64,000 nucleotides of DNA from Mesorhizobium sp. 65-26 (GTDB lineage: Bacteria; Pseudomonadota; Alphaproteobacteria; Rhizobiales; Rhizobiaceae), in NCBI GenBank assembly GCA_001899205.1, contig MKVL01000005.1, positions 183,335 through 247,334 on the forward strand. The letters run 5' to 3'. Below the pieces are notes generated by a model. The model did no database searches. It was given only the letters and a program-made list of their open reading frames with translations, and was not told where the DNA came from. Positions 1 through 64,000 of the stretch are shown piece after piece. Made by a program: the position numbers and the translations under genes. The first letter of the stretch is position 1. Every line of letters starts with the position of its first letter.

Positions 1-1
1 C

Positions 2-370
2 TCCTACATCGCCTACGCGCTGGGCAAGCTGAACATCCGCAACCAACTGGTGGAGTCGGCGGCGGGGCTCAATGCCGAGATGATCAGCTTCGCGACGCCG
101 GCGGACGCCGTCATCGCCATCAGCTTTTCTCCCTACGCGCCGGCGACGATCGACGAAGCGCGCGCCATCCGTGACCAGGGCGTGCCGATCGTGGCCATCA
201 CCGACAGCTCGTTCTCGCCGCTCGCCCAATTCGCCAGGGTCTGGTTCGAGGTGGCCGAGGCCGATTTCGCCGGCTTCCGCTCGCTCTCGGCGACGATGGC
301 GCTGGCCATGGCGCTGACCGTCGGCGTCGGCGAAAAGCGCCGCGACGGCGGCCGCAGGCGCAAGGCCTGA
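2..370 (+). CDS. iolR: RpiR/MurR-family regulator, C-terminal SIS domain (partial), probable IolR
   Basis: The reading frame is already open at base 2, so this is the C-terminal part of a gene that starts before the window. About 122 residues are visible. They match the second half of a SIS (sugar isomerase) domain: a stretch resembling AVIAISFSPYAP, then a segment with VPIVAITDSSFSPLA, as in RpiR-family repressors that sense phosphorylated sugars. The tail is Arg/Lys-rich (KRRDGGRRRKA). Its position directly before iolC, iolD, iolE and iolB matches the rhizobial iolR arrangement, and two GGAA-N6-TTCC-like sites lie between it and iolC. The IolR call comes mainly from context, because the DNA-binding N-terminus is not in the window. 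Confidence 0.85.
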   Translation, partial: SYIAYALGKLNIRNQLVESAAGLNAEMISFATPADAVIAISFSPYAPATIDEARAIRDQGVPIVAITDSSFSPLAQFARVWFEVAEADFAGFRSLSATMALAMALTVGVGEKRRDGGRRRKA

Positions 371-382
371 AGCGTCCGGAGA

Positions 383-455
383 GACGCGCCAACGGGTGGC
401 GTCGAGCGGATGCGGCCATGCAACGGACAGGCCGGAGCATCCGATCCAATCGGAT
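383..455. terminator. Two inverted repeats after iolR
   Basis: Two short inverted repeats follow the iolR stop. The first (383-403) pairs GACGCGCCA with TGGCGTC with a two-base bulge. The second (439-455) is a perfect 7-bp repeat, ATCCGAT-CCA-ATCGGAT. Neither is followed by a T-tract, so a terminator role is only possible. The second could also be a protein-binding site. Confidence 0.35.
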
Positions 456-488
456 CGCATCCCTCGCCAGGGGCACTTTTCCCAACCG

Positions 489-532
489 GGAACACCCATT
501 CCATATTGACTAGTGATTGGAATTATTATTTC
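489..532. promoter_or_regulatory. Two probable IolR operators upstream of iolC
   Basis: GGAACACCCATTCC at 489-502 is an exact GGAA-N6-TTCC, and GGAATTATTATTTC at 519-532 differs at one base. As I recall, GGAA-N6-TTCC is the motif reported for IolR of Sinorhizobium meliloti. A possible -35 (TTGACT, 506-511) lies between the two sites, and the second site covers the expected -10 region, which suits repression. The iolC ribosome binding site GGGAGG is at 588-593. Confidence 0.6.
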
Positions 533-599
533 ATATTGCCGGCATCACGGTCCCGTCCGCACGTGCCGACCAAACCATAACACTGCCGGGAGGTAACGA

Positions 600-2534
600 A
601 TGAGCGAAGCCGTGGAAGCAGGACATGCGCCGCTCGACGTCATCACCATCGGCCGCGCCTCCGTCGATCTCTATGGCCAGCAGATCGGCTCGCGGCTTGA
701 GGACATCACCTCCTTCGCCAAATCGGTCGGTGGATGCCCCGCAAACATTTCCGTCGGCACGGCAAGGCTCGGCCTGCGCTCGGCGCTGCTGACGCGCGTC
801 GGCGACGAACAGATGGGCCGCTTCATCCGAGAACAGCTGAAGCGGGAGGGCGTGTGCGTCGACGGCCTGCGGACCGACAAGGAGCGGCTGACCGCGCTGG
901 TGCTGCTGTCGGTCGAGAGCGAGGGCGTCTCGCCGATGATCTTCTACCGCACCGACTGCGCCGACATGGCGCTTTCGGAGGAGGACATCGACGAGGCCTT
1001 CATCGCCTCGGCGCGCGCCATCGTGGTCACCGGCACGCATTTCTCACGGCCCAATTCGGATGCGGCGCAGCGCAAGGCCATCCGTATCATGAAGGCCAAG
1101 GGCGGCAAGGTGGTGTTCGACATCGACTACCGCCCCAACCTCTGGGGCCTGGCCGGCCACGCCGAGGGCTTCGAGCGCTACGTCAAGTCCGACAGGGTGT
1201 CTGCCCAGTTGAAGACGGTGCTGCCGGATTGCGACCTCATCGTCGGCACCGAGGAAGAGATCATGATCGCTTCCGGCGCCGACGATTGCCTGAGCGCACT
1301 GAAGACGATCCGCGCGCTGTCGCCGGCCACGATCGTGCTCAAGCGCGGCGCCATGGGCTGCATCGTCTATGACGGCCCGATCAGCGACAACCTAGAGGAC
1401 GGCATTGTCGGCAAGGGTTTTCCGATCGAGATCTACAATGTGCTGGGCGCCGGCGATGCCTTCATGTCGGGCCTCCTGCGCGGCTGGCTGGGCGGCGAGA
1501 GCTTCGAGACGGCGGCGACCTGGGCCAACGCCTGCGGCGCCTTCGCGGTGTCACGGCTGCTGTGCGCGCCGGAGTATCCGACCTTCGAGGAGCTGCAGTT
1601 CTTCCTCAAGCATGGCAGCAAGCATCGCGCGCTGCGCAAGGACGAGGCGATCAACCATATTCATTGGGCGACGACCCGCAGGCGCGACATTCCCTCGCTG
1701 ATGGCCTTCGCCTGCGATCACCGCGTCCAGCTCGAGGACGTCGCCGCGCGCACCGGAGCCGATCCGGCGCGCATCGGCGACTTCAAGGTGCTGGCCGTCA
1801 AGGCGGCGGCCAGGGTCGCCGTGGGCCGCGACGGCTACGGCATGCTGATCGACGAGAAGCACGGCCGCGAGGCGATGTTCGAATTCGCCCGCCATCCCTT
1901 TGCGTGGCTCGGCCGGCCGGTCGAGCTGCCCGGGTCGCGGCCGTTGCGCTTCGAGTTCTCGCAGGACATCGGTTCGCAGCTCGTGGAATGGCCGGTTGAC
2001 CATTGCATCAAATGCCTGTGCTTCTACCATCCCGACGATCCGCCGGCGCTCAAGGCCGAGCAGCAGCAGAAGCTGCGGTCGCTGTTCGAGGCGGCGCGCA
2101 AGGTCGGCCGCGAGCTTCTGGTCGAGATCATCGCCAGCAAGGCCGGACCGCTCACCGACGACACCATCCCGCGCGCGCTGGAGGAACTCTACGCGCTCGG
2201 CATCAAGCCGGACTGGTGGAAGCTTGAACCGCAGGCATCGGCGGCAGCCTGGGCGCGTATCGAGCAGGTGATCCTGCGCAACGACCCGTGGTGCCGCGGC
2301 ATCGTGCTGCTGGGTCTGGAGGCGCCCCAGCATGAGCTGGAGCAGGCCTTTGCCGCCACGGCCAACGCGCCGATCGTCAAGGGCTTCGCCGTCGGTCGCA
2401 CGATCTTCATCAACGCCGCCGAACGCTGGCTGGCCGGCGGCATGTCGGATGAAGAGGCGATCGCCGACATGGCAACGCGCTTCGAGGGGCTGACCAAGGC
2501 CTGGCTCGCCGCGCGCGGCCGCAAGGCCGCCTGA
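600..2534 (+). CDS. iolC: IolC: 5-dehydro-2-deoxygluconokinase fused to a DUF2090 domain
   Basis: A 644-residue protein. About the first 340 residues form a PfkB/ribokinase-type kinase: an N-terminal GRASVDLYGQQIG segment, the substrate-side GGCPANIS motif, and the C-terminal LGAGDAFMSG motif with the catalytic Asp and anion hole. The last 290 residues or so form a DUF2090 aldolase-like domain, a fusion usual in proteobacterial IolC. The kinase phosphorylates 2-deoxy-5-keto-D-gluconate in inositol breakdown. The fused domain may act as the following aldolase (IolJ-like), which is inference. The ATG at 600 has GGGAGG seven bases upstream. It is the first gene of the iolCDEB run. Confidence 0.95.
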   Translation: MSEAVEAGHAPLDVITIGRASVDLYGQQIGSRLEDITSFAKSVGGCPANISVGTARLGLRSALLTRVGDEQMGRFIREQLKREGVCVDGLRTDKERLTALVLLSVESEGVSPMIFYRTDCADMALSEEDIDEAFIASARAIVVTGTHFSRPNSDAAQRKAIRIMKAKGGKVVFDIDYRPNLWGLAGHAEGFERYVKSDRVSAQLKTVLPDCDLIVGTEEEIMIASGADDCLSALKTIRALSPATIVLKRGAMGCIVYDGPISDNLEDGIVGKGFPIEIYNVLGAGDAFMSGLLRGWLGGESFETAATWANACGAFAVSRLLCAPEYPTFEELQFFLKHGSKHRALRKDEAINHIHWATTRRRDIPSLMAFACDHRVQLEDVAARTGADPARIGDFKVLAVKAAARVAVGRDGYGMLIDEKHGREAMFEFARHPFAWLGRPVELPGSRPLRFEFSQDIGSQLVEWPVDHCIKCLCFYHPDDPPALKAEQQQKLRSLFEAARKVGRELLVEIIASKAGPLTDDTIPRALEELYALGIKPDWWKLEPQASAAAWARIEQVILRNDPWCRGIVLLGLEAPQHELEQAFAATANAPIVKGFAVGRTIFINAAERWLAGGMSDEEAIADMATRFEGLTKAWLAARGRKAA

Positions 2535-2587
2535 CGACGCTTCGAACCTTTGCTGGAATTGCTCTGGAACTGCCGGGAGGGAAAGAC

Positions 2588-4438
2588 ATGAGCAAGACAA
2601 TCCGCCTGACGATGGCGCAGGCGCTGACCCGGTTCCTCGCCGCGCAGAAAACCGAGATCGGCGGCGCCAAAGTCCCTATTTTCGGTGGCGTGTGGGCGAT
2701 CTTCGGCCATGGCAACGTCGCCGGCGTCGGCGAGGCGCTCTATCAGGTGCGCGACGAGCTGCCGACCTTCCGCGCCCATAACGAACAGGCCATGGCGCAT
2801 GCCGCGATCGCCTATGCCAAGGCGAATTTCCGCCGCCGCTTCATGGCCGCGACAACGTCGATCGGCCCTGGCGCGCTCAACATGGTGACAGCCGCGGCGC
2901 TTGCGCATGTCAACCGGCTGCCGGTGCTTCTTCTGCCCGGCGACGTCTTCGCCAACCGACTGCCCGATCCGGTGTTGCAGCAGGCCGAGGATTTCTCCGA
3001 CGGCACGGCGAGCGTCAACGACTGTTTCCGACCGGTGTCGCGCTATTTCGACCGCATCACGCGGCCGGAGCAGATCATTCCCGCGCTCAACCGCGCCATG
3101 CAGGTGCTGACTGACCCGGCCGAATGCGGCCCGGTCACGCTGTCGCTCTGCCAGGACGTGCAGGCCGAGGCTTACGATTACCCCGAGAGCCTGTTTGCAG
3201 AGCGCGTCTGGGTGCCGCGCCAGACACGTCCTGATCGCAGGGAACTGGCCGCCGCCGTCGCGGCGCTCAAGGGCGCCAAGAGGCCGCTGGTCATCGCCGG
3301 TGGCGGCGTCCTCTATTCCCAGGCCTCGGACGAGCTCGCCAAACTGGCCCAGGGCGCCGGCATTCCGGTCTGCGAGACGCAAGGCGGCAAATCCTCGCTG
3401 CCGGACGACCATCCGCTGAACATGGCCGCCGTCGGCGTCACCGGCACTTCCGCCGCCAACCGGCTGGCCGAGGAAGCCGACGTCGTGCTGGCCGTGGGCA
3501 CAAGGTTGCAGGATTTCACCACCGGTTCCTGGGCGCTGTTCAAGAATGCCGGCAGGACCATCATCGGCCTCAATGTGCAGGCCTTCGACGCCGGCAAGCA
3601 CTGGGCGCTGCCGCTGGTCGCGGACGCCGCCGAGGGGCTCACCGAGCTCTCGACGGCGCTGAAGGGCTGGAAGGCGCCGACAGCCTGGACCGACAATGCC
3701 ATCAAGGGCAAGACGGAGTGGCAGGCCGCCGCCGCAAAGGTGACGGCCTCGACCAACGCCGCCTACCCTTCCGACGCGCAGGTGATCGGCGCCGTGCAAC
3801 GCGCCATGGGCTCCGATGTGACGCTGCTGCACGCCGCGGGCGGGCTTCCGGGCGAGTTGCACAAGCTCTGGCAGGCTGGCGATCCCGGTTCCTATCACGC
3901 CGAATACGGCTTCTCGACCATGGGCTACGAGATCGCCGGCGGGCTTGGCGCGAAGATGGCGAAGCCCGACCGTGAGGTCGTCGTCATGATCGGCGACGGC
4001 TCGTACCTGATGCTCAATTCGGAAATCGCCACTTCCGTCATGCTCGGCCTCAAGCTGACCATCGTGCTGCTCGACAACAGGGGCTATGGCTGCATCAACC
4101 GGCTTCAAATGGCGACCGGCGGCGCCAACTTCAACAATCTGCTCAAGGACGCGCGCCACGAGGTGATGCCGGACGTCGACTTCGCCGCGCATGCGGCAAG
4201 CCTCGGCGCGATTTCCGAGAAGGTCGCCTCGATCGCCGAGCTGGAGACGGCGCTGGCCAAGGCGAAGAAGAACAGCAAGACCACCGTGCTGGTCATCGAC
4301 ACCGACCCTCTGGTGTCGACCAAGGCCGGCGGCCATTGGTGGGACGTCGCCGTGCCGGAGGTCTCCTCGCGCCAAGAAGTCAACGCCGCGCGCAAGGCCT
4401 ATGAGGAAAAGCGGCAGATGCAGAGCATCGGTGAATGA
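2588..4438 (+). CDS. iolD: IolD: 3D-(3,5/4)-trihydroxycyclohexane-1,2-dione hydrolase
   Basis: A 616-residue thiamine-diphosphate enzyme that hydrolytically opens the ring of the inositol-derived diketone to 5-deoxy-glucuronate. The N-terminal ThDP-binding domain has the activating Glu region (HNEQAMAHAA, near residue 60). A central domain follows, and the C-terminal domain has the Mg/ThDP motif GDGSYLMLNSEIATS and a downstream Asn in LLDNRGYGC. Length and order fit the acetolactate synthase-like IolD family. The ATG at 2588 follows GGGAGGG. It lies 53 bp after iolC and is probably co-transcribed with it. The following 156 bp hold a repeat element. Confidence 0.96.
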   Translation: MSKTIRLTMAQALTRFLAAQKTEIGGAKVPIFGGVWAIFGHGNVAGVGEALYQVRDELPTFRAHNEQAMAHAAIAYAKANFRRRFMAATTSIGPGALNMVTAAALAHVNRLPVLLLPGDVFANRLPDPVLQQAEDFSDGTASVNDCFRPVSRYFDRITRPEQIIPALNRAMQVLTDPAECGPVTLSLCQDVQAEAYDYPESLFAERVWVPRQTRPDRRELAAAVAALKGAKRPLVIAGGGVLYSQASDELAKLAQGAGIPVCETQGGKSSLPDDHPLNMAAVGVTGTSAANRLAEEADVVLAVGTRLQDFTTGSWALFKNAGRTIIGLNVQAFDAGKHWALPLVADAAEGLTELSTALKGWKAPTAWTDNAIKGKTEWQAAAAKVTASTNAAYPSDAQVIGAVQRAMGSDVTLLHAAGGLPGELHKLWQAGDPGSYHAEYGFSTMGYEIAGGLGAKMAKPDREVVVMIGDGSYLMLNSEIATSVMLGLKLTIVLLDNRGYGCINRLQMATGGANFNNLLKDARHEVMPDVDFAAHAASLGAISEKVASIAELETALAKAKKNSKTTVLVIDTDPLVSTKAGGHWWDVAVPEVSSRQEVNAARKAYEEKRQMQSIGE

Positions 4439-4454
4439 AGTCGGCGAGGCAGAG

Positions 4455-4566
4455 CCCCCTACCTCCCCCTTGTGGGGAGGTAGGACCGAAGGTCCGGGTG
4501 GGGGCCGCCGGCGCCGCACCCCCACCCCGCTGCTTCGCAGCGACCCTCCCCACAAGGGGGAGGGTA
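4455..4566. repeat. Long palindromic intergenic repeat (RIME-like) between iolD and iolE
   Basis: The left arm (about 4460-4482) runs through CCTCCCCCTTGTGGGGAGG. The right arm (about 4543-4566) is nearly its reverse complement. Smaller stems (GGACCGAAGGTCC; GCTGCTTCGCAGC) sit between them, so the transcript could fold into a long branched hairpin. The whole unit fills the iolD-iolE gap. I recognise the style from dispersed palindromic elements of rhizobial, especially Mesorhizobium, genomes. Copy number cannot be judged from one copy. It may tune iolE expression relative to iolD. Confidence 0.8.
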
Positions 4567-4594
4567 AAAATGAACCTGATACTGGAGTGACGAC

Positions 4595-5515
4595 TTGAAA
4601 GCCAAACTGGGCATGTCCCCCATCGCATGGTGGAACGACGATCTGGTGGAATTGAGCGACGACGTGTCGCTGGAGGAGTGCCTGCGGCAGTCGCGCTCGG
4701 CCGGCTTCACCGGCATGGAGATGGGCCGCCGCTTCCCCAACGACCCGAAGGTGATGCTGCCGATCCTTAGGGAGGCCGATGTCACGCTTTGCGGCGGCTG
4801 GTTCTCCGGCACGCTCGTCAATGAGGACCTGGCGAAGAACAAGGATCGCATCCAGCCGATGATCGACCTGTTCAAGGCGGTCGACGCGCCGTGCATCGTC
4901 TATGGCGAGGTTGGCCGCTCCATCCAGGGCGACCGCTCGAAGCCGCTCGCCACCAAGCCGAAGCTCGCCGACGACGAGATGAAGGCCTATGGCCGCCGGG
5001 TCACCGAGTTCGGCGAATGGTGCGCCGACCAGGGCATGCCGCTTTCCTACCATCATCACATGGCGGCGGTGGTCGAGACCGAGCCGGAACTCGACGCCTT
5101 CATGCGCAGTTCCGGCGAAGGCATTCCTCTGCTGCTCGATGCCGGCCATCTCGCCTTTGCCGGCGGCGACGTGCTGCGCGCCATCGACAAGCATCACAAG
5201 CGCATCAACCACGTGCATGTGAAGGATGTGCGCATGGGCGTGATCGATGCGCTGGACCGCGCGAGGCAGTCCTTCCTCGACGCCGTCGCACTCGGCGCCT
5301 TCACCGTGCCGGGCGACGGTTCGCTCGATTTCGGCGCCATCGTCCGGCGCTTCGCCGACCATGGCTATGAAGGCTGGTTCGTGGTCGAGGCCGAGCAGGA
5401 TCCGAAGAAAAACCCGCCGCTCAGGATGGCCCAGGTCGGCCACAAGGAGCTGATGCGGGTGATGACGGCCGCGGGTTACACGGTGGAGACGCAGGGCTTT
5501 CCCGCGGCCAGATGA
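4595..5515 (+). CDS. iolE: IolE: myo-inosose-2 dehydratase
   Basis: A 306-residue TIM-barrel protein of the xylose isomerase-like AP-endonuclease-2 fold. It dehydrates 2-keto-myo-inositol to the diketone used by IolD. Metal-site features are visible: LSYHHHMAAVVE, LLLDAGHLAFAGGD, INHVHVKDVR and WFVVEAEQD near the end. The start is taken as TTG at 4595 because GGAG (4583-4586) sits eight bases upstream. An ATG at 4613 would remove only six residues but has no comparable ribosome binding site. The gene follows the palindromic repeat closely. Confidence 0.95.
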   Translation: MKAKLGMSPIAWWNDDLVELSDDVSLEECLRQSRSAGFTGMEMGRRFPNDPKVMLPILREADVTLCGGWFSGTLVNEDLAKNKDRIQPMIDLFKAVDAPCIVYGEVGRSIQGDRSKPLATKPKLADDEMKAYGRRVTEFGEWCADQGMPLSYHHHMAAVVETEPELDAFMRSSGEGIPLLLDAGHLAFAGGDVLRAIDKHHKRINHVHVKDVRMGVIDALDRARQSFLDAVALGAFTVPGDGSLDFGAIVRRFADHGYEGWFVVEAEQDPKKNPPLRMAQVGHKELMRVMTAAGYTVETQGFPAAR

Positions 5516-5629
5516 GTTCGCGTCGGCCCGAGCTGAGATCGACGACCCGGGGGCACGGAGACAGACCGCTGGATTGGCCGCCACGAGTGGCCTATCTCAG
5601 AGTGGTTCCGGCAACTCTGCGATGGTGCG

Positions 5630-5842
5630 ATGAAAGACTACGAGAACCCCTTCTTCCGGCCGCTGTGGCGGCGCATCGTCGTGGTCGCGGTCTGCGCGAT
5701 CTGGTCGGTCATCGAGTTCGCCACCGGAACGCCGTTCTGGGGTGTCATCGCGCTGGGTTTCGCCGGCTACGCGGTGTGGCAGTTCTTCTACCTCTACAAG
5801 CCGGTGGAGGACGCCAAGCCGCCGGCCGAACCGAAGGAATGA
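5630..5842 (+). CDS. Small two-helix membrane protein of unknown function
   Basis: Seventy residues. A polar N-terminus (MKDYENPFFRPLWRR) is followed by two hydrophobic segments, about residues 16-32 and 36-55, and a charged Pro/Lys/Glu tail. The pattern predicts a small inner-membrane protein with two helices. I recall similar short proteins in rhizobia, possibly annotated DUF3329, but am not certain of the family. It sits inside the iol cluster between iolE and iolB on the same strand. The ribosome binding site is weak. No role in inositol use can be assigned. Confidence 0.68.
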   Translation: MKDYENPFFRPLWRRIVVVAVCAIWSVIEFATGTPFWGVIALGFAGYAVWQFFYLYKPVEDAKPPAEPKE

Positions 5843-5924
5843 TCGGCCCATGGGGCGTCAGGCTTACGGATCAGACAGCCCGCGCACGGCGCATCTGGTG
5901 CATTCGCGATTGGCTGAAACGCGC

Positions 5925-5995
5925 TTTTCGCTTCGTCATCCACGGGCGAAGCAAGGAGCGAAGCGACGCGGCGTAGACCCGAGGATAACGAAATT
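5925..5995. repeat. Short intergenic repeat with inverted ends upstream of iolB
   Basis: TTCGTCATCC (5932-5941) and GGATAACGAA (5983-5992) are imperfect inverted ends. They flank a core with reiterated GCGAAGC/GGAGCGAAGCG words. I recognise this as a common rhizobial intergenic element, which is recall and not a search. It lies in the 253-bp gap before iolB, where no coding frame is convincing. Confidence 0.55.
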
Positions 5996-6095
5996 TGGAG
6001 GCCTCGGCCAATCTCGAAGGCTGGCGCAGGCTTTCAACCGACGAATTCTCTGGGGCAGCAACCGGCTGGAGCCGATACGGATAGGAGGAGAGAAA

Positions 6096-6908
6096 ATGTC
6101 GAAACTGCTCGTCAAGGCCGACAAGGGCCATGGCCATGTCGCGCATGTCACGCCGCAAAGCGCCGGCTGGACTTATGTCGGCTTCGACCTCCATCGGCTT
6201 CGCCCTGGCGAGACGGCCTCCGGCAAGACGGGCGGCCGCGAAGTCTGCCTGGTCTTCGTCACCGGCAAGGGCAAGGCGTCCGCCGGCGGCAAGGAACTCG
6301 GCCTGCTTGGCGAGCGCATGTCGCCCTTCGAGGGCAAGCCATGGTCGGTCTACGTGCCGCAAGGCTCCGACTGGTCGGTGACGGCCGATACCGAGCTCGA
6401 GCTTGCCGTCTGCTCGGCGCCGGGACTGGACGGCGGCCTGCCGGTCCGCGTCATCGGTCCGGACGATCTCGGCCAGGAGGTGCGCGGCAAGGGCACCAAC
6501 ACGCGCTACGTCACCAACATCCTGCCCGAGGGCAAGCCGGCGGACTCGCTGCTGGTGGTCGAGGTGATCACCCCCGGCGGCCACACCTCCAGCTATCCGC
6601 CGCACAAGCACGACCGGGACAATCTGCCGGCGGAATCCTATCTGGAGGAAACCTACTACCACCGCCTCAACCCACCGCAGGGCTTTGCCTTCCAGCGCGT
6701 CTACACCGACGCCGACCGCAACGGCACGCGCGAGTTGGACGAGGCGATGGCGATCGAGGATGGCGACGTCGTGCTGGTGCCCAGGGGCTATCATCCCTGC
6801 GCCGCCTGCCACGGCTATGACCTCTACTACCTCAACGTGATGGCCGGGCCGAAGCGGACGTGGAAGTTCCACAACGCGCCCGAACACGAATGGTTGATGA
6901 AGGCCTGA
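6096..6908 (+). CDS. iolB: IolB: 5-deoxy-glucuronate isomerase
   Basis: A 270-residue bicupin protein that isomerises 5-deoxy-glucuronate to 2-deoxy-5-keto-D-gluconate, the IolC substrate. The metal-binding cupin motif is clear in GGHTSSYPPHKHDRD, followed by EETYYHRLNPPQGFAFQ and VLVPRGYHPCAACHGYD. The ATG at 6096 is chosen because AGGAGGAG stands just before it (6082-6089). The same frame is open further upstream but only through the repeat element. It is the last gene of the inositol cluster here. iolG and iolA are not in the window. Confidence 0.95.
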   Translation: MSKLLVKADKGHGHVAHVTPQSAGWTYVGFDLHRLRPGETASGKTGGREVCLVFVTGKGKASAGGKELGLLGERMSPFEGKPWSVYVPQGSDWSVTADTELELAVCSAPGLDGGLPVRVIGPDDLGQEVRGKGTNTRYVTNILPEGKPADSLLVVEVITPGGHTSSYPPHKHDRDNLPAESYLEETYYHRLNPPQGFAFQRVYTDADRNGTRELDEAMAIEDGDVVLVPRGYHPCAACHGYDLYYLNVMAGPKRTWKFHNAPEHEWLMKA

Positions 6909-6972
6909 CGGGCATTCCAACGCCGGATTGAATTGGCCAGGCGCGCCTGCCAGGGTGCGGGACGCTCTCCCC

Positions 6973-6990
6973 GGCGGCACATGTGCCGCC
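6973..6990. terminator. Perfect 18-bp palindrome after iolB
   Basis: GGCGGCACATGTGCCGCC is a perfect 18-bp palindrome about 65 bp past the iolB stop. In RNA it gives a 7-bp GC-rich stem with a CAUG loop. There is no T-tract. It could end or stabilise the iol transcript, or be a protein-binding site before the phosphonate genes. Confidence 0.45.
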
Positions 6991-7134
6991 GCCTCTTCGT
7001 GGCAAGCCGTTGGGCCAGCGCGGAAAAATCGTCGGCTAAGCACCGGCCGGGTCGATTTGCCATCGAAAACCCTTCAAAGCTTCGTCAATCCGTCATGGAA
7101 ATCACCTATGGCAGCGGGCTGACGAGGATTTTCG

Positions 7135-7842
7135 ATGCGCTACGCCATCTATTTCACCCCGAGGCAGGACGAGCCGCTGGCACGCATTGCCGCCAACTGG
7201 CTGGGCCGCGACCCGTTCGGCGCCGCCACAAGGCCGGCCGAGGCCGTGGGTGATCTCGCTGCGGCGGAAGTCGCCTTCCACACAGCCTCGGCGCGGCGCT
7301 ACGGCTTCCACGCAACCTTAAAGGCGCCGTTCCGGCTGGCCGCCACCGAGACCGAGGCGTCGCTGCGCGCGGCGCTGGATGCTTTCGCCGAGATGACGCA
7401 GCCCGTCACCATCCCGCGCCTCGTCGTCAGCCAGATCGACGGCTTCTTCGCGCTGGTGACGGACGGACCGCTGCCGGCGCTCAACCTTTTCGCCAACGAC
7501 GTGGTGCGCGACTTCGACCGCTTCCGCGCGCCGCTCACGGAAACCGAAATCGAACGCCGCAATCCCGATTCCCTGAAGCCGGCCGAATTCCGGAACCTGT
7601 GCCAGTGGGGCTACCCCTATGTCTTCGAGACGTTCCGTTTCCACATGACGCTGAGCGGCCGCGCCGGCCCGCAGGAAAGCCCGCGCCTGCGCGCCGCGAT
7701 CGACAGCCTGTTCGCCGACGTGCTGCGGCAGCCGGTGCTGGTCGACGCGCTGACGCTGTTCGTGGAGACCGAGCCGGGCGCTCCGCTCATGGTGCTTTCC
7801 CACCATGCGCTGGGACGCCGTTCGGCCAGGAAGACCGCATAA
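7135..7842 (+). CDS. DUF1045 phosphonate-operon protein (2H phosphoesterase-like)
   Basis: A 235-residue protein of the family found in phosphonate (phn) operons. Two H-x-T/S-type motifs mark it as a 2H-phosphoesterase-like fold: YGFHATLKAPF near residue 60 and FRFHMTLSG near residue 166. Members are thought to act on cyclic or linear phosphoribosyl intermediates of phosphonate breakdown, but the reaction is not something I can state as settled. It is followed 31 bp later by phnM, which supports the assignment. The C-P lyase core genes are not in this window. Confidence 0.85.
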   Translation: MRYAIYFTPRQDEPLARIAANWLGRDPFGAATRPAEAVGDLAAAEVAFHTASARRYGFHATLKAPFRLAATETEASLRAALDAFAEMTQPVTIPRLVVSQIDGFFALVTDGPLPALNLFANDVVRDFDRFRAPLTETEIERRNPDSLKPAEFRNLCQWGYPYVFETFRFHMTLSGRAGPQESPRLRAAIDSLFADVLRQPVLVDALTLFVETEPGAPLMVLSHHALGRRSARKTA

Positions 7843-7873
7843 TAGAATCGCCTGAGATCAAGGACCGACCGAG

Positions 7874-9013
7874 ATGACCGCCGAGACCGTTCTGACCAAC
7901 GCCCGCATCGTGCTTGCCGACGAGATCGTCGAAGGCTCGCTCCTGCTGCGCGACGGCGCGATCGCCGCCATCGACAGCGGTTCGACACGCGCCGGCGAGG
8001 ACATGGGCGGCGACTACGTCATTCCGGGCCTGGTCGAACTCCACACCGACCATCTCGAGGGCCATTACGCGCCACGCCCGAAGGTGCGCTGGAACCCGAT
8101 CGCGGCCGTGCTCGCGCACGACGCGCAGGTGGCCACAGCCGGCATCACCACCGTGCTCGACGCGCTTCGCGTCGGCATGGATGATGACGCCGACCTGAAG
8201 TCCGACGATGTCCGCAAGCTGGCCGACGCCATCGAGGACAGCGTCCGGCAGGACCGGCTGCGGGCCGACCACTTCATCCACCTGCGCTGCGAAGTGTCGG
8301 CGCCGGACTGCCTCAAGGCGTTCGAGAATTTCGAGACCGACGACCGCGTGAAACTCGCCTCGCTGATGGACCATGCGCCGGGGCAGCGGCAGTTCGTCAA
8401 CCTCGAGACCTATGCCTACTATTACCAGCGCAAGCTGAAACTCTCCGACCGCGACTTCCAGAAATTCTGCGAGAAGCGCATGGCGGAATCGGCCACGAAT
8501 TCCGGCCCCAACCGCGTCTTCATCTCGGCTGCCTGCCGTGAGCGCGGCATCGTGCTGGCGAGCCATGACGACGCGACGGTCGGCCATGTCGACGAGGCGA
8601 TCGAGCAGGGCGTGCGCGTCGCCGAATTCCCGACCACGGAAGAAGCGGCGCGGGCCTCGAAGGCCGCCGGCCTCGGCGTGTTGATGGGCGCGCCGAACGT
8701 GATGCGCGGCGCTTCGCATTCGGGCAACGTCTCGGCCCGCACGCTTGCCGGCGACGGACTGCTCGACATCCTGTCGTCGGACTACATCCCGTTCAGCCTG
8801 ATCCAGTCCGCCTTCTTCCTCGGCGACGTGGTCGAGGGCATCTCGCTGCCGCAGGCGGTGGCGATGGTCTCGAAGAACCCGGCCGACGCCGTCGGCCTTG
8901 CCGATCGCGGCGTCATCGAGTCCGGCCGGCGCGCCGACCTCGTTCGCGTGCGCGTCGACGACCATGTGCCGGTCGTGCGCACCGTGTGGCGCCAGGGGCA
9001 GCGTGTCGCATGA
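7874..9013 (+). CDS. phnM: PhnM: alpha-D-ribose 1-methylphosphonate 5-triphosphate diphosphatase
   Basis: A 379-residue amidohydrolase-superfamily protein that removes diphosphate from the ribosyl-phosphonate triphosphate in the C-P lyase pathway. The metal motif appears as LVELHTDHLEGHYAPRP near residue 53, where many amidohydrolases have H-x-H. Later motifs include HLRCEVS, LASHDDATVGHVDEA and GAPNVMRGASHSGNVSA. The ATG at 7874 lies just after a weak purine-rich stretch. The stop overlaps the phnN start as ATGA, so the two are translationally coupled. Confidence 0.94.
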   Translation: MTAETVLTNARIVLADEIVEGSLLLRDGAIAAIDSGSTRAGEDMGGDYVIPGLVELHTDHLEGHYAPRPKVRWNPIAAVLAHDAQVATAGITTVLDALRVGMDDDADLKSDDVRKLADAIEDSVRQDRLRADHFIHLRCEVSAPDCLKAFENFETDDRVKLASLMDHAPGQRQFVNLETYAYYYQRKLKLSDRDFQKFCEKRMAESATNSGPNRVFISAACRERGIVLASHDDATVGHVDEAIEQGVRVAEFPTTEEAARASKAAGLGVLMGAPNVMRGASHSGNVSARTLAGDGLLDILSSDYIPFSLIQSAFFLGDVVEGISLPQAVAMVSKNPADAVGLADRGVIESGRRADLVRVRVDDHVPVVRTVWRQGQRVA

Positions 9014-9636
9014 TGGTGTCGGCCCTGCTCGAGCGTGAACTGTCCAGCAGCTTCCCGATACGCGACGGGGTGTTCGTCGCCGTCGTCGGGCCGAGCGGCG
9101 CCGGCAAGGATACGCTGATCGACTATGCGCGCGCGCGCTTCGCGGATGAGAGCCGGCTGGAGTTCGTGCGACGGGTGATCACGCGGCCCAGCGACGTCGC
9201 CAGCGAGGACCACGACACTTTGGCCGACGCGGCCTTCGTCGAGGCGCAAGCGGACGGCGCCTTCGCCGTTTCCTGGGAAGCGCACGGGCTGCGCTACGGC
9301 CTGCCGGTCGACGTCGACTGGTCGGTGGCCAGCGGCCATGTCGCGGTCGCCAATGTGTCGCGCTCGATCGTGCCGGCGCTGCGCGAGCGCTACGCCAATC
9401 TCGCGATCGTCGAGATCACCGCCACGCCGGAGATCCTCGCCGAGCGGCTGGCGGCGCGCGGTCGTGAATCGCGCGGCGAGGTGCTGGCGCGGCTGGCGCG
9501 GAGCGCCAATGTGACGCTGTCAGGTCCGGGCGTCACCACCATCGACAACAGCGGGCCTCGCGAGGTCGCGGGCGAACGCTTCGCCGAGGTGTTGCGCAAG
9601 GCCATGGCATTCTCCGACATGTCGGGCGTCGTATAG
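9010..9636 (+). CDS. phnN: PhnN: ribose 1,5-bisphosphate phosphokinase
   Basis: A 208-residue P-loop kinase that makes PRPP from ribose 1,5-bisphosphate at the end of the phosphonate pathway. The Walker A motif is VVGPSGAGKDTLI. The guanylate kinase-like core follows, with RRVITRPSD, FAVSWEAHGLRYGLP and an ERLAARGRES lid. The ATG at 9010 overlaps the phnM stop (ATGA). A second ATG directly follows at 9013. An upstream in-frame start at 8986 would lie inside phnM and is less likely. Confidence 0.93.
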   Translation: MMVSALLERELSSSFPIRDGVFVAVVGPSGAGKDTLIDYARARFADESRLEFVRRVITRPSDVASEDHDTLADAAFVEAQADGAFAVSWEAHGLRYGLPVDVDWSVASGHVAVANVSRSIVPALRERYANLAIVEITATPEILAERLAARGRESRGEVLARLARSANVTLSGPGVTTIDNSGPREVAGERFAEVLRKAMAFSDMSGVV

Positions 9637-9778
9637 GGACGAGCTTTCGCGCGATCGTGTTGCGCGCGAACTGCCGACACTGACACCTCCATCCTATCGA
9701 TGACCGAGGCTCCGGCGGGATTCCGCCATGCAGTGGCGAGGCCAGGCCGCTTGACGCCACGCGTTAAATCGAAAAATA

Positions 9779-9792
9779 TGGTACCGGTATCA
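9779..9792 (+). promoter_or_regulatory. LacI-type operator copy 1 (TGGTACCGGTATCA)
   Basis: TGGTACCGGTATCA is a near-palindrome centred on CCGG, typical of LacI-family operators. The same 14-mer recurs exactly at 17891-17904 (reverse complement) and 25867-25880, with a variant at 31001-31014. It lies upstream of the importer starting at 10004. TATCAG within and just after it could be a -10, but the matching -35 here is poor. Confidence 0.7.
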
Positions 9793-9819
9793 GATTGGGT
9801 CCCAACGCCGACTGATTAC

Positions 9820-9849
9820 GGCATGGACATGCCATACCTATTATAATAG
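9820..9849. promoter_or_regulatory. Inverted repeat plus perfect AT-rich palindrome (GntR-type site a)
   Basis: CTATTATAATAG at 9838-9849 is a perfect 12-bp palindrome, and on the minus strand its context reads ATGCTATTATAATAG. The ATGCTATTATAAT core is shared with sites at about 19199, 24496 and 37992. Five bases upstream lies a second inverted repeat, GGCATG-GA-CATGCC (9820-9833). TATAAT inside the palindrome could act as a -10, so bound protein would block RNA polymerase. The target is the importer at 10004. Confidence 0.65.
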
Positions 9850-10003
9850 CATACCATTATAAGTTGAAGTTACGCTGCCAATAAGCGGCGGGAGGGAAGA
9901 CGACAGCGCGCGGCCTTGCCGGTGCTGTCCGACGTCGTAGGGCGGCACCGCGCGCCCCGCACGAACGACGCCATTTACAGGCGCCGAAGCATGGGAGGAG
10001 AGC

Positions 10004-10813
10004 ATGCGGATTTTCCAGAGAGGGACCGGCGCCTTGCTTGCCGGCATTGTCCTGATGCTGGCGGCACTCGTGCCGTCGATCGCCTCGGCGCAATCGGTGG
10101 AGGACATCATCGCGCGCGGCAAGCTGATCGTCGCCATCGACACCACGACACCGCCCTATGGCTTTCTCGACGCCGACCTCAAGCCGACCGGCTTCGACAT
10201 CGAGGTGGCCAACAAGATGGGCGAGGCGCTCGGCGTTCCCGTCGAGTTCGTCACCGTCACCTCGCCCGGCCGCATTCCGGCGCTGCTGACGAAGCAGGTC
10301 GACGCGGTGATCTCGATCTTTTCGATCACGCCGCAGCGCGCCATCCAGATCGACTATTCCATCCCCTACGCCGGGCAGTCGGCGGTGGTGATCGCCCCCA
10401 AGAGCGTGGCGATCAAGGGCGTGGCCGACCTCGTCGGCAAGAAGGTCGGCCTGACGCGCGGAACCGGCGAGGACGGCTTGCTGACCAAGGCCGCGGAAGC
10501 AAATCCGGGAATCCAGATCCTGCGCTTCGACGACTATTCCTCGCTGCTGCAGGCCATGGTCTCCGGCCAGATCGACGCCATGGGCGGCGGCGACTATGGC
10601 GAGATCTATCTCAAGAAAGCGCAGAACGGCGACGCGTTCGAGCAGAAATATGTGCTCAAGACCTTCTACTTCGGCATCGGCGTGGCCAAGGGCAACGACA
10701 ATCTGCGCCAGTGGATCAACACCTGGCTGTTCAGCATGAAGACCGATGGGACGCTGGACGCATTGTCCATGAAGTACCGCAACCAGCCCCTGCCGGTGCT
10801 GCCGGTGTTCTGA
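10004..10813 (+). CDS. Polar amino-acid-type ABC importer, periplasmic binding protein
   Basis: A 269-residue family-3 solute-binding protein. A signal peptide (about residues 1-26, ending near SIASAQS) is followed by the usual start IIARGKLIVAIDTTTPPYGF, then FDIEVANKMGEALGV and a ligand-site-like LTKQVDAVISIFSITPQRA. It is followed by two permease genes but no ATPase gene. Family membership points to amino acids or opines, but its operators are shared with sugar genes, so the ligand is open. RBS GGAGGAG stands just before the ATG. Confidence 0.9.
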   Translation: MRIFQRGTGALLAGIVLMLAALVPSIASAQSVEDIIARGKLIVAIDTTTPPYGFLDADLKPTGFDIEVANKMGEALGVPVEFVTVTSPGRIPALLTKQVDAVISIFSITPQRAIQIDYSIPYAGQSAVVIAPKSVAIKGVADLVGKKVGLTRGTGEDGLLTKAAEANPGIQILRFDDYSSLLQAMVSGQIDAMGGGDYGEIYLKKAQNGDAFEQKYVLKTFYFGIGVAKGNDNLRQWINTWLFSMKTDGTLDALSMKYRNQPLPVLPVF

Positions 10814-10871
10814 TGACACCCTGCCGGGTGATTTGCGTTCAAGCCTGATATAGCCGGCACAAGCCGCTCGG

Positions 10872-10889
10872 CGGGGCTACAAGGCCCCG
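10872..10889 (+). other. Small intercistronic hairpin after the binding-protein gene
   Basis: CGGGGC-TACAAG-GCCCCG forms a 6-bp stem in the 104-bp gap between the binding protein and the first permease. Such hairpins often stabilise the abundant binding-protein message. Confidence 0.4.
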
Positions 10890-10917
10890 TCCCCGTTCCC
10901 CACCGCGAGCGGTTCCC

Positions 10918-11583
10918 ATGCAAACGACGCTGCAGTTCGGCCCGATCCTTGCCCATCTCGACAGGCTGCTCCAGGGCCTCGGCGAAACAGTGCTGCTGTC
11001 GCTGGCCTCGATCCTGTTCGGCACCCTCATCGGTATGCTGGGCGCGGTCGGCCGCGCCTTCGGACCGCGCTGGCTGTCGTGGCTGATCGCCGCCTATGTC
11101 GAGCTCATCCGCAACACGCCGCTGCTGATCCAGCTCTATTTCGTGTTCTTCTCGCTGCCGCTGCTGGGCTTCAAGCTGGACAGCAACACGGCCGCCATCG
11201 TCGCGCTCTCCATCCATCTCGGCGCCTACGCCACCGAGATCCTGAGGGCCGGCATAGAAGCCATCCCCGAGGGCCAGATCGAGGCTGCGAAGGCGCTCGG
11301 CCTCAGCCGCTACCGCATCATCCGACACGTGGTGCTCGTGCCCGCCGCACGCGCCGTCTACCCCTCGCTGTCGGCGCAGTTCATCCTGCAGATCATGGGA
11401 ACCTCGATCGTCGGCGCGATCGCCGCCGAGGAGCTGACCGCGATCGCCAACAATCTGGTGATGCAGACCTTCCGCAGCTTCGAGGTCTACATCGTCATCG
11501 CCGTCATCTACTTCGTGCTGGTGCAGGCGGCCAGCCTGCTTTTTGCCGGCATCGGCAAGCTGATGTTCCGCTGGAAGACCTGA
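10918..11583 (+). CDS. Amino-acid-type ABC importer permease (HisM/GlnP family)
   Basis: A 221-residue inner-membrane permease. It has the family pattern: a first segment ETVLLSLASILFGTLIG, then YVELIRNTPLLIQLYFVFFSLP, and the EAA coupling loop GQIEAAKALGLSRYRIIRHVVLVPAA that contacts the ATPase. It pairs with the next gene as a heterodimeric channel for the binding protein at 10004. The two permease genes are three bases apart. Confidence 0.92.
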   Translation: MQTTLQFGPILAHLDRLLQGLGETVLLSLASILFGTLIGMLGAVGRAFGPRWLSWLIAAYVELIRNTPLLIQLYFVFFSLPLLGFKLDSNTAAIVALSIHLGAYATEILRAGIEAIPEGQIEAAKALGLSRYRIIRHVVLVPAARAVYPSLSAQFILQIMGTSIVGAIAAEELTAIANNLVMQTFRSFEVYIVIAVIYFVLVQAASLLFAGIGKLMFRWKT

Positions 11584-11586
11584 ATC

Positions 11587-12279
11587 ATGAGCCTGCGCGA
11601 TTTCGGCCCCAACGAACTGATGTTCCTGCTGCTGGCGACACGCTGGACCATCCTTCTGGCGCTCATCGCCTTCGCCGGCGGCGGCCTGTGCGGCCTCCTG
11701 GTGGCCGCCCTGCGCGTGGCGCCGGCGCGGCCACTGCGCTGGATCGCGGCCGGCTACATCCAGTTCTTCATGGGCACGCCGATCCTGATCCAGCTTTTCA
11801 TGGCCTATTACGGCGCGTCGCTGCTCGGGTATCGGCCGGATCCATGGTTCGCGGCGGCGCTGACGTTCTGCCTCAACGGCGGCGCCTTCTTCGGCGAGAT
11901 CTTCCGCGGGGCCATAGAGGCCATTCCGAAAGGCCAGTGGGAGGCGGCGACGGCACTGGGCTTCCGCTTCGTGCGCACGCTTCGCCTGGTGATCGTGCCG
12001 CAGGCCGTCCGCCTCATGCTGCCGCCGACCGTCGGCTTCATGGTGCAGATCGTCAAGACGACGTCGGTCGCCTCGCTGATCGGGCTGACAGAACTTGCCC
12101 GGGCCGCAACGCAGGTCAACACCGTCACCTTCCAGCCAGTGATGGTGTTCGGCACCGTGTCGCTGATCTATTTCGCGCTCTGCTGGCCGCTGTCGCTCTA
12201 TGCCGGCCATCTCGAGCGCCGCTTCGCGGCGGGCACGACGCGCAAGGTGGAGAAACCGCTGGTGATGAGCGCCGCCTGA
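11587..12279 (+). CDS. Amino-acid-type ABC importer permease, second subunit
   Basis: A 230-residue permease of the same family as the preceding gene. It contains YIQFFMGTPILIQLFMAYYGASLLG and the EAA loop GQWEAATALGFRFVRTLRLVIVPQA. It ends 15 bp from the convergent lactonase gene, so no ATPase follows. The importer must borrow an ATPase, for example the homologous one at 46244 or one elsewhere. Confidence 0.92.
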   Translation: MSLRDFGPNELMFLLLATRWTILLALIAFAGGGLCGLLVAALRVAPARPLRWIAAGYIQFFMGTPILIQLFMAYYGASLLGYRPDPWFAAALTFCLNGGAFFGEIFRGAIEAIPKGQWEAATALGFRFVRTLRLVIVPQAVRLMLPPTVGFMVQIVKTTSVASLIGLTELARAATQVNTVTFQPVMVFGTVSLIYFALCWPLSLYAGHLERRFAAGTTRKVEKPLVMSAA

Positions 12280-12294
12280 CTAAGCCCGCACAAT

Positions 12295-13176
12295 CTATCC
12301 CTTGAAGGCCGGCAAGGTCAGTCCCTTGACGCCGACGTCCAGCGCGAACAGGCCGCCAGGATTCTTCTGGCCCTTGAAGTGGCCGGACGGCCGCCTGAGC
12401 ACGGCGGAGGTGACGTAGAGGATGTCGAGATCCTTGCCGCCGAACTCGCAGCAGGTCGGCAGGTCGGTCGGCAACAGCACGGTCTGCATCAGTCTGCCGT
12501 CGGGATCGTAGCGGCACACCTTGCTGGTGACTGGAATGGTCACCCAGTAGCACCCCTCGGCATCGACGGTCGCACCGTCGGCGACGCCACCGGTGACGGT
12601 CATGTCGATGAAGGTGCGGCGGTTGGCGATGTCGCCCGTGGCCGGATCGAAATCATAGGCCCAGACAGCGCCGGCATGGCTGTCGGAAAAGTACATCGTC
12701 CGGGAATCCGGGCTCCAGGCAAGGCCGTTCGAACAGCCAATGCCGTCGATCATCTTGTGGACCGAAAGATCGGGATCGAGGCGGTAGAGCGCGCCGATGA
12801 ACTCGATCGGCTGGCCGGGCACCTCGAACATCGAGCCCGACCAGAATCGCCCCTGACGGTCGGGCTTACCGTCGTTGAAGCGCGTTTTCGGCATGTGCGC
12901 TTCTGGGTCGACGATCGCCTCGAACCGTCCGGTGGCGGGATCGAAGAAATGGAAGCCGTCGGTCATGGTCAGCACCAGGCCGCCCTTTTCGCGCAGGCCC
13001 AGGCAACCGAGATAGTGCGGCGTCTCGAACGTGTCGTCCCGCCCCGTGGCGGGATCGTAGCGGTGGATCAGCCTGTTCCAGATGTCGATCCACCACAGCA
13101 CGCCAGCCGCCGGATCCCACAGCGTGCCCTCGCCGAGTTCGGCCCGGGCATCGACGACACAGGTGATTTCAACCAT
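12295..13176 (-). CDS. SMP-30/gluconolactonase-family lactonase
   Basis: A 293-residue beta-propeller of the SMP-30/LRE family, which hydrolyses sugar lactones to aldonic acids with one bound metal ion. Metal-site features: ELGEGTLWDPAAG near residue 13, RFNDGKPDRQGRFWSGSM, IGCSNGLAWSPDSRTMYFSDS near 150, and VADGATVDAEGCYWV near 200. It is the last gene of the minus-strand importer operon that begins at 17816. That suggests the imported sugar is oxidised to a lactone by an SDR and then opened here. Confidence 0.92.
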   Translation of the reverse strand: MVEITCVVDARAELGEGTLWDPAAGVLWWIDIWNRLIHRYDPATGRDDTFETPHYLGCLGLREKGGLVLTMTDGFHFFDPATGRFEAIVDPEAHMPKTRFNDGKPDRQGRFWSGSMFEVPGQPIEFIGALYRLDPDLSVHKMIDGIGCSNGLAWSPDSRTMYFSDSHAGAVWAYDFDPATGDIANRRTFIDMTVTGGVADGATVDAEGCYWVTIPVTSKVCRYDPDGRLMQTVLLPTDLPTCCEFGGKDLDILYVTSAVLRRPSGHFKGQKNPGGLFALDVGVKGLTLPAFKG

Positions 13177-13210
13177 TCCGGAACGACCTCCACTGTTTGG
13201 CGCGAGCGGC

Positions 13211-14173
13211 TCAGCCCCTGCGCATCCTTGTCCCCAAGCCGGCGAACGTCTCGCTGCCGATCGAGACGGTGATCAGGATGACGGCCCCATAGACGACCAG
13301 CAACGCCCCGCTGGAAAGGTTCAACGCCGGCAGCAGGCCGGTCAGGATGGTCAGCACCATGGCCCCGGCCACCGTACCGAGATAGTGGCCGCTGCCGCCG
13401 AGGATCGAGGCGCCGCCGATGGCGACAGCGGCGATCGAGGTGAACAGGTAGGCATCGCCCATGCCGAGATAGGCCTGGCCCGAATAGCCAGTCAGAAGCA
13501 TGCCGGCGAAGGCCGCCGTGAGGCCCGAAATGACATAGGTGAGGATGGTGGTGCGCGCGGTCGGCACACCGGAGAACTCGGCCACGGTGGCGCTGGTGCC
13601 GAGCGCGTAGAGATGGCGCCCGAACGCCGCCTTCGACAGCAGGAGCGTCGCCGCCGCCGTCAGCGCGATCCAGATCAACGCGATCACCGGGAAGCCGGCG
13701 ATGCGGCCGACCGACAGGAACTGGATCAGCGCCGGCGCCGAGGGCGTCGGCGACCCGCCCGTCAGCACCAGGATCAGCCCCTGCAGGATGACGTTGGTGG
13801 CCAGCGTCATGATGATGGGCGGCACGCCGAAATGAGCGACGCCGATACCATTGACCAGTCCGATCAGCCCGCCGCCGGCGAGCAGCAGCGGCATGACCCA
13901 GAGCAGCGGCATGTCCTGGCCGCCGCACAGCAGCGCCATGACGATCGCCGCCGAATTGAGCACCCACGGCACCGAAAGGTCGATGCCGCCGCCGATGATG
14001 ACGAGGGTCTGCCCCAGCGCGACGATGCCGACGAAGGCCGCCAGCACCACGGTGGAGCGCATGTTGGAAACGGACAGGAAGCCGGGCGAGAACAGCGCGG
14101 TGACCAGGAGCAGCACGACCATGCCGGCATAAGCGAGCACGATCAGCCGATTGCGGGCAAGGAAGGCGCTCAT
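13211..14173 (-). CDS. Ribose-type ABC importer permease (RbsC family), subunit 2
   Basis: A 320-residue hydrophobic permease with the BPD_transp_2 pattern, including VALGQTLVIIGGGIDLSVPWVL and AIGGASILGGSGHYLGT near the end. The start is the ATG at 14173, whose codon overlaps the TGA of the previous permease (ATGA), so the two are coupled. The frame is open further upstream only inside the neighbouring gene. Two RbsC-type genes sit beside one ATPase, so the channel is probably a heterodimer. Confidence 0.93.
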   Translation of the reverse strand: MSAFLARNRLIVLAYAGMVVLLLVTALFSPGFLSVSNMRSTVVLAAFVGIVALGQTLVIIGGGIDLSVPWVLNSAAIVMALLCGGQDMPLLWVMPLLLAGGGLIGLVNGIGVAHFGVPPIIMTLATNVILQGLILVLTGGSPTPSAPALIQFLSVGRIAGFPVIALIWIALTAAATLLLSKAAFGRHLYALGTSATVAEFSGVPTARTTILTYVISGLTAAFAGMLLTGYSGQAYLGMGDAYLFTSIAAVAIGGASILGGSGHYLGTVAGAMVLTILTGLLPALNLSSGALLVVYGAVILITVSIGSETFAGLGTRMRRG

Positions 14174-15180
14174 TGCACGCGCCCCCGAGCGGCCTTCTCG
14201 GCAACCGAACTGGCCAGCACCGACAACAGCAGGATGACGCCGGAGGCGACGGGCTGCCAGTAGCTCGACACATGCATGACGAAGACCAGATTGCCTATGA
14301 GGGTGAGCACGAAGGCGCCGATCAGCGTGCCGGCAAGATGGCCGCGCCCGCCGAACAGGCTGACGCCGCCGATCACCGCCGCGGCGACCGAGGGCAAGAT
14401 GTAGTCCTTGCCGATGGTCGGCGATCCGGCGCCCGTCTGCGTGGTGAGGTAGAGCGCGGCGCCGGCCGCGAACAGGCCTGAGAGCCCATAGGTGACGACG
14501 TTGACCCGGGTGATCGAAACGCCGGACAGGAAGGCCGACTTCTCGTTGGAACCGGTGGCCTGGATGGCGATGCCGACACGCGTCGCGCGGAACCATGCCC
14601 AGAACACCAGCAGCGCCAGCAGCATCCAGACCGGGCTGGTGAGGCCGAGGAGCTGCGCTGACGCAAAGCCCACCCACCAGCCGGGCACGGAGCCGCCGTC
14701 GGTCGGCAGGATCATCATGGCGGCGCCGTTGAGGATGGACCAGGTGGCGAGCGTGACCAGGAAGGGCTGCAGCTTGAGCAGCGAGATGAGCAGGCCGTTC
14801 AGCGCCCCGATCACCAGGCCGAGGCCAAGGATCACCAGCACCCAGAGCGCCACCGTCGCGGGGTCGTCGGTGAAGCGCGTCGCCGCGATCACCGTTCCAA
14901 GGCTGATCATGCCGCCGATCGACAGATCGATGCCGCCGCGCAGCAGGACGATGGTCTGGCCGGTCGCGGCCAGCATCAGCGTCATTGCCGCGGCAGTGTC
15001 GAGGTTGAGCTCATCGAGCGAGAAGACGCCGGACTGCAGGCTGCCGTAGATGCCGACGATCAGCGCCAGCATCAGGCAGGCCACCAGGAACGGCGCCCGG
15101 TCAAGCAGGCGGCCGCGCCAATCGGAGCCGGGTTTCGACATCTTGTCCTCGACGGGTCGTTCCGCGATCGACATCACCAT
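14170..15180 (-). CDS. Ribose-type ABC importer permease (RbsC family), subunit 1
   Basis: A 336-residue permease with a polar N-terminal extension of about 30 residues and then hydrophobic segments. Family signatures are ATGQTIVLLRGGIDLSIGGMI near residue 80 and VIGGVSLFGGRGHLAGTLIGA near 290. It starts three bases after the ATPase gene ends and overlaps the next permease by four bases, so ATPase, permease 1 and permease 2 form one operon. A second in-frame ATG two codons in (15174) is also possible. Confidence 0.93.
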   Translation of the reverse strand: MVMSIAERPVEDKMSKPGSDWRGRLLDRAPFLVACLMLALIVGIYGSLQSGVFSLDELNLDTAAAMTLMLAATGQTIVLLRGGIDLSIGGMISLGTVIAATRFTDDPATVALWVLVILGLGLVIGALNGLLISLLKLQPFLVTLATWSILNGAAMMILPTDGGSVPGWWVGFASAQLLGLTSPVWMLLALLVFWAWFRATRVGIAIQATGSNEKSAFLSGVSITRVNVVTYGLSGLFAAGAALYLTTQTGAGSPTIGKDYILPSVAAAVIGGVSLFGGRGHLAGTLIGAFVLTLIGNLVFVMHVSSYWQPVASGVILLLSVLASSVAEKAARGRVQ

Positions 15181-15183
15181 GCC

Positions 15184-16686
15184 TCAGGCGGCCTCCCTTT
15201 GCAGCATGGCGGCGCGCAGGATCTCGGCTTCCGAGATGCGCTCGCCCTCGAGTGTCGCCGCCACGCGACCGTTGCGCATGACGAGCACCCGATCGGCGAC
15301 ATGGACGAGCTCGGGCATGTCGCTGGAATGGAACAGGATGGCATAGCCTTTCGCCGCGAGGTCGCGCATGAGCTGGAAGATCTCGCCCTTGGTGCCGACG
15401 TCGACGCCGCGCGTCGGATCATAGAGCAGCAGCACGCGTGCTTCGGTGAGCAACATCTTGCCGAAGATGACCTTCTGCTGGTTGCCTCCGGACAATGTGC
15501 CCGCCGCCTGCTCCGGCGTGTCGGCCTTGATGCGCAGGAACCCGACCATCTCGCGCACCAGCTCGGCTTCCTTTTGCCGGCTGAGGAAACCCCGACGCGA
15601 GAAGCGGCCAATGACGGAAAGGGTGAGGTTCTCGCGCACGCTCTTGGTCAGCAGAAGCCCCTGGCCGCGCCTATCCTCCGGCACCAGGGCGATGCCGTCG
15701 CGGCCCGTCAGCGCCTGGCGCGGATTGCCGATCGAGGCGGGCTTGCCCCACAGCTCCAGCCGGCCGCTGGCCCTGGTGGCGCCGAAAAGCGCCTGGAACA
15801 GTTCGCGCTGGCCGTGTCCCTGCAGGCCGCCGACGCCGAGCACCTCGCCCTCGCGCAAGGCGAAGTCGACGCCGGACAGGCGGCTGCCACTCGACAGGCC
15901 CGTCACCTTCAGCGCGATCCGGTCGGTGGCGGTAGCGACGCGCTCGGGATAGAGGCGGTCGAGGTGGCGGCCGATCATCTGGGTGACGATCTCCTCGTCG
16001 GAAACCGCGCCGGCCTCATGCGCGGCGACGGTGCGGCCATTGCGGAAGATGGTGAGCCGGTCGGCGATGGCGCGCACCTCGGCCATGCGGTGAGAGATGA
16101 AGATGACGAGCCGGCCTTCGGCGGCAAGCTGGCGGGTGAGCTTCAACAGCCATTCCGCTTCGCGCGCCGGCAGCGCCGACGTCGCCTCGTCGAGGATGAG
16201 GATGCGCGGCTCCTTGGCGAGGCCCTTGGCGATCTCGACGATCTGGCGTTCGGCCAAAGTCAGCCGGCGAAGCTCCTGGTCGGGGCGCAATGGCGGGAAA
16301 TCATATTTCTCGAGCAACGCCAGCGTCCGGCGGCGCAGCTCCGCGCGCCGGACCGTGCGCAGCGGCGTCAACGGCTCGCGGCGGAACCATATGTTCTGCT
16401 CGACCGTCAGGTCGGGGATGAGCGACAGCTCCTGGAAGACGGCTGCTATGCCGCGTGCCTGGGCGCCGTCGGGGTTGGCCGGACGGTAGTCGCGGCCATC
16501 GACCATGATGGCGCCGGCATCGTGCTGCACGGCTCCCGACAGGATCTGGATGAAGGTGCTCTTGCCGGCTCCGTTCTCGCCGAGCAGGGCGTGCACCTCG
16601 CCGGCGCGGGCGCTGAAGGTCGCATCGCTCAGCGCGACGATGCCGCCATAGCGTTTGGACAGCCCTGTGACGGTGACGAGGTCCAT
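15184..16686 (-). CDS. Ribose-type ABC importer ATPase (RbsA-like, two ABC domains)
   Basis: A 500-residue cytoplasmic ATPase with two tandem ABC domains. The first has Walker A GENGAGKST and Walker B ILILDEATSAL, but its signature is unusual (LTLAERQIVEIAKGLA). The second has a degenerate Walker A region (GGLQGHGQREL), as in other RbsA-type proteins, then LSGGNQQKVIFGKML. Its Walker B reads VLLLYDPTRGVD, with Tyr before Asp. The ATG at 16686 is preferred because AAGAGG precedes it. An extension to 16716 has no ribosome binding site. Confidence 0.94.
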   Translation of the reverse strand: MDLVTVTGLSKRYGGIVALSDATFSARAGEVHALLGENGAGKSTFIQILSGAVQHDAGAIMVDGRDYRPANPDGAQARGIAAVFQELSLIPDLTVEQNIWFRREPLTPLRTVRRAELRRRTLALLEKYDFPPLRPDQELRRLTLAERQIVEIAKGLAKEPRILILDEATSALPAREAEWLLKLTRQLAAEGRLVIFISHRMAEVRAIADRLTIFRNGRTVAAHEAGAVSDEEIVTQMIGRHLDRLYPERVATATDRIALKVTGLSSGSRLSGVDFALREGEVLGVGGLQGHGQRELFQALFGATRASGRLELWGKPASIGNPRQALTGRDGIALVPEDRRGQGLLLTKSVRENLTLSVIGRFSRRGFLSRQKEAELVREMVGFLRIKADTPEQAAGTLSGGNQQKVIFGKMLLTEARVLLLYDPTRGVDVGTKGEIFQLMRDLAAKGYAILFHSSDMPELVHVADRVLVMRNGRVAATLEGERISEAEILRAAMLQREAA

Positions 16687-16705
16687 GCATCCTCTTTCGA
16701 AAAGC

Positions 16706-16733
16706 TCTCCCGGCACCGTTCGATGCCGGGAGA
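16706..16733 (-). other. Intercistronic hairpin between binding-protein and ATPase genes
   Basis: A perfect 10-bp stem (TCTCCCGGCA / TGCCGGGAGA) with an 8-base loop lies in the 68-bp gap after the binding-protein gene. It has no T-tract on the transcribed strand. It probably protects the upstream message and lowers expression of the downstream genes. Similar hairpins follow the other two ribose-type binding-protein genes in the window. Confidence 0.55.
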
Positions 16734-16754
16734 CAGGGTCGTGGAGAGGTTATC

Positions 16755-17816
16755 CTACTTGGTGCCGGCTGCTTCGGCGGCCGAAATCTCCACCCAGTCC
16801 GGCGTGATCGGCAGCGTCAGCCCCGGCGCCTGGTCGGGGAAGGCATTTTCGCCAATCGCGATCTTGATCATCTTGGTGCCGGGGTAAAGCTGGGATTCGA
16901 ACGGATCGGTGGTGACGAAATCGCCCTTGACCGAGATCGAGCGATCGGCCGGCTTCTTGCCCGTGTCCAGGATATCGACGGCGAGCTTGATGGCTTCCGA
17001 CGAGAGATAGGCCGGGTTCGAGCCGAGGATGCACTTGGCGCCCTGCGTCTGCGCGCATGTGACGGCGGAGACGTTGTAGGAGAAGCCGACGACCGGCACG
17101 ATCGGGCGGCCGGCGTCCTTCAGCGCCTGGATCGCGCCCGAGCCGTAGCCCTGGGTCATGATGCCGTCGATCTTCGGGTTGGCGGCGAGCAGCGCGGCGA
17201 CGCCGGACTGCTCCGGCCCGAGCGCGTAATTGCCGTTGTAGTAGCCGACGACCTTGATGTCCGGATATTTGGCCAGCACCTTCTCATAGCCCTGCTGCAG
17301 CTGGGCAGAGATCGGCGCGCCGGCAAGGCCGCGATCGAGGATGATGTTGCCCTTGCCACCGAGCTGCTTGGCCATCCATTCGGCCATGACGGCGGGGATG
17401 CGATCCCAGTCCGAGGCGACCGCGTAGGCGCACGGCTCTGTCACCACCTGGTCGAAGCTGATGACGACGATGCCGGCGTCGCAGGCCTTCTTGATGGTCG
17501 GATTCAGCGCCGAGTCGGAGCCGGCGTCGACGAGGATGGCGGCAGGCTTCTGGCGGATGATGTTGTTCAGCGAGTTGATCTGCGCCTGGACGGTGTTCTC
17601 GACATTCTCGACCTTGAGGTCGACGCGGCCCTTGAGCGGCCCCTTGTTCACCGAGACGACGGCGACGCGCTCCATCTGCTGGCGCCAGTCATTGCCGACG
17701 AAATTGTTCGAGAGATAGATGGTGTATGGCTTCTTGTCCTCGGCATGCGCCGCTGCGAGGACGGTCGCGGACAAGGCGAGGCTCGCCAGTCCGATGCAAA
17801 ACGACTTGATCTTCAT
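16755..17816 (-). CDS. Ribose-type ABC importer, sugar-binding protein 1
   Basis: A 353-residue Peripla_BP_4-type protein with a signal peptide (about residues 1-25, ending AAAHAED). The mature part starts KKPYTIYLSNNFVGNDWRQQ and contains IIRQKPAAILVDAGSDSALNP, GKGNIILDRGLAGAPIS and YNGNYALGPEQSGVAALLAA. It closely resembles the next gene upstream (17994-19058), by eye over half identical across the mature chain. Its promoter (TTGACA at 17918-17913, TATCAA at 17895-17890, minus strand) carries a LacI-type operator. It opens the operon with the RbsA, two RbsC and lactonase genes. Confidence 0.94.
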   Translation of the reverse strand: MKIKSFCIGLASLALSATVLAAAHAEDKKPYTIYLSNNFVGNDWRQQMERVAVVSVNKGPLKGRVDLKVENVENTVQAQINSLNNIIRQKPAAILVDAGSDSALNPTIKKACDAGIVVISFDQVVTEPCAYAVASDWDRIPAVMAEWMAKQLGGKGNIILDRGLAGAPISAQLQQGYEKVLAKYPDIKVVGYYNGNYALGPEQSGVAALLAANPKIDGIMTQGYGSGAIQALKDAGRPIVPVVGFSYNVSAVTCAQTQGAKCILGSNPAYLSSEAIKLAVDILDTGKKPADRSISVKGDFVTTDPFESQLYPGTKMIKIAIGENAFPDQAPGLTLPITPDWVEISAAEAAGTK

Positions 17817-17889
17817 GCTCTCTCCTCCTTAGCGTTTCCTGCATCAGCCGGTGACGGACTTCGCCATCTTACGGGGTGCTGCACTCAAT

Positions 17890-17918
17890 TTGATACCGGT
17901 ACCAATTGGCCTTGTCAA
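17890..17918 (-). promoter_or_regulatory. Promoter with LacI-type operator copy 2
   Basis: On the minus strand TTGACA (17918-17913), a 17-bp spacer and TATCAA (17895-17890) form a good sigma-70 promoter. The operator TGGTACCGGTATCA (17904-17891) covers the end of the spacer and the -10, so a bound repressor would block the promoter. It lies about 75 bp upstream of the binding-protein start at 17816. The same layout recurs at 25853-25881. Confidence 0.75.
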
Positions 17919-17933
17919 TTTTGGTCAAGACAG

Positions 17934-17950
17934 GCCGGCGCGCCGCCGGC
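17934..17950 (-). terminator. GC-rich hairpin after sugar-binding protein 2
   Basis: GCCGGC-GCGCC-GCCGGC forms a 6-bp stem about 45 bp past the stop of the gene at 17994-19058. It is just upstream of the promoter for the next gene and has no T-tract. It is a possible terminator separating the two binding-protein transcripts. Confidence 0.35.
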
Positions 17951-17993
17951 ATGTCCGTTTCAGTGGCGGGCACCATGCCAGCCGCCCCGGGGA

Positions 17994-19058
17994 TCATTTC
18001 GTTCCAGCCGCTTCGGCGGGGGTGATCTCGACCCAGTCGGGGCTGACCGGAAGGAACAGGCCGGGGGCCATGTCCGGAAAGGCATTCTTGCCGACTTCGA
18101 TCTTCTGCATCTTGGCGTCGGGATAGAGTTCCGACGGAACGGGGTCGGTCGTCAGGAAGGCATTGCGCAGCAGGATGCGCTTCTCGGCGGGCTTCTTGCC
18201 GTCGAGGATCTCGACCGCCAGCTTCATGGCCTCGGCCGAGAGATAGGCGGGATTGGGGGCCAGGATGCACTGGGCGCCCTCGGTCTTGGCGCAGGTGCTG
18301 GTCGTCAGGTTGAAGGGGCTGCCCGTCACCGGAACGATGGGACGCCCGGCATCCTGCAAAGCCTTGATGGCGCCGGCGCCGTAACCCTGGACGAAGATGG
18401 CGTCCACCTGCGGATGGGCCGCCAGCAGGCTGGCGACGCCGGCTTGCTCCGGACCGAGCGCGTAGTCGCCGTTGAAATAGCCAACGACCTCGATGCCGGG
18501 ATGCTTCTTGATCACCTCCTCGAAGCCGCCCTGCAGCTGCGCCGAGATCGGCGCGCCGGCAAGGCCGCGATCGACGAGGATCTTGCCCTTGCCGCCGAGC
18601 TTCTTGACCAGCCATTCCGCCTCGACGCGCGGCGCCCGGCTCCAGTCGGATTCCAGCGTGTAGGCACAGGGCGCGCTGACGATCTGGTCGAAGGCGACGA
18701 CCACGATGCCGGCATCGCAGGCCTTCTTGATCGTCGGATTCAGCGCCTCGCCGGAGCCGGCGTCGATCAATATGGCGTCGGGCTTGTTGCGGATGATGCT
18801 GTTGAGCGAATTGATCTGCGCCTGAACCGTGGTTTCGACCACCTCGACCTTCAGGTCGACGCGGCCGGCGAGCGGCGGCTTCTTCGCGGCGATGTCGGCG
18901 CTGCGCAGCATCTGCTGGCGCCAGTCATTGCCGACGAAATTGTTCGAGAGATAGATGGTGTAGGGCTTCTTTGTCTCGGCCTGGGACGAACCCGTGCCGA
19001 CCGACAACAGCGTCGCGGCGGCTGCCGCGAGCCCGGCAAGAAAGATGCGCGTTCTCAT
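17994..19058 (-). CDS. Ribose-type ABC importer, sugar-binding protein 2 (paralogue)
   Basis: A 354-residue paralogue of the protein at 16755. The signal peptide ends near GSSQAET, and then the same KKPYTIYLSNNFVGNDWRQQ start is kept exactly. Both chains end WVEI..AEAAGTK. Differences are spread through the chain, including probable ligand-site stretches (SPFNLTTSTCAK versus FSYNVSAVTCAQ), so ligands may differ. The ATG at 19058 has GGAGGAG before it. It has no ATPase or permease of its own and probably feeds the importer downstream. Its upstream site is GntR-type, not LacI-type. Confidence 0.93.
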   Translation of the reverse strand: MRTRIFLAGLAAAAATLLSVGTGSSQAETKKPYTIYLSNNFVGNDWRQQMLRSADIAAKKPPLAGRVDLKVEVVETTVQAQINSLNSIIRNKPDAILIDAGSGEALNPTIKKACDAGIVVVAFDQIVSAPCAYTLESDWSRAPRVEAEWLVKKLGGKGKILVDRGLAGAPISAQLQGGFEEVIKKHPGIEVVGYFNGDYALGPEQAGVASLLAAHPQVDAIFVQGYGAGAIKALQDAGRPIVPVTGSPFNLTTSTCAKTEGAQCILAPNPAYLSAEAMKLAVEILDGKKPAEKRILLRNAFLTTDPVPSELYPDAKMQKIEVGKNAFPDMAPGLFLPVSPDWVEITPAEAAGTK

Positions 19059-19198
19059 GCTTCTCCTCCCCTTGTTCGGGCCGGTCCCGCACCTTCCAGC
19101 AATCGCACGCGAGCGCGATGGCTGAATTGCCAGCATCGGCCAGATGGACGGCGAGGCCACGTTGGCCGTGGCTTCCACGCCCGTCTCATCTAGCTATC

Positions 19199-19213
19199 AT
19201 GCTATTATAATTT
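19199..19213 (+). promoter_or_regulatory. GntR-type AT-rich site b
   Basis: ATGCTATTATAATTT at 19199-19213 shares the ATGCTATTATAAT core with three other upstream sites. It lies 140 bp before the binding-protein-2 start on the minus strand. A small hairpin (GCCACG-TTGGC-CGTGGC, 19156-19172) sits between it and the gene, in the expected leader. Confidence 0.62.
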
Positions 19214-19354
19214 TATAAAGCTGTCCATGGCCGACGCGATGAATTCGCGACCGAAACCGGGCCGGGCAGTCACGGCGAAACGAACATTTCGAGGGGCCCG
19301 GCCAGCACCGTTCCTCTCCTCCCACGGCCATGCACGACGCGGCGAAAACGGCCG

Positions 19355-20125
19355 TCAGGCGAGATCGTTCGGCGCGTCGTAGGTGATGCTGAACAGGTCG
19401 GCCGGGTGCCGCGCGATGGTGAATTCGACGCTCTGGAGGTCGGCCGACTGGTAGAGCATCTCCACCGTCAGGATCGCGCTGCCCAGGGCAACGCCAAGGT
19501 CGCCGGCGATCACTTCGTCGGCGATCTCGGCGCGCACCGTCACATGCGCCACCTCCAGCCGCAGGCCGAGATGGCGCTGCAGCGAACGGAAGATCAGCAC
19601 GTCGGAAAAATCCTCGCGCTTCAGCTTCGCGCCGATGGCCGGCGGGAAATAGCTGGTGATCTGCGCCTTCTTCTGCTCGCCGATCGAAAGAATGCCGCGC
19701 AGGCAATAGCCGGCTTCGTCCTTGCCGAGGTCGAAGTGCCTCTGCAGGAGCGGCGAATGCTCCTTGCGATAGGACTTCACGACGAGTTGCGCATCCTTGG
19801 TGAAGGCCGCCATGTCGGCGAAGTTCTTGAACTTCCAGCTCAGGTTGACCGAGGGGCTGCGCGCCGCGACGACGGCCGGCTTGGCCGAGCGCTTCTTGAT
19901 AAGCCCGTCGGCCTCGAGGTCGCGAAGGGCTTGCCGCACGGTGATCAGGCTGACGCCGAAATGGTCGGCGATGGCCGCTTCCTTCGGCAATTCGCCCCCC
20001 ACCGGAAAGGCGCCGTTGGCGATCGGCTCGCGCAATATGTCGGCAAGCTGCCTGTAGAGCGGCCCGTTGGAGCGGCCGAGCGTGCGCCTGGGAAGAATAT
20101 CGATGGTGGGAGCGGAATGATCCAT
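19355..20125 (-). CDS. GntR-family regulator with UTRA domain (HutC subfamily)
   Basis: A 256-residue DNA-binding regulator. The winged helix-turn-helix covers about residues 20-90: PLYRQLADILREPIANGAFP, ELPKEAAIADHFGVSLITVRQAL and LEADGLIKKR. The C-terminal UTRA ligand-binding domain follows. The ATG at 20125 fits the family length, and longer forms would run through its own promoter. A TATTATAA-type site (20151-20162) lies 26 bp upstream, suggesting autoregulation. Its position among the catabolic genes suggests that the six AT-rich sites in the window are its operators. The effector is unknown, probably a pathway sugar or acid. Confidence 0.92.
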   Translation of the reverse strand: MDHSAPTIDILPRRTLGRSNGPLYRQLADILREPIANGAFPVGGELPKEAAIADHFGVSLITVRQALRDLEADGLIKKRSAKPAVVAARSPSVNLSWKFKNFADMAAFTKDAQLVVKSYRKEHSPLLQRHFDLGKDEAGYCLRGILSIGEQKKAQITSYFPPAIGAKLKREDFSDVLIFRSLQRHLGLRLEVAHVTVRAEIADEVIAGDLGVALGSAILTVEMLYQSADLQSVEFTIARHPADLFSITYDAPNDLA

Positions 20126-20150
20126 GGGCCTCGTCGCGTCTGCGTCGCAG

Positions 20151-20162
20151 CTTTTATAATAG
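20151..20162 (-). promoter_or_regulatory. GntR-type AT-rich site c (autoregulatory)
   Basis: CTTTTATAATAG differs by one base from the perfect palindrome CTATTATAATAG. It lies 26 bp upstream of the GntR gene start, where a repressor would control its own synthesis. Confidence 0.6.
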
Positions 20163-20234
20163 CTTCGATGCGTCGAGGCTACTGCGCCGCGCGACCTTTG
20201 CAGGCCCGAGTTTCCGAGCGTGGCGTCCGGAACC

Positions 20235-20936
20235 TCAGACGAGAATGGACAGCGGGCTGGCGAGCCCCGAACCAAAAGCGGCCAGCCAGTCGGCGGCGGT
20301 ATCCTCCGCGACAAGCGACGCGTCGAAGACAAGCAGGCATTCGGCACGCTGTCCGTCCTGATCCAGCGCGGCGACCAGCCGCATCGGGCGACCGGGCAGA
20401 AGCGGCACGAGAACAGGCCGGACAGCGCCGGCGCGCAAGAGTTTCAGGGAAAGGGTCGCAGGCTCAAGCGCATCGTTGCGCCCTTCGGCCGATGCACGCT
20501 GCCGCTCCGCGCGCAGGACACCCAGCGCGGCGCCCATGCGATACAGCACGACCTGCCGGCCGTCCATTTCCAGGGCCAGCGCGGTGGCAGTTTCGATCGG
20601 AACCGCGCCGAGCGCGCGCCCGGCGGCGAGCAGGACAAGATCATCGAGATCGAAAGTGCTTCCGGAACGCGCCAGAGCGGCGAGGGCTTCGCTGGCCTGG
20701 CCTAGTGCCACCGAGATGGCGAAGGCCGCGATGCGCTGCGCGGGCGCCTGCGCCGGCCGGCTTTCCACCGGGACGGACGCGGCGGGCGCAACGAAACCCG
20801 TCACATCGGCGGCCAGGATGCGCCCGCCGGGACCGCTGCCGCGCAATGCCGAAAGCGGCAGGCCGCGCTCGCGCGCCAGCCGGCGCGCGTAGGGAGAGAC
20901 GGCAAGGCGCGCGGCCGGCGTGGCGAGCGCGTTCAC
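20235..20936 (-). CDS. Lipoyl-less, catalytically degenerate E2-like subunit of a 2-oxoacid dehydrogenase
   Basis: A 233-residue protein. Residues about 11-48 are a peripheral subunit-binding domain (VSPYARRLARERGLPLSALRG..GGRILAADV), which in normal E2 holds E1 or E3. The rest resembles a shortened acyltransferase core. There is no lipoyl domain. Where E2 enzymes carry the catalytic DHRxxDG, this protein reads VFDASLVAEDTAADWL, so the active His and Asp-Gly are gone. The GTG start overlaps the stop of the 2-hydroxyacid dehydrogenase gene (GTGA). The nearby fused E1 carries a lipoyl domain, so this may be a scaffold and not a transferase. Confidence 0.82.
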   Translation of the reverse strand: MNALATPAARLAVSPYARRLARERGLPLSALRGSGPGGRILAADVTGFVAPAASVPVESRPAQAPAQRIAAFAISVALGQASEALAALARSGSTFDLDDLVLLAAGRALGAVPIETATALALEMDGRQVVLYRMGAALGVLRAERQRASAEGRNDALEPATLSLKLLRAGAVRPVLVPLLPGRPMRLVAALDQDGQRAECLLVFDASLVAEDTAADWLAAFGSGLASPLSILV

Positions 20937-21943
20937 TTCAGGTACTCGCCGTTGACGCAGTTGGTCAGGCGGCCTTCGGCGAGATAGGCATGCACCACCT
21001 CGATCGACTTCAGCCTGAGGTCGCGCATGGCGGCCGGGCTATAGAAGGCGGCGTGCGGTGTGACGATCAGCCGGTTGACGATCCAGGGTTCGCGCCGGCG
21101 CCAGGCCGCAAGAAGCGGATGCTCGAGGTCGCCGGGTTCATGCGGCAGGACGTCGAGCCCTGCGCCGGCCACAGTTCCGGAACGCATGGCGGCTTCGAGC
21201 GCGTCGAGATCGACGATCGGGCCGCGCGCGGTGTTGACCACGACAAGCCCGGGCCTGGCGGCGGCGAGCGCCGCCTTGCCGATCAGCTTGCGGGTTTCGT
21301 CGCTGAGCGGCGTATGGATGCTGACCACGTCGGCGCGCCCCATCAGCTCGGCAAGGGTGTGCACGCGTTCATAGCCGGTCGACAGGTCGACGCCGGACAG
21401 GAGATGCGGATCGTAGAACACCACCTTCATGTCGAAGGCCGCGGCACGCCGCGCCGCCGCCAGCCCGATACGGCCGAGCCCGACGACGCCGAAGGTAGCG
21501 CCCTTGTGGCGGCGCACCAGCGGCGCCCTGGAGAAGTGCCAGCCTTGCGCGCCCTCGCCTTCGATGGCGCCGCCATAGGCTGACGTGCCGCGCGTCAGCG
21601 CCAGCATCAACCCGATCGCATGGTCGGCGACCTCGGTGGTGCCATAGTCCGGAACGTTGCACGCCGGTATCTTGCGTGCGCCCCAGCCCGACGTGTCGAT
21701 GTTGTCGAAGCCGACGCCCGAGCGTACGGCAATCCTCGCCTTGGGAAAGGCGGTCGGCGCGGCCGCGACATTGTGCGTCGGCGAGTAGTTGATGACGGCA
21801 TCGACCTCGCGGCACATCGCCGGATCGAGCGCGGCCGCCTTGTCGTTGGTCGAACGCGCCAGGATGAATTCGATGTCGGGATAGTGCTGGCGTTCGAGCT
21901 CGGCCTCGTCGGCGGCCTGCCAGTTGGCGCACAAGATCTTCAT
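20933..21943 (-). CDS. NAD-dependent D-2-hydroxyacid dehydrogenase (CtBP-like)
   Basis: A 336-residue D-isomer 2-hydroxyacid dehydrogenase. The catalytic domain has RSGVGFDNID and a CNVPDYGTTEVADHA stretch typical of the C-terminal-binding-protein branch. The Rossmann motif is GVVGLGRIGLAAARRAAAF. The catalytic Arg is in NTARGPIVD, the Glu in HEPGDLEHPLL, and the His in VTPHAAFYSP. It interconverts a 2-oxoacid and a D-2-hydroxyacid with NAD(H), or a related sugar acid. It lies between the fused E1 and the E2-like gene in one minus-strand unit, so it may supply or remove the 2-oxoacid substrate. Confidence 0.91.
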   Translation of the reverse strand: MKILCANWQAADEAELERQHYPDIEFILARSTNDKAAALDPAMCREVDAVINYSPTHNVAAAPTAFPKARIAVRSGVGFDNIDTSGWGARKIPACNVPDYGTTEVADHAIGLMLALTRGTSAYGGAIEGEGAQGWHFSRAPLVRRHKGATFGVVGLGRIGLAAARRAAAFDMKVVFYDPHLLSGVDLSTGYERVHTLAELMGRADVVSIHTPLSDETRKLIGKAALAAARPGLVVVNTARGPIVDLDALEAAMRSGTVAGAGLDVLPHEPGDLEHPLLAAWRRREPWIVNRLIVTPHAAFYSPAAMRDLRLKSIEVVHAYLAEGRLTNCVNGEYLK

Positions 21944-21998
21944 GCTTGCCCTTCGAAGTTGGAGTGAGCGAGAGCCACGCGCAACCGCGTGGCGCGAT

Positions 21999-24401
21999 CT
22001 ATTTCCTGATGCCGCCGATGCGGCCGCCCATCGGCACCACGGCGCCGACCGGCTGGTCGATGGCGACCAGCGTTCCCGAGACGGGCGCCTCGATCTCGAC
22101 GACGGCCTTGTCGGTCTCGATCTCGGCGATCAGTTCGCCTTCGCGCACGGCATCGCCCACCGCCTTCAGCCAGCGGACCAGCCTGCCCTCGCTGACGGTC
22201 AGGTCGCCGAACGGCATGGTGATCGGCTCGTCATCCCCGGCAGAGGCCGCGGGCATTGCTTTGGCCGTGGGTGTCGGCGCAGGCGGCGCCTGGACGGGCG
22301 CGGGCGCGACCGGCACATCACCCTTCAGGCCGACCGTGTACCAGTGATCGGGAACCGGTGGCCGGCCGGCGATGACGGCGCGAACACCCTCGGCGATGCG
22401 CCCGGCATCGACCAGCATGGCGCGCTCCAGTACCGGGGCGAAGGGATGCGAGGTCGGAGCCGTGTGCAGGCGGCCGGGCGGAGCGTCGAGTTCGTCGAAA
22501 GCGAGTTCATTGATCGTCTGGGCGATCTCGCCGCCCATGCCGCACATGGCCCATGCCTCGTCGACGACGAGCAGCCTGTGCGTCTTGCGGACACTGGCGA
22601 CGATGGTGTCGATGTCGAGCGGCATGATGGTGCGCGGGTCGACGATCTCGACCTCGATGCCCTCCGCCGACAGCGCCTGCGCGGCTTCGAGCGCGCGCTG
22701 CACCATCTGGCCGGCGGCGACGATGGTGATGTCGCGACCTTCGCGCGCGATGCGGGCGACGCCGAACGGCACGAAATGCTCCCCGACGGGGACCTCGCCC
22801 TTCGAGGCGAACAGCGCCTTGGGCTCCAGCATGATGACCGGATCGCCGGCGCGCAGTGCCGTCTTCATCAGGCCCTTGGCGTCGGCCGGCGTCGACGGCA
22901 CGCAGACGATGAGGCCCGGCATATGGGCAAAGACCGGGTGGTAGATGCCGCTGTGATGCGGACCGGAGCTGCGCAGGGCGCCGGCGCCGACGCGCACGAC
23001 CATCGGCGCGCTCATCACGCCGCTGGTCATGTAGCGAAGCTTGGCCGCCTGGAGAAAGATCTGTCCCGCCGTCTCGAAAGCGAAGTCGGCAAACATCAGG
23101 TCCGAAACCGTGCGCGCGCCCGTGGCCGAGGCGCCGACCGCGGCCGCGGTGAAGCCCTGCTCGGAGATCGGCGTGTCGACCATGCGATCAGCCCCGAACT
23201 CCTGCCACAGGTTCTTGGTGTGCGCGAAGCTGCCGCCGCGTTCGCCCGTTCCCTCGCCGAAATAGAAGATCGCCGGATTGGCGCGCATCTCCTCGGCTAT
23301 GCCGTCGCGCACAGCCTCCAGCCAGCCCTGCTGGCGGGTTTCGCCGGAAACGCCCCGCCGCATCGCCACTGGCGGATTGATCGGATTGGCAAAGACATGC
23401 AAGCGCACCGAAGCCGGATCGGGCTCGGGCGAATTGCGGGCGAAGGTTAGCGCCTTCTCGACGACCTTCTCGATGCGCGCCTCGATGGCCGCGAGCGCCT
23501 CGGCGTCGGCCACGCCGTAATCCTCGACCAGCTTCCTGCGGAACATGTCGATCGGATCGCGCTTGATCCAGGCGTCCAGCTCTTCCTGCGTGCGATAGGT
23601 GCCGATCACGGGATCGCCCTCGTGATGGCCGACGGTGCGATAGGTCTTGGCCTCGATCAGCGTCGGCCCCTTGCCGGAGCGGGCGCGCTCGGTGGCTTCC
23701 TTCATGGCCAGCCAGACGGCGAAGACGTCGTTGCCGTCCACGGCGACGCCAGGCATGCCGTAGGACGCGGCCTTGGTGGCGATCTCGGGATTGAGGGTGA
23801 TGGACTTCAGCGGCGTGGCGGTGGCGTAGAGATTGTTCTCGCAGACGAACACGGCGGGCGCGCGCTGCACGGCGGCGAAGTTGAGCGCCTCGTGGAAGGC
23901 GCCGTGGTTGGCGGCGCCATCGCCGAAGAAAGCGACGCCGATGTCGTCGCGTCCCTGCAGGCGCGCGCTCATGCCGATGCCGACCGCATGGCCGATGCCG
24001 GCCGCGACGATGCCGTTGGTGCCGAACAGGCCCACCGAGCGATCGTAGAGATGCATGGTGCCGCCCCGTCCTCCGCAGATGCCGCCGGCCTTGCCGAACA
24101 GCTCCGCCATTACCCGGCCCGGATCGGCGCCCTTGGCCAGCGCATGGCCGTGGCCGCGATGCGTCGAGGTCACCCAGTCGGTCGGGCGCAGATGGGCGCA
24201 GACGCCGGCGCCCGTCGCCTCCTCGCCGATATAGAGATGCAGGAAACCAGGCGTCTCGCCCTTGCGGCAGGCGATCTGGGCCACGCTTTCGAACCGGCGC
24301 AACAGCACCATGCGTTCGAAGAGATCGAGGAGGATCTGCCGGTCGGGCAGATTCGGCACCGCCCTCAAAGCCTCGTGCCTGCGTGCCGCTGAAACTGCCA
24401 C
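21999..24401 (-). CDS. 2-oxoacid dehydrogenase E1: alpha-beta fusion with C-terminal lipoyl domain
   Basis: An 800-residue three-part protein. E1-alpha (about 15-340) has FFGDGAANHGAFHEALNFA and CENNLYA for ThDP/Mg binding. E1-beta (about 360-690) has GRTIGS-type regions such as GARTVSDLMFADF and SSGPHHSGIYHPVFAHMPGL. An Ala/Pro linker (about 700-725) leads to a lipoyl domain (727-800) with the target Lys765 in EIETDKAVVEIE. ThDP-dependent decarboxylation of a 2-oxoacid and transfer to its own lipoyl arm are expected. The GTG at 24401 is preferred, five bases after GGAGG, over a TTG at 24404. No E3 gene is nearby. Confidence 0.9.
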   Translation of the reverse strand: MAVSAARRHEALRAVPNLPDRQILLDLFERMVLLRRFESVAQIACRKGETPGFLHLYIGEEATGAGVCAHLRPTDWVTSTHRGHGHALAKGADPGRVMAELFGKAGGICGGRGGTMHLYDRSVGLFGTNGIVAAGIGHAVGIGMSARLQGRDDIGVAFFGDGAANHGAFHEALNFAAVQRAPAVFVCENNLYATATPLKSITLNPEIATKAASYGMPGVAVDGNDVFAVWLAMKEATERARSGKGPTLIEAKTYRTVGHHEGDPVIGTYRTQEELDAWIKRDPIDMFRRKLVEDYGVADAEALAAIEARIEKVVEKALTFARNSPEPDPASVRLHVFANPINPPVAMRRGVSGETRQQGWLEAVRDGIAEEMRANPAIFYFGEGTGERGGSFAHTKNLWQEFGADRMVDTPISEQGFTAAAVGASATGARTVSDLMFADFAFETAGQIFLQAAKLRYMTSGVMSAPMVVRVGAGALRSSGPHHSGIYHPVFAHMPGLIVCVPSTPADAKGLMKTALRAGDPVIMLEPKALFASKGEVPVGEHFVPFGVARIAREGRDITIVAAGQMVQRALEAAQALSAEGIEVEIVDPRTIMPLDIDTIVASVRKTHRLLVVDEAWAMCGMGGEIAQTINELAFDELDAPPGRLHTAPTSHPFAPVLERAMLVDAGRIAEGVRAVIAGRPPVPDHWYTVGLKGDVPVAPAPVQAPPAPTPTAKAMPAASAGDDEPITMPFGDLTVSEGRLVRWLKAVGDAVREGELIAEIETDKAVVEIEAPVSGTLVAIDQPVGAVVPMGGRIGGIRK

Positions 24402-24482
24402 CAAGTCCTCCCGGTCCGTCCATGGCCGGCGTTTCGAGGTACCGGCGACGAGCCTTTCCGTGCCGCTCGCTGGCCGGATAAT

Positions 24483-24496
24483 ATATTATAATAGCA
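24483..24496 (-). promoter_or_regulatory. GntR-type AT-rich site d
   Basis: ATATTATAATAGCAT (plus strand, 24483-24497) reads ATGCTATTATAATAT on the minus strand, the same core as sites a, b and f. It lies about 83 bp upstream of the E1 fusion gene and presumably controls the E1, hydroxyacid dehydrogenase and E2-like unit. A partial LacI-like word (GGTACCGG) stands at about 24438-24445 but is too weak to call. Confidence 0.63.
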
Positions 24497-24563
24497 TAAT
24501 GTCTACAGCGCTTCTCACAGGCCTTGCGGACCAGCACGGTGCGTTTCGCGACCTGGCTGGCTG

Positions 24564-25784
24564 CTAGAGCCGGCTGACCCTGACCGTCGCGTCCGGGCGC
24601 TGAAAGACCTCGGGCCGGAGAGAAAGGCCCAGGCCCGGGCCTTCCAGCGGCGAGACATGCCCGTCGGTCACCGGCGGCAGGTCGGCGACGATCTCGCGAT
24701 ACCAGCCGGTGAAATAGGCGCGCACGGCCTCCTGGTAGTTGACGTTGGGCAAGGTCGCCGAGAGCGCGCAGCTCGCGGCGTAGACGATGGGGCCGGTACA
24801 GTCGTGCAGCGTCACCGGCAGCTCGCTCGCCTCCGCCATGTTGGCGATCTTGCGCGCCTCGGAAAGACCCCCGCACCAGGCGAGGTCGATCATGATCACC
24901 GAGGCCGCGCGCCGGTCGATCAGTTGCTTGAACATCTGGCGCGAGGCCAGCCTCTCGCTGGCGGCGACCGGAATGGAGGTGTGGCGGGCAAGCTCTACGA
25001 GCGCGTCGAATTCATTGTAGCGGATCGGCTCCTCCAGCCAGGCGACGTCGAAGGGCTTGAGCGCCTCGGCGATGCGCAGCGCCGGCGGCAAGGTCCACAG
25101 CCCGTGCAGCTCGACCATGATCTCCATGTCGCGGCCGACCGCGTCGCGGATCTTGCGGAACGGCTCCAGCGCCTTGTCGAGATCGACGGCCGAGATGCGC
25201 GTGCCGTTGGATGCTTCGGCGGCGATATCGAACGGCCATATCTTCATGGCGCGGATGCCTTCGGAAAGAAGACTGCGCGCGAGATCGCCGGCGTTGTAGC
25301 GCCAGGCGAGCAGGTCCTCGTAGGGACCTTCGTTGGAATCGCCCGCCTTGAGCGACCAGTCCTCGCCGCGCTCGAACAGCGCGTTCTTCCTGGTGGCGCG
25401 GACATGCTTGTAGCCGGCGCAGGTGTTGTAGATCGGCACGCTCTTGTGGGTGCGCCCGCCCAGCAGGCGCCACACCGGCTCGCCGAGCGCCTGGCCATAG
25501 ATATCCCATAACGCGATGTTGACGGCCGAGTTGCCGCGCACCTCGGCGCCGGAATCGCGGGCGCCGACATAGACGCTGCCCAGCGTGCGGTCGTGCAACT
25601 CGATGTCACGCGGGTCCTTGCCCAGGAGATAGCCCGCGACATTGTCGTGGATGTAGCTGGCCACCGGGCCGGGCGCCCAGAAAGTTTCCCCGGTGCCGAC
25701 GATGCCGGCATCGGTGTGGACGCGCAGCCAGAACAGGAACGGAAATTCGGCGAGTTGCAGCGTTTCCAGCGCGACGACTTTCAT
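24564..25784 (-). CDS. Enolase-superfamily sugar-acid dehydratase (mandelate racemase/galactonate dehydratase type) A
   Basis: A 406-residue protein with a capping domain and a TIM barrel. Visible active-site elements: KIW in the second barrel strand (MKIWPFDIAAE), metal ligands in MVELHGLW, WLEEPIR and AASERLA, and the general base region TLHDCTGPI. The superfamily abstracts the proton next to a carboxylate. This type usually dehydrates aldonates to 2-keto-3-deoxy acids. The ATG at 25784 has GGGAGGG before it. It diverges from the SDR-transketolase operon across an intergenic LacI-type operator. Confidence 0.9.
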   Translation of the reverse strand: MKVVALETLQLAEFPFLFWLRVHTDAGIVGTGETFWAPGPVASYIHDNVAGYLLGKDPRDIELHDRTLGSVYVGARDSGAEVRGNSAVNIALWDIYGQALGEPVWRLLGGRTHKSVPIYNTCAGYKHVRATRKNALFERGEDWSLKAGDSNEGPYEDLLAWRYNAGDLARSLLSEGIRAMKIWPFDIAAEASNGTRISAVDLDKALEPFRKIRDAVGRDMEIMVELHGLWTLPPALRIAEALKPFDVAWLEEPIRYNEFDALVELARHTSIPVAASERLASRQMFKQLIDRRAASVIMIDLAWCGGLSEARKIANMAEASELPVTLHDCTGPIVYAASCALSATLPNVNYQEAVRAYFTGWYREIVADLPPVTDGHVSPLEGPGLGLSLRPEVFQRPDATVRVSRL

Positions 25785-25852
25785 TCTTCCCTCCCCTTTC
25801 GGCGTCATGACGCCAGAGCCTAGCATGAGCACGCCGCTGACATTCATGCCCG

Positions 25853-25881
25853 TTGACAGCCATTTATGGTACCGGTATCAG
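25853..25881 (+). promoter_or_regulatory. Promoter with LacI-type operator copy 3
   Basis: TTGACA (25853-25858), a 17-bp spacer and TATCAG (25876-25881) form a promoter pointing toward the SDR-transketolase operon. The operator TGGTACCGGTATCA (25867-25880) overlaps the -10 exactly as at 17890-17918. It lies between divergent units, so it may also affect the dehydratase gene on the minus strand. Confidence 0.77.
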
Positions 25882-26008
25882 TTACGTCAAGATGGCCTGG
25901 CGGATCGGGGTCGCCATCCCGCTTCCACCCCCCGATTCAGCCACATCCATGCGACGCCAGGTGGAGCCATCTGGCCACGATAATTCCATGCTCTGGGAGG
26001 GCGCTCTA

Positions 26009-26803
26009 TTGCCTGCCGAAGTCACCAACAACACACGTCGAAGAGCCCTGGTCACCGGGGCGGCCGGAGGCCTCGGGCGCGAGGTGGCTTTGCAGCTCGC
26101 GGCGCGCGGCTGCGCCGTGGCGATCACCGATATCAACGCGCAGGGGGTGCAGGAGACGGCGGCGCTGCTGCGCGAGAGGACTGGTGACGTCGAGGCGATC
26201 GTCGGCGACTTCACGATCGAGGGGGCGCCGGAGGCCGCGGTCGAGAAGGTCGTCGCGCGCTGGGGCGGCATCGACATTCTCGTCAACAATGCCGGCTACG
26301 GCGTGATCGAGCCTTTCCTCGACGCGACGTTCAAGGCGTGGACGCGCACGCTGGCGCTCAACGTCACCGCGCTCGCCATGGCCTGCAAGGCGGCGGGCCG
26401 CGTGATGCGCGAGCAACGCTCCGGCCGCATCGTCAACATCACCTCGCCGGGCTCGCGCATGGCGCTGCCCGACTACACCGCCTACACGGCGAGCAAGGCG
26501 GGCGTCGATTCCATCACCCGCGCCGCCGCCGTGGCGCTGGCGCCCTATGGCGTGCTGGTGAACAGCCTCGCGCCCGGCATGATGGACACGGAGATGCAGC
26601 GCTCGACCGAGATCGATCTCGCCCGCGCCGCCGGCCGCAACGACCTGCAGGCCTTCCTCGACGAGCGCACCCGCCGCATCCCGCTCGGCCGCCGCGCCGA
26701 AATCTCCGAAGTGGCCGAGGCCGTCGTGTGGCTGTGCCTCGACTCCCCGGCCTACATGACCGCCGAACGGCTCAACATGTCCGGCGGCCTCGACAAGGAC
26801 TGA
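26009..26803 (+). CDS. Short-chain dehydrogenase/reductase
   Basis: A 264-residue classical SDR. NAD(P) binding is by LVTGAAGGLGREVA, then NNAGYG. The catalytic set is Ser in NITSPGS and Tyr/Lys in YTASKAG. The TTG at 26009 is chosen because GGGAGGG lies at 25994-26000. An ATG at 25988 is possible, but the frame further upstream runs through the promoter and operator. It leads an operon with split transketolase and a dehydratase, so a role oxidising a sugar, lactone precursor or 2-keto-3-deoxy acid is likely but unproven. Confidence 0.9.
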   Translation: MPAEVTNNTRRRALVTGAAGGLGREVALQLAARGCAVAITDINAQGVQETAALLRERTGDVEAIVGDFTIEGAPEAAVEKVVARWGGIDILVNNAGYGVIEPFLDATFKAWTRTLALNVTALAMACKAAGRVMREQRSGRIVNITSPGSRMALPDYTAYTASKAGVDSITRAAAVALAPYGVLVNSLAPGMMDTEMQRSTEIDLARAAGRNDLQAFLDERTRRIPLGRRAEISEVAEAVVWLCLDSPAYMTAERLNMSGGLDKD

Positions 26804-26811
26804 AACATCCC

Positions 26812-27660
26812 ATGCTGAGAAATTCTCCTCCGGACGAAGCCGATATCGGCGCCCTTCGACGCCGCGCGACACGGTTGCGCCGCCACATGCTGACCATGGC
26901 CAGGGGCCAGGGCCAGGGCTATATCGGCCAGGGCCTCGGCATCGCCGATGTGCTGGCCGCGCTCTATTTTCATGAACTGCGCTACGATCCGCACAATCTG
27001 GCTTGGGCGGACCGCGACCGCTTCCTCCTGTCGACGGGACACTATTCCATCGCGCTCTGGGCGGCGCTGGCCGAGGCCGGCATCATTCCGGTCGAGGAGC
27101 TTGCCACCTATGGCGCCGACAACAGCCGGCTGGAAATGTCGACACTGGACACGACGCCCGGCGTCGAGATGATCGGCGGTTCGCTCGGCCACGGGCTGGG
27201 CCAGGGTATCGGCCAGGCGCTCGGGCTGCGGCTGGACGGTTCCGAAGCGCGCGTCTTCGTCGAGCTCTCGGACGGCGAGATGCAGGAAGGCTCGACCTGG
27301 GAAGCGGCGATGTCGGCCAGTCACTTTCGCCTCGACGGGCTGGTTGCGCTGATCGACTGCAACGGCATCCAGGCCGACGGCCCCGTTGTACTCGACATGG
27401 AGCCGGTGGCCGACAAATGGCGCGCCTTCGGCTGGGAGACCTCCGAGATCGACGGCAACGACATGGCGGCGGTGGCCGACGCCCTGGCCGACGCGCGCGC
27501 CCGCAACGGCAAGCCGAAGGCCATTGTGTTGCGCACCTTGCCCGGCAAGGGCGTCCCACGCATCGAGACCAGCGAGAAATCACACTTCTTCCGCGTCGAC
27601 GTGGCGCAATGGGACGGCATCATCGCCGAGTTCGAGAACAGCGTGGGAGCGAGCCAGTGA
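26812..27660 (+). CDS. Transketolase-like N-terminal subunit
   Basis: A 282-residue ThDP-binding half of a two-subunit transketolase. It has GQGYIGQGLGIADVLAALYF, LSTGHYSIALWAALAEAG, GGSLGHGLGQGIGQALG, and the Mg/ThDP motif SDGEMQEGSTWEAAM..DCNGIQ. Split transketolases in sugar gene clusters often serve special ketose or ketose-phosphate cleavage and not the pentose phosphate pathway. That is general family knowledge, and the substrate here is unknown. It starts eight bases after the SDR and overlaps the next gene (GTGA). Confidence 0.92.
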   Translation: MLRNSPPDEADIGALRRRATRLRRHMLTMARGQGQGYIGQGLGIADVLAALYFHELRYDPHNLAWADRDRFLLSTGHYSIALWAALAEAGIIPVEELATYGADNSRLEMSTLDTTPGVEMIGGSLGHGLGQGIGQALGLRLDGSEARVFVELSDGEMQEGSTWEAAMSASHFRLDGLVALIDCNGIQADGPVVLDMEPVADKWRAFGWETSEIDGNDMAAVADALADARARNGKPKAIVLRTLPGKGVPRIETSEKSHFFRVDVAQWDGIIAEFENSVGASQ

Positions 27661-28655
27661 GCGGCGCGGCAGTGGAGGCGGGCCGCACGCTCGCCATGGG
27701 ACAGGACGAAGCGGTCGGTTCCGGCCGGTCGAGCGTGGACGCGCCGTTCGGGCGAGCGCTGGCGCGGCTCGGAAAGGCGCGAAGCGACATTGTCGGGCTG
27801 ACCGCCGACCTCGGCAAATACACCGACATCCTGCCGTTCCGGGACGCGTTTCCGGACCGCTTCTTCAACGTCGGCATGGCCGAGCAGAACCTGGTCGCGG
27901 TCGCCGCCGGGCTGGCGCGCAGCAGCAAGGTGCCTTTCGCCACCACCTACGGCGTGTTCGCCACGCGGCGGGCCTACGACTTCGTCGCCATCGCGCTCGC
28001 CCACTCCAATCTCGACGTCAAGATCGTGGCCGGCCTGCCGGGGCTGACGACCGGCTATGGCGGCACCCACCAGGCGATCGAGGACCTGGCGCTGATGCGC
28101 ATGATCCCCGGCCTGACCATCATCGATCCGTGCGACGCGACCGAGATCGAGGCCGCCACGGAAGCGATCGCCGAGCATCGCGGCCCGGTCTACATGCGGC
28201 TGCTGCGCGGCGCCGTGCCGGTCGTGCTCGAACCGGGCTACCGTTTCGAGATCGGCAAGGCGCGCCGGCTGCGCGAGGGCACCGATATCGGCATCGTCTC
28301 GACCGGCTTCATGACCGAGCGTGCGCTCGACGCTGCGGACGCCTTGCGCAAGCAGGGCATCTCGGCCGGCGTGCTGCACGTGCCGACGATCAAGCCCTTC
28401 GACGCCGAGGCGGTGGCCGAATTCGCCGCGGGCGTCGGCCGGGTGGTCACCGCGGAGAACCACGTCGTGGTCGGCGGGCTGGCGAGCCTCGTCGTCGAGG
28501 CCCTTTTCGACCGGGGCATCGCGCGCAAGGTGACCCGTATCGGATTGCCAGACCGCTACATAGAATGCGGCGCCGTGCCGACGCTGCAGGCGAAATACGG
28601 CCTCACCACGCAAGCGATGATCCAGACGATCGCCGGATCGGAGACCGCCGCATGA
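27657..28655 (+). CDS. Transketolase-like C-terminal subunit
   Basis: A 332-residue pyrimidine-binding half. The activating Glu is in NVGMAEQNLVAVAAGLA. Other features are ATTYGVFATRRAYDF and LTTGYGGTHQAIEDLALMRMIPG, and a C-terminal domain starts near residue 200. The GTG at 27657 overlaps the stop of the N-terminal subunit (GTGA). An ATG at 27696 is an alternative. The two halves form one active site. The next gene begins in an ATGA overlap, so SDR, both halves and dehydratase B form one operon. Confidence 0.92.
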   Translation: MSGAAVEAGRTLAMGQDEAVGSGRSSVDAPFGRALARLGKARSDIVGLTADLGKYTDILPFRDAFPDRFFNVGMAEQNLVAVAAGLARSSKVPFATTYGVFATRRAYDFVAIALAHSNLDVKIVAGLPGLTTGYGGTHQAIEDLALMRMIPGLTIIDPCDATEIEAATEAIAEHRGPVYMRLLRGAVPVVLEPGYRFEIGKARRLREGTDIGIVSTGFMTERALDAADALRKQGISAGVLHVPTIKPFDAEAVAEFAAGVGRVVTAENHVVVGGLASLVVEALFDRGIARKVTRIGLPDRYIECGAVPTLQAKYGLTTQAMIQTIAGSETAA

Positions 28656-29839
28656 AGATCACCGAGATCGAGACCTTCACCGTCGGGGCCGGCTGGAAAA
28701 ACTGGCTGTTCGTCAAGGTCCATACCGACAAGGGTATCCATGGCATCGGCGAGGGCACGCTCAACGGCTTCATCAAGACGACGGAAGCCGGCGTGCACGA
28801 GCTCAGGCATCTCGCCATCGGCCAGGACCCGCGCCGCATCAACGCGCTGGCCAAGCGCCTGCTGGACAGCGTATCGCTCGACGGCGGCCATATCCATCGC
28901 ACCGTGATCGCGGCGATCGAGGTCGCCTGCTGGGACATTCTGGGCAAGTCGCTCGGCGTGCCGATCCACCAACTTCTCGGCGGCCAGGTTCGCGACAGCG
29001 TGCCTGGCTACGCCAATGGCTGGTATCGCACCGAGCGGACGCCGGAAGCCTTCCTGGAAGCGGCCAAAGCGGTGCTGGCGAAGGGCTTCAAGGCCTTCAA
29101 GCTCGACCCGTTCGGGACCGCTCAGGGCTTCATCTCGCGCGAGGAGCTCGACCTGTCCTACGCCATCTGCCGCACGCTGCGCGACAAGCTGCCCAGGGAC
29201 ACGCTGATCCTGATCGACGTGCACGCCCGCTTCACCGAGATCGCCGCGCTCCAGGCGGCCCGGAAATTCGCCGATCTCGACATCTACTGGTGGGAGGAGC
29301 CGACCTCGCGCGACCGGCAGGAGACGGTGCACGAGGTGGCGCACCGCTCGCCCATCCCGGTGGCGACGGGCGAAATGTACGATACGGTCGGCCAGTTCTA
29401 CACGCTGGCCGCCGGCGGCGGCGTCAACATCTTCCAGCCGGAGCCGATGTCGCTCGGCGGCATCGCGCCCTCCATGCAGGTGGCCAATCTGGCGTTCGCG
29501 CATGGCAGCCACATCGCCCCGCACCAGAGCGGCGGACCGGTAGCGACCGCCGTGTGCCTGCAACTGGCGGCCGCCGTGCCGAACTTCCTGATCCAGGAGC
29601 ATTTCGACGCCTTCAACGACCCCTGGACGCGTGAGCTCGTGACCTGGCATCCAACGGTCGATCCGGCCAATGGCCATCTGTCGCTGCCGCAGGCGCCTGG
29701 CCTCGGCATCGACCTCAACCTCGACGCCATCAAGGCGCATCCATACGACCCGAACGCCTATCTCAACGTCCATGCGGAAGGTTGGGAAAAACGTCTCGGC
29801 CGCCGTGAAAAGACCAAGGGCAAATCCCGGAAAGGATAA
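28652..29839 (+). CDS. Enolase-superfamily sugar-acid dehydratase B (galactonate dehydratase-like)
   Basis: A 395-residue enolase-superfamily protein. Active-site elements are KAFKLDPFG, the metal and base pair in LIDVHARF, WWEEPTS and VATGEMY, and a late His in APHQSGGP. It differs strongly from dehydratase A at 24564, so the two probably act on different acids or stereoisomers. The C-terminus is extended and basic (KRLGRREKTKGKSRKG). It is the last gene of the LacI-operator-controlled operon starting at 26009 and is coupled to the transketolase by ATGA. Confidence 0.9.
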   Translation: MKITEIETFTVGAGWKNWLFVKVHTDKGIHGIGEGTLNGFIKTTEAGVHELRHLAIGQDPRRINALAKRLLDSVSLDGGHIHRTVIAAIEVACWDILGKSLGVPIHQLLGGQVRDSVPGYANGWYRTERTPEAFLEAAKAVLAKGFKAFKLDPFGTAQGFISREELDLSYAICRTLRDKLPRDTLILIDVHARFTEIAALQAARKFADLDIYWWEEPTSRDRQETVHEVAHRSPIPVATGEMYDTVGQFYTLAAGGGVNIFQPEPMSLGGIAPSMQVANLAFAHGSHIAPHQSGGPVATAVCLQLAAAVPNFLIQEHFDAFNDPWTRELVTWHPTVDPANGHLSLPQAPGLGIDLNLDAIKAHPYDPNAYLNVHAEGWEKRLGRREKTKGKSRKG

Positions 29840-29861
29840 GCTGAGACGGTGGTGCGCCGGC

Positions 29862-30893
29862 TCAGGCGCTCTCGCGGTCGACGATCTCGAAGCCGAGGCT
29901 GGTGATGGTGGGAACCTTGGCGTTCCCGCCCAGCCTTGCCAGCAATTGCCGCACAGCGCGGCGGCCCATCTCGTACCGATTCACCTTCACCGTGGTGAGC
30001 GGCGGGAAGAGCTGCGCGGCAAGATCCATGTCGCCATAGCCGGCGATGGCGATCCTGCCGGGCACCGCCCAGCCGCGCCTATGGCATTCCTGCACCGCGC
30101 CGATGGCCAGCGTGTCGCTGGAGAAGAAGATCGCGTCGATGTCCTTGTGCCGCGACGTCAGCGTCACCAGCGCTTCGGCGCCGCCCTGCGCGGTAATCGG
30201 CACCTCGACCTCCATATTGTCGTGGTTCGGAATGCCGAGTTCGGTCAGCGCGGCGTGGTATCCGGTCCGTCGCTGCTGCAGGCGGTCATTGCCATGGATC
30301 GGGGTCGAGACGAAGCCGATGCGCTTATAGCCCTTGGCCGCCAGATGCATGGTCATGGCATAGGCGGTCTCGAAGTTGGAGATGCCGACCACCATGTCGA
30401 TGGGCTTGCGGCCCTTGATCTCGGATATCTCCACCACGGGCGCGCTGCTGTTGGCGAGCAGCGCCCGCGCCGCTTCGCTCTGCACGAAGCTCTGCAGGAT
30501 CATGCCGGCCGGCCGCCAGCCGAGCAGGTTGCGGATGGCGCGCTCTTCCGCCTCCTGGGTGAACTCGCCCTGCACGAGCAGCATCGAATAGCCGCTCTCG
30601 TGGCATTCGTCCGACATGCCCTGCACCTGGTCGGCGATGCCGGAGTTGATAAGCGGAGGCACCACCGTGCCGATCATGCGGCCGTTGCCCTTCATGCTCG
30701 ACGCCAGGCGGTTCGGAACGAAACCGGCCTGCTCGATCGCTTCCAGGATCCGGGCGCGCGTCTCGGGCGACACCATCTCCGGGTTGGAGAGCGCGCGCGA
30801 CACCGTCATCGGCGCGACGCCGACACGCTTGGCGATCTCGCGCACGCCCAGTCGCTTGCGCCCGCCTGTGTCGTCCTCCGCGCCATCCGTCAT
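29862..30893 (-). CDS. LacI-family transcriptional regulator A
   Basis: A 343-residue LacI/GalR repressor. The N-terminal helix-turn-helix and hinge read LGVREIAKRVGVAPMTVSRALSNPEMVS and RARILEAIEQAGFVPNRLASSM. The rest is a periplasmic-binding-protein-like sensor domain. The ATG at 30893 is chosen because GGAG lies six bases upstream. A GTG at 30905 would read through that site. A copy of the LacI-type operator (31001-31014) stands in its promoter region. That is the basis for proposing it as the regulator of all four such operators. The ligand is probably a sugar or aldonate of this region. Confidence 0.93.
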   Translation of the reverse strand: MTDGAEDDTGGRKRLGVREIAKRVGVAPMTVSRALSNPEMVSPETRARILEAIEQAGFVPNRLASSMKGNGRMIGTVVPPLINSGIADQVQGMSDECHESGYSMLLVQGEFTQEAEERAIRNLLGWRPAGMILQSFVQSEAARALLANSSAPVVEISEIKGRKPIDMVVGISNFETAYAMTMHLAAKGYKRIGFVSTPIHGNDRLQQRRTGYHAALTELGIPNHDNMEVEVPITAQGGAEALVTLTSRHKDIDAIFFSSDTLAIGAVQECHRRGWAVPGRIAIAGYGDMDLAAQLFPPLTTVKVNRYEMGRRAVRQLLARLGGNAKVPTITSLGFEIVDRESA

Positions 30894-31000
30894 CAGCCAC
30901 TCCACCGAGGCCGCGGGCTCGCTTCAGGGAAACGGCCGCGCGGGAATTCGCAAATCTATAGCCGTTGCGATACCGGGTTACCAGCAGCCGCGAACGCTTA

Positions 31001-31014
31001 TGGTTCCGGTACCA
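31001..31014. promoter_or_regulatory. LacI-type operator copy 4 (TGGTTCCGGTACCA)
   Basis: TGGTTCCGGTACCA is one base from a perfect 14-bp palindrome and matches the other three sites in arms and CCGG centre. It sits between the LacI gene and the transporter operon, just upstream of TTGACA (31021-31026). It could serve both autoregulation and control of the transporter. Confidence 0.7.
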
Positions 31015-31101
31015 TTTTTGTTGACAGCACCCGGCGTTGCGGTAGCTTCGGCGTCAGAAAGCGCCAGCGACGGAGCCACGGCAAAAAACACAAGCCGGAC
31101 G

Positions 31102-31130
31102 TTGACAAGTTATAATATTATAATACTCAT
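31102..31130 (+). promoter_or_regulatory. Promoter with GntR-type AT-rich site e
   Basis: TTGACA (31102-31107) is followed at normal spacing by TACTCA/ACTCAT (31124-31130). The spacer holds TATAATATTATAATAC, containing the exact core TATTATAATA (31116-31125). Here the core is in the spacer and not at the -10, which favours an operator role over a simple -10 box. Confidence 0.6.
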
Positions 31131-31219
31131 AGGCGGAAGGAGCGCGCCGGCATCGGGCGCGTCGGTGGATATGTTCGCCCGGAGGAGCCCGGGGCGGATG
31201 CCACCCGAGGAGGAAAACG

Positions 31220-32230
31220 ATGAACAGCGCGGCAGAGGCGAACGCGCGGCCGGGGGACGTCCAGTCCCTGCGGCGGCGATTGATCGGGTTCATCGCGGTC
31301 GGCGAGGTCGGCGTTCTCGCCGCCATGGCGCTGCTGGTCGCGTTCTTCTGGCTGCTGGAGCCGGCCTTCCTGTCGGAGCGTAACATCCGCGCCATCCTCA
31401 ACGTCGTCTCGTTCGTCGGCATCATCGCGATCGGCCAGACCGTTCTGCTGGTGGCGGGAGAGTTCGATCTCTCGGTCGGCTCGGTCGCCGGCCTTTCGGC
31501 CGTCGTCTCCGCCAAGCTGATGACGGCGGCAGCGCTGCCGGTTCCGCTCGCCCTTCTCGGCGGCGTCGGCGTCGGCGCGCTGGTCGGGCTGGTCAACGGC
31601 CTGATCGTCGTCAAGCTGCGCATTCCCGCCTTCATCCAGACGCTCGGCATGCTGTTCATCGGCCAGGGCCTGATCCAGGTGGTGACGGGCGGCTATCCGG
31701 TCTATCCGCTACCGCCTGCAATCAGCACGATCGGCGGCGCGGACCTGTTCTTCGGGCTCGGCTGGAGCTTCGTCTTCTTCATCGTGGCCGCCATCGTCGC
31801 CGACCTGATGCTGCGTCGCACGGTGCTGGGGCGCAACATGTACGCCACCGGCGGCAATCAGGAAGTGGCCCGCCTCGTCGGCATCAACACCGATGCCTAC
31901 AAGATCGGCGCCTTCATCGCCGTCGGCGCGCTCGCCGCGATCGCCGGCATGTTCGTGATGGCCGATCTCGCCAGCGGCGGCACCTCGATCGGCAGCGGCT
32001 GGGAACTGACCGTGATCGCCGGCGTGGTGGTTGGCGGCGTCAGCCTGTTCGGCGGTGCCGGCACGGTGGCCGGCGGCGTCATCGGCATCTTGATGCTCAA
32101 GGTGGTTCAGAGCGGCCTGGTGGTCGTCGGCGTCAACGCCAACTGGCAGCAGATCGCGGTGGGCGTGATCATGGTGATGGCCGTGGGCCTCGACATATTG
32201 CGCCGCCGCTACTTCACCGCCGGCGCTTAG
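31220..32230 (+). CDS. Ribose-type ABC importer 2, permease (RbsC family)
   Basis: A 336-residue permease. Family signatures are IAIGQTVLLVAGEFDLSVGSVAGL near residue 72, where Glu-Phe-Asp replaces the usual GGIDLS, and VVVGGVSLFGGAGTVAGGVIG near 275. A charged N-terminus precedes several hydrophobic helices. It comes first in its operon, before the binding protein and ATPase, which is an uncommon order. Both a LacI-type and a GntR-type site lie upstream. Confidence 0.94.
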   Translation: MNSAAEANARPGDVQSLRRRLIGFIAVGEVGVLAAMALLVAFFWLLEPAFLSERNIRAILNVVSFVGIIAIGQTVLLVAGEFDLSVGSVAGLSAVVSAKLMTAAALPVPLALLGGVGVGALVGLVNGLIVVKLRIPAFIQTLGMLFIGQGLIQVVTGGYPVYPLPPAISTIGGADLFFGLGWSFVFFIVAAIVADLMLRRTVLGRNMYATGGNQEVARLVGINTDAYKIGAFIAVGALAAIAGMFVMADLASGGTSIGSGWELTVIAGVVVGGVSLFGGAGTVAGGVIGILMLKVVQSGLVVVGVNANWQQIAVGVIMVMAVGLDILRRRYFTAGA

Positions 32231-32319
32231 GCGCGGATCGCTCGGATCGTGCGCCGGCAAAGCGGATTTCCGCCAGGCAGATCTTAACCAGGCCAGATCT
32301 TAAACCAGGGAGGTACGAC

Positions 32320-33294
32320 ATGAACATCCATCTTGGAAAAAGGCTTATCCGCGCCGCGCTCGGCGCGGCGGTAATTGCCGGCTCGCTCGCCTCGGTCGGC
32401 ATCGCGCGCGCCGACGGGGTGCATCTCTTGTGGGTGCAGCCGATGAAGGACCATCCGGTGCACCGGCTGATGCAGGCGGGCTTCCTCAACAAGTGCAAGG
32501 AGCTCGGCTATACCTGCGAGGTGGTCGGCGATCCGAGCGCCACGAACTGGGATATTCCGGCGACGCTGCCGCTGGCGGAAGCCGCGCTGGCGCGTACCAA
32601 ATACGACGCCATCGGTGTCTACGGGCCGGACCCGGCGATCTTCTCCTACATCGCCAAGCTCGGCAAGGAAGGCTTCCCTGTCGTAACCTGGCACGTGCTG
32701 CCGGCGGAGGGCTCTGTGCAGGGGCTGAAGGCCGCGACCGGCGAGGACATCGCCAATGCCGGCACCAATGCCGCCGTGGCGATCGGCGAGAAGCTCGGCG
32801 GCAAGGGCACGGTGGCGCTGACGCAGGGGGCTTCCAACGACACCGAGAACGCCATGTCCGACGCCTTCCGCAAGACCATCGCGGCGAAGTATCCGAACAT
32901 CAAGGTGCTCGACACGCAGATGGAAGGCTTCGAGCCGTCGGCGGCCGAGGCCAAGGCGGTGGCCATCCTGCAGGCCAACCCGGACGTGACGGCCGCTTTC
33001 GGCACCACCGGCAACAGCATCCAGACCTGGTCGGGCGCGGCGCGCAAGGCCGGCCGCGACGTCGTCATCATCGGCATGGACTACATCAGGCAGAATCTCG
33101 ACCTGGTGAAGTCAGGCGCCGCCTACGGCATCGTGGCGCAGCCGCTCTACGAGGAAAGCGCAAAGGTCGCCGAGCTCCTCGGCGCGCTGGCGCAGGGCAA
33201 GAGCGTGCCCTACCTCAACCCGCTGCCGGCCGGCGTCATCACCGCCGGGGATCTCGCCCCCTACTACAAGATGCTGGACAGCGCGGGCCAGTAA
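32320..33294 (+). CDS. Ribose-type ABC importer 2, sugar-binding protein
   Basis: A 324-residue Peripla_BP_4-type protein with a signal peptide (about 1-30, ending GIARADG). The chain includes LLWVQPMKDHPVHRLMQAGFL, YTCEVVGDPSATNWDIPAT, a VTWHVLPAEGS stretch and KGTVALTQGASNDTENAMSDAF. It is clearly different from the two paralogues at 16755 and 17994, so its ligand should differ. It lies 89 bp after the permease gene, and a strong hairpin follows it. Confidence 0.93.
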   Translation: MNIHLGKRLIRAALGAAVIAGSLASVGIARADGVHLLWVQPMKDHPVHRLMQAGFLNKCKELGYTCEVVGDPSATNWDIPATLPLAEAALARTKYDAIGVYGPDPAIFSYIAKLGKEGFPVVTWHVLPAEGSVQGLKAATGEDIANAGTNAAVAIGEKLGGKGTVALTQGASNDTENAMSDAFRKTIAAKYPNIKVLDTQMEGFEPSAAEAKAVAILQANPDVTAAFGTTGNSIQTWSGAARKAGRDVVIIGMDYIRQNLDLVKSGAAYGIVAQPLYEESAKVAELLGALAQGKSVPYLNPLPAGVITAGDLAPYYKMLDSAGQ

Positions 33295-33305
33295 CGTTCG
33301 CCTTG

Positions 33306-33329
33306 CCGGGGCCGCGCAAGCGGCTCCGG
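33306..33329 (+). other. Intercistronic hairpin after sugar-binding protein of importer 2
   Basis: CCGGGGCCGC-GCAA-GCGGCTCCGG forms a 10-bp stem with one G-U pair and a GCAA tetraloop. TCTTT follows. It may partly terminate or protect the upstream message, giving more binding protein than ATPase. Confidence 0.6.
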
Positions 33330-33389
33330 TCTTTCCGCATTCGCATCGACGCGGCCACATGGCCTGCGGGATGCCTGAAGGAACCCGCC

Positions 33390-34952
33390 GTGCCCGAGAT
33401 TGACCAGCAACCGCTTTTTTCCGCCGTCGGCATCGCCAAGAGCTTTGGCGGCGTGCAGGCGCTGCGTGGCGTCGACCTCGATGTCTCGGCCGGCGAAATC
33501 CACGCGCTGCTCGGCCAGAACGGGGCCGGCAAATCGACGCTGGTGAAGATCCTCAACGGCGTCCATCCGAGCGGCTCCTACAGCGGCACCATCCGGCTCG
33601 ACGGCCAGCCCGTCGCCTTCGCCTCGCCCGCCGCGGCGCGGGCAAGCGGCGTCGGCTACGTGCCGCAGGAAATCGAGGTGCTCGAGCAGCTTTCGGTGGC
33701 CGAGAACGTCTTCGCTGGCCGCACCGGGCTGGGCGAAGGCATGCTGGTCAGCCAGCGCAGGCTGCAGCGGCATGCGGCCGAGATATTCGAGGAGCTGGGC
33801 ATCGACATCGACCCCAGGGTCTACGTCGCCGCGTTGACGTCGGCGCAGCGTCACCTCGTGATGATCGCGCGCGCCATCGTGCTGCGGCCACGCGTGCTGA
33901 TGCTGGACGAACCGACGGCCTCGCTCTCAGGCACCGAGGTCGACGCGTTGTTCGCCGTGCTGCGCCGCCTCAAGGCGCAGGGCGTCGCCATGATCTACAT
34001 CACCCATCGCCTCCCCGAGGTGATGGCCATCTGCGACCGGGCAACGGTGCTGCGCGACGGCAAGGTGGCGGTGCAGATCGCCCGCGAGGACTTCGACGCC
34101 GAGACCTTCATCTTCTCGATGTCGGGCCAGCGCATGCAGCGGCTGTTTCCGGAACATGCCGCGCCGGTCGGCACGAAGCCCGTTCTGGAGGTCAATCATC
34201 TCAACGTGCCGGGCCACAGAGGCGCCATCCACGGGGTGCGCGATGTCGGCTTTTCCGTCATGGCCGGCGAGATCGTCGGCCTCGCCGGCCTGCTCGGCTC
34301 GGGCCGCAGCGAGATCCTGCACGGCATATACGGCCGCGTGGCCGCGACCGGCGAGATCGGCGTCGAAGGCAAGCGCGTCGACATCCGGACGCCGCGCGAC
34401 GCACGGGCGGCCGGCATCGCGCTGCTGACCGAGGATCGCAAGCGCGACGGCCTCCTGTTCAACCTGCCCGTCGGCGCCAACATCACCATCGGCAACCTCG
34501 GGCCGCTTGCCCGCAACGGTCTGGTGCGGGGCGGGCAGGAGCGCAGCGCCATCCTGGCCGCCATGCGCGCGCTCAACGTCAAGGCCTCATCTCCGCAGGC
34601 CTCGGTCATGCATCTGTCCGGCGGCAACCAGCAGAAGCTGCTGTTTGCCCGCGTGCTGATGCGGGCGCCGAAGCTTCTGCTGCTCGACGAGCCGACCAAG
34701 GGTGTCGACGCCGCCACCCGCCACGAGATCTACCGGCTGGTCGTGGAACTGGCGGAGAAAGGCGTGGGCCTGCTGGTGGTCGCATCCGAGCTGGAGGAGT
34801 TGATCGGGCTATGCGACCGCTGCCTGACCATCGCCGACGGCCGTATCGTCGATGAATTCCGACGCGGCGAAGGCGGTGAGGAACGCGTGCTGCGGGCCGT
34901 CGCGGCCGCCCAGGCGAGAGACAGGGAAACAACGATGCAGGCTTCGCAATGA
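33390..34952 (+). CDS. Ribose-type ABC importer 2, ATPase (two ABC domains)
   Basis: A 520-residue RbsA-like ATPase. Domain 1 has Walker A GQNGAGKSTLVKIL and Walker B VLMLDEPTASLSG, and domain 2 has LSGGNQQKLLFARVLM and LLLLDEPTKGVD. The domain-2 P-loop is degenerate (GLLGSGRSEILHGI), as usual in the family. The start is taken as GTG at 33390 with AAGGA upstream. Longer frames run through the binding-protein gene. The stop overlaps the next ATG (ATGA), so the SDR is coupled to the transporter. Confidence 0.93.
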   Translation: MPEIDQQPLFSAVGIAKSFGGVQALRGVDLDVSAGEIHALLGQNGAGKSTLVKILNGVHPSGSYSGTIRLDGQPVAFASPAAARASGVGYVPQEIEVLEQLSVAENVFAGRTGLGEGMLVSQRRLQRHAAEIFEELGIDIDPRVYVAALTSAQRHLVMIARAIVLRPRVLMLDEPTASLSGTEVDALFAVLRRLKAQGVAMIYITHRLPEVMAICDRATVLRDGKVAVQIAREDFDAETFIFSMSGQRMQRLFPEHAAPVGTKPVLEVNHLNVPGHRGAIHGVRDVGFSVMAGEIVGLAGLLGSGRSEILHGIYGRVAATGEIGVEGKRVDIRTPRDARAAGIALLTEDRKRDGLLFNLPVGANITIGNLGPLARNGLVRGGQERSAILAAMRALNVKASSPQASVMHLSGGNQQKLLFARVLMRAPKLLLLDEPTKGVDAATRHEIYRLVVELAEKGVGLLVVASELEELIGLCDRCLTIADGRIVDEFRRGEGGEERVLRAVAAAQARDRETTMQASQ

Positions 34953-35713
34953 CCCTTTCCGGCAAGCGCGTCTTCATCACCGGCGCGGCGACCGGCATCG
35001 GCCGGGCGACGGCAGAACATCTCGCGGCCGAGGGCGCGCGCGTGTTCGGCGCCGGGCTGGACGGCGCCGAGGGCGCGGACCTTGCCAGCCGCCATGCCCG
35101 CGCAAAGAACCTGTTTTTCCGTGAAAGCGACCTGACGCGCGAGGCGGAGGTCCAGGCCGCCGTCGCGGCGGCGGCTGGCGAATTCGGCGGGCTCGACGCC
35201 GTCGTCAACTGCGCCGGCATTTATCCGACCGGCAAGCGGCTGGAAGAAGTGTCCGACACCGAGTGGGAGCGCACACTTGCCGTCAACCTGACGGCGATCT
35301 TCCGGGTGTGCCGGGCTACACTGCCACTGCTGCGCGATGCCGGCGGCGGCTCGATCGTCAACATCGCCTCGGTGCACGCGGAGGCGACTGTTCCGGGCGT
35401 ACCCGCCTATGCGGCGACGAAGGCGGCGGTGGTGGGGCTTTCAAGGCAGATGGCCCTCGACTACGCCGTCGACCGGATCCGCGTGAACTCGCTGCTGGTC
35501 GGCTCGGTGGCGACGCGGATGACGCTGGACGGGCTGGAGGCCGCCGGCGGCGCCGAGGCGCTGGGGCTGTCCTTCGAGCCCAACCGCATCGCGCGCATCG
35601 CCAACCCATCGGAGATCGCCACCGCGATCGCCTTCCTGATCTCGGATGCCGCGTCCTTCGTCACCGGCAGCGCCATGCAAGTTGACGGCGGGTTGCTGGC
35701 AAGGCTTCTCTGA
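34949..35713 (+). CDS. Short-chain dehydrogenase/reductase coupled to importer 2
   Basis: A 254-residue classical SDR with an intact active site: nucleotide motif ITGAATGIGRATAEHL, NCAGIYP, Ser in NIASVHA, Tyr-x-x-x-Lys in YAATKAAVVG, and a C-terminal VDGGLLARL. The four-base overlap with the ATPase gene suggests that it acts on the imported sugar, probably oxidising it to a lactone or keto form. Substrate not assignable from sequence. Confidence 0.92.
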   Translation: MTLSGKRVFITGAATGIGRATAEHLAAEGARVFGAGLDGAEGADLASRHARAKNLFFRESDLTREAEVQAAVAAAAGEFGGLDAVVNCAGIYPTGKRLEEVSDTEWERTLAVNLTAIFRVCRATLPLLRDAGGGSIVNIASVHAEATVPGVPAYAATKAAVVGLSRQMALDYAVDRIRVNSLLVGSVATRMTLDGLEAAGGAEALGLSFEPNRIARIANPSEIATAIAFLISDAASFVTGSAMQVDGGLLARLL

Positions 35714-35729
35714 CCCGCGATCCCTCCGA

Positions 35730-36617
35730 TCAGAGCGCGAACGGCGCGAAGGAAACCCGGCCGGCCGCGCTTTCGCCCGGCGCCAGCACGATGACGCCTT
35801 CGTCCGGATCATCCCAGGCGCCGCGCCCAAAGGCGCCGGAGGCGTTGGTCTGCGGCTCGACGCAGAAACAGGATCTGGCCGGATCGGCGTAGAGCATCAG
35901 ATGGCCGAACACGGGATCGGCCGTGATGCGCAGTCCGATGCCGCGTGACGGGAAGCGTATCGCCGCCACGCCGCCCCAGCCGCCGTAGTCGTTGTTGCGC
36001 CAGCCGCGCGGCAACGGCCTTGCCTGCGCGAAATCCAGCTCCGGCGGCAGGCTGACGGCATCGCCCGAGACGCCGTCGGGTTCCTCCAGATGGAAGCGCC
36101 TGGCCTCGAACTGCAAGGTGACGTCCGCGTCCCTGTCGAACCATGGATGCAGGCCGAAGCCGAAAGGCATGGCAAGCGATCCCAGGTTCGTCAGTTCGAG
36201 CCGCACCTCGAGACGATCCTCGCTCACCAAGAATGTCTGCATGGTGCGATAGACGAAGGGGGCGCCCGCGACCTCGAGTGTGATGGCGGCTTGCGCGGGA
36301 CCGGCTTCGACGACTGTCCACGGCCGATGCCACCCCGTGCCATGGACGTTGAAGCGTTCCGGCGGATTGTTGGGTTGGACATGCCAGCGCCTGCCGCCGA
36401 AATCGAAGGCGTTTCCGGCAATGCGGTTCGCGTAAGGCACCATCGGGAACATGGCAACGCCGAGCACGTTCGCGGCGTCGCGATCCGCGTTCGATAGCCG
36501 GCGCATGAGATCGACGCCGTGCCAGCGCAGCCCGGCGACGCTGCCGCCGATCGCCGGCACCAGCTCGGCCTCCAGCGCGCCATCCCCGAGGACGAAAGGG
36601 TCAGAAGTTGCGGCCAT
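35730..36617 (-). CDS. Aldose 1-epimerase family protein
   Basis: A 295-residue galactose mutarotase-like beta-sandwich protein. Conserved elements are PMVPYANRIAG near residue 60, NVHGTGWHRPWTV with the first catalytic His, FGFGLHPWFDRD with the second, and a late Glu in VIVLAPGESAAG. It interconverts sugar anomers, helpful when only one anomer is oxidised or transported. The start at 36617 overlaps the end of the preceding SDR-like gene by 17 bases. It is the last gene of the minus-strand unit starting at 37967. Confidence 0.9.
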   Translation of the reverse strand: MAATSDPFVLGDGALEAELVPAIGGSVAGLRWHGVDLMRRLSNADRDAANVLGVAMFPMVPYANRIAGNAFDFGGRRWHVQPNNPPERFNVHGTGWHRPWTVVEAGPAQAAITLEVAGAPFVYRTMQTFLVSEDRLEVRLELTNLGSLAMPFGFGLHPWFDRDADVTLQFEARRFHLEEPDGVSGDAVSLPPELDFAQARPLPRGWRNNDYGGWGGVAAIRFPSRGIGLRITADPVFGHLMLYADPARSCFCVEPQTNASGAFGRGAWDDPDEGVIVLAPGESAAGRVSFAPFAL

Positions 36618-37191
36618 AGCCCGCCATCCAGCCGCCATCGACGGCGAGCATCTGGCCCGTGGTGTAGGTGTTGAGCGGATCGCTGAAGAACAGCAAGGCG
36701 GCGACCGCCTCGTCGATGGTGCCAGCGCGCCCGACGGGGACGTGGCTGAGCATCGCGCTGTCGCCCGAGACGACCGACACGCCCTCGACCAGGCCAAGAC
36801 CGACGGCGTTGACCAGGACCTTCGGCCCGAATTCCATGGCCAGCGCGCGCATGCCGGCAAGGATCGCGGCATTGTCCATGGAGAAGCCGGCATGGCGGCG
36901 CATCGGCATGCCGGCGACGGCGGAAATTACGAAGACGATGCGTCCGCCGCCGCGCCCGGCCATCGCCATGGCGACGTCCCGCGCACGGCCATGCGTGTCG
37001 CGTGGGGGGCGTGGCGGGGCGCCGGGGCTGAGCGGGCAGGAAACCAGCAGGATGTCGGCGGCGCCGGCCTCCGCGACGACCTGGCCGCCATTGACGCGCA
37101 ACGCTTCAAGCATGGCGTCGGTGACGGCGTTTGCTTCACCGTCGAGCGCGACCGTCGCGCCGGCTAGTTCTATCCGCATGGCGAGGCTCAC
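36601..37191 (-). CDS. Degenerate SDR-like protein lacking cofactor and catalytic motifs
   Basis: A 196-residue protein with the SDR C-terminal layout (PVGRAGTIDEAVAALLFFSD, GQMLAVDGGWMAGYG) but a broken front. The TGxxxGxG cofactor loop is absent. The chain begins MRIELAGATVALDGEAN and is about 60 residues shorter than normal. At the active site Ser90 remains, but the expected Tyr is Phe103 and the Lys is Asn107 (GFSMDNAA). The frame is intact over its full length. It is GTGA-coupled to the upstream SDR and probably forms a partner subunit. Confidence 0.8.
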   Translation of the reverse strand: MSLAMRIELAGATVALDGEANAVTDAMLEALRVNGGQVVAEAGAADILLVSCPLSPGAPPRPPRDTHGRARDVAMAMAGRGGGRIVFVISAVAGMPMRRHAGFSMDNAAILAGMRALAMEFGPKVLVNAVGLGLVEGVSVVSGDSAMLSHVPVGRAGTIDEAVAALLFFSDPLNTYTTGQMLAVDGGWMAGYGRNF

Positions 37192-37967
37192 ATCATGTAT
37201 CCGGCGGTCCAGCCGCCATCGACGGCCAGCACCTGGCCATTGACGTAGCTCGCCGCGGGCGACGACAGGAAGAGCACGGCTTCGGCGATCTCAGCCGGTT
37301 CGGCCGGCCGGCCCAGCGGCACATGCGCCATGAATTCCTGGGTGCGGCCGGCGAACTTGCCGCCCTCGCCATAGAACAGCTTGGCGGTGAGCGCCGTCAT
37401 CACCGAACCCGGCGCGATGGCGTTGGTGAGAATGCCCCTGCCGCCGAGCTCGATCGCCATCGACCGCGTCAGATGGATGATGCCGGCCTTGGCGGCGACG
37501 AAGGGGCTTTGAAGACGCATGGCCGCGAGACCGACGACAGAGGCGATGTTGACGATGCGCCCGCCCCTGCCGCCGGCGAGCATCGGCTTCAGCGCCGCGC
37601 GGCTGACGAGGTAGAGCCCGTCGAGATCGATTCCGGTGATCCGGTCCCACTCCTGGGCGGGGAAATCGTCGATGGTGACGCGGTGAGCGAGCGTGTTGAC
37701 GCCGGCATTGTTGATGAGAATGTCGAGCCGGCCATGGCGGGCTTCAATCGCGCCTATCGCCTGCTCGACGGAGGCGCCGTCGCGGATATCGACACCGGCC
37801 GCGCTTGCGCTGTCGAGCTCGGCCGCGACCCGCTCGGCGCCGGAAAGATCGATGTCGGCGACGACGACCGAGGCGCCGTTCTCGGACAGCCGCCTGGCGA
37901 TGGCGCTGCCGATCGCGCCGGCGGCCCCGGTGACCAGCGCGACCTTGCCCTTCAAATCGCAACGCAT
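37188..37967 (-). CDS. SDR-family protein with catalytic Tyr replaced by Phe
   Basis: A 259-residue SDR with an intact Rossmann loop (LVTGAAGAIGSAIARRL), NNAGVN, Ser143 in NIASVVG and Lys160, but Phe156 at the catalytic Tyr position (QSPFVAAKAG). The family C-terminus AVDGGWTAGYMM is present. Without the Tyr hydroxyl, normal dehydrogenase chemistry should be weak or changed. It heads an operon with the degenerate SDR-like gene and an epimerase, under AT-rich site f 28 bp upstream. Confidence 0.88.
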   Translation of the reverse strand: MRCDLKGKVALVTGAAGAIGSAIARRLSENGASVVVADIDLSGAERVAAELDSASAAGVDIRDGASVEQAIGAIEARHGRLDILINNAGVNTLAHRVTIDDFPAQEWDRITGIDLDGLYLVSRAALKPMLAGGRGGRIVNIASVVGLAAMRLQSPFVAAKAGIIHLTRSMAIELGGRGILTNAIAPGSVMTALTAKLFYGEGGKFAGRTQEFMAHVPLGRPAEPAEIAEAVLFLSSPAASYVNGQVLAVDGGWTAGYMM

Positions 37968-37991
37968 GCCGTGCCGCCCCCGATTCAGATT

Positions 37992-38006
37992 ATGCTATTA
38001 TAATAA
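37992..38006. promoter_or_regulatory. GntR-type AT-rich site f
   Basis: ATGCTATTATAATAA (starting at about 37992) carries the shared ATGCTATTATAAT core. It lies 28 bp upstream of the SDR start at 37967 on the minus strand, in the 78-bp gap below the permease gene of importer 3. Confidence 0.62.
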
Positions 38007-38045
38007 TCCAAACCCTACAGGCAAGAAGAAGACGCCCTCGAAACG

Positions 38046-39037
38046 CTATTCGGCGGCGGCTCCGGCCATGCTCTTGCGGCTCGCCTCGACCATCAGCCGG
38101 CGCGCCCGGAAGACGCCCCACTGCTGGTCAACCAGGACGCCTATGAGGATGACCCCACCCATCACGGCGAAGTTGAGCGAGGAGGGAATGCCGAGCAGGT
38201 TGACGAGATTCTGCAACTCCTGCAGCAGCACGGTGCCCAGGATTACGCCGACCAGCGAGCCCTCGCCGCCGCGCAGCGAGAAGCCCCCGAGAACGGCTGC
38301 CGCGATCGCGTAGAGCTCGTAGAACTGGCCGTGGCTGGCCGGCGAGATCGAGCGCGTGTACATGGCGAAATAGATCGCCGACAGCGCCGTCAGCACGCCG
38401 CAGATGACATAGGCGGCCATCACCACGCGGCCGGTGCGGATGCCGGAATATTTCGCCGCTTCCTCGTTCTTGCCGATGGCGTAGAGATAGCGGCCGAACA
38501 CCGAGCGGTGCAGCACCACCCACATGACGGCGGCAATGACGATGAGTGCGATGAAGGAGTTCGGCACGCCCCAGGAACGGCCAGCCGTCAGGAACTCGAG
38601 GGTCGGGAAATTCTGGCCGAAAGCGAAGCCCGCCGTACCGTCGGCGGTGTAGAAGCGAGCGACGCCGCGATAGATCAGCAGGCCGCAGAGCGTGACCACG
38701 AAGGGTTGCATCTTGAGCCGAGTGATCAGCCAGCCATGCGCGAGGCCGATGACGGCGCCCAGCGCTATGATCACCACGAAGGCGAGCGGCCAGTCGAGTT
38801 CGCGCACGGCGATGAAGTCGATGAACAGCGTGCCCAGCAGCGCCACCAGCGAGCCGACCGACAGTTCGATGCCGCCGGTGATGATGACGAAGGCCTGGCC
38901 GATGGACAGGATGCCGAACAGGGCGACGAGGTTGGAGGTGTTGGCGAGATTGATGGCCGAGAGGAAGCGCGGATTGATGACCGTGACGATGGCCCCGACG
39001 ACCAGGATCAGCACCAGCAGGCCGAGATCCTTCTTGC

Positions 39038-39041
<4 letters not shown>
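38046..39041 (-). CDS. Ribose-type ABC importer 3, permease (RbsC family)
   Basis: A 331-residue permease with signatures LSIGQAFVIITGGIELSVGSLVAL near residue 47 and VLGGFSLRGGEGSLVGVILG near 255. It overlaps the ATPase gene by four bases (ATGA). It is the last gene of the importer 3 operon: binding protein, ATPase, permease. Confidence 0.94.
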
Positions 39042-40603
<1,562 letters not shown>

Positions 40604-40694
40604 AACGCCTGACAGCAGCCGGTGGACCTCAGACTGACCGGCCGCGACCGGCCCGTCAATGAAAAGCATGGCCGTCGCGCCGCTTTCGACCCGT

Positions 40695-40744
40695 CCGCCG
40701 GCCTTCCTTTTTCCCGTCATATCGCGGGGAGAAGGGGCCGGCGG
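40695..40744 (-). other. Long intercistronic hairpin after sugar-binding protein of importer 3
   Basis: CCGCCGGCC (40695-40703) pairs perfectly with GGCCGGCGG (40736-40744), and the inner CTTCC..TTCCC and GGGGAGAAGG stretches extend the pairing. It starts about 20 bp past the binding-protein stop. It is the third such structure after a ribose-type binding-protein gene in the window and probably sets differential expression. Confidence 0.6.
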
Positions 40745-40765
40745 GCGAATACCGTCGAGCGCGAC

Positions 40766-41722
40766 TTACTTGCCGGCCATGGCCTTCAGGTTGGCGGCGT
40801 AGGCGTCGACATCATCCTTGCCGATGATCTTCGTCGGGATGATGATCAGGTTGTTTGCCGGGATGCCCGACTTGTCGCCCTTGAGGTAGGCCGCCATCAG
40901 CTTCATGCCCTGATAGGCCCATTCGAAGGGCTGCTGCACGACGGTGGCGGCGATGGTGCCTTCCTTGACGCCGCCCAGCGTGATCGGATCGTCGTCGAAG
41001 CCGACCACAGTGATCTGGCCGAGCTTGCCGGCGTCGCGCAGCGCCTCGTAGATGCGCGGCGTGTTGTAGGAATAGAAGCCGACCATGCAGTTGACGTCGG
41101 GGCTGGCGACCAGCGCGTCCTCGACGTTCTTCTTGGCGCGCGCCTGGTCGATATCGTCGCCGCGAACGTCGACGAGCTCGATCTTGGTGCCGGCCAGGCC
41201 GTCCTTCATGCCCTGGATGCGTTCCTTGGCGTTGTCGGCGCCCAGAAGGCCGACGAAGCCCAGGCACTTGCCACCGTTCGGCATCGCCTTCTTGGCGATC
41301 TCGGCCGCCTGCTTGCCGGCATCGACGTTAGACGAGCCGATATAGGCGACGCGCTTGGTCTGCGGAGCATCGCTGTCGGTGGTAAACAGCGCGGTTTGCG
41401 ACGCGATCTTGTTGAGGCCGTCGGTGGACGTCTTGGGATCGACAGCCGAGACCATGATGCCCTTGACGCCCGCCGTCACCAGGTCATCCATCAGCCGCTG
41501 CTGGATGGCGACCGAGGACTGCTCGGGATATTTGAGTTCCATATTGTAGTCCGGCAGTTCGCCTTGCGCCTTCTTGACGCCGGCCTCGGCGGCCTTCCAG
41601 AAGTCGGAAGCGCCGTTGACGACAAAAGCCAGGGTCGGCTTGTCGTCGGCCCGCGCGGCCGTCGCCGACAAAGCGAGCAGCAGGGCCGCCGCCACGGATG
41701 CGTTGCGTATCACGGATTTCAT
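40766..41722 (-). CDS. Ribose-type ABC importer 3, sugar-binding protein
   Basis: A 318-residue Peripla_BP_4-type protein. The signal peptide ends near TAARADD, and the mature part starts KPTLAFVVNGASDFWKAAEAGV. It contains DYNMELKYPEQSSVAIQQRLMDDLV, GIMVSAVDPKTS and VVGFDDDPITLGGV, a layout close to RbsB. The ATG at 41722 has GGGAGG before it. An upstream ATG at 41743 lacks a ribosome binding site. Its promoter lies in the 467-bp gap shared with LacI regulator B. Confidence 0.94.
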   Translation of the reverse strand: MKSVIRNASVAAALLLALSATAARADDKPTLAFVVNGASDFWKAAEAGVKKAQGELPDYNMELKYPEQSSVAIQQRLMDDLVTAGVKGIMVSAVDPKTSTDGLNKIASQTALFTTDSDAPQTKRVAYIGSSNVDAGKQAAEIAKKAMPNGGKCLGFVGLLGADNAKERIQGMKDGLAGTKIELVDVRGDDIDQARAKKNVEDALVASPDVNCMVGFYSYNTPRIYEALRDAGKLGQITVVGFDDDPITLGGVKEGTIAATVVQQPFEWAYQGMKLMAAYLKGDKSGIPANNLIIIPTKIIGKDDVDAYAANLKAMAGK

Positions 41723-42189
41723 GTTGAACCTCCCAATTGGCATTTTCGCTGAGCAAATTCGCCGATGTGGCCTCGACCTCCTCCCAGAGGGCTCCAGTCA
41801 CGACGTCGACCTTACAGACTCATGCAGCGCTCGTAAATAATCTGATTTATCTGACATATATGAAAAGATGAGGCCGGCCCGGCCGCATCTTCTTGACCGC
41901 CATTCCACTCGTTTCCGGATCGGAACGGCAAATTGACATTACAAGGGTTTTGATTATTAGTAAACAGTATTAGCAATCTGCAAGGTGACAGCGACGACCG
42001 CCCAACGTCGTCGAGAGCATGGACTTTGCGGAAATTTCAGGCCTCGTCCGACATATGTCGCGGCGCATGGCGCGGATGGGAATTAATGGCTATTAGCATC
42101 CGCGCAGCGGCATAAGCGACGACGGGTCTGGTAATCTTGCCGCGCAGGCGGCCTCTGTCTAAACAGGGGTCGGGGATGGGAACGACATC
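41723..42189. other. 467-bp divergent regulatory gap between importer 3 and LacI regulator B
   Basis: AT-rich patches stand out. Direct repeats TCTGA-N4-TCTGA are at 41841-41854. An inverted repeat TTCCG-GAT-CGGAA is at 41913-41925. A good promoter toward the LacI gene, TTGACA (41933-41938) with TATTAG (41955-41960), follows. A perfect palindrome CGACATATGTCG lies at 42049-42060. A 25-codon frame (42019-42096) lies in the long leader. Neither recurrent operator of the 10-38 kb region occurs here, so importer 3 is probably under the adjacent LacI protein. Confidence 0.55.
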
Positions 42190-43314
42190 ATGAACGAACT
42201 GACCGATCCGCGCGGGCCGGCCGTGGAGAAGCGCCGCAAATCGCAGCCGAAGGCGCCCAAGGGCCGCGTCACCATGACCGACATCGCCAGGGCCGCCGGC
42301 TGCTCGCAGGCCACCGTCTCCTTCGTGCTCAACGACACGCCGGGCATCCGGCTGTCACAGCAGACCCGCGAAAGGGTGATCGAGGCTGCCCGGGCGCTCG
42401 GCTATTCGGCGCCGGCTTTCTCCGCCCTGAGGACGCCGGTGGCCGCGTCCGAGCGGCTGGACGGCGTGATCGGCTTTGCCGTCGACCAGCTGGCCACCAG
42501 CCCGGAAGCCGTGGTCGCCATCGAGGGCGCCAGGCAGGCCTCGTGGAATGCCGGCAACGTGCTGCTGGTCGCGCAGACGCTGGGCGACGCGGTGATGGAG
42601 CCGCGCGCGCTCGACGTGCTGACCAGCCGCGGAATCTCGGCACTGATCTACATGACCATCTTCACCCGCGAGATCGTGGCGCCCGACTATCTCTACGGGC
42701 TCGACATCCCGGTGATCCTGCTCAACTGCTACACGTCGGACTATGCCTTTCCGGCGGTGGTGCCGAGCGAGATCGCCGGCGGGCAGAGCTCCACCCGGCA
42801 TCTCATCGAGCATGGGCATCGCCGCATCGCCACCATCACCGGCGAACCCTGGATGCAGGCGGCACAGGACCGGCTGAAAGGCTATCGCCGGGCATTGGCG
42901 ACCGCCGACATCCCGTTCGACCCGGAACTGGTCGTCGAGGGCGACTGGTCGGCCAGCGCCGGCTACGCCGCCACGGTGAAGCTGCTGGCGCTGAAGGATC
43001 GCCCAACGGCTATCTTCTGCCAGAACGACCGCACGGCGATCGGCTGCTACGAGGCTCTCAAGGAGGCCGGGCTGCATATACCGCAGGACATTTCGGTGGT
43101 CGGCTACGACGACGAGGAGATCGCCCGCCATCTGTTTCCGCCGCTGACGACATCGATCCTGCCCCACATGGCGATGGGCCAATGGGCGATCGAGCAGCTC
43201 GATACGCCGCCCGCGCCGGGCAAGGGCCGCTATCCCATCACCAAGCTGGAATGCCCGCTGGTCGAGCGGGAATCGGTGGGCGCCGTGGCAATGCCAGCCG
43301 CCACCGTGCCGTGA
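42190..43314 (+). CDS. LacI-family transcriptional regulator B
   Basis: A 374-residue LacI/GalR repressor. A basic N-terminal extension (about 24 residues) precedes the helix-turn-helix VTMTDIARAAGCSQATVSFVLNDTPGIRLS and hinge EAARALGYSAPAFS. The sensor domain ends with LTTSILPHMAMGQWAIEQL. It may start at the internal ATG (42274) in front of TDIARAAG. Divergent from importer 3, it is the natural candidate to control it. It differs clearly from LacI regulator A. Confidence 0.92.
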   Translation: MNELTDPRGPAVEKRRKSQPKAPKGRVTMTDIARAAGCSQATVSFVLNDTPGIRLSQQTRERVIEAARALGYSAPAFSALRTPVAASERLDGVIGFAVDQLATSPEAVVAIEGARQASWNAGNVLLVAQTLGDAVMEPRALDVLTSRGISALIYMTIFTREIVAPDYLYGLDIPVILLNCYTSDYAFPAVVPSEIAGGQSSTRHLIEHGHRRIATITGEPWMQAAQDRLKGYRRALATADIPFDPELVVEGDWSASAGYAATVKLLALKDRPTAIFCQNDRTAIGCYEALKEAGLHIPQDISVVGYDDEEIARHLFPPLTTSILPHMAMGQWAIEQLDTPPAPGKGRYPITKLECPLVERESVGAVAMPAATVP

Positions 43315-43422
43315 GGCGCCTTTGCCGGATCGATGATCGCCTCGTACCCTTTCCGGGGGACTTGACGTTCCAGCGCCCCGGGCCAAGCCTCCGCGTGTCG
43401 CGAACAATCTCCGGCATTCCGC

Positions 43423-44439
43423 ATGACACAGCCAATCAGGGTCGTCGACTACCACGCCGCGGGCGAGCCTTTGCGCATCGTCCTCGGCAAGCGGGACGTT
43501 GCCGGAAGCACCATGGCTGAAAAGGCGGCCAACGCAGCGCTCAGCCTGCGCGGGCAGCGCGATTTCCTGGTGACGGAGCCGCGCGGCCATGCCGAGATGT
43601 TCGGAGCCTTCCTGACCGATGCCGTCAATGCGGACAGCGCCTTCGGCGCGCTGTTCTTCGATGCCACCGCTGACAGCGGCTTCAAGGGCGCCTGCGGACA
43701 CGGATCGATCGCGCTGGCGGTGGCCGCCTTCGAGCAGGGCTGGGTGAAAGGCAAGGACGGCTGGAACGACATCCGGCTGGACGTTCCGCTGGGAACGGTC
43801 CGGCTGGCGGTCGAGCTGGTCGGCGGCAGACCGGCACGTGTCCGCTATCATCATGTACCGAGCCGCCTCCTCGCCACCGATATGCGCCTGGCGACCCGAC
43901 TTGGGGACGTACGGCTTGACCTGGTGCTTGCGGGTGCGCTGGTCGCCTTCGTGGACAGCGCCGTGATCGGTCTGCCACCGAGCCGCGCGAACCTGCCGCG
44001 CCTGCGCGCCCTCTACGCAGCGATCCGCGAGGCGGCGGAGGGCGGCGCGCTGCGGCACCCCGAGACGCAAGCGCCCGTCACGCCGGAGCTGGTTCTGTTC
44101 ACCGCCGACGGTGTGCAAGAGACCAACAGCCTGCGCTACGATGTGGCGGCGCTGTTCGGGCCTGGATCGCTCGACCGGTCGCCATGCGGCACCGGGACAT
44201 CGGCGCGGGTCGCGCAACTGATCGGGCGCGGCCGGCTGGACATGGCCGGCAGCATCCTCGCCACCAGCATCATCGGCTCCAGCTTCGAAGGCCGCGCCGA
44301 AGGCATGATCGAGGTGGACGGCATTCGCCACGTCCTGCCGGTCGTAACCGGCAGCGCACACATGACGGGCCGCCATGAATTCACGCGCGATGTGTCCGAC
44401 CCGCTGCGGGACGGATTCCGTTGCGAGCCTGACAGCTAG
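43423..44439 (+). CDS. Proline racemase-family enzyme (4-hydroxyproline epimerase-like)
   Basis: A 338-residue protein. Both active-site cysteines are present: ACGHGSIALA near residue 92 and SPCGTGTSARVAQL near residue 250. A two-Cys set suits racemase or 2-epimerase chemistry on proline or hydroxyproline. Trans-3-hydroxyproline dehydratases usually lack one of them, as I recall. An ornithine cyclodeaminase-family gene at 47062 could be a pyrroline-2-carboxylate reductase partner, so a hydroxyproline or cyclic imino acid route is possible. The strong ribosome binding site seen in other genes is missing here. Confidence 0.88.
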   Translation: MTQPIRVVDYHAAGEPLRIVLGKRDVAGSTMAEKAANAALSLRGQRDFLVTEPRGHAEMFGAFLTDAVNADSAFGALFFDATADSGFKGACGHGSIALAVAAFEQGWVKGKDGWNDIRLDVPLGTVRLAVELVGGRPARVRYHHVPSRLLATDMRLATRLGDVRLDLVLAGALVAFVDSAVIGLPPSRANLPRLRALYAAIREAAEGGALRHPETQAPVTPELVLFTADGVQETNSLRYDVAALFGPGSLDRSPCGTGTSARVAQLIGRGRLDMAGSILATSIIGSSFEGRAEGMIEVDGIRHVLPVVTGSAHMTGRHEFTRDVSDPLRDGFRCEPDS

Positions 44440-44511
44440 CCGGCAATTTCCCCGAAAAACGCGGGAAACAGCAGCCGGGAAATCGCCCGCTCCGCCCCGG
44501 TCATCTTCCAG

Positions 44512-44546
44512 GGGTATGTTCGGCGGCGGTAAAGATGCGCCTAATC
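44512..44546 (+). promoter_or_regulatory. GGGTAT-N23-CTAATC signature upstream of the FAD hydroxylase
   Basis: GGGTAT (44512-44517) and CTAATC (44541-44546) precede the start at 44581. The same GGGTAT word followed 20-23 bases later by CTAG/CTAA recurs upstream of the units at 52041, 52707 and 54084. It may be a shared promoter or activator site of this cluster. Confidence 0.45.
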
Positions 44547-44580
44547 GCAAGAGCCGGCAATCTCAGGTGCACTTTCCGCA

Positions 44581-46251
44581 ATGCTTCAGAAATTCTCCTC
44601 GCTCGACGCCGACGTGATCATAGCCGGTGCCGGACCGGTAGGGCTGGCGCTGGCGCTCGATCTCGGCAGGCAGGGCGTGTCCGTCATCGTGCTGGACGCC
44701 GAGACGGGTGGCCCGGACGCGCGCCCCAACAAGCGGGCCAATGCCATCAACACGCGCGCCATGGAATATATGCGACGGCTCGGCCTGTCGCCGCAGATCC
44801 ATGCCTTTGTCGCTTCAGAGCCATATCTGGTGCGCGACGTCGCCTTCGTCACGTCGCTGACCGGCCATGAGCTGACGCGTTTCGTCGACGCCTTCGAATC
44901 CTCGCCCGAGCCGCCGGAGTCGGGCCTGTCGCCGGAAGAATATCTGCGGATCGACCAGGACGATATCGCCATCATGCTGCGGCGAGAGATCGGCAGGCTC
45001 GGCAATGTCACGATCCGCGAGGCATGGCGCCTCGACGGGCTCACCAATGGCGACGCCAGTGTCACGGTGGAGGCGCAGGGCATTCTTTCGGGCGAGCGCG
45101 CGAGCCTGCGCGCGGCCTATCTCATCGGCGCCGACGGCGGCGCCAGCACGGTGCGCCGGCAGGCGGGCATCGGCTTCGACGGCGAAGGCGGCCGAGGCAA
45201 CAACGTCAACATCACCTTCGTCTCGCCCGAGATCGACGCGGCGAACCGGCATCCCGAGGCGGCGATGTTCTGGATCGTCAACCCACGCCTCAATGGCTTT
45301 GCCGGCGGCAATTTCCGCACCTGGCGGCTCACGTTGTTCGCCGTGTCGGAAGAGGACGAGGCGCAAGTGCGCGCCAATCCGCAGCCCCATATCGACGAAC
45401 TGGCGGGGCGGCCGGTGGCCGCCGAGGTGGTCAGCATCGACCGCTGGACCGCGCACCACCTCGTGGCGAGAAACTATCGCGCCGGGCGTGTCTTCATCGC
45501 CGGCGACGCCGCCCACCTGCATCCGCCCACCGGCGGGCTGGGCATGAACACCGGCCTCGGCGACGCCAGCAACCTCGGCTGGAAACTGGGCGCGGTTATC
45601 CGGGGCTGGGCGGGCCCCGCGCTGCTCGACAGCTACGACGCCGAACGCCGCCCGCACGGCGCGCGCGTCGTCGCGCAGTCCAACCACCAGTACAATCTGC
45701 GGCCCGTCCGCTATGCCGCCGAAGACCTGCTGGATCGGGGACCGGCGGGCATCGCAGCCCGCGCGGAGGCGGGGCGGCGCATCCGCGACGAGAAGGGGAC
45801 GGAGTTCTTCAGTCGTGGCCTGGTGCTCGGCCAGACCTACCGATCGGACGCGATCATCGGCGACGGGACCGCGCTGGTGAACAGCGAGGTCATCATCTAC
45901 ACGCCGACCGCCCAGCCAGGCGCCCGCCTGCCCCACTGCGCGATCGCCTCGGGCTCCATCTACGACGCGATCTCAACCGACGGGCTGACGCTGGTGACGG
46001 TCGGAAGGCAGGACAGCGGCGCCTTCGCCGCCCTTGCGCGCGACGCGGGCATTCCCCTCAAGATCATCGAAGCCGCCCCGGAGATGGCCGTCGTCTATGG
46101 CGCGCGGTTCGTGCTGGTCCGGCCGGACGGGCACGTCGCCTGGCGCGGCGACGCGGTGATCGCGGCCGCCGACCTTCGCAGGACCGTGGGGCGCGATCCC
46201 GGCGGCTCGGTTCAACCCGCCCCTGTTTCGGGAAGCGCGAGCCATGAGTGA
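44581..46251 (+). CDS. FAD-dependent aromatic-type hydroxylase (PheA/TfdB/MhpA family)
   Basis: A 556-residue group A flavin monooxygenase. FAD binding: [21 protein letters not shown] near residue 13, a GADGGAS motif near 183, and [34 protein letters not shown] near 305. A thioredoxin-like C-terminal domain follows. Such enzymes add one oxygen to phenols or heteroaromatics using NAD(P)H. Its eight-base overlap with an amino-acid-type ABC ATPase gene suggests that the transported compound or its product is the substrate. The substrate cannot be named. Confidence 0.92.
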
Positions 46252-47050
46252 ACCCGCGACCGAGGCCCGGCTGAAAGTCCGCATCTCGAACCTGCACAAA
46301 TCCTTCGGCCACATGGAGGTGCTGAAGGGCATCGACCTCGACATCCGCCATGGCGAGAAGGTCTCGCTCATCGGCCCAAGCGGATCGGGCAAGACGACCC
46401 TGCTGCGCTGTGTCAACTTCCTGGAGACGCTGACGTCCGGAGAGGTTTATTTCGAGGGCGAGCGGGTCGGCGCGCGCAAGGTCGGCGATCGCTGGCTACC
46501 GGCGCGCGACCGCGACCTGGCGCGGCTGCGGACCAGGATCGGCATGGTGTTCCAGCGGTTCAACCTGTTCCCGCACCTCGACGTGCTGACCAACATCATG
46601 ATCGGCCCCGTCTCGGTGCTGCGGCGCGACCGCGCCGAGGCCGAGGCCGAGGCCATGGCCCTGCTGGAGAAGGTAGGGCTGGCGCACAAGGCCAAGGCCT
46701 ATCCGGAGGCCCTTTCCGGCGGGCAGCAACAGCGCGTCGCCATCGCCCGGGCGCTGGCCATGAAGCCCTCGCTGATGCTGTTCGACGAAGCCACCTCGGC
46801 GCTCGACCCGGAGCTGGTCGGCGAGGTGCTGAAAGTGATGCACGACCTGGCCGACGAAGGCATGACGATGATCATCGTCACCCACGAGATGGAGTTCGCC
46901 CGCGACGTCTCCAACCGGGTGATCTTCATGGACCACGGCCTGGTCGTCGAGGCCGGGCCGCCGGAACAGGTTTTCCGTGAGCCGGCTCAGGAGCGTACAC
47001 GGGCATTCCTGCGCGCCGTCCTGGATAAGCAGGCTTATCGCGTGCATTAG
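46244..47050 (+). CDS. Amino-acid-type ABC importer ATPase
   Basis: A 268-residue ATPase of the GlnQ/HisP type: Walker [21 protein letters not shown]-loop [16 protein letters not shown], signature [17 protein letters not shown], Walker [15 protein letters not shown], and the switch His in [13 protein letters not shown]. It works with the permeases at 48523 and 49191 and probably the binding protein at 51130. It could also serve the ATPase-less importer at 10004-12279. Confidence 0.95.
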
Positions 47051-47061
47051 GACCCGGTGTC

Positions 47062-48024
47062 GTGGCCATCGAGCTGATCAGCAGCGAGCGTATCGAGGCG
47101 CTCATTGATTTTCCCGCCCTGATCCGGGCGCTTCGCAACGGGTTCCGGCAGGGCGCGGTGATGCCGGCGCGCGTTCGCCACGAGATCGACAGCAGCGACG
47201 GGGCCAGCCTGTTCGTGATGCCGGCCTGGCAGGCTGGCGTGGGCAGGATCGTGAAGCTGATGAGCGCGGTGCCCTCCAATGCCGGACGCGGGCTGCGCAC
47301 CAGCTCGGAAGTGCTCAACGTGTTCGATCCTGTGACGGGCGAGCTGCGCGCGGTCATCGAATCCACCAGCCTCACCAACATGCGCACAGCCGCCGCATCC
47401 GCCCTGGCGGCCGACTATCTGGCGCGGGCCAATGCCTCGACGCTCGCGCTCTTCGCCACCGGCCCGCTGGCGCCTTACATGGTCGCCGCCCATGCCAGCG
47501 TGCGCCGCTATCGCCGCATCGTGGTCTGCGGCAGGACCCTTGCCCGCGCCGAAGCGACGGCGGCGGCGGTCGGCCAGCGCCTTGGACCGGCCGTCGAGAT
47601 CATTCCCACCGTCGACGGCGAGATGGCGGCCTTCCAGGCCGACGTGATCTGCACGGCGACGCGCGCGACCGAGCCCATCGTGCATGGCCGCTGGCTGAAG
47701 CCCGGCACCCATGTCGACCTCGTCGGCGGCTACAAGAAGGACATGCGCGAGAGCGACGACGCGGTCGTCGCCGATGCCGGCATTTTCGTCGACCAGTACG
47801 AAACGGCGCTCCGCGACCCCGGCGACATCGTGCAGCCGATGGCGGCTGGCGTGATCACCCGGCAGCAGGTGCTCGCCGATCTCGCCGCGCTCACCTCGGG
47901 CCAGCATCCCGGCCGAACCGACGGCCGGTCCACCACCGTCTTCAAATCCGTCGGCTGCGGACTCGAGGACCTTTACGCCGCGCAACTGGTCCTCGACCGG
48001 CTGCGCCCACAGCCGGCAAAATGA
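47062..48024 (+). CDS. Ornithine cyclodeaminase/mu-crystallin-family protein
   Basis: A 320-residue NAD(P)-dependent protein. Family markers are RHEIDSSDGASLFVMPAWQ, LTNMRTAAASALAADYLAR and the late HVDLVGGYKKDMRESDD. The family includes ornithine cyclodeaminase, alanine dehydrogenase and pyrroline-2-carboxylate or imine reductases. A reductase role on a cyclic imino acid would fit the proline racemase-family gene upstream and RidA downstream. The GTG start at 47062 has only a weak ribosome binding site. Confidence 0.9.
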   Translation: MAIELISSERIEALIDFPALIRALRNGFRQGAVMPARVRHEIDSSDGASLFVMPAWQAGVGRIVKLMSAVPSNAGRGLRTSSEVLNVFDPVTGELRAVIESTSLTNMRTAAASALAADYLARANASTLALFATGPLAPYMVAAHASVRRYRRIVVCGRTLARAEATAAAVGQRLGPAVEIIPTVDGEMAAFQADVICTATRATEPIVHGRWLKPGTHVDLVGGYKKDMRESDDAVVADAGIFVDQYETALRDPGDIVQPMAAGVITRQQVLADLAALTSGQHPGRTDGRSTTVFKSVGCGLEDLYAAQLVLDRLRPQPAK

Positions 48025-48038
48025 TGGAGTAACAGAGC

Positions 48039-48413
48039 ATGCACAAGAGGATAGGACCCGAACTGCCGGCGCGCATCAGCCCCGCCACGCTGGCCGGCAG
48101 ACATCTGTTCGCGACGAACCTCTCGACCGACCTTGTCACCGGCGCCTTCGTCGACGGGCCGATTTCGGTTCAGGCGCTCCAGACCTTCCGCAACCTCGTC
48201 GCCTTCGTCGAGGAGGCAGGCGGGACCGCGCGCGACATCGCGCAGATCACCATCTACCTGATCGACGGCGCCGACCTCAAGGACATGAACGCCGCCTACA
48301 ACACGGTGTTCACCGAGGCGCCGTTCCCGACCCGCGCCACCGTCATCGTCAAGGAGCTCGTCGGCCCTCCCGGCGTGCGCATCGAGACCACGGCCCACGC
48401 GGTCATAGGCTGA
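48039..48413 (+). CDS. RidA-family imine/enamine deaminase
   Basis: A 124-residue Rid/YjgF/UK114-family protein, which hydrolyses reactive imines and enamines formed by amino acid enzymes. The family signature near residue 85 is APFPTRATVIVKEL, including the Arg that binds the carboxylate. It lies 14 bp after the cyclodeaminase-family gene, which could produce such imines. Confidence 0.92.
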   Translation: MHKRIGPELPARISPATLAGRHLFATNLSTDLVTGAFVDGPISVQALQTFRNLVAFVEEAGGTARDIAQITIYLIDGADLKDMNAAYNTVFTEAPFPTRATVIVKELVGPPGVRIETTAHAVIG

Positions 48414-48418
48414 CGCAG

Positions 48419-48526
48419 GTGAACCACCGCGGGCCCCCGCCTTCCCGCCAGCCGCTCGCCCGGCGCCACTTCATGCTCGCCGGCGACACGGTCGGGCGCG
48501 TCGGGCCGGAGGACATGCCGCGATGA
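48419..48526 (+). CDS. Possible 35-residue peptide between RidA and permease genes
   Basis: A GTG-started frame fills the 109-bp gap and ends in an overlap with the permease start (CGATGAGC). The peptide ends MLAGDTVGRVGPEDMPR. It has no clear ribosome binding site and no recognised family. It could be a leader, a decayed gene remnant or chance. Confidence 0.2.
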   Translation: MNHRGPPPSRQPLARRHFMLAGDTVGRVGPEDMPR

Positions 48527-49188
48527 GCTACCAATGGGATTTCCGGCTCGTCGTGCTCGACTGGCGGATGTGGCTCGACGCCGCCGGCAACACATTGCTG
48601 GTATGCGCCGCGGCACTGGCGCTGGCGGTACCGCTCGGTCTGCTTCTGGCGGCGGCGCGCATGTTCGGCCCGGCGCCTCTGCGCTGGGCCGTGATCGGCT
48701 ATGTCGACTTCATGCGGACGTCGGCGCTGCTCATCCTCATCATCTGGTTCTATTTCGCCTTTCCGATGCTGTTCGGCATCAACCTGAGCCCTTTCATGGC
48801 AGCGACGGTCGCCATCGGCCTGCAGACGGCGGCCTATTTCGCCGAATTGTGCCGGGCCGGCATCAATGCCGTCGACCGCGGCCAATGGGAGGCGGCGCGG
48901 GCGATCGGCATGCGCACGACGACCATGCTGCGGCTGATCATTTTCCCGCAGGCGCTGCGGCGGATCGTGCCCATCCTGTTCAGCCTGGTCGCGGAAGTCA
49001 TCAAGGGCAGCTCGCTCGCCGCCGTCATAACCTTCGGCGAGCTCACCTACGCGGCGAGCCAGGTTTCGGCCGACACCTACCGACCGATCGAAACCTATAC
49101 GGTGGTGGCGCTGATCTATTTCGTCATCATCTTCACGGCCAGCCGGCTGGCGAGCCACTTCGAACGCCGGCTCGGATTTCAGAGATAG
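48523..49188 (+). CDS. Amino-acid-type ABC importer permease
   Basis: A 221-residue permease of the HisM/GlnP family. It has GNTLLVCAAALALAVPLGLLL-like first helices, YVDFMRTSALLILIIWFYFAFP, and the EAA loop GQWEAARAIGMRTTTMLRLIIFPQALR. It forms the channel with the next gene. Two bases separate them. Confidence 0.93.
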   Translation: MSYQWDFRLVVLDWRMWLDAAGNTLLVCAAALALAVPLGLLLAAARMFGPAPLRWAVIGYVDFMRTSALLILIIWFYFAFPMLFGINLSPFMAATVAIGLQTAAYFAELCRAGINAVDRGQWEAARAIGMRTTTMLRLIIFPQALRRIVPILFSLVAEVIKGSSLAAVITFGELTYAASQVSADTYRPIETYTVVALIYFVIIFTASRLASHFERRLGFQR

Positions 49189-49190
49189 CC

Positions 49191-49934
49191 ATGCACTACG
49201 CCTGGAACTTCGACTTCATCCGGCACAGCCTGGGCTACATACTGGAGGGCCTGGTCAACACGATCGGGCTGGCGCTTTGCAGCCTGGCGATCGGCGCGGT
49301 CGTCGGCATGGTGATCGCGCTGATGCGCCTCGGCAAGCTCGCCGTCCTGCGCTGGCTGGCGCTGGCTTTCGTGGAATTCTTCCGCAACACGCCGCCGGTG
49401 GTGCAGCTCCTGTGGCTCTACTACGCCCTGCCTATCCTCACCGGCGTCCAGGTCGGGGCCTTCACCGCATCGCTGGTGGCGTTCTCGCTCTACACGGCCG
49501 CCTATGCCAGCGAGATCTACCGCAGCGGCATCGAGTCAGTGCCGCGCGGACAATGGGAGGCGGCGAGCTCGATCGGCATGCTGCGCGGACAGCAGCTACG
49601 CCTGATCATCCTGCCGCAGATGGCGCGCCAGATGGTGCCAGCCTTCACCAACCAGCTTATCGACACGGTGAAGCTCACCTCCATCGCGTCGCTGCTGCCG
49701 TATATGGAGCTGGTCTACCACGTGAAGATCCTGGCGGATCAGAACTACAGGCCGCTGGAGGCCTACACGATGCTGGCGCTGTTCTTCGCCCTCGTCCTCA
49801 TCCCGCTTCTGGTGGCGGCTCGCTTCATGGAGCGGCGGCTGTCGACGGCCGCCCAGCGCCGCGCGCGGCCGAAGACGACGGCGGCGCGGATCGGTGGCCT
49901 CGCCTTCGGGCGCATCGAAAAAAGGGCGGACTAA
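49191..49934 (+). CDS. Amino-acid-type ABC importer permease, second subunit
   Basis: A 247-residue permease of the same family: EFFRNTPPVVQLLWLYYALPIL near residue 62 and EAA loop GQWEAASSIGMLRGQQLRLIILPQMARQ. The ATG at 49191 is two bases after the previous stop. Longer in-frame starts lie inside that gene. A basic C-terminal tail of about 30 residues follows the last helix. Confidence 0.93.
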   Translation: MHYAWNFDFIRHSLGYILEGLVNTIGLALCSLAIGAVVGMVIALMRLGKLAVLRWLALAFVEFFRNTPPVVQLLWLYYALPILTGVQVGAFTASLVAFSLYTAAYASEIYRSGIESVPRGQWEAASSIGMLRGQQLRLIILPQMARQMVPAFTNQLIDTVKLTSIASLLPYMELVYHVKILADQNYRPLEAYTMLALFFALVLIPLLVAARFMERRLSTAAQRRARPKTTAARIGGLAFGRIEKRAD

Positions 49935-49938
49935 CGAC

Positions 49939-51030
49939 ATGATGCCGCGGCTCGACGTCGATCTCTCGCGAAGCCTGGTAGAAAGCCCGCAAGGCGGGCA
50001 CAATCGCTGGCATCCGGACATCGAGCCCGCCCTCCGCATCCGCTCCGGCGAGGTCGTGACGATTGCCACGCGCGACTCCTTCGACGGCCAGATCACGCCG
50101 GCCATGACGGTCGCCGACCTCGCCCGCATCGATTTCTCGCGCGGCCACCCACTGACCGGGCCGATCCATGTCGCCGGCGCGGAGCCCGGCGATCTCCTGG
50201 CGGTCGAGGTGCTCGACGTCACCACCGCCGGCTATGGCTTCACCCTGACCACGCCGCAGATGGGCTTCCTGCGCGACATCTATCCGGCGGCCTGCCTTGT
50301 GCACTGGACGATCGCCGATCGGGTAGCGACATCGCGCGACATGCCGGGGCTGCGCCTGCGCGCGGCGCCGTTCATGGGGGTCATGGGCGTCGCGCCGTCG
50401 CACGAGCAGATGCGGCGCATGCTGGAGCGCGAGACCGCCCTGCTTGGGGATGGCGGCGCGGTGCTGCCGCCGGAGCCGCGCAACGCGGTTCCGCCGCGCG
50501 CGGCGGCCGGACTGCGCACGCTGCCGCCGCGGGAGAATGGCGGCAACCTCGATATCAAGCAGGCGGTGGCAGGCACCACCATCTACTTCCCGGTCGCGGT
50601 CGACGGCGCGCTGTTCTCCACCGGCGATGCCCACTTCGCGCAGGGCGACGGGGAGGCCTGCGGTTGCGCGGTCGAAGTCGCGGCCACGCTGACCGCGCGC
50701 TTCAGCGTGTTGAAGGGCGCCGCCCGCCTGGCCAACCAGACCATGCCCAGCCTGTCGCGCGAACTGCCGCTGCCGCCCTCCGGTCCGTTCCACGCCACGA
50801 CGGGCACATGCATCACGGGCACCGGCCGCAACCTCGCCGAGGATGTCACGCAGGCGACGCGCCAGGCCCTGGCGAACATGATCGAGCACATACGCTATCG
50901 CTACGGCTACAGCCTGGAGCAGGCGCTGGTGGTCGCCAATGTCGCCGTCGACCTCCGCATAAGCCAGATCGTGAACGTGCCGAACATGATCGTGACGGCC
51001 TTCCTGCCGACCGACATCTTCAACGGCTGA
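49939..51030 (+). CDS. Acetamidase/formamidase family amidase
   Basis: A 363-residue FmdA/AmdA-family protein, which hydrolyses short amides to acid and ammonia. Family features are HNRWHPDIEPALRIRSGEVV near the start, the GDLLAVEVLDV stretch near residue 90, GGNLDIKQAVAGTTIYFPVAVDGALFSTGDAHFAQGDGEACG near 200, and a late conserved LVVANVAVDLRISQIV. The start is ATG 49939 or the adjacent ATG 49942. It ends the plus-strand unit from 44581, suggesting ammonia release from an amide intermediate. Confidence 0.93.
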   Translation: MMPRLDVDLSRSLVESPQGGHNRWHPDIEPALRIRSGEVVTIATRDSFDGQITPAMTVADLARIDFSRGHPLTGPIHVAGAEPGDLLAVEVLDVTTAGYGFTLTTPQMGFLRDIYPAACLVHWTIADRVATSRDMPGLRLRAAPFMGVMGVAPSHEQMRRMLERETALLGDGGAVLPPEPRNAVPPRAAAGLRTLPPRENGGNLDIKQAVAGTTIYFPVAVDGALFSTGDAHFAQGDGEACGCAVEVAATLTARFSVLKGAARLANQTMPSLSRELPLPPSGPFHATTGTCITGTGRNLAEDVTQATRQALANMIEHIRYRYGYSLEQALVVANVAVDLRISQIVNVPNMIVTAFLPTDIFNG

Positions 51031-51053
51031 GGCCGGGGCATTGCCCCGGCCTC
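51029..51053. terminator. Perfect 11-bp hairpin between convergent genes
   Basis: GAGGCCGGGGC-ATT-GCCCCGGCCTC is a perfect inverted repeat that begins at the amidase stop codon. It lies between convergent genes and could stop transcription from both sides. No T-tract is present on either strand. Confidence 0.6.
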
Positions 51054-51129
51054 GCTGCAAACTCCATATCGCTGCTCCCTTGCGCGGTGCGCTTGGGGCG
51101 TGCCGCGCAAAAAGACCCGGTCGCCGGGG

Positions 51130-52041
51130 CTACCAGCGCTCGCGCATGATCGGGATGATGTTGTCGCCCTTGATGCCGCGAAACTCGAGGAATTCGCGAT
51201 AGCCGGCCTCGATCTGCCCGGAAAAGTATAGATAGGAGATGGCGGTGGTCAGGAAGGATTTGAACCGGCCGCCGGGCTCGAAACGGATGCCGGTGCCGGA
51301 AGGATAGCCGATGGCCGGCTTCGGCAGCACCACCTTGCCCATGCCCAATTTGGCCTGCGCCAGCGTCAGCTCCATGCCGGAACCGCCATAGGCGTTGACA
51401 CGGCCGGACTGGAACGCGGCATAGCCCTCGGCATTGGCCTGAAAGGCGACCAGCTTGCCGTTGGGCAATTGCCCGCGCAGGAAGGATTCAGGCGAACCGC
51501 CCTGGCCGACGGCGATCTGGAAGTCGGGCTTGTCGACATCCTTCCAGTTGGTGATGTTGGCGTCATCGCGCACCAGCAGACCGATGGAGGTCCAGGCGGT
51601 GGCGACCGGCAGGAAGTCGACCGCGGTGGCCCGCTTGGGCGTACCGTCGAGGAAGAAGAACACGTCGGCCTGGTCTGACTGAAGCGCGGCGACCGCGTTC
51701 GGCCAGGTGCTCTCGACGATGTCGAGCTTGACGCCGATCTGGTCGGCGATGAGCTTGCCGATGGCGACGCCCATGCCGCGCCAGGTGACGCCATCCTGCG
51801 CCACGCCGCCGGGAGCGTCGCTGTTGGTGACGTCCTTGTAGTAGTATGGCTCGAGGTTCGCGACGCCGAGGCGCAGCTTGCCGGTGCTCATCATCCGTTC
51901 GAACGTGTCGGTCTTGGACGCGGCCTCACCCTCCGCCCGCGCCTCTTGTGTGGCAGCCAGGCCCATGCCGAGCACGCCCGCCATCATCGGGGCGGCGGCA
52001 AGGAGGCTGCGCCTGGAAGTTACCATGTCTTCGTTTGACAT
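51130..52041 (-). CDS. Amino-acid-type ABC binding protein, Tat-type signal
   Basis: A 303-residue family-3 solute-binding protein. The N-terminus has a twin-arginine motif (TSRRSLLAA) and a cleavage-like AEGEA region near residue 38, implying export in folded form. The mature part begins ERMMSTGKLRLGVANLEPYYYKD and includes GMGVAIGKLIADQIGVKLD and FLDGTPKRATAVDFLPVA. It is convergent with, and probably serves, the permease/ATPase genes at 46244-49934. A GGGTAT...CTAGTC signature is upstream. Confidence 0.9.
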   Translation of the reverse strand: MSNEDMVTSRRSLLAAAPMMAGVLGMGLAATQEARAEGEAASKTDTFERMMSTGKLRLGVANLEPYYYKDVTNSDAPGGVAQDGVTWRGMGVAIGKLIADQIGVKLDIVESTWPNAVAALQSDQADVFFFLDGTPKRATAVDFLPVATAWTSIGLLVRDDANITNWKDVDKPDFQIAVGQGGSPESFLRGQLPNGKLVAFQANAEGYAAFQSGRVNAYGGSGMELTLAQAKLGMGKVVLPKPAIGYPSGTGIRFEPGGRFKSFLTTAISYLYFSGQIEAGYREFLEFRGIKGDNIIPIMRERW

Positions 52042-52089
52042 CTCGTTGTTCCCGTACTGGGTTTTCGCCTGCTCTTCGGAGCGCCACCA

Positions 52090-52121
52090 GACTAGTCTTT
52101 CGCCGGCAAGCAGACATACCC
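52090..52121 (-). promoter_or_regulatory. GGGTAT-N20-CTAGTC signature upstream of the binding protein
   Basis: On the minus strand GGGTAT (52121-52116) is followed 20 bases later by CTAGTC (52095-52090), with the gene starting at 52041. The spacing equals that at 54161-54130. Confidence 0.45.
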
Positions 52122-52167
52122 TCGCACAGTGACGTGGCCGGGTGCGGGCGGCCTGGTGGCCGGTGCG

Positions 52168-52707
52168 TCAGAGGTCGGAGAAGCCGATGCGATCAACCAT
52201 GGCCAGTTCGCGCTGGCGCGGCTGGGCACGCGACGTCGTCATGTACGAGCCGCCCATATAGACGAGCGGCTCGATATCGCGATTGGGCAGCAACGTGTCC
52301 ATGATCTCGCCGACGAAGATCGTGTGGGAGCGGAAGGGCTCCTCCTTGATGACGCGGCAGTCGAAACTGGCGACGGCGCTGGCGAGCGCCGGCGCGCCGG
52401 TCTCCAGCTCGCGCCAGTCGCGCGCGGCGAATGCCTGCTCGCGCGTGGCGGCGGCACTGAACAACACGGCGAAATCCGCATCAGCGTGGGACAGGATGTT
52501 TGCGCAGAAGATGCCGCTGCGGCTCACCGCCTCATGGCTCTGCGAGGAGCGGTTGACGCACATCAGCAGCGACGGCGGATCGGCCGAGAACGAGGTGACC
52601 GAGGTCGCGACAAGGCCGGTGCGCCGGCCCTGGTCGAGCGTGGTGATGACGCATACGCCGGCGGCGAGGCGCCGCATGCCGTGCTTGAACAAGTCGATGC
52701 TGATCAT
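52168..52707 (-). CDS. Flavin reductase-like protein
   Basis: A 179-residue flavin reductase-domain protein, the small partner that supplies reduced FMN or FAD to a monooxygenase. Family features are FKHGMRRLAAGVCVITTLDQGRRTG, ATSVTSFSADPPSLLMCVNRSSQSH, GIFCANILSHADADFA and HTIFVGEI. The ATG at 52707 is preferred to a TTG at 52728 because a GAAGG stretch precedes it. Its partner is most likely the oxygenase at 52819-54084. Confidence 0.92.
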   Translation of the reverse strand: MISIDLFKHGMRRLAAGVCVITTLDQGRRTGLVATSVTSFSADPPSLLMCVNRSSQSHEAVSRSGIFCANILSHADADFAVLFSAAATREQAFAARDWRELETGAPALASAVASFDCRVIKEEPFRSHTIFVGEIMDTLLPNRDIEPLVYMGGSYMTTSRAQPRQRELAMVDRIGFSDL

Positions 52708-52756
52708 GCCTGCACCTTCGGATGGCAAGGAGAGACGGAGCCCGCCTCCGGCCGAT

Positions 52757-52791
52757 GCTTAGACAGCGGCCATGGCTTCGCGACCATACCC
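52757..52791 (-). promoter_or_regulatory. GGGTAT-N23-CTAAGC signature upstream of the flavin reductase
   Basis: On the minus strand GGGTAT (52791-52786) is followed 23 bases later by CTAAGC (52762-52757), 50 bp before the start at 52707. Confidence 0.42.
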
Positions 52792-52818
52792 TTTTCGAGC
52801 GACCGCGAGCTCGGGCGT

Positions 52819-54084
52819 TCAGCCACGGGCGAGATGGCCCGCCGCGTTCAGATATTCGAGAGCGATGCCGGCGGCCCGGAAGTCGAGCTGGTCGCGCCGG
52901 CTGCGCAAGGTGGTCACGTCGCGCCAGTAGCGCTGCAGCTTCTGGCCGTTGCGGGAGGCGGCGGAACTGGCCGTGCGCAGCAACGTCTCCACGACATCGG
53001 CGACCAGCTTCTCGACCATGTGGTACATGCCGTCGAGCCGCACGCCCGCCTCGTTCGTGAAGGGCACGGCGCCAGCAATCGAGCGGGCCGACCTTTCCAT
53101 ATAGATCTCGGCGCCACGGATGGCGGCGGCGCGAGCCGTATCAGCCGTCACCAGCGCCAGGCCCAGCGTACGCTGGTAGTCCTCCATGTCGATGCGCAGC
53201 CTTCCCGACAGGCCGGCATTCCTGGTCTTCATGATGTGGATGTACTCGTCGATCGCGGCCTCGGCCGTGCCGACGGCCATGGCAGCCAGGCTGCCCTCGG
53301 CGAAGGCGTTGAACAGGCCGCCATAGAGCGGCTCGCCGCCATGCAGCCGGCTGCCCGGCGTGTCGCCGAACAATGTCGCGGCGTGGTTCATGCGGATGGT
53401 CATGTGGTTCGGGACGAAAACCTCCTCGAGCACGACGCCGTTGGAGCCGCTGCCGCGCATGCCGAGCATGTCGCCCCAGTCGTCGAGGACCGTGAAGTGC
53501 CCCTTCGGCACGATGACGGTGAGCGTCGGCGCGATCCAGCTCGTCTCGCGGCTGGCGGTGCGGCCGTGGATGTCGGGCACGCTCATGCCGCCCATGAAGA
53601 AATCGGCATACGGCGCGCCGGAGCAATAGGCCCATTTGCCGCTGACGCGGTAGCCGCCATCGACCGGCATGGCGATGGCCCGGTCCGCGTTGAAGCTCCA
53701 GGGGGCGCAGAAGTCGGGACCGCCGGCGAACACCTCGTCCTGCCCTTCCTTTTCGAGGTAGGACGAGACCTGCACGGCATGCGCCGCGCCCAGCGCATAC
53801 CACCAGCCGGTCGACGGGCAACCGCGGGCGATCTCCATGATGACGGCATAGAAGCTTGGCAGCGGCATCTGGTACCCGCCATAGGCGCGGGGCGACAGCA
53901 TGCGGAACAGGCCGGCGTCGCGTAGCGCCCGCGCCGCCTCGGGGCCGGGGTGACCACGTTCCTCGCAGGCCTGCTGCTCCTCGCGCAGCAGCGGCTGGAG
54001 CGCACGCGCCCGGCGGACGAGCTCGTCCAGGTCCGGGGCCGTTTCATCGACCCGGTCTGCCGCCTTGGTGTTCGCCTGGCCCAT
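52819..54084 (-). CDS. Acyl-CoA dehydrogenase-fold flavin monooxygenase (HsaA/DszC type)
   Basis: A 421-residue group D flavin monooxygenase with the acyl-CoA dehydrogenase fold. It has LRDAGLFRMLSPRAYGGYQMPL near residue 60, IARGCPSTGWWYALGAAH near 85, a GGYRVSGKWAYCSGAPYADFF substrate/flavin strand near 140, and a C-terminal helical domain. It uses reduced flavin from the neighbouring reductase. Substrates in the family are phenols, indoles and sulfur or nitrogen heterocycles. The ATG at 54084 has AAGGAGG upstream. Confidence 0.9.
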   Translation of the reverse strand: MGQANTKAADRVDETAPDLDELVRRARALQPLLREEQQACEERGHPGPEAARALRDAGLFRMLSPRAYGGYQMPLPSFYAVIMEIARGCPSTGWWYALGAAHAVQVSSYLEKEGQDEVFAGGPDFCAPWSFNADRAIAMPVDGGYRVSGKWAYCSGAPYADFFMGGMSVPDIHGRTASRETSWIAPTLTVIVPKGHFTVLDDWGDMLGMRGSGSNGVVLEEVFVPNHMTIRMNHAATLFGDTPGSRLHGGEPLYGGLFNAFAEGSLAAMAVGTAEAAIDEYIHIMKTRNAGLSGRLRIDMEDYQRTLGLALVTADTARAAAIRGAEIYMERSARSIAGAVPFTNEAGVRLDGMYHMVEKLVADVVETLLRTASSAASRNGQKLQRYWRDVTTLRSRRDQLDFRAAGIALEYLNAAGHLARG

Positions 54085-54129
54085 CACCGGCCTCCTTGTG
54101 CGCAGGGCGAGCATGCCCGTCAGCGTAAA

Positions 54130-54161
54130 GTCTAGGCGTCCGCGCTGCGCCCGAAATACCC
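54130..54161 (-). promoter_or_regulatory. GGGTAT-N20-CTAGAC signature upstream of the monooxygenase
   Basis: On the minus strand GGGTAT (54161-54156) is followed 20 bases later by CTAGAC (54135-54130), 46 bp before the start at 54084. It is the best match to the copy at 52121-52090. Confidence 0.45.
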
Positions 54162-54286
54162 TCCCCCGGCGACCGGCGGTTTCAGGCCGGCTGCCCTGGC
54201 GGCATCACCCTTTGCGAGGATAACCAGCGGCGCCCATCCCCGCTAAGCTCCGTGGCGGGAACGCTGGATCGAGTGGTTCCGCGAGC

Positions 54287-54952
54287 ATGGAAAGCGTGAC
54301 GATGAGAAAAGACCGGGCCCTTATCCTCGACTTTGGCGGGGTTGTGACACGCACGCTGTTCGAGACCCACGACATCACCGAAAAATCGCTCGGCCTGCCC
54401 GCCGGCTCGCTCTCCTGGCTTGGACCGTTCGACACCTCGACCGACCCGCTGTGGGTTTCGATGCAGAGGCGCGAGATCACCGAGCGGCAGTACTGGGAGG
54501 CGCGTGCCGCCGAGGTTGGTCGCCTGCTCGGCGAGGACTGGAGCGACGTGCAGACCTTCGTTCGCCGGGCGCGGGGCGCGGACCCGGATCTGGTGGTGCG
54601 GCCGGAAGCGCGCCAGGCCATCCGCGAGGCGCGAGAGGCGGGGCTGCGGCTGGCCATCCTGTCCAACGAGCTCGACCTTTTCTACGGCGCGGACTTCCGC
54701 AAGCGGCTGCCGCTGATCGAGCAGTTCGACGTTGTGGTGGACGCGACCTATACCGGCATCCTGAAGCCGGACCCGAGGGCCTATGAGCTGGTTATTGCCG
54801 CGCTCGGCCTGGCACGCGAGAACTGCGTCTTCGTCGACGACCAGCGCAAGAACATCGAGGGCGCCCTCGCGGTCGAACTGCCCTGCGTGCATTTCGACGT
54901 CATGGAACCGGCCGCGAGCTACGATCAGGCGCTGTCGATGCTGGGCATCTGA
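54287..54952 (+). CDS. HAD-superfamily hydrolase (epoxide hydrolase/YihX-like)
   Basis: A 221-residue HAD hydrolase. Motif I is LILDFGGVVT with the nucleophilic Asp, motif II is AILSNELD, motif III is GILKPDPRAYE and motif IV is VFVDDQRKNIEGA. A helical cap lies between I and II. It removes phosphate or a related group from a small molecule. ATG 54287 and ATG 54302 are both possible. It diverges from the monooxygenase gene. Confidence 0.9.
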   Translation: MESVTMRKDRALILDFGGVVTRTLFETHDITEKSLGLPAGSLSWLGPFDTSTDPLWVSMQRREITERQYWEARAAEVGRLLGEDWSDVQTFVRRARGADPDLVVRPEARQAIREAREAGLRLAILSNELDLFYGADFRKRLPLIEQFDVVVDATYTGILKPDPRAYELVIAALGLARENCVFVDDQRKNIEGALAVELPCVHFDVMEPAASYDQALSMLGI

Positions 54953-55317
54953 GCCCGGCCTCGCTGTCGGTATCCCCACGGTCTCCAACGCAAGCAGAAC
55001 CACGCAAGGCAAGGTGGCGGGCGACGCATTCGCGCCTCGCTGTTCTGCCTGGCCGGCCCCCAATGGGGCGCGCGACCGTTCGCTCCAGCCGGCCTCTTCA
55101 CCCTCAAAGGGTATGGATCGGCCCAAGGAATGGACCATCATGACCCTTGCATGGACAGCGCATGGCGCCGGTGGACCGGCGAATTCAGGACCAAGGCCGG
55201 GCTGCCCGCAGGATAGCCTCTAGGCGGGCTTCATGCTGGCTTGCGCGGTGCGAACCGAGGCCATTCAACGACAAGCAAGGTCAGCCGGGAGGGCTGATCC
55301 AAGCGAGGGGAATTTTC
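54953..55317. other. 365-bp gap upstream of the dipeptide-type importer
   Basis: No convincing gene. AAAGGGTATGG at about 55107-55116 repeats the GGGTAT word seen before other units of this cluster, but without a following CTA word at the expected spacing. The ribosome binding site GAGGGG (about 55305-55311) precedes the binding-protein ATG. Nothing else recognisable. Confidence 0.45.
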
Positions 55318-56844
55318 ATGACATTCGAGATTCGCAGGAGAAGCTTCCTCAAGGGCGCCGTCGGCCTTGCCGCGTTCAGCGCGGTGGGCGGGCTGGCCAG
55401 CCAGGCGACCGCGGCCCAGACGCCGGCCAAGGGCGGAAAGCTGACGATCGGAACGCAAGGCCAGGCAGGACTGGGGCCGATCGACCCGCACCGCCCGTCG
55501 GGCGACCTCGGCATCAACATCGCCAACCAGTTCAACGTCTTCGAGGCCCTGACCAAGCAGTCCAACGAGGGCGGCATCGAGATGTGCCTGGCGGAATCGG
55601 TGACGCCGGGCGACGATACCGCAACCGTGTGGGTCATCAAGATCAAGAAGGGCGTGAGCTTCCACAACGGCAACGAATTGAAGGCCGACGACGTCATCTT
55701 CAGCCTCAAGCGCATCCGCGAGCCGGGCACGATGACCGGCGGCCATATCGGCCCGGTGAAATCCTACGAGAAGGTCGACAATCACACAGTGCGGCTCGTG
55801 CTCGAGGCGCCGAGAAGCTGGTTCCCGATCGCCCTGTCCGATCCCTATTCCAGCATCCTGCCGGCCGGCTACGATCCGAAGGCGCCGGTCGGAACGGGAC
55901 CCTTCAAGTATGGCGCCGTGGTCCAGTCGCAGTCCGTCACGCTCGACCGCTTCGACAAGTATCACGGCACGCCGGCGCTGCTCGACTCGGTGGTGCTGCG
56001 GCCATTCGAGGACGCCTCGGCGATGCTCAACGCGCTGCAGTCGGGACAGATCGACATCATCAACGATGTCGACGCCTCGCTGATCGGCGAGGTCGAGGGC
56101 GACACCAAGTTCAAGGTCTACAACTCGCCGACGGGCAAGTTCTATCCGATCCAGATGCGCACCGACGTCGCGCCATTCAACGACGTGCGCCTGCGCCAGG
56201 CACTGCGCCTGGTCATCGACCGCCAGGCGGTGCTCAACTCGGTGTACAATGGCAACGCGGCTCTCGCGAGCGATCTCTACGGGCGCTATGATCCCGACTT
56301 CGACAAGGCTCTCACCCGCGAGCGTGACGTGGCAAAGGCGAAGTCGCTGATCGAGGAGGCGGGCCTGACCGGCACCGCGCTCGAGCTGGTCATGTACAAC
56401 GACATGGCCACTGCCCTGGTGCTTGCCGACAACGCCAAGGAGATCGGCATCAACATCACGGTCAAGCAACTGGACGGCGCCTCCTTCTTCAACGAGGAGT
56501 ACATGGAGCGCCACTTCTTCGGCGGAGACTACTGGCCTTCCGGACCGATCTTCCTGATCTCCTCGCTCGCCGATGGACCCAATGCCGGCCTCGACCAGAT
56601 CCGCTGGCGCGACGCCGAATATCTCGACCTGTGGAAGAAGGCCTCCAACACGCTGGATGCAGCAGCCCGCCGCGACATCACCATGAAGCTGCAGGACATC
56701 CTGTTCGAGCGGGGCGGCTGGATCATTCCGGTCTACATCAACGAGCTGGCGCTGTGTAAGGCCGAGGTCGCCGGGCTGCCGGCGTTCGACCAGAGCGGCG
56801 CGGGCATCTACCGGGCGCTGCCCGGCCTCGGCTTCGCCAGCTGA
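55318..56844 (+). CDS. Dipeptide-type ABC importer, periplasmic binding protein (Tat-type signal)
   Basis: A 508-residue family-5 solute-binding protein. The N-terminus has a twin-arginine motif (RRRSFLKGAVG) and cleavage near ATAAQT. The chain shows the family pattern: KKGVSFHNGNELKADDVIFSLKRI near residue 120, VGTGPFKYG near 195, and RQALRLVIDRQAVLNSVYNGNA near 290. Ligands of the family are peptides, opines, nickel complexes or glycosides. It opens a four-gene operon with two permeases and a fused ATPase. Confidence 0.93.
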   Translation: MTFEIRRRSFLKGAVGLAAFSAVGGLASQATAAQTPAKGGKLTIGTQGQAGLGPIDPHRPSGDLGINIANQFNVFEALTKQSNEGGIEMCLAESVTPGDDTATVWVIKIKKGVSFHNGNELKADDVIFSLKRIREPGTMTGGHIGPVKSYEKVDNHTVRLVLEAPRSWFPIALSDPYSSILPAGYDPKAPVGTGPFKYGAVVQSQSVTLDRFDKYHGTPALLDSVVLRPFEDASAMLNALQSGQIDIINDVDASLIGEVEGDTKFKVYNSPTGKFYPIQMRTDVAPFNDVRLRQALRLVIDRQAVLNSVYNGNAALASDLYGRYDPDFDKALTRERDVAKAKSLIEEAGLTGTALELVMYNDMATALVLADNAKEIGINITVKQLDGASFFNEEYMERHFFGGDYWPSGPIFLISSLADGPNAGLDQIRWRDAEYLDLWKKASNTLDAAARRDITMKLQDILFERGGWIIPVYINELALCKAEVAGLPAFDQSGAGIYRALPGLGFAS

Positions 56845-56845
56845 C

Positions 56846-57793
56846 ATGCTCTGGCGGCACGTTATCAGACGATCGGCACTGGGGGTCTTCACCCTCTTCC
56901 TGATATCGCTGATCATCTTCTTCGCCACCAACGTGCTGCCAGGCGACGCCGCGCGCGCCATACTCGGGCGCAGCGCAACGCCGGAGGCCGTGGCCATGCT
57001 GAAGAGCCAGCTCGGCATGGACCGGCCTCTTTCGGTGCAATACCTGGCCTGGATGGGGGGCATCCTCCATCTCGACATGGGCATGTCGTTCATCAGCCGC
57101 GGACCTGTCTGGGACATTGTCGCGCCGCGGCTGATGAACACGCTGCTCCTGCTTGCCGCCACCAGCCTGGTGGCGTTGCCGGTTTCCTTCGTCATCGGAA
57201 CGGTCATGGCGATCAAGCCCGGCCGCCTGTTCGACAACGCGATGAACGGCTTCCTGATCGGCACCGCCGGTATCCCTGAATTCGTCATCGCGATCATCCT
57301 GGTGTTGCTGCTTTCGACCCAGGTATTTCACCTGCTGCCGTCGACGGCGCTGGTACCACCGGGGCAGTCTGTGCTGGAGAACCCGCAGGTGCTGGTGCTT
57401 CCGGTGCTGACGCTGACCTTCGCGGTCATGCCCTATCTCGGCCGCCTCATCCGGGCCTCGCTGATGGATGCGCTGGCATCCGAATATGTCGTCACGGCCA
57501 GGCTGAAGGGCCTGTCGCCGCGTGTCGTGCTGCTGCGCCACGCCATGCGCAACAGCTTGGTGCCGTCGATCCAGGCCGCGGCGCTGACGCTTGCCTACAT
57601 CCTCGGCGGCGCCGTGGTGGTGGAGTTCATCTTCCAGTATCCCGGCCTCGGCAGCGCGCTGCAATCGGCCGTCGCGCAGCGCGATGTGTTCGTGATCCAG
57701 GCGATCGTGCTGATCTTCGCCTTCGGCTATATCGCCTTCAACATGGTGGCCGACATTCTGACGATTCTCATGACGCCGCGTCTGAGAAGCTGA
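56846..57793 (+). CDS. Dipeptide-type ABC importer permease (DppB family)
   Basis: A 315-residue permease: N-terminal helix after MLWRHVIRR, the FFATNVLPGDAARAILG periplasmic region, SLVALPVSFVIGTVMA, and the EAA loop TARLKGLSPRVVLLRHAMRNSLVPSIQ. It starts one base after the binding-protein stop. Confidence 0.94.
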   Translation: MLWRHVIRRSALGVFTLFLISLIIFFATNVLPGDAARAILGRSATPEAVAMLKSQLGMDRPLSVQYLAWMGGILHLDMGMSFISRGPVWDIVAPRLMNTLLLLAATSLVALPVSFVIGTVMAIKPGRLFDNAMNGFLIGTAGIPEFVIAIILVLLLSTQVFHLLPSTALVPPGQSVLENPQVLVLPVLTLTFAVMPYLGRLIRASLMDALASEYVVTARLKGLSPRVVLLRHAMRNSLVPSIQAAALTLAYILGGAVVVEFIFQYPGLGSALQSAVAQRDVFVIQAIVLIFAFGYIAFNMVADILTILMTPRLRS

Positions 57794-57808
57794 TCCCGAA
57801 GTGACCGC

Positions 57809-58684
57809 ATGAGTTCCCTTCCCACCCTTCACGGCCCGACATGGTTTCTGGCGTTCCGCGAGGCATCACGCTATCGCCGCACCAGGATCGGCATCGCGGT
57901 CACGCTGCTGGTGATTGCGCTTGCCCTGCTCGGCCCGTTGATCGCGCCCTACCGGCCCGACGCCTTCGTCGGCCGGCCGTTCATGCCGCCCGGCGGCGGC
58001 TTCCTGCTGGGCACCGACTTCCGCGGCCGCGACGTGCTGTCGAGGCTGCTCTACGGCGGCATTCCGGTGGTGTGGATGTCGTTCGCGGCCGCATCCATCG
58101 GCATGGTGCTCGGCGTCACGGTGGGGCTGGTCGCGGCCTACAGCAAGGGCTGGGTCGACGAGTTCCTGATGCGGGTGATGGACGTCTTCCTGTCGATCCC
58201 GCTCATCATCTTCGTGCTCCTGTTCGTGTCGCTGATCGGCACGAAGGAATGGCTGGTGGTGCTGCTGGTCGGTGTCGCCCACATGCCGCAGGTGGCGCGC
58301 ATCACGCGCGGCGTCGCCGCCGACATCGTGGAGCGCGAGTTCGTGCAGTTCGCCGAGGCGCTGAGCGTGCCGCGCTGGCGCATCCTGTGGCGCGAGATCC
58401 TGCCCAACATCACCACGCCGCTGCTGGTCGAGTTCGGTATACGCATCGTCTGGTCGATCGCCGGCATCGCCGCGCTGAGCGTCATGGGCTACGGCATCCA
58501 GCCGCCGAACGCCGATTGGGGACTGATGATCAACGAGAACCGCGGGCGCATCGCCACCCGGCCACTGCCCGTGCTGGCGCCCGGCCTGTGCATCGCCATC
58601 TTCGCTTTCGGTATCAACATGATCGCGGAAGGCATCGCCGGCACCATTTCGGGAACCAGCCGCAAGTCGGGAGGCGAGGCGTGA
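57809..58684 (+). CDS. Dipeptide-type ABC importer permease (DppC family)
   Basis: A 291-residue permease: N-terminal cytoplasmic helix, first membrane helix IGIAVTLLVIALALLGPLIAPY, the LLGTDFRGRDVLSRLLYGG motif near residue 68, and the EAA loop AEALSVPRWRILWREILPNITTPLLV. Its stop overlaps the GTG of the ATPase gene (GTGA). Confidence 0.94.
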   Translation: MSSLPTLHGPTWFLAFREASRYRRTRIGIAVTLLVIALALLGPLIAPYRPDAFVGRPFMPPGGGFLLGTDFRGRDVLSRLLYGGIPVVWMSFAAASIGMVLGVTVGLVAAYSKGWVDEFLMRVMDVFLSIPLIIFVLLFVSLIGTKEWLVVLLVGVAHMPQVARITRGVAADIVEREFVQFAEALSVPRWRILWREILPNITTPLLVEFGIRIVWSIAGIAALSVMGYGIQPPNADWGLMINENRGRIATRPLPVLAPGLCIAIFAFGINMIAEGIAGTISGTSRKSGGEA

Positions 58685-60516
58685 TCCAGGCGACCCAGAC
58701 GGAGGCGCGCTTCGCGGTCGACGTGCGCGGCCTGCGCGTGGAGCTGCCGGGCGGCGGCGACATCGTCGACGATGTGAGCTTCTCGATCCGCGCCGGCGAG
58801 GTGCTTGGCGTCGTGGGCGAGTCCGGTTCGGGCAAGACCACGGTCGGCATGGCCTTGCTGGGCTTCGCGCGCGGCGGGGCCCGGATAACCGGCGGCACGG
58901 TTCACATAGCCGGCGACACAAGCACCAACATGCTGGCTCTCGACAGCGAGAAGAAGCGACTGCTGCGCGGCAAGACGGTGGCGTATGTGCCGCAGGACCC
59001 GGCCTCGGCGCTCAATCCGTCGCTGCGCATCGGGCTGCAGCTCGCCGAGGTGATCGAGGCGCACGAACCCAGCACGCAGCGCGCGGAGATCGAGCGGCGC
59101 ATCGAAGCGGTCATGGCGGCGGTCGGCCTGCCGACGGACAAGGTGTTCCTCGAGCGCTATCCGCACCAGCTTTCGGGCGGCCAGCAGCAACGCATCGGCA
59201 TCGGCATGGCGGTGATCCTCGCCCCCAAGCTCATCGTCCTCGACGAGCCGACCACCGGCCTCGACGTGACGACGCAGAACAAGATCCTCGACGTCGTCAA
59301 GAAGCTGTGCCGCGAGCAGGGTATCGGCGCGCTGCACGTCACCCACGACCTGTCGGTGATCGCCAACATAGCGGACCAGATCATGGTCATGTATTCGGGC
59401 CGGGTGGTGGAGCTCGGCCGGGTCGAGACCATCCTGACCGACCCGCAACATCCCTATACGCGCGCCCTGCTCGGCGCGGTCCCCGAGCTACGCTACCGCA
59501 CGCAGCTGACGACCATTCCGGGCGCCGCCGCGCGACCGGCGAACCGCCCGTCGGGCTGCTTCTTCCATCCTCGCTGCCCGGCGGCAGAACCCGCCTGCAA
59601 GGCGGAGCCCATCGGCTTCACGGAGGTCGTCGCCAGGCACTGGGTGCGCTGCCTGAACGCCGGCAGCGGCTGCGGGACGCGGCCCGAGCGACTGCCCGAC
59701 CCGGCCATGGCTTCCGGCGGCAAGCCGGTGCTCGACGTGCGCGCGCTTTCCGTTTCCTACAGCAACTACCGCGTCCTCGACGGGGTGAGCTTCACCGCCG
59801 ACCGAGGCGAGTGCCTGGCCATCGTCGGCGAATCCGGCTCGGGCAAGAGCACGCTGTCGCGCGCGCTGATCGGGCTCGTCAGGCAGCAGGCGAGCACGGT
59901 GCTGTTCGACGGCACGCCGCTCGCGCCGCGCGCCCGCGACAGGTCGCGCCAGCAGTTGCAGGCGATCCAGTATATTTTCCAGAGCCCGCACAATTCGCTC
60001 AACCCGCGCCAGACCGTCGAGCAGCTCGTCGGGCTGGTGTACGACACCTTCCACAGAACCGACCGGAACCGGCGGCGCGAGGCGATCGCCAACGTGCTGT
60101 CGCAGGTCGGCCTGACGCCCGAGACCATGAACGTCTTTCCAGACCAGCTTTCAGGCGGCGAGCGCCAGCGTGTCGCCATTGCCCGCGCGCTGGCGGCGGA
60201 TCCCGAAATCCTGGTCTGCGACGAGATCACCTCGGCGCTCGACGTCTCCGTGCGGGCGGCCATCGTCAACCTGCTCAAGGAGCTCAAGGCACGGCGCAAA
60301 CTCACCATGCTGTTCGTGACACACAATCTGGCGCTGGTGCGCAACCTCGCCGACCGGGTGCTGGTGTTGCACAAGGGCGAGGTCGCCGAGATCGGCCCGG
60401 TCGGCGAGGTGATCGACCGGCCGCGCCACGCTTACACCCGCCAGTTGCTCGCCAACGCGCTGGAGGCGGACCTCGATCATCGCGTGGAGGCGCCGCAGCC
60501 TGCCCTGCGCGCCTGA
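58681..60516 (+). CDS. Fused DppD-DppF-type ABC importer ATPase
   Basis: A 611-residue protein with two complete ABC domains in one chain. Domain 1: [50 protein letters not shown], then the oligopeptide-transporter C-terminal Cys-rich stretch CFFHPRCPAAEPAC. Domain 2: [52 protein letters not shown]. Both P-loops look functional. Such fusions replace separate DppD and DppF. The GTG start is fixed by the overlap with the permease stop. Confidence 0.94.
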   Translation: MIQATQTEARFAVDVRGLRVELPGGGDIVDDVSFSIRAGEVLGVVGESGSGKTTVGMALLGFARGGARITGGTVHIAGDTSTNMLALDSEKKRLLRGKTVAYVPQDPASALNPSLRIGLQLAEVIEAHEPSTQRAEIERRIEAVMAAVGLPTDKVFLERYPHQLSGGQQQRIGIGMAVILAPKLIVLDEPTTGLDVTTQNKILDVVKKLCREQGIGALHVTHDLSVIANIADQIMVMYSGRVVELGRVETILTDPQHPYTRALLGAVPELRYRTQLTTIPGAAARPANRPSGCFFHPRCPAAEPACKAEPIGFTEVVARHWVRCLNAGSGCGTRPERLPDPAMASGGKPVLDVRALSVSYSNYRVLDGVSFTADRGECLAIVGESGSGKSTLSRALIGLVRQQASTVLFDGTPLAPRARDRSRQQLQAIQYIFQSPHNSLNPRQTVEQLVGLVYDTFHRTDRNRRREAIANVLSQVGLTPETMNVFPDQLSGGERQRVAIARALAADPEILVCDEITSALDVSVRAAIVNLLKELKARRKLTMLFVTHNLALVRNLADRVLVLHKGEVAEIGPVGEVIDRPRHAYTRQLLANALEADLDHRVEAPQPALRA

Positions 60517-60548
60517 CGAGCCTACCGAGGCAGGGCAACTCCATCCAG

Positions 60549-60593
60549 GTTTTGCCATTGCGGAAAGCAAAACGGGTTCCGCGTCGCGGAACC
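60549..60593. terminator. Double hairpin between convergent genes
   Basis: GTTTTGC (60549-60555) pairs with GCAAAAC (60567-60573). Directly after, GGTTCCGC (60575-60582) pairs with GCGGAACC (60586-60593). The two stems fill the 102-bp gap between the convergent ATPase and Tm-1-like genes and probably end transcription from both sides. The second stem could also be a dispersed repeat. Confidence 0.6.
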
Positions 60594-60618
60594 GTTCCAA
60601 AAGATCGTCTGGAGAATG

Positions 60619-61905
60619 TCAGGCCGTCGGCATCGCGGCGCGCAGCCCGCGCGCCTCGCCGGCCGGCGAGGCCACGGTGCCATCGGAGATCCAGCGGTCG
60701 AAGACCGCCATGACCGCGTCGGCGAAGGCCTTGTCGTTGATGTGGGCGTCGATGGCGGTGACGGGCACCGACGGGTCGAGGCGCTCGCGCAATTCCTCGA
60801 AGAACGCTGCCAGCGCCGGCGGATCGTAGCCGATCTCGCCCTCGCGATCCCACTCCTGGATGCCGCGCAGCGGCAGCACGACATGCAGCGGCCCCCTGGC
60901 GGCATTGAGCCGGACGGCGATCTCGCGCGCCGTGTGGCGACGCTCGGCCTCGGTCAGCGTCACCGACGAGATCAGCTTGTTGTGCACATGGCACGGCCGA
61001 TCCTCGAAACGCTCCGGCAGCGGCTGCCAGGTCGGCAGGTCGACGAGATCGGCGGTGCCGGGAGCAACGATCTGCGGCAGGCCCACCTGCCCCACGCGCG
61101 ACAACCTTTCCGGACCGCTGTTGACGATCGAGCCATGGATGCCGTTGTTGAACTCCTGCAGGCACAGGTCGAACACAGCCGCCAGCTTGCCCTGCTCGGC
61201 GAGGCTTTCCATTGCCCGCCCCCCCATGCCCTGGGCGTGGAAGAACGCGGCCTCGTAGCCGCGCGCGGCCAGCGCCGGCTTGAGATGGCGCATGTATTTC
61301 AGCGACGCGTTGCCGAGCGAGGAGACGCCGACCAGCGGCCGCCCGTCGGTCACACCGCAAGCGGTACGGGCGGCGCCGAGCACGGCGCCCGCAGCCTGGC
61401 TGAGCGCCGAACGGCAGATCGCGTTGAGACCGTAGAGGCCGCCCGCCCAGAGGATCATCTGGACATCGGCGGCAAGTCGATCGGGCGGGATCAGCGCCGA
61501 GAAGGCGACGGTGGAGATGATGTATTTCGGCACGCCGATCGGCAGCGCGAGCGCGACGTCGAGCGCAAGATCCGTGCCCATGGTGCCGCCAAGCGATATC
61601 ATGGCGTCGAAGCGGCGCTCGGCCAGCAACGTCAGGGCCAGCACGCGCGCGCCCTTGCTCATCAGCGCCATGGCATGGTTCTCGTCGCCGGCCGCGATGA
61701 CTTCGGCGATCGTCACGCCGGCGGCGGCGGCAACGTCGTGCTTGGAGATCGCAACCGGTTCGTCGGTATCGCCGAGAACACTGACATCCATGGCCAGCAC
61801 GGCGCCACCATCGCCCTCGATGACCTCGCGCAGGAAGGCGAGCTCTTCCTTCTTGGTGTCGAAGGTCCCGATGACGAGGACGGTCTTGCGGCGGTCGGCG
61901 GGCAT
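60619..61905 (-). CDS. Tm-1-like ATP-binding (UPF0261) protein
   Basis: A 428-residue protein of the UPF0261/Tm-1 N-terminal family. It begins KTVLVIGTFDTKKEELAFLREVIE and has ISLGGTMGTDLALDVALALPIGVPKYIISTVAF near residue 115, GVSSLGNASLKYMRHLKPAL near 200 and a NNGIHGSIVNSGPER stretch near 265. In other genomes these proteins often sit with a TIM-barrel PEP-mutase-like partner, which is absent here. The enzymatic role is not established to my knowledge. The start is ATG 61905. ATG 61959 would overlap the aldehyde dehydrogenase stop. Confidence 0.9.
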   Translation of the reverse strand: MPADRRKTVLVIGTFDTKKEELAFLREVIEGDGGAVLAMDVSVLGDTDEPVAISKHDVAAAAGVTIAEVIAAGDENHAMALMSKGARVLALTLLAERRFDAMISLGGTMGTDLALDVALALPIGVPKYIISTVAFSALIPPDRLAADVQMILWAGGLYGLNAICRSALSQAAGAVLGAARTACGVTDGRPLVGVSSLGNASLKYMRHLKPALAARGYEAAFFHAQGMGGRAMESLAEQGKLAAVFDLCLQEFNNGIHGSIVNSGPERLSRVGQVGLPQIVAPGTADLVDLPTWQPLPERFEDRPCHVHNKLISSVTLTEAERRHTAREIAVRLNAARGPLHVVLPLRGIQEWDREGEIGYDPPALAAFFEELRERLDPSVPVTAIDAHINDKAFADAVMAVFDRWISDGTVASPAGEARGLRAAMPTA

Positions 61906-61943
61906 GGCGTCGCGGCTCTTGCGGAATGCGGTACCGGGTGCGG

Positions 61944-63431
61944 TCACAACTGGATCCATGCGGTTTTGAGCGCGGTGTATTTTTCCAGCGCGTGCAGCGA
62001 CTTGTCGTGCCCGTTGCCGGACTGGCGATGGCCGCCCAGCGGCACCGTCAGATCGGAACCGCCATAGGTGTTGACGTGCACGATGCCGGCACGCACGGCG
62101 CGGACCATGCGGTGCGCGGTGGAGAGGCTGGAGGTCCACACGGCCGACGCCAGCCCGTATTCGGTGGCGTTGGCAAGCCGCACGGCATCGGCCTCTTCAT
62201 CGAAGGCGATGACCGCCAGCAGCGGACCGAACACCTCCTCGCGCGCCAGGGTCATCTCCTGCGACACGCGATCGAAGATCGCCGGGCGCTGATAGAAGCC
62301 CCCGGTCTCCTCCAGGATACGCTCGCCGCCGGAGACCAGGCGCGCGCCCTCGTCCTCGGCCTGGCGGGCAAAGCGGAGGTTGCCGGCGAGCTGGGCCGCG
62401 CTGGCGATGGCGCCGACATCGCTGGCAAGGTCGAGCGGATCGCCGACCTTGAGCGCGCCGGCGACGTGAGCCAGCCGCTCCACGAGTTCGTCATGAATGC
62501 TCCGCTGGACCAGGAGACGGGAGCCCGCCACACAGACCTGGCCGGAGTTGCGGAAGATGCCGTTGGCCGAGACCTTGGCGACACGGTCCAGATCCGGCGC
62601 ATCGGCAAAGACGATGTTGGGCGACTTGCCGCCCAGCTCGAGATAGACCCGTTTGAGGTTGGAGCGGGCCGAGTATTCGAGCAGGCGCCGGCCGACGGCG
62701 TTGGAGCCGGTGAAGGCCAGCACGTCGACGTCCATATGCGTGGCGATCGCCTCGCCGACCTGCGAACCCGAGCCGGTGACGACGTTGAGCACGCCTTCGG
62801 GCAATCCGGCCTCGGCGCAGATCGCGGCGAGCTGAAGCAGGCTGAGGGACGCGGCCTCGGCCGGCTTCAGCACCACCGAATTGCCGGCGGCGAGCGCGGG
62901 CGCCAGCTTCCAGGCGCCGATCATCAGCGGCATGTTCCACGGCACGATGGCGCCGACGACCCCCACCGCCTCGCGGTGGATGAGGCCGAGCACGGTGTCG
63001 GCGGTCGGCGCGATCTCGCCATAGACCTTGTCGATGGCCTCGGCATAGTAGCGGAAGGTGGCGGCGGCGCTGCCCGGCTCGGCTTTCAGCGCCATGCCGA
63101 TCTCGGTGCCGTTGTCGCGAACGCCGAGCACGGCCAGTTCGAGCGCGCGCGCCTCGATGAGATCGGCGATGCGCAGCATGATCTTCTTGCGCCCGGCGGG
63201 CGCCATGCGCGACCAGGAACCACCTTCATAGGCCTTGCGCGCGGCCGTGACGGCAGCGTCCACGTCGTCGCGGCCGGCGCGCGCGATGCGGGCGAACGGC
63301 TTGCCGTCGATGGGCGATATGACGTCGATCTCCTCGCCCGCGGCGGCCGGGCGCCAGCGGCCGGCGATGAACAGCGACTGCGGCGTCACCGGCAGGGTGC
63401 GCAGGGAGTCGATCTTCGACTGATCGAGCAA
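61944..63431 (-). CDS. NAD(P)-dependent aldehyde dehydrogenase
   Basis: A 495-residue aldehyde dehydrogenase. Landmarks: PWNMPLMIGAWKLAPALAAGNSVVLKPAE, FTGSNAVGRRLLE, catalytic Glu in LELGGKSPNIVF near 262, catalytic Cys in NSGQVCVAGSRLLVQ near 295, and EEVFGPLLAVIAF near 390. It oxidises an aldehyde intermediate to the acid. The start is taken as TTG 63431, five bases after GGAGG. TTG 63443 would place that site inside the gene. It is divergent from the IclR gene. Confidence 0.93.
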   Translation of the reverse strand: MLDQSKIDSLRTLPVTPQSLFIAGRWRPAAAGEEIDVISPIDGKPFARIARAGRDDVDAAVTAARKAYEGGSWSRMAPAGRKKIMLRIADLIEARALELAVLGVRDNGTEIGMALKAEPGSAAATFRYYAEAIDKVYGEIAPTADTVLGLIHREAVGVVGAIVPWNMPLMIGAWKLAPALAAGNSVVLKPAEAASLSLLQLAAICAEAGLPEGVLNVVTGSGSQVGEAIATHMDVDVLAFTGSNAVGRRLLEYSARSNLKRVYLELGGKSPNIVFADAPDLDRVAKVSANGIFRNSGQVCVAGSRLLVQRSIHDELVERLAHVAGALKVGDPLDLASDVGAIASAAQLAGNLRFARQAEDEGARLVSGGERILEETGGFYQRPAIFDRVSQEMTLAREEVFGPLLAVIAFDEEADAVRLANATEYGLASAVWTSSLSTAHRMVRAVRAGIVHVNTYGGSDLTVPLGGHRQSGNGHDKSLHALEKYTALKTAWIQL

Positions 63432-63443
63432 CAGAACCTCCAA

Positions 63444-63619
63444 TGCAGGGACGGCCGCGACAGTTCGCGGCCCGACGGCTGCCTTCCGTTTCCGGATTCG
63501 GCCTCACAATGGGCTTCCGCGCGGGCAGGAACAAAGACCCGTGAAAGGTGACATGTCTCGCCTTATATGGCTTTCACTATTATCAAATTGATTTGTGATT
63601 TTGAAATGATCTAGCTTTC
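63444..63619. promoter_or_regulatory. Divergent promoter region with possible IclR operator
   Basis: The 176-bp gap between the aldehyde dehydrogenase and the IclR gene is AT-rich on its right side. A perfect inverted repeat ATCAA-A-TTGAT (63582-63592) lies in a longer stretch of TTGAT/ATTTGTGATTTTGA words. This is the natural place for an IclR-type binding site controlling both genes. Confidence 0.4.
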
Positions 63620-63625
63620 GTGACC

Positions 63626-64000
63626 ATGCGGACGGTCGCCAAGGCACTCACGATCCTGGACCTTTTCACGGAGCAGCGGCCATCGCTGAGCCTGACGGAG
63701 GTCGCGCGCGCCACCGGCATCGACACCGCGACCTGCCATCGCATGCTGAAGGTGCTCGAGGGGCACGGCTACGTGTTCAGGACGGCCGCGACCAAGCACT
63801 ACAGCCTGGGTGCCACCGTGCTGCGGCTGGCGCGCACACGCGAGATGACGACGCCGGTCAGCGCCACGCTCCAGGCGATCGTGGACGCGCTGACGGAGAC
63901 GGTGGCGGAGACGTCGCACGCTTCGGTGATCGCCGGCTTCCAGGTGGCCACGGTCGCGGCGCGCGAAGGACTGCGCAGCAACCGGGTCCACGTCGAATAC
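63626..64000 (+). CDS. IclR-family transcriptional regulator (partial)
   Basis: The first 125 residues are visible and the gene runs off the window. The N-terminus MRTVAKALTILDLFTEQRPSL leads into a winged helix-turn-helix (LTEVARATGIDTATCHRMLKVLEGHGYV), then YSLGATVLRLA and the start of the effector domain (VAETSHASVIAG). An in-frame GTG at 63620 is an alternative start. Divergent from the aldehyde dehydrogenase gene, it probably regulates that unit. Confidence 0.92.
   Translation, partial: MRTVAKALTILDLFTEQRPSLSLTEVARATGIDTATCHRMLKVLEGHGYVFRTAATKHYSLGATVLRLARTREMTTPVSATLQAIVDALTETVAETSHASVIAGFQVATVAAREGLRSNRVHVEY

Follow-up and report, generated by a model that had tools for sequence, protein, structure and literature searches.

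A fused E1 with a lipoyl domain and an E2-like protein without the catalytic histidine: a possible modified 2-oxoacid dehydrogenase in Mesorhizobium

In textbook 2-oxoacid dehydrogenases, E2 forms the core of the complex, bears the lipoyl arm and makes the acyl-CoA. A locus of Mesorhizobium sp. 65-26 encodes a fused E1 that carries its own lipoyl domain (E1f), together with a small E2-like protein (E2L) from which the lipoyl domain and the catalytic His are missing. The pair is conserved, and no catalytic E2 was found in the stretches of DNA searched around it. The chances are about even that these genes specify a modified 2-oxoacid dehydrogenase, in which E2 has decayed to a docking protein resembling the eukaryotic E3-binding protein (E3BP, protein X) and no dedicated E2 transfers the acyl group to CoA. 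The locus was analysed within a stretch of 64,000 nucleotides (the window) of contig MKVL01000005.1; positions count from its first letter, and all genes given with window positions lie on the reverse strand.

Domain Architecture of E1f and E2L

E1f (21999..24404, 801 aa) is encoded by 801 codons with a TTG start. It was originally predicted to join E1-alpha, E1-beta and a C-terminal lipoyl domain, and all four Pfam domains were found above cut-off. The E1-alpha domain occupies residues 30–330 (23415..24317; E1_dh PF00676, E = 3e-84), and the E1-beta domains (22395..23327) match Transket_pyr PF02779 on residues 360–532 (E = 6e-34) and Transketolase_C PF02780 on residues 548–670 (E = 4e-37), giving the domain set of an alpha/beta-type E1. 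The lipoyl domain follows on residues 736–796 (22017..22199; Biotin_lipoyl PF00364, E = 7.6e-15). Its lipoyl-lysine lies in the predicted motif EIETDKA but is K766 (codon 22107–22109) in the 801-aa numbering, the proposed Lys765 being counted from the next codon. A thiamine-type GDG..N motif is also seen in the translation. Orthologues of E1f, searched at a threshold of E 1e-200, occur in 21 further genomes with 69–90% identity, and ETDK is kept in all 21, as EIETDKA in 20 and EIETDKS in one (L098); plasmids gave no match at ≥60% identity. The intact domains and motifs suggest that E1f would be lipoylated and would decarboxylate a 2-oxo acid.

E2L (20235..20936, 233 aa, GTG start) has a peripheral subunit-binding (E3-binding) domain, PSBD, at residues 13–45 (20802..20900; PF02817 E3_binding, E = 9e-14). 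This is its sole Pfam match at E ≤ 0.001, and the scan gave neither a lipoyl nor a PF00198 match, in line with the original description of an E2-like protein with a PSBD and no lipoyl domain. Residues 65–233 (20238..20744) form a shortened E2-type core, which falls about 60 residues short of the E2 cores used for comparison. With the PSBD left out, the E2L cores aligned with seven catalytic E2 cores at 97.2% probability and E 2.9e-11 (hhalign). In the PDB the core profile is matched best by 6h60_A, protein X (E3BP; E 5.7e-8), closely followed by catalytic E2 (E 7.5e-7), and phosphotriesterase matches (E 0.0016 and weaker) were put down to chance. PF00198 matches just 5 of 14 cores of the E2L family, with a best E of 0.0053, and the window core is not among them.

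The DHRxxDG motif had been reported as lost, and the hhalign alignment bears this out by pairing FDASLVAE of E2L with SYDHRIVDG of the catalytic cores. At the motif place (residues 205–211, DASLVAE; 20304..20324), His is replaced by Ala, Arg by Ser, and Asp-Gly by Ala-Glu. Both His and Asp had been suspected missing; the His is gone, but the Asp preceding it is kept (D205, which corresponds to Asp374 of E. coli E2o) in 21 of 21 family members. A catalytic His hidden elsewhere in the core, which would have spoken against the loss, was rejected as an explanation: the window protein has no His beyond residue 60, and the family has no conserved His column. Measured against an E2 acyltransferase, E2L has core homology and lacks the lipoyl domain and the catalytic His (0/21); it is a true E2 relative with an inactive-looking core.

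Conservation, Selection and Distribution of E2L

The E2L family comprises 21 members, including that of the window. The catalytic His is absent in all of them, with A, P, S or E in its place; the PSBD is present in all 21, and no His, Cys or Ser column is conserved in ≥17 of the 21 cores. No lipoyl domain occurs in the 21 aligned stretches, although the row of G454 ended short of one, and the full G454 protein is the only member that has it.

The expectation that homologous loci would keep the same gene pair held for 20 of the 22 genomes with E1f (window included), more than expected by chance. E2L directly follows E1f in 18 loci, starting −4 to +36 bases from the E1f stop. The dN/dS of its core is 0.17–0.40 in eight of eight pairs, with synonymous sites near saturation in some. 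Constraint on E2L is nevertheless loose, given that these values are 1.5–4.3 times those of E1f and that the PSBD slice reaches 0.68 in one pair. Between the window and its congener G596, the E2L core is 50% identical and E1f 90%. A frameshifted or decayed full-length E2, proposed as a refuting explanation, was dismissed: each of the 20 other members is one uninterrupted reading frame, core dN/dS stays under 0.5, and conventional E2s of the same genome match near the locus only inside the E2L frame. E2L is a real, maintained gene.

Two genomes, G267 (87% complete) and G550, keep E1f and lack E2L. Relocation of the gene within them was rejected, as a search of both whole genomes with the E2L profile returned only PSBD-length matches (profile positions 5–69, 8–69 and 10–67), and the same search of G596 as a control yielded the full E2L at 234 bits. 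In the E1f tree, G267 sits among E2L-bearing rows (forks 93/87 and 89/85, not starred). E2L is therefore dispensable in two lineages, and docking by E2L would not always be needed. The small protein, originally proposed as an E1/E3 scaffold, is maintained but not indispensable.

All E1f and E2L orthologues come from the order of the window. Among 385 genomes of the class, some of the same order, a full-length E2L match at E 1e-18 was found only in the Mesorhizobium genome itself, and the 22 other matches, taken as listed, stop at profile position 124–140. A scan of genome contigs gave only PSBD matches, in a Burkholderiales metagenome-assembled genome and a Paenibacillus, and a plasmid search at E 1e-8 found nothing for E2L. 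The genome searches scored 2–9 first-look candidates per genome, and since these are few and the E1f cut-off was E 1e-200, diverged copies may be missed. No paper on the pair was found in the literature covered, from which subscription papers were largely absent.

Gene Neighbourhood and the Search for E2 and E3

The rest of the cluster was searched for a catalytic E2 and this possibility was rejected, as no such domain turned up in six-frame translations of the window and of 24 related stretches (8–20 kb). The E2 profile used was built from seven conventional-E2 loci, recovers all seven, and finds E2 in 43 of 43 independent conventional-E2 loci of other genomes (worst E 6e-6). In the 24 stretches it produced two matches only (E 3e-4 and 3e-3), both on E2L genes (L098 and L058). 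A PF00198 search of the whole Mesorhizobium genome likewise gave no match in the window. Elsewhere, at least six conventional E2s with intact DHR-bearing cores are encoded in this genome, of which five adjoin E1 genes of the E1f type; the sixth, on contig C12, has no E1f-type E1 beside it in a search that would hardly detect a 2-oxoglutarate-type E1. No E3 matched in the window, in agreement with the original prediction, and four were above cut-off in the genome, on contigs C18, C12, C15 and C4.

Between E1f and E2L lies a 336-aa D-2-hydroxyacid dehydrogenase gene (20933..21943; PF02826, E 2.4e-46) that overlaps E2L by four bases. It had been described as coupled between the two genes, which holds for the window and G596 but not for the 18 other two-gene loci; in G267, without E2L, such a dehydrogenase directly follows E1f. 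Upstream of E1f is an enolase-superfamily (dehydratase-like) protein (24564..25847; PF13378/PF02746; best PDB match 2pod, E 3.5e-130). An SDR dehydrogenase about 13 kb from E1f (37188..37967) has homologues of 58–86% identity at 21 of 21 other E1f loci, E1f loci alone being counted, and an SMP-30/gluconolactonase-type protein (12295..13176; PF08450, E 2.1e-88) is encoded beyond sugar ABC-transporter genes. With its sugar ABC transporter, SDRs, dehydratase-like proteins and lactonase-type protein, the locus resembles a catabolic cluster of the sugar-acid type. The proteins scanned had no NCBIfam match above cut-off, and the cluster proteins searched had no close characterised relative in the PDB. 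The window also contains iol genes, which are similar to DNA of Shinella and Sinorhizobium.

Comparison With Known Systems

E2L resembles E3BP in having a PSBD and an E2-homologous core that, judging from its sequence, is inactive. According to PMC10156792, the absence of the His distinguishes animal E3BP from E2, the core is reduced in fungal forms, and E3BP is concluded to be a eukaryotic gene. E2L is a bacterial gene found only in the order of the window and falls outside the eukaryotic orthologue group, so the likeness is one of working alike. The two also differ in that mammalian E3BP has the domains of E2, lipoyl domain included, and E3BP in general shares its complex with a catalytic E2 core, whereas E2L has no lipoyl domain, no such core was found near it, and E1 carries the arm.

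The original prediction took the position of the arm as rewiring. The arm does lie on the fused E1, but this is not rewiring in itself, because the PDH E1-beta of the same genome (465 aa, L066 4176–5573) also bears a covalent lipoyl domain (PF00364, residues 4–77). There, however, the lipoyl domain is N-terminal, E1-alpha is a separate gene, and the E1-beta gene is followed by an E2 with a PSBD and the start of a catalytic core, ended by the contig end; in E1f the lipoyl domain is C-terminal and the E1s are fused. The arrangement is also less unusual than proposed, as there are plasmid-borne E1 clusters whose lipoyl protein stands alone and near which no E2 is listed. Clusters with a stand-alone lipoyl protein (Gemmobacter fulvus p2; Sphingobium sp. 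MI1205 and RAC03; Thermus thermophilus AA2-2) share with E1f a lipoyl domain apart from the E2 core, or no listed E2, in plasmid gene tables that are incomplete; in them a small protein of its own, rather than a fusion, supplies the lipoyl domain. Unlike E2L, the E2 core of the Gemmobacter cluster (230 aa, with FDHRAVDG) is intact. Given these clusters and the PDH E1-beta, the E1f/E2L system is not wholly new.

Acetoin-dehydrogenase-type clusters, one of which occurs in the Mesorhizobium genome (C33), also combine an alpha/beta E1 with a lipoyl domain and lack a CAT-type E2 core. There the lipoyl domain forms one protein with an alpha/beta hydrolase (family PRK14875), and no such hydrolase accompanies E1f. 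In actinobacterial OdhA/KGD, E1 and E2 functions are likewise redistributed, with the lipoyl domain on an unexpected protein, but the arrangement is the reverse: the active E2 domain is on OdhA and the lipoyl-lysine acts in trans (PMC10415282).

Proposed Mechanism and Alternative Explanations

Using thiamine diphosphate, E1f would decarboxylate a 2-oxo acid, and it would acylate its own C-terminal lipoyl arm. E2L, descended from an E2 that lost its lipoyl domain, part of its core and the catalytic His, would probably be a docking adaptor, its PSBD keeping the general E3 of the cell (less likely E1) near the E1f arm, much as eukaryotic E3BP does. No dedicated E2 would pass the acyl group to CoA. 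The acyl group would most likely leave the arm without an E2 core, by hydrolysis or, if it is a 4-hydroxy sugar acyl, by self-lactonisation, and E3 would re-oxidise the arm. Counting against this mechanism are the two E1f genomes without E2L, the loose constraint on E2L, its invariant Asp, the conventional E2s of the genome that might accept the acyl group, and the presence of a lactonase-type gene near just 14 of the 22 E1f loci within the stretches compared.

Acyl-CoA could still be made if the acylated arm reached the active site of a conventional E2 in the same cell, whose core E2L may even join as E3BP does in eukaryotes. The genome offers at least six intact DHR-bearing cores, and there are precedents: C. 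glutamicum OdhA depends on the AceF lipoyl-lysine in trans (PMC10415282), a separate lipoyl domain serves the E. coli E2o catalytic domain (PMC5986005), and mammalian E3BP is inactive with E2 topology (PMC10156792). However, no orphan E2 was seen, as five of the six adjoin E1f-type E1 genes and only that on C12 shows none in the search described above, and the shortened, fast-changing E2L core would poorly suit a fixed place in a conserved core. Such borrowing is possible but rather doubtful. Unlikely is the reading that the acyl group leaves the arm unaided, E2 is superfluous and E2L is a vestige being lost. The absence of E2L beside an intact E1f in G267 (albeit 87% complete) and G550, the placement of G267 within E2L-bearing rows of the tree and the divergence of the core relative to E1f between the window and G596 fit this picture; it is opposed by core dN/dS below 0.5 in all eight pairs (with the saturation noted above), the PSBD in 21 of 21 members and the gene in 20 of 22 genomes.

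Least probable of all is that E2L retains transferase or thioesterase activity through an altered active site. The invariant Asp lies at the place of Asp374, which with His375 forms the two most important residues of E. coli E2o, where His375Gly, His375Trp and His375Ala have 13%, 60% and 2.1% activity, respectively (PMC5986005). The invariance of this Asp means that some acyl-binding role may remain. Yet no His, Cys or Ser column reaches the ≥17/21 level in the cores, and the core is shortened and, in the window, without His. A docking role for E2L beside an E1f that would act without a dedicated E2 is the reading preferred. Its fullest form can be offered only tentatively: a 2-oxoacid dehydrogenase without any E2 acyltransferase, in which E1 with its own arm would convert 2-oxo sugar acids by oxidative decarboxylation to the free acid or a self-formed lactone, with an E2-derived, prokaryotic E3BP-like protein docking E3.

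Significance

If true, an E2-free dehydrogenase would shorten sugar acids by one carbon and yield a product other than acyl-CoA, and the locus may reveal an unrecognised chain-shortening route for these compounds. A conserved bacterial system in which E1 carries the arm and only an inert remnant of E2 is left would demonstrate that the E2 step is open to loss or outsourcing. E1f/E2L would also give a bacterial parallel to eukaryotic E3BP, and a far simpler system in which to study the purpose of an inactive E2 core.

Organisation of the Locus

In the genome of Mesorhizobium sp. 65-26 (G000; 6.84 Mb, 42 contigs), the locus is transcribed from the minus strand of the window (C5:183335-247334). 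An enolase-superfamily gene (25847-24564) comes first in transcription order, followed by E1f (24404-21999), a fused E1 in which Pfam recognises the domains of both E1-alpha and E1-beta along with a lipoyl domain at the C terminus, a D-2-hydroxyacid dehydrogenase gene (21943-20933) and E2L (20936-20235), an E2-like protein in which a peripheral subunit-binding domain (PSBD) is the sole domain seen. Downstream lie a GntR/UTRA regulator (ORF 20347-19355, with its actual start probably further downstream) and genes for sugar-binding proteins, an ABC ATPase, a permease and an SMP-30-type protein. The original prediction of a lipoyl arm on the fused E1 and an E2-like protein devoid of a lipoyl domain is borne out; however, the organism's own PDH E1-beta also bears a lipoyl domain, so the arm on E1 is not new by itself. 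The anatomy of the pair is well supported and can be accepted with high confidence. In the literature searched, no E1-alpha/beta/lipoyl fusion paired with a partner comprising a PSBD and a dead core was found.

Elsewhere in the window, 26338-29839 encodes a transketolase split over two successive ORFs, the first with Transketolase_N and the other with Transket_pyr and Transketolase_C. The same region encodes another enolase-superfamily protein, which has 88-94% identity in G218, G074, G267 and G596. DNA similarity to annotated plasmids identifies myo-inositol catabolism genes (iolC, iolD, iolE, iolB) at 629-6908, some kb from the sugar transporter genes.

The E2L Core and Its Catalytic Place

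E2L was compared with seven catalytic E2 cores, six from G000 and one from Gemmobacter, by aligning 14 of 21 E2L cores after removal of the PSBD, which therefore could not drive the match. The match (probability 97.2, E 2.9e-11, 160 columns) identifies a true E2-type core by sequence, shortened to 169 aa vs about 230. As had been predicted, DHRxxDG is lost: FDASLVAE lies opposite SYDHRIVDG, and the His place holds A, P, S or E in the 21 members, never Gly or Trp. The preceding Asp is invariant in all 21, and the second motif Asp is absent in 19. Among PDB entries, the core profile matched mitochondrial protein X best (E3BP; 6h60, E 5.7e-8), with a small lead over catalytic E2, whose strongest match has E 7.5e-7; hits to phosphotriesterases, none better than E 0.0016, were regarded as chance.

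E2L, with its PSBD and His-less E2-type core, resembles E3BP but is not classed as a member of that family, and its E3 binding is putative. According to PMC10156792, E3BP is a eukaryotic gene product with the topology of an E2; its PSBD is specific for E3, and its core is inactive and, in fungi, reduced.

Distribution and Selection

E1f orthologues (threshold E 1e-200) occurred in 22 different genomes among overlapping samples of 297 family and 397 order genomes, each scoring at least 1236 bits; the best paralogue within G000 scored 544 bits. The lipoyl-lysine motif is retained in 21/21 other copies. The search for homologues keeping the gene pair located E2L in 20 of the 22 genomes, and in 18 loci the distance between the E1f stop and the start of E2L is -4 to +36 bases (start codons being the analyst's choice); a 2-hydroxyacid dehydrogenase separates them in the window and in the congener G596. 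Among 385 class genomes searched with E2L, only G000 passed E 1e-18 at full length.

E2L was not found in G267 (87% complete) or G550, at the E1f locus or genome-wide, where matches were of PSBD length only. E1f is followed by a 2-hydroxyacid dehydrogenase and a regulator in G267, and by an Ldh2-type dehydrogenase in G550. The E1f tree places G267 among E2L-bearing rows (93/87 and 89/85, forks not starred) and G550 apart; counted most simply, the absences are two separate events, a single origin being a residual possibility.

Between the window and G596, identity is 90% for E1f and 50% for the E2L core. Nei-Gojobori dN/dS in eight close pairs, some with synonymous divergence above 1 per site, was 0.17-0.40 for the E2L core and 0.07-0.17 for E1f (ratio 1.5 to 4.3), and 0.08 to 0.68 for the short PSBD slice. 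E2L is maintained yet fast-changing; that it is a vestige appears improbable.

Related Dehydrogenase Clusters

A 58% complete metagenome-assembled genome, G454 (L110, C104, 297-3493), encodes separate E1-alpha and E1-beta, then a 361-aa protein with a lipoyl domain, a PSBD and an E2L-like His-less core reading LSVDPKAVT, a possible intermediate to E2L. On Gemmobacter fulvus plasmid p2 (L131, 5995-9718), the dehydrogenase is disassembled: beside separate E1-alpha and E1-beta, E2 is dismantled into a 77-aa lipoyl protein (site TAK) and a 230-aa catalytic core (FDHRAVDG), accompanied by a lipoyl-ligase-type domain protein (PF21948). Plasmids of Sphingobium RAC03 (L133), Sphingobium MI1205 (L134) and Thermus thermophilus AA2-2 (L136) carry genes for E1-alpha and E1-beta together with a lipoyl protein that stands alone; the neighbours are an AMP-binding protein in MI1205 and, in AA2-2, TRAP transporter genes.

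Within G000, another fused E1-alpha/beta, without a lipoyl domain by Pfam (L063 2056-6807; C25:207055-211806), neighbours an AMP-binding enzyme and an alpha/beta-hydrolase-type protein, with no adjoining E2; an acetoin-dehydrogenase-type cluster combines a lipoyl domain with an alpha/beta hydrolase. A 167-aa C-terminal part of a PDH-type E2 occurs twice, at the end of C18 (L004) and the start of C4 (L005); with 486/504 bases identical, one is probably a genuine second copy of the other. Contigs C6 and C20 end in N-terminal parts of E2.

Fate of the Acyl Group

Searched in all six frames with a profile of catalytic E2 cores, the window and 24 related stretches gave no match apart from two weak ones on E2L genes; in the control, the profile detected the core in 43/43 independent loci. 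PF00198 has ten matches in G000, none in the window. A borrowed E2 could take the acyl group from the E1f arm, given six intact DHR-bearing cores in G000 and in-trans precedents: OdhA working with AceF (PMC10415282) and E2o lipoyl and catalytic domains as separate pieces (PMC5986005). Five of the six cores adjoin E1 genes, and the sixth (C12) has no adjoining E1 of E1f type. On the other hand, no E2 appears in the incomplete gene tables of the L133, L134 and L136 clusters. Borrowing is, overall, rather unlikely. A changed active site in E2L seems still more doubtful than a vestige, even if a missing His is not in itself proof of an inactive site: E. coli E2o keeps 2.1% activity as His375Ala, 13% as His375Gly, 60% as His375Trp and 9.5% as Asp379Ala (PMC5986005).

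E3BP-like docking by E2L with E2-independent acyl release has an even chance of being correct. The gene content around E1f is of sugar-acid type: all 21 other loci have an SDR with 58-86% identity to the one at window 37188-37967, and different loci include enolase-type, HpcH aldolase, Ldh2 or 2-hydroxyacid dehydrogenase, aldose epimerase, sugar ABC transporter and SMP-30-type lactonase genes. The thioester of a 4-hydroxy sugar acyl would be expected to lactonise spontaneously. A lactonase-type gene at 14/22 E1f loci, within the stretches examined, makes this reading suggestive only, and the lactonase-type protein may act at an earlier step. With a self-lactonising 4-hydroxy sugar acyl on the arm, an E2 would be unnecessary.
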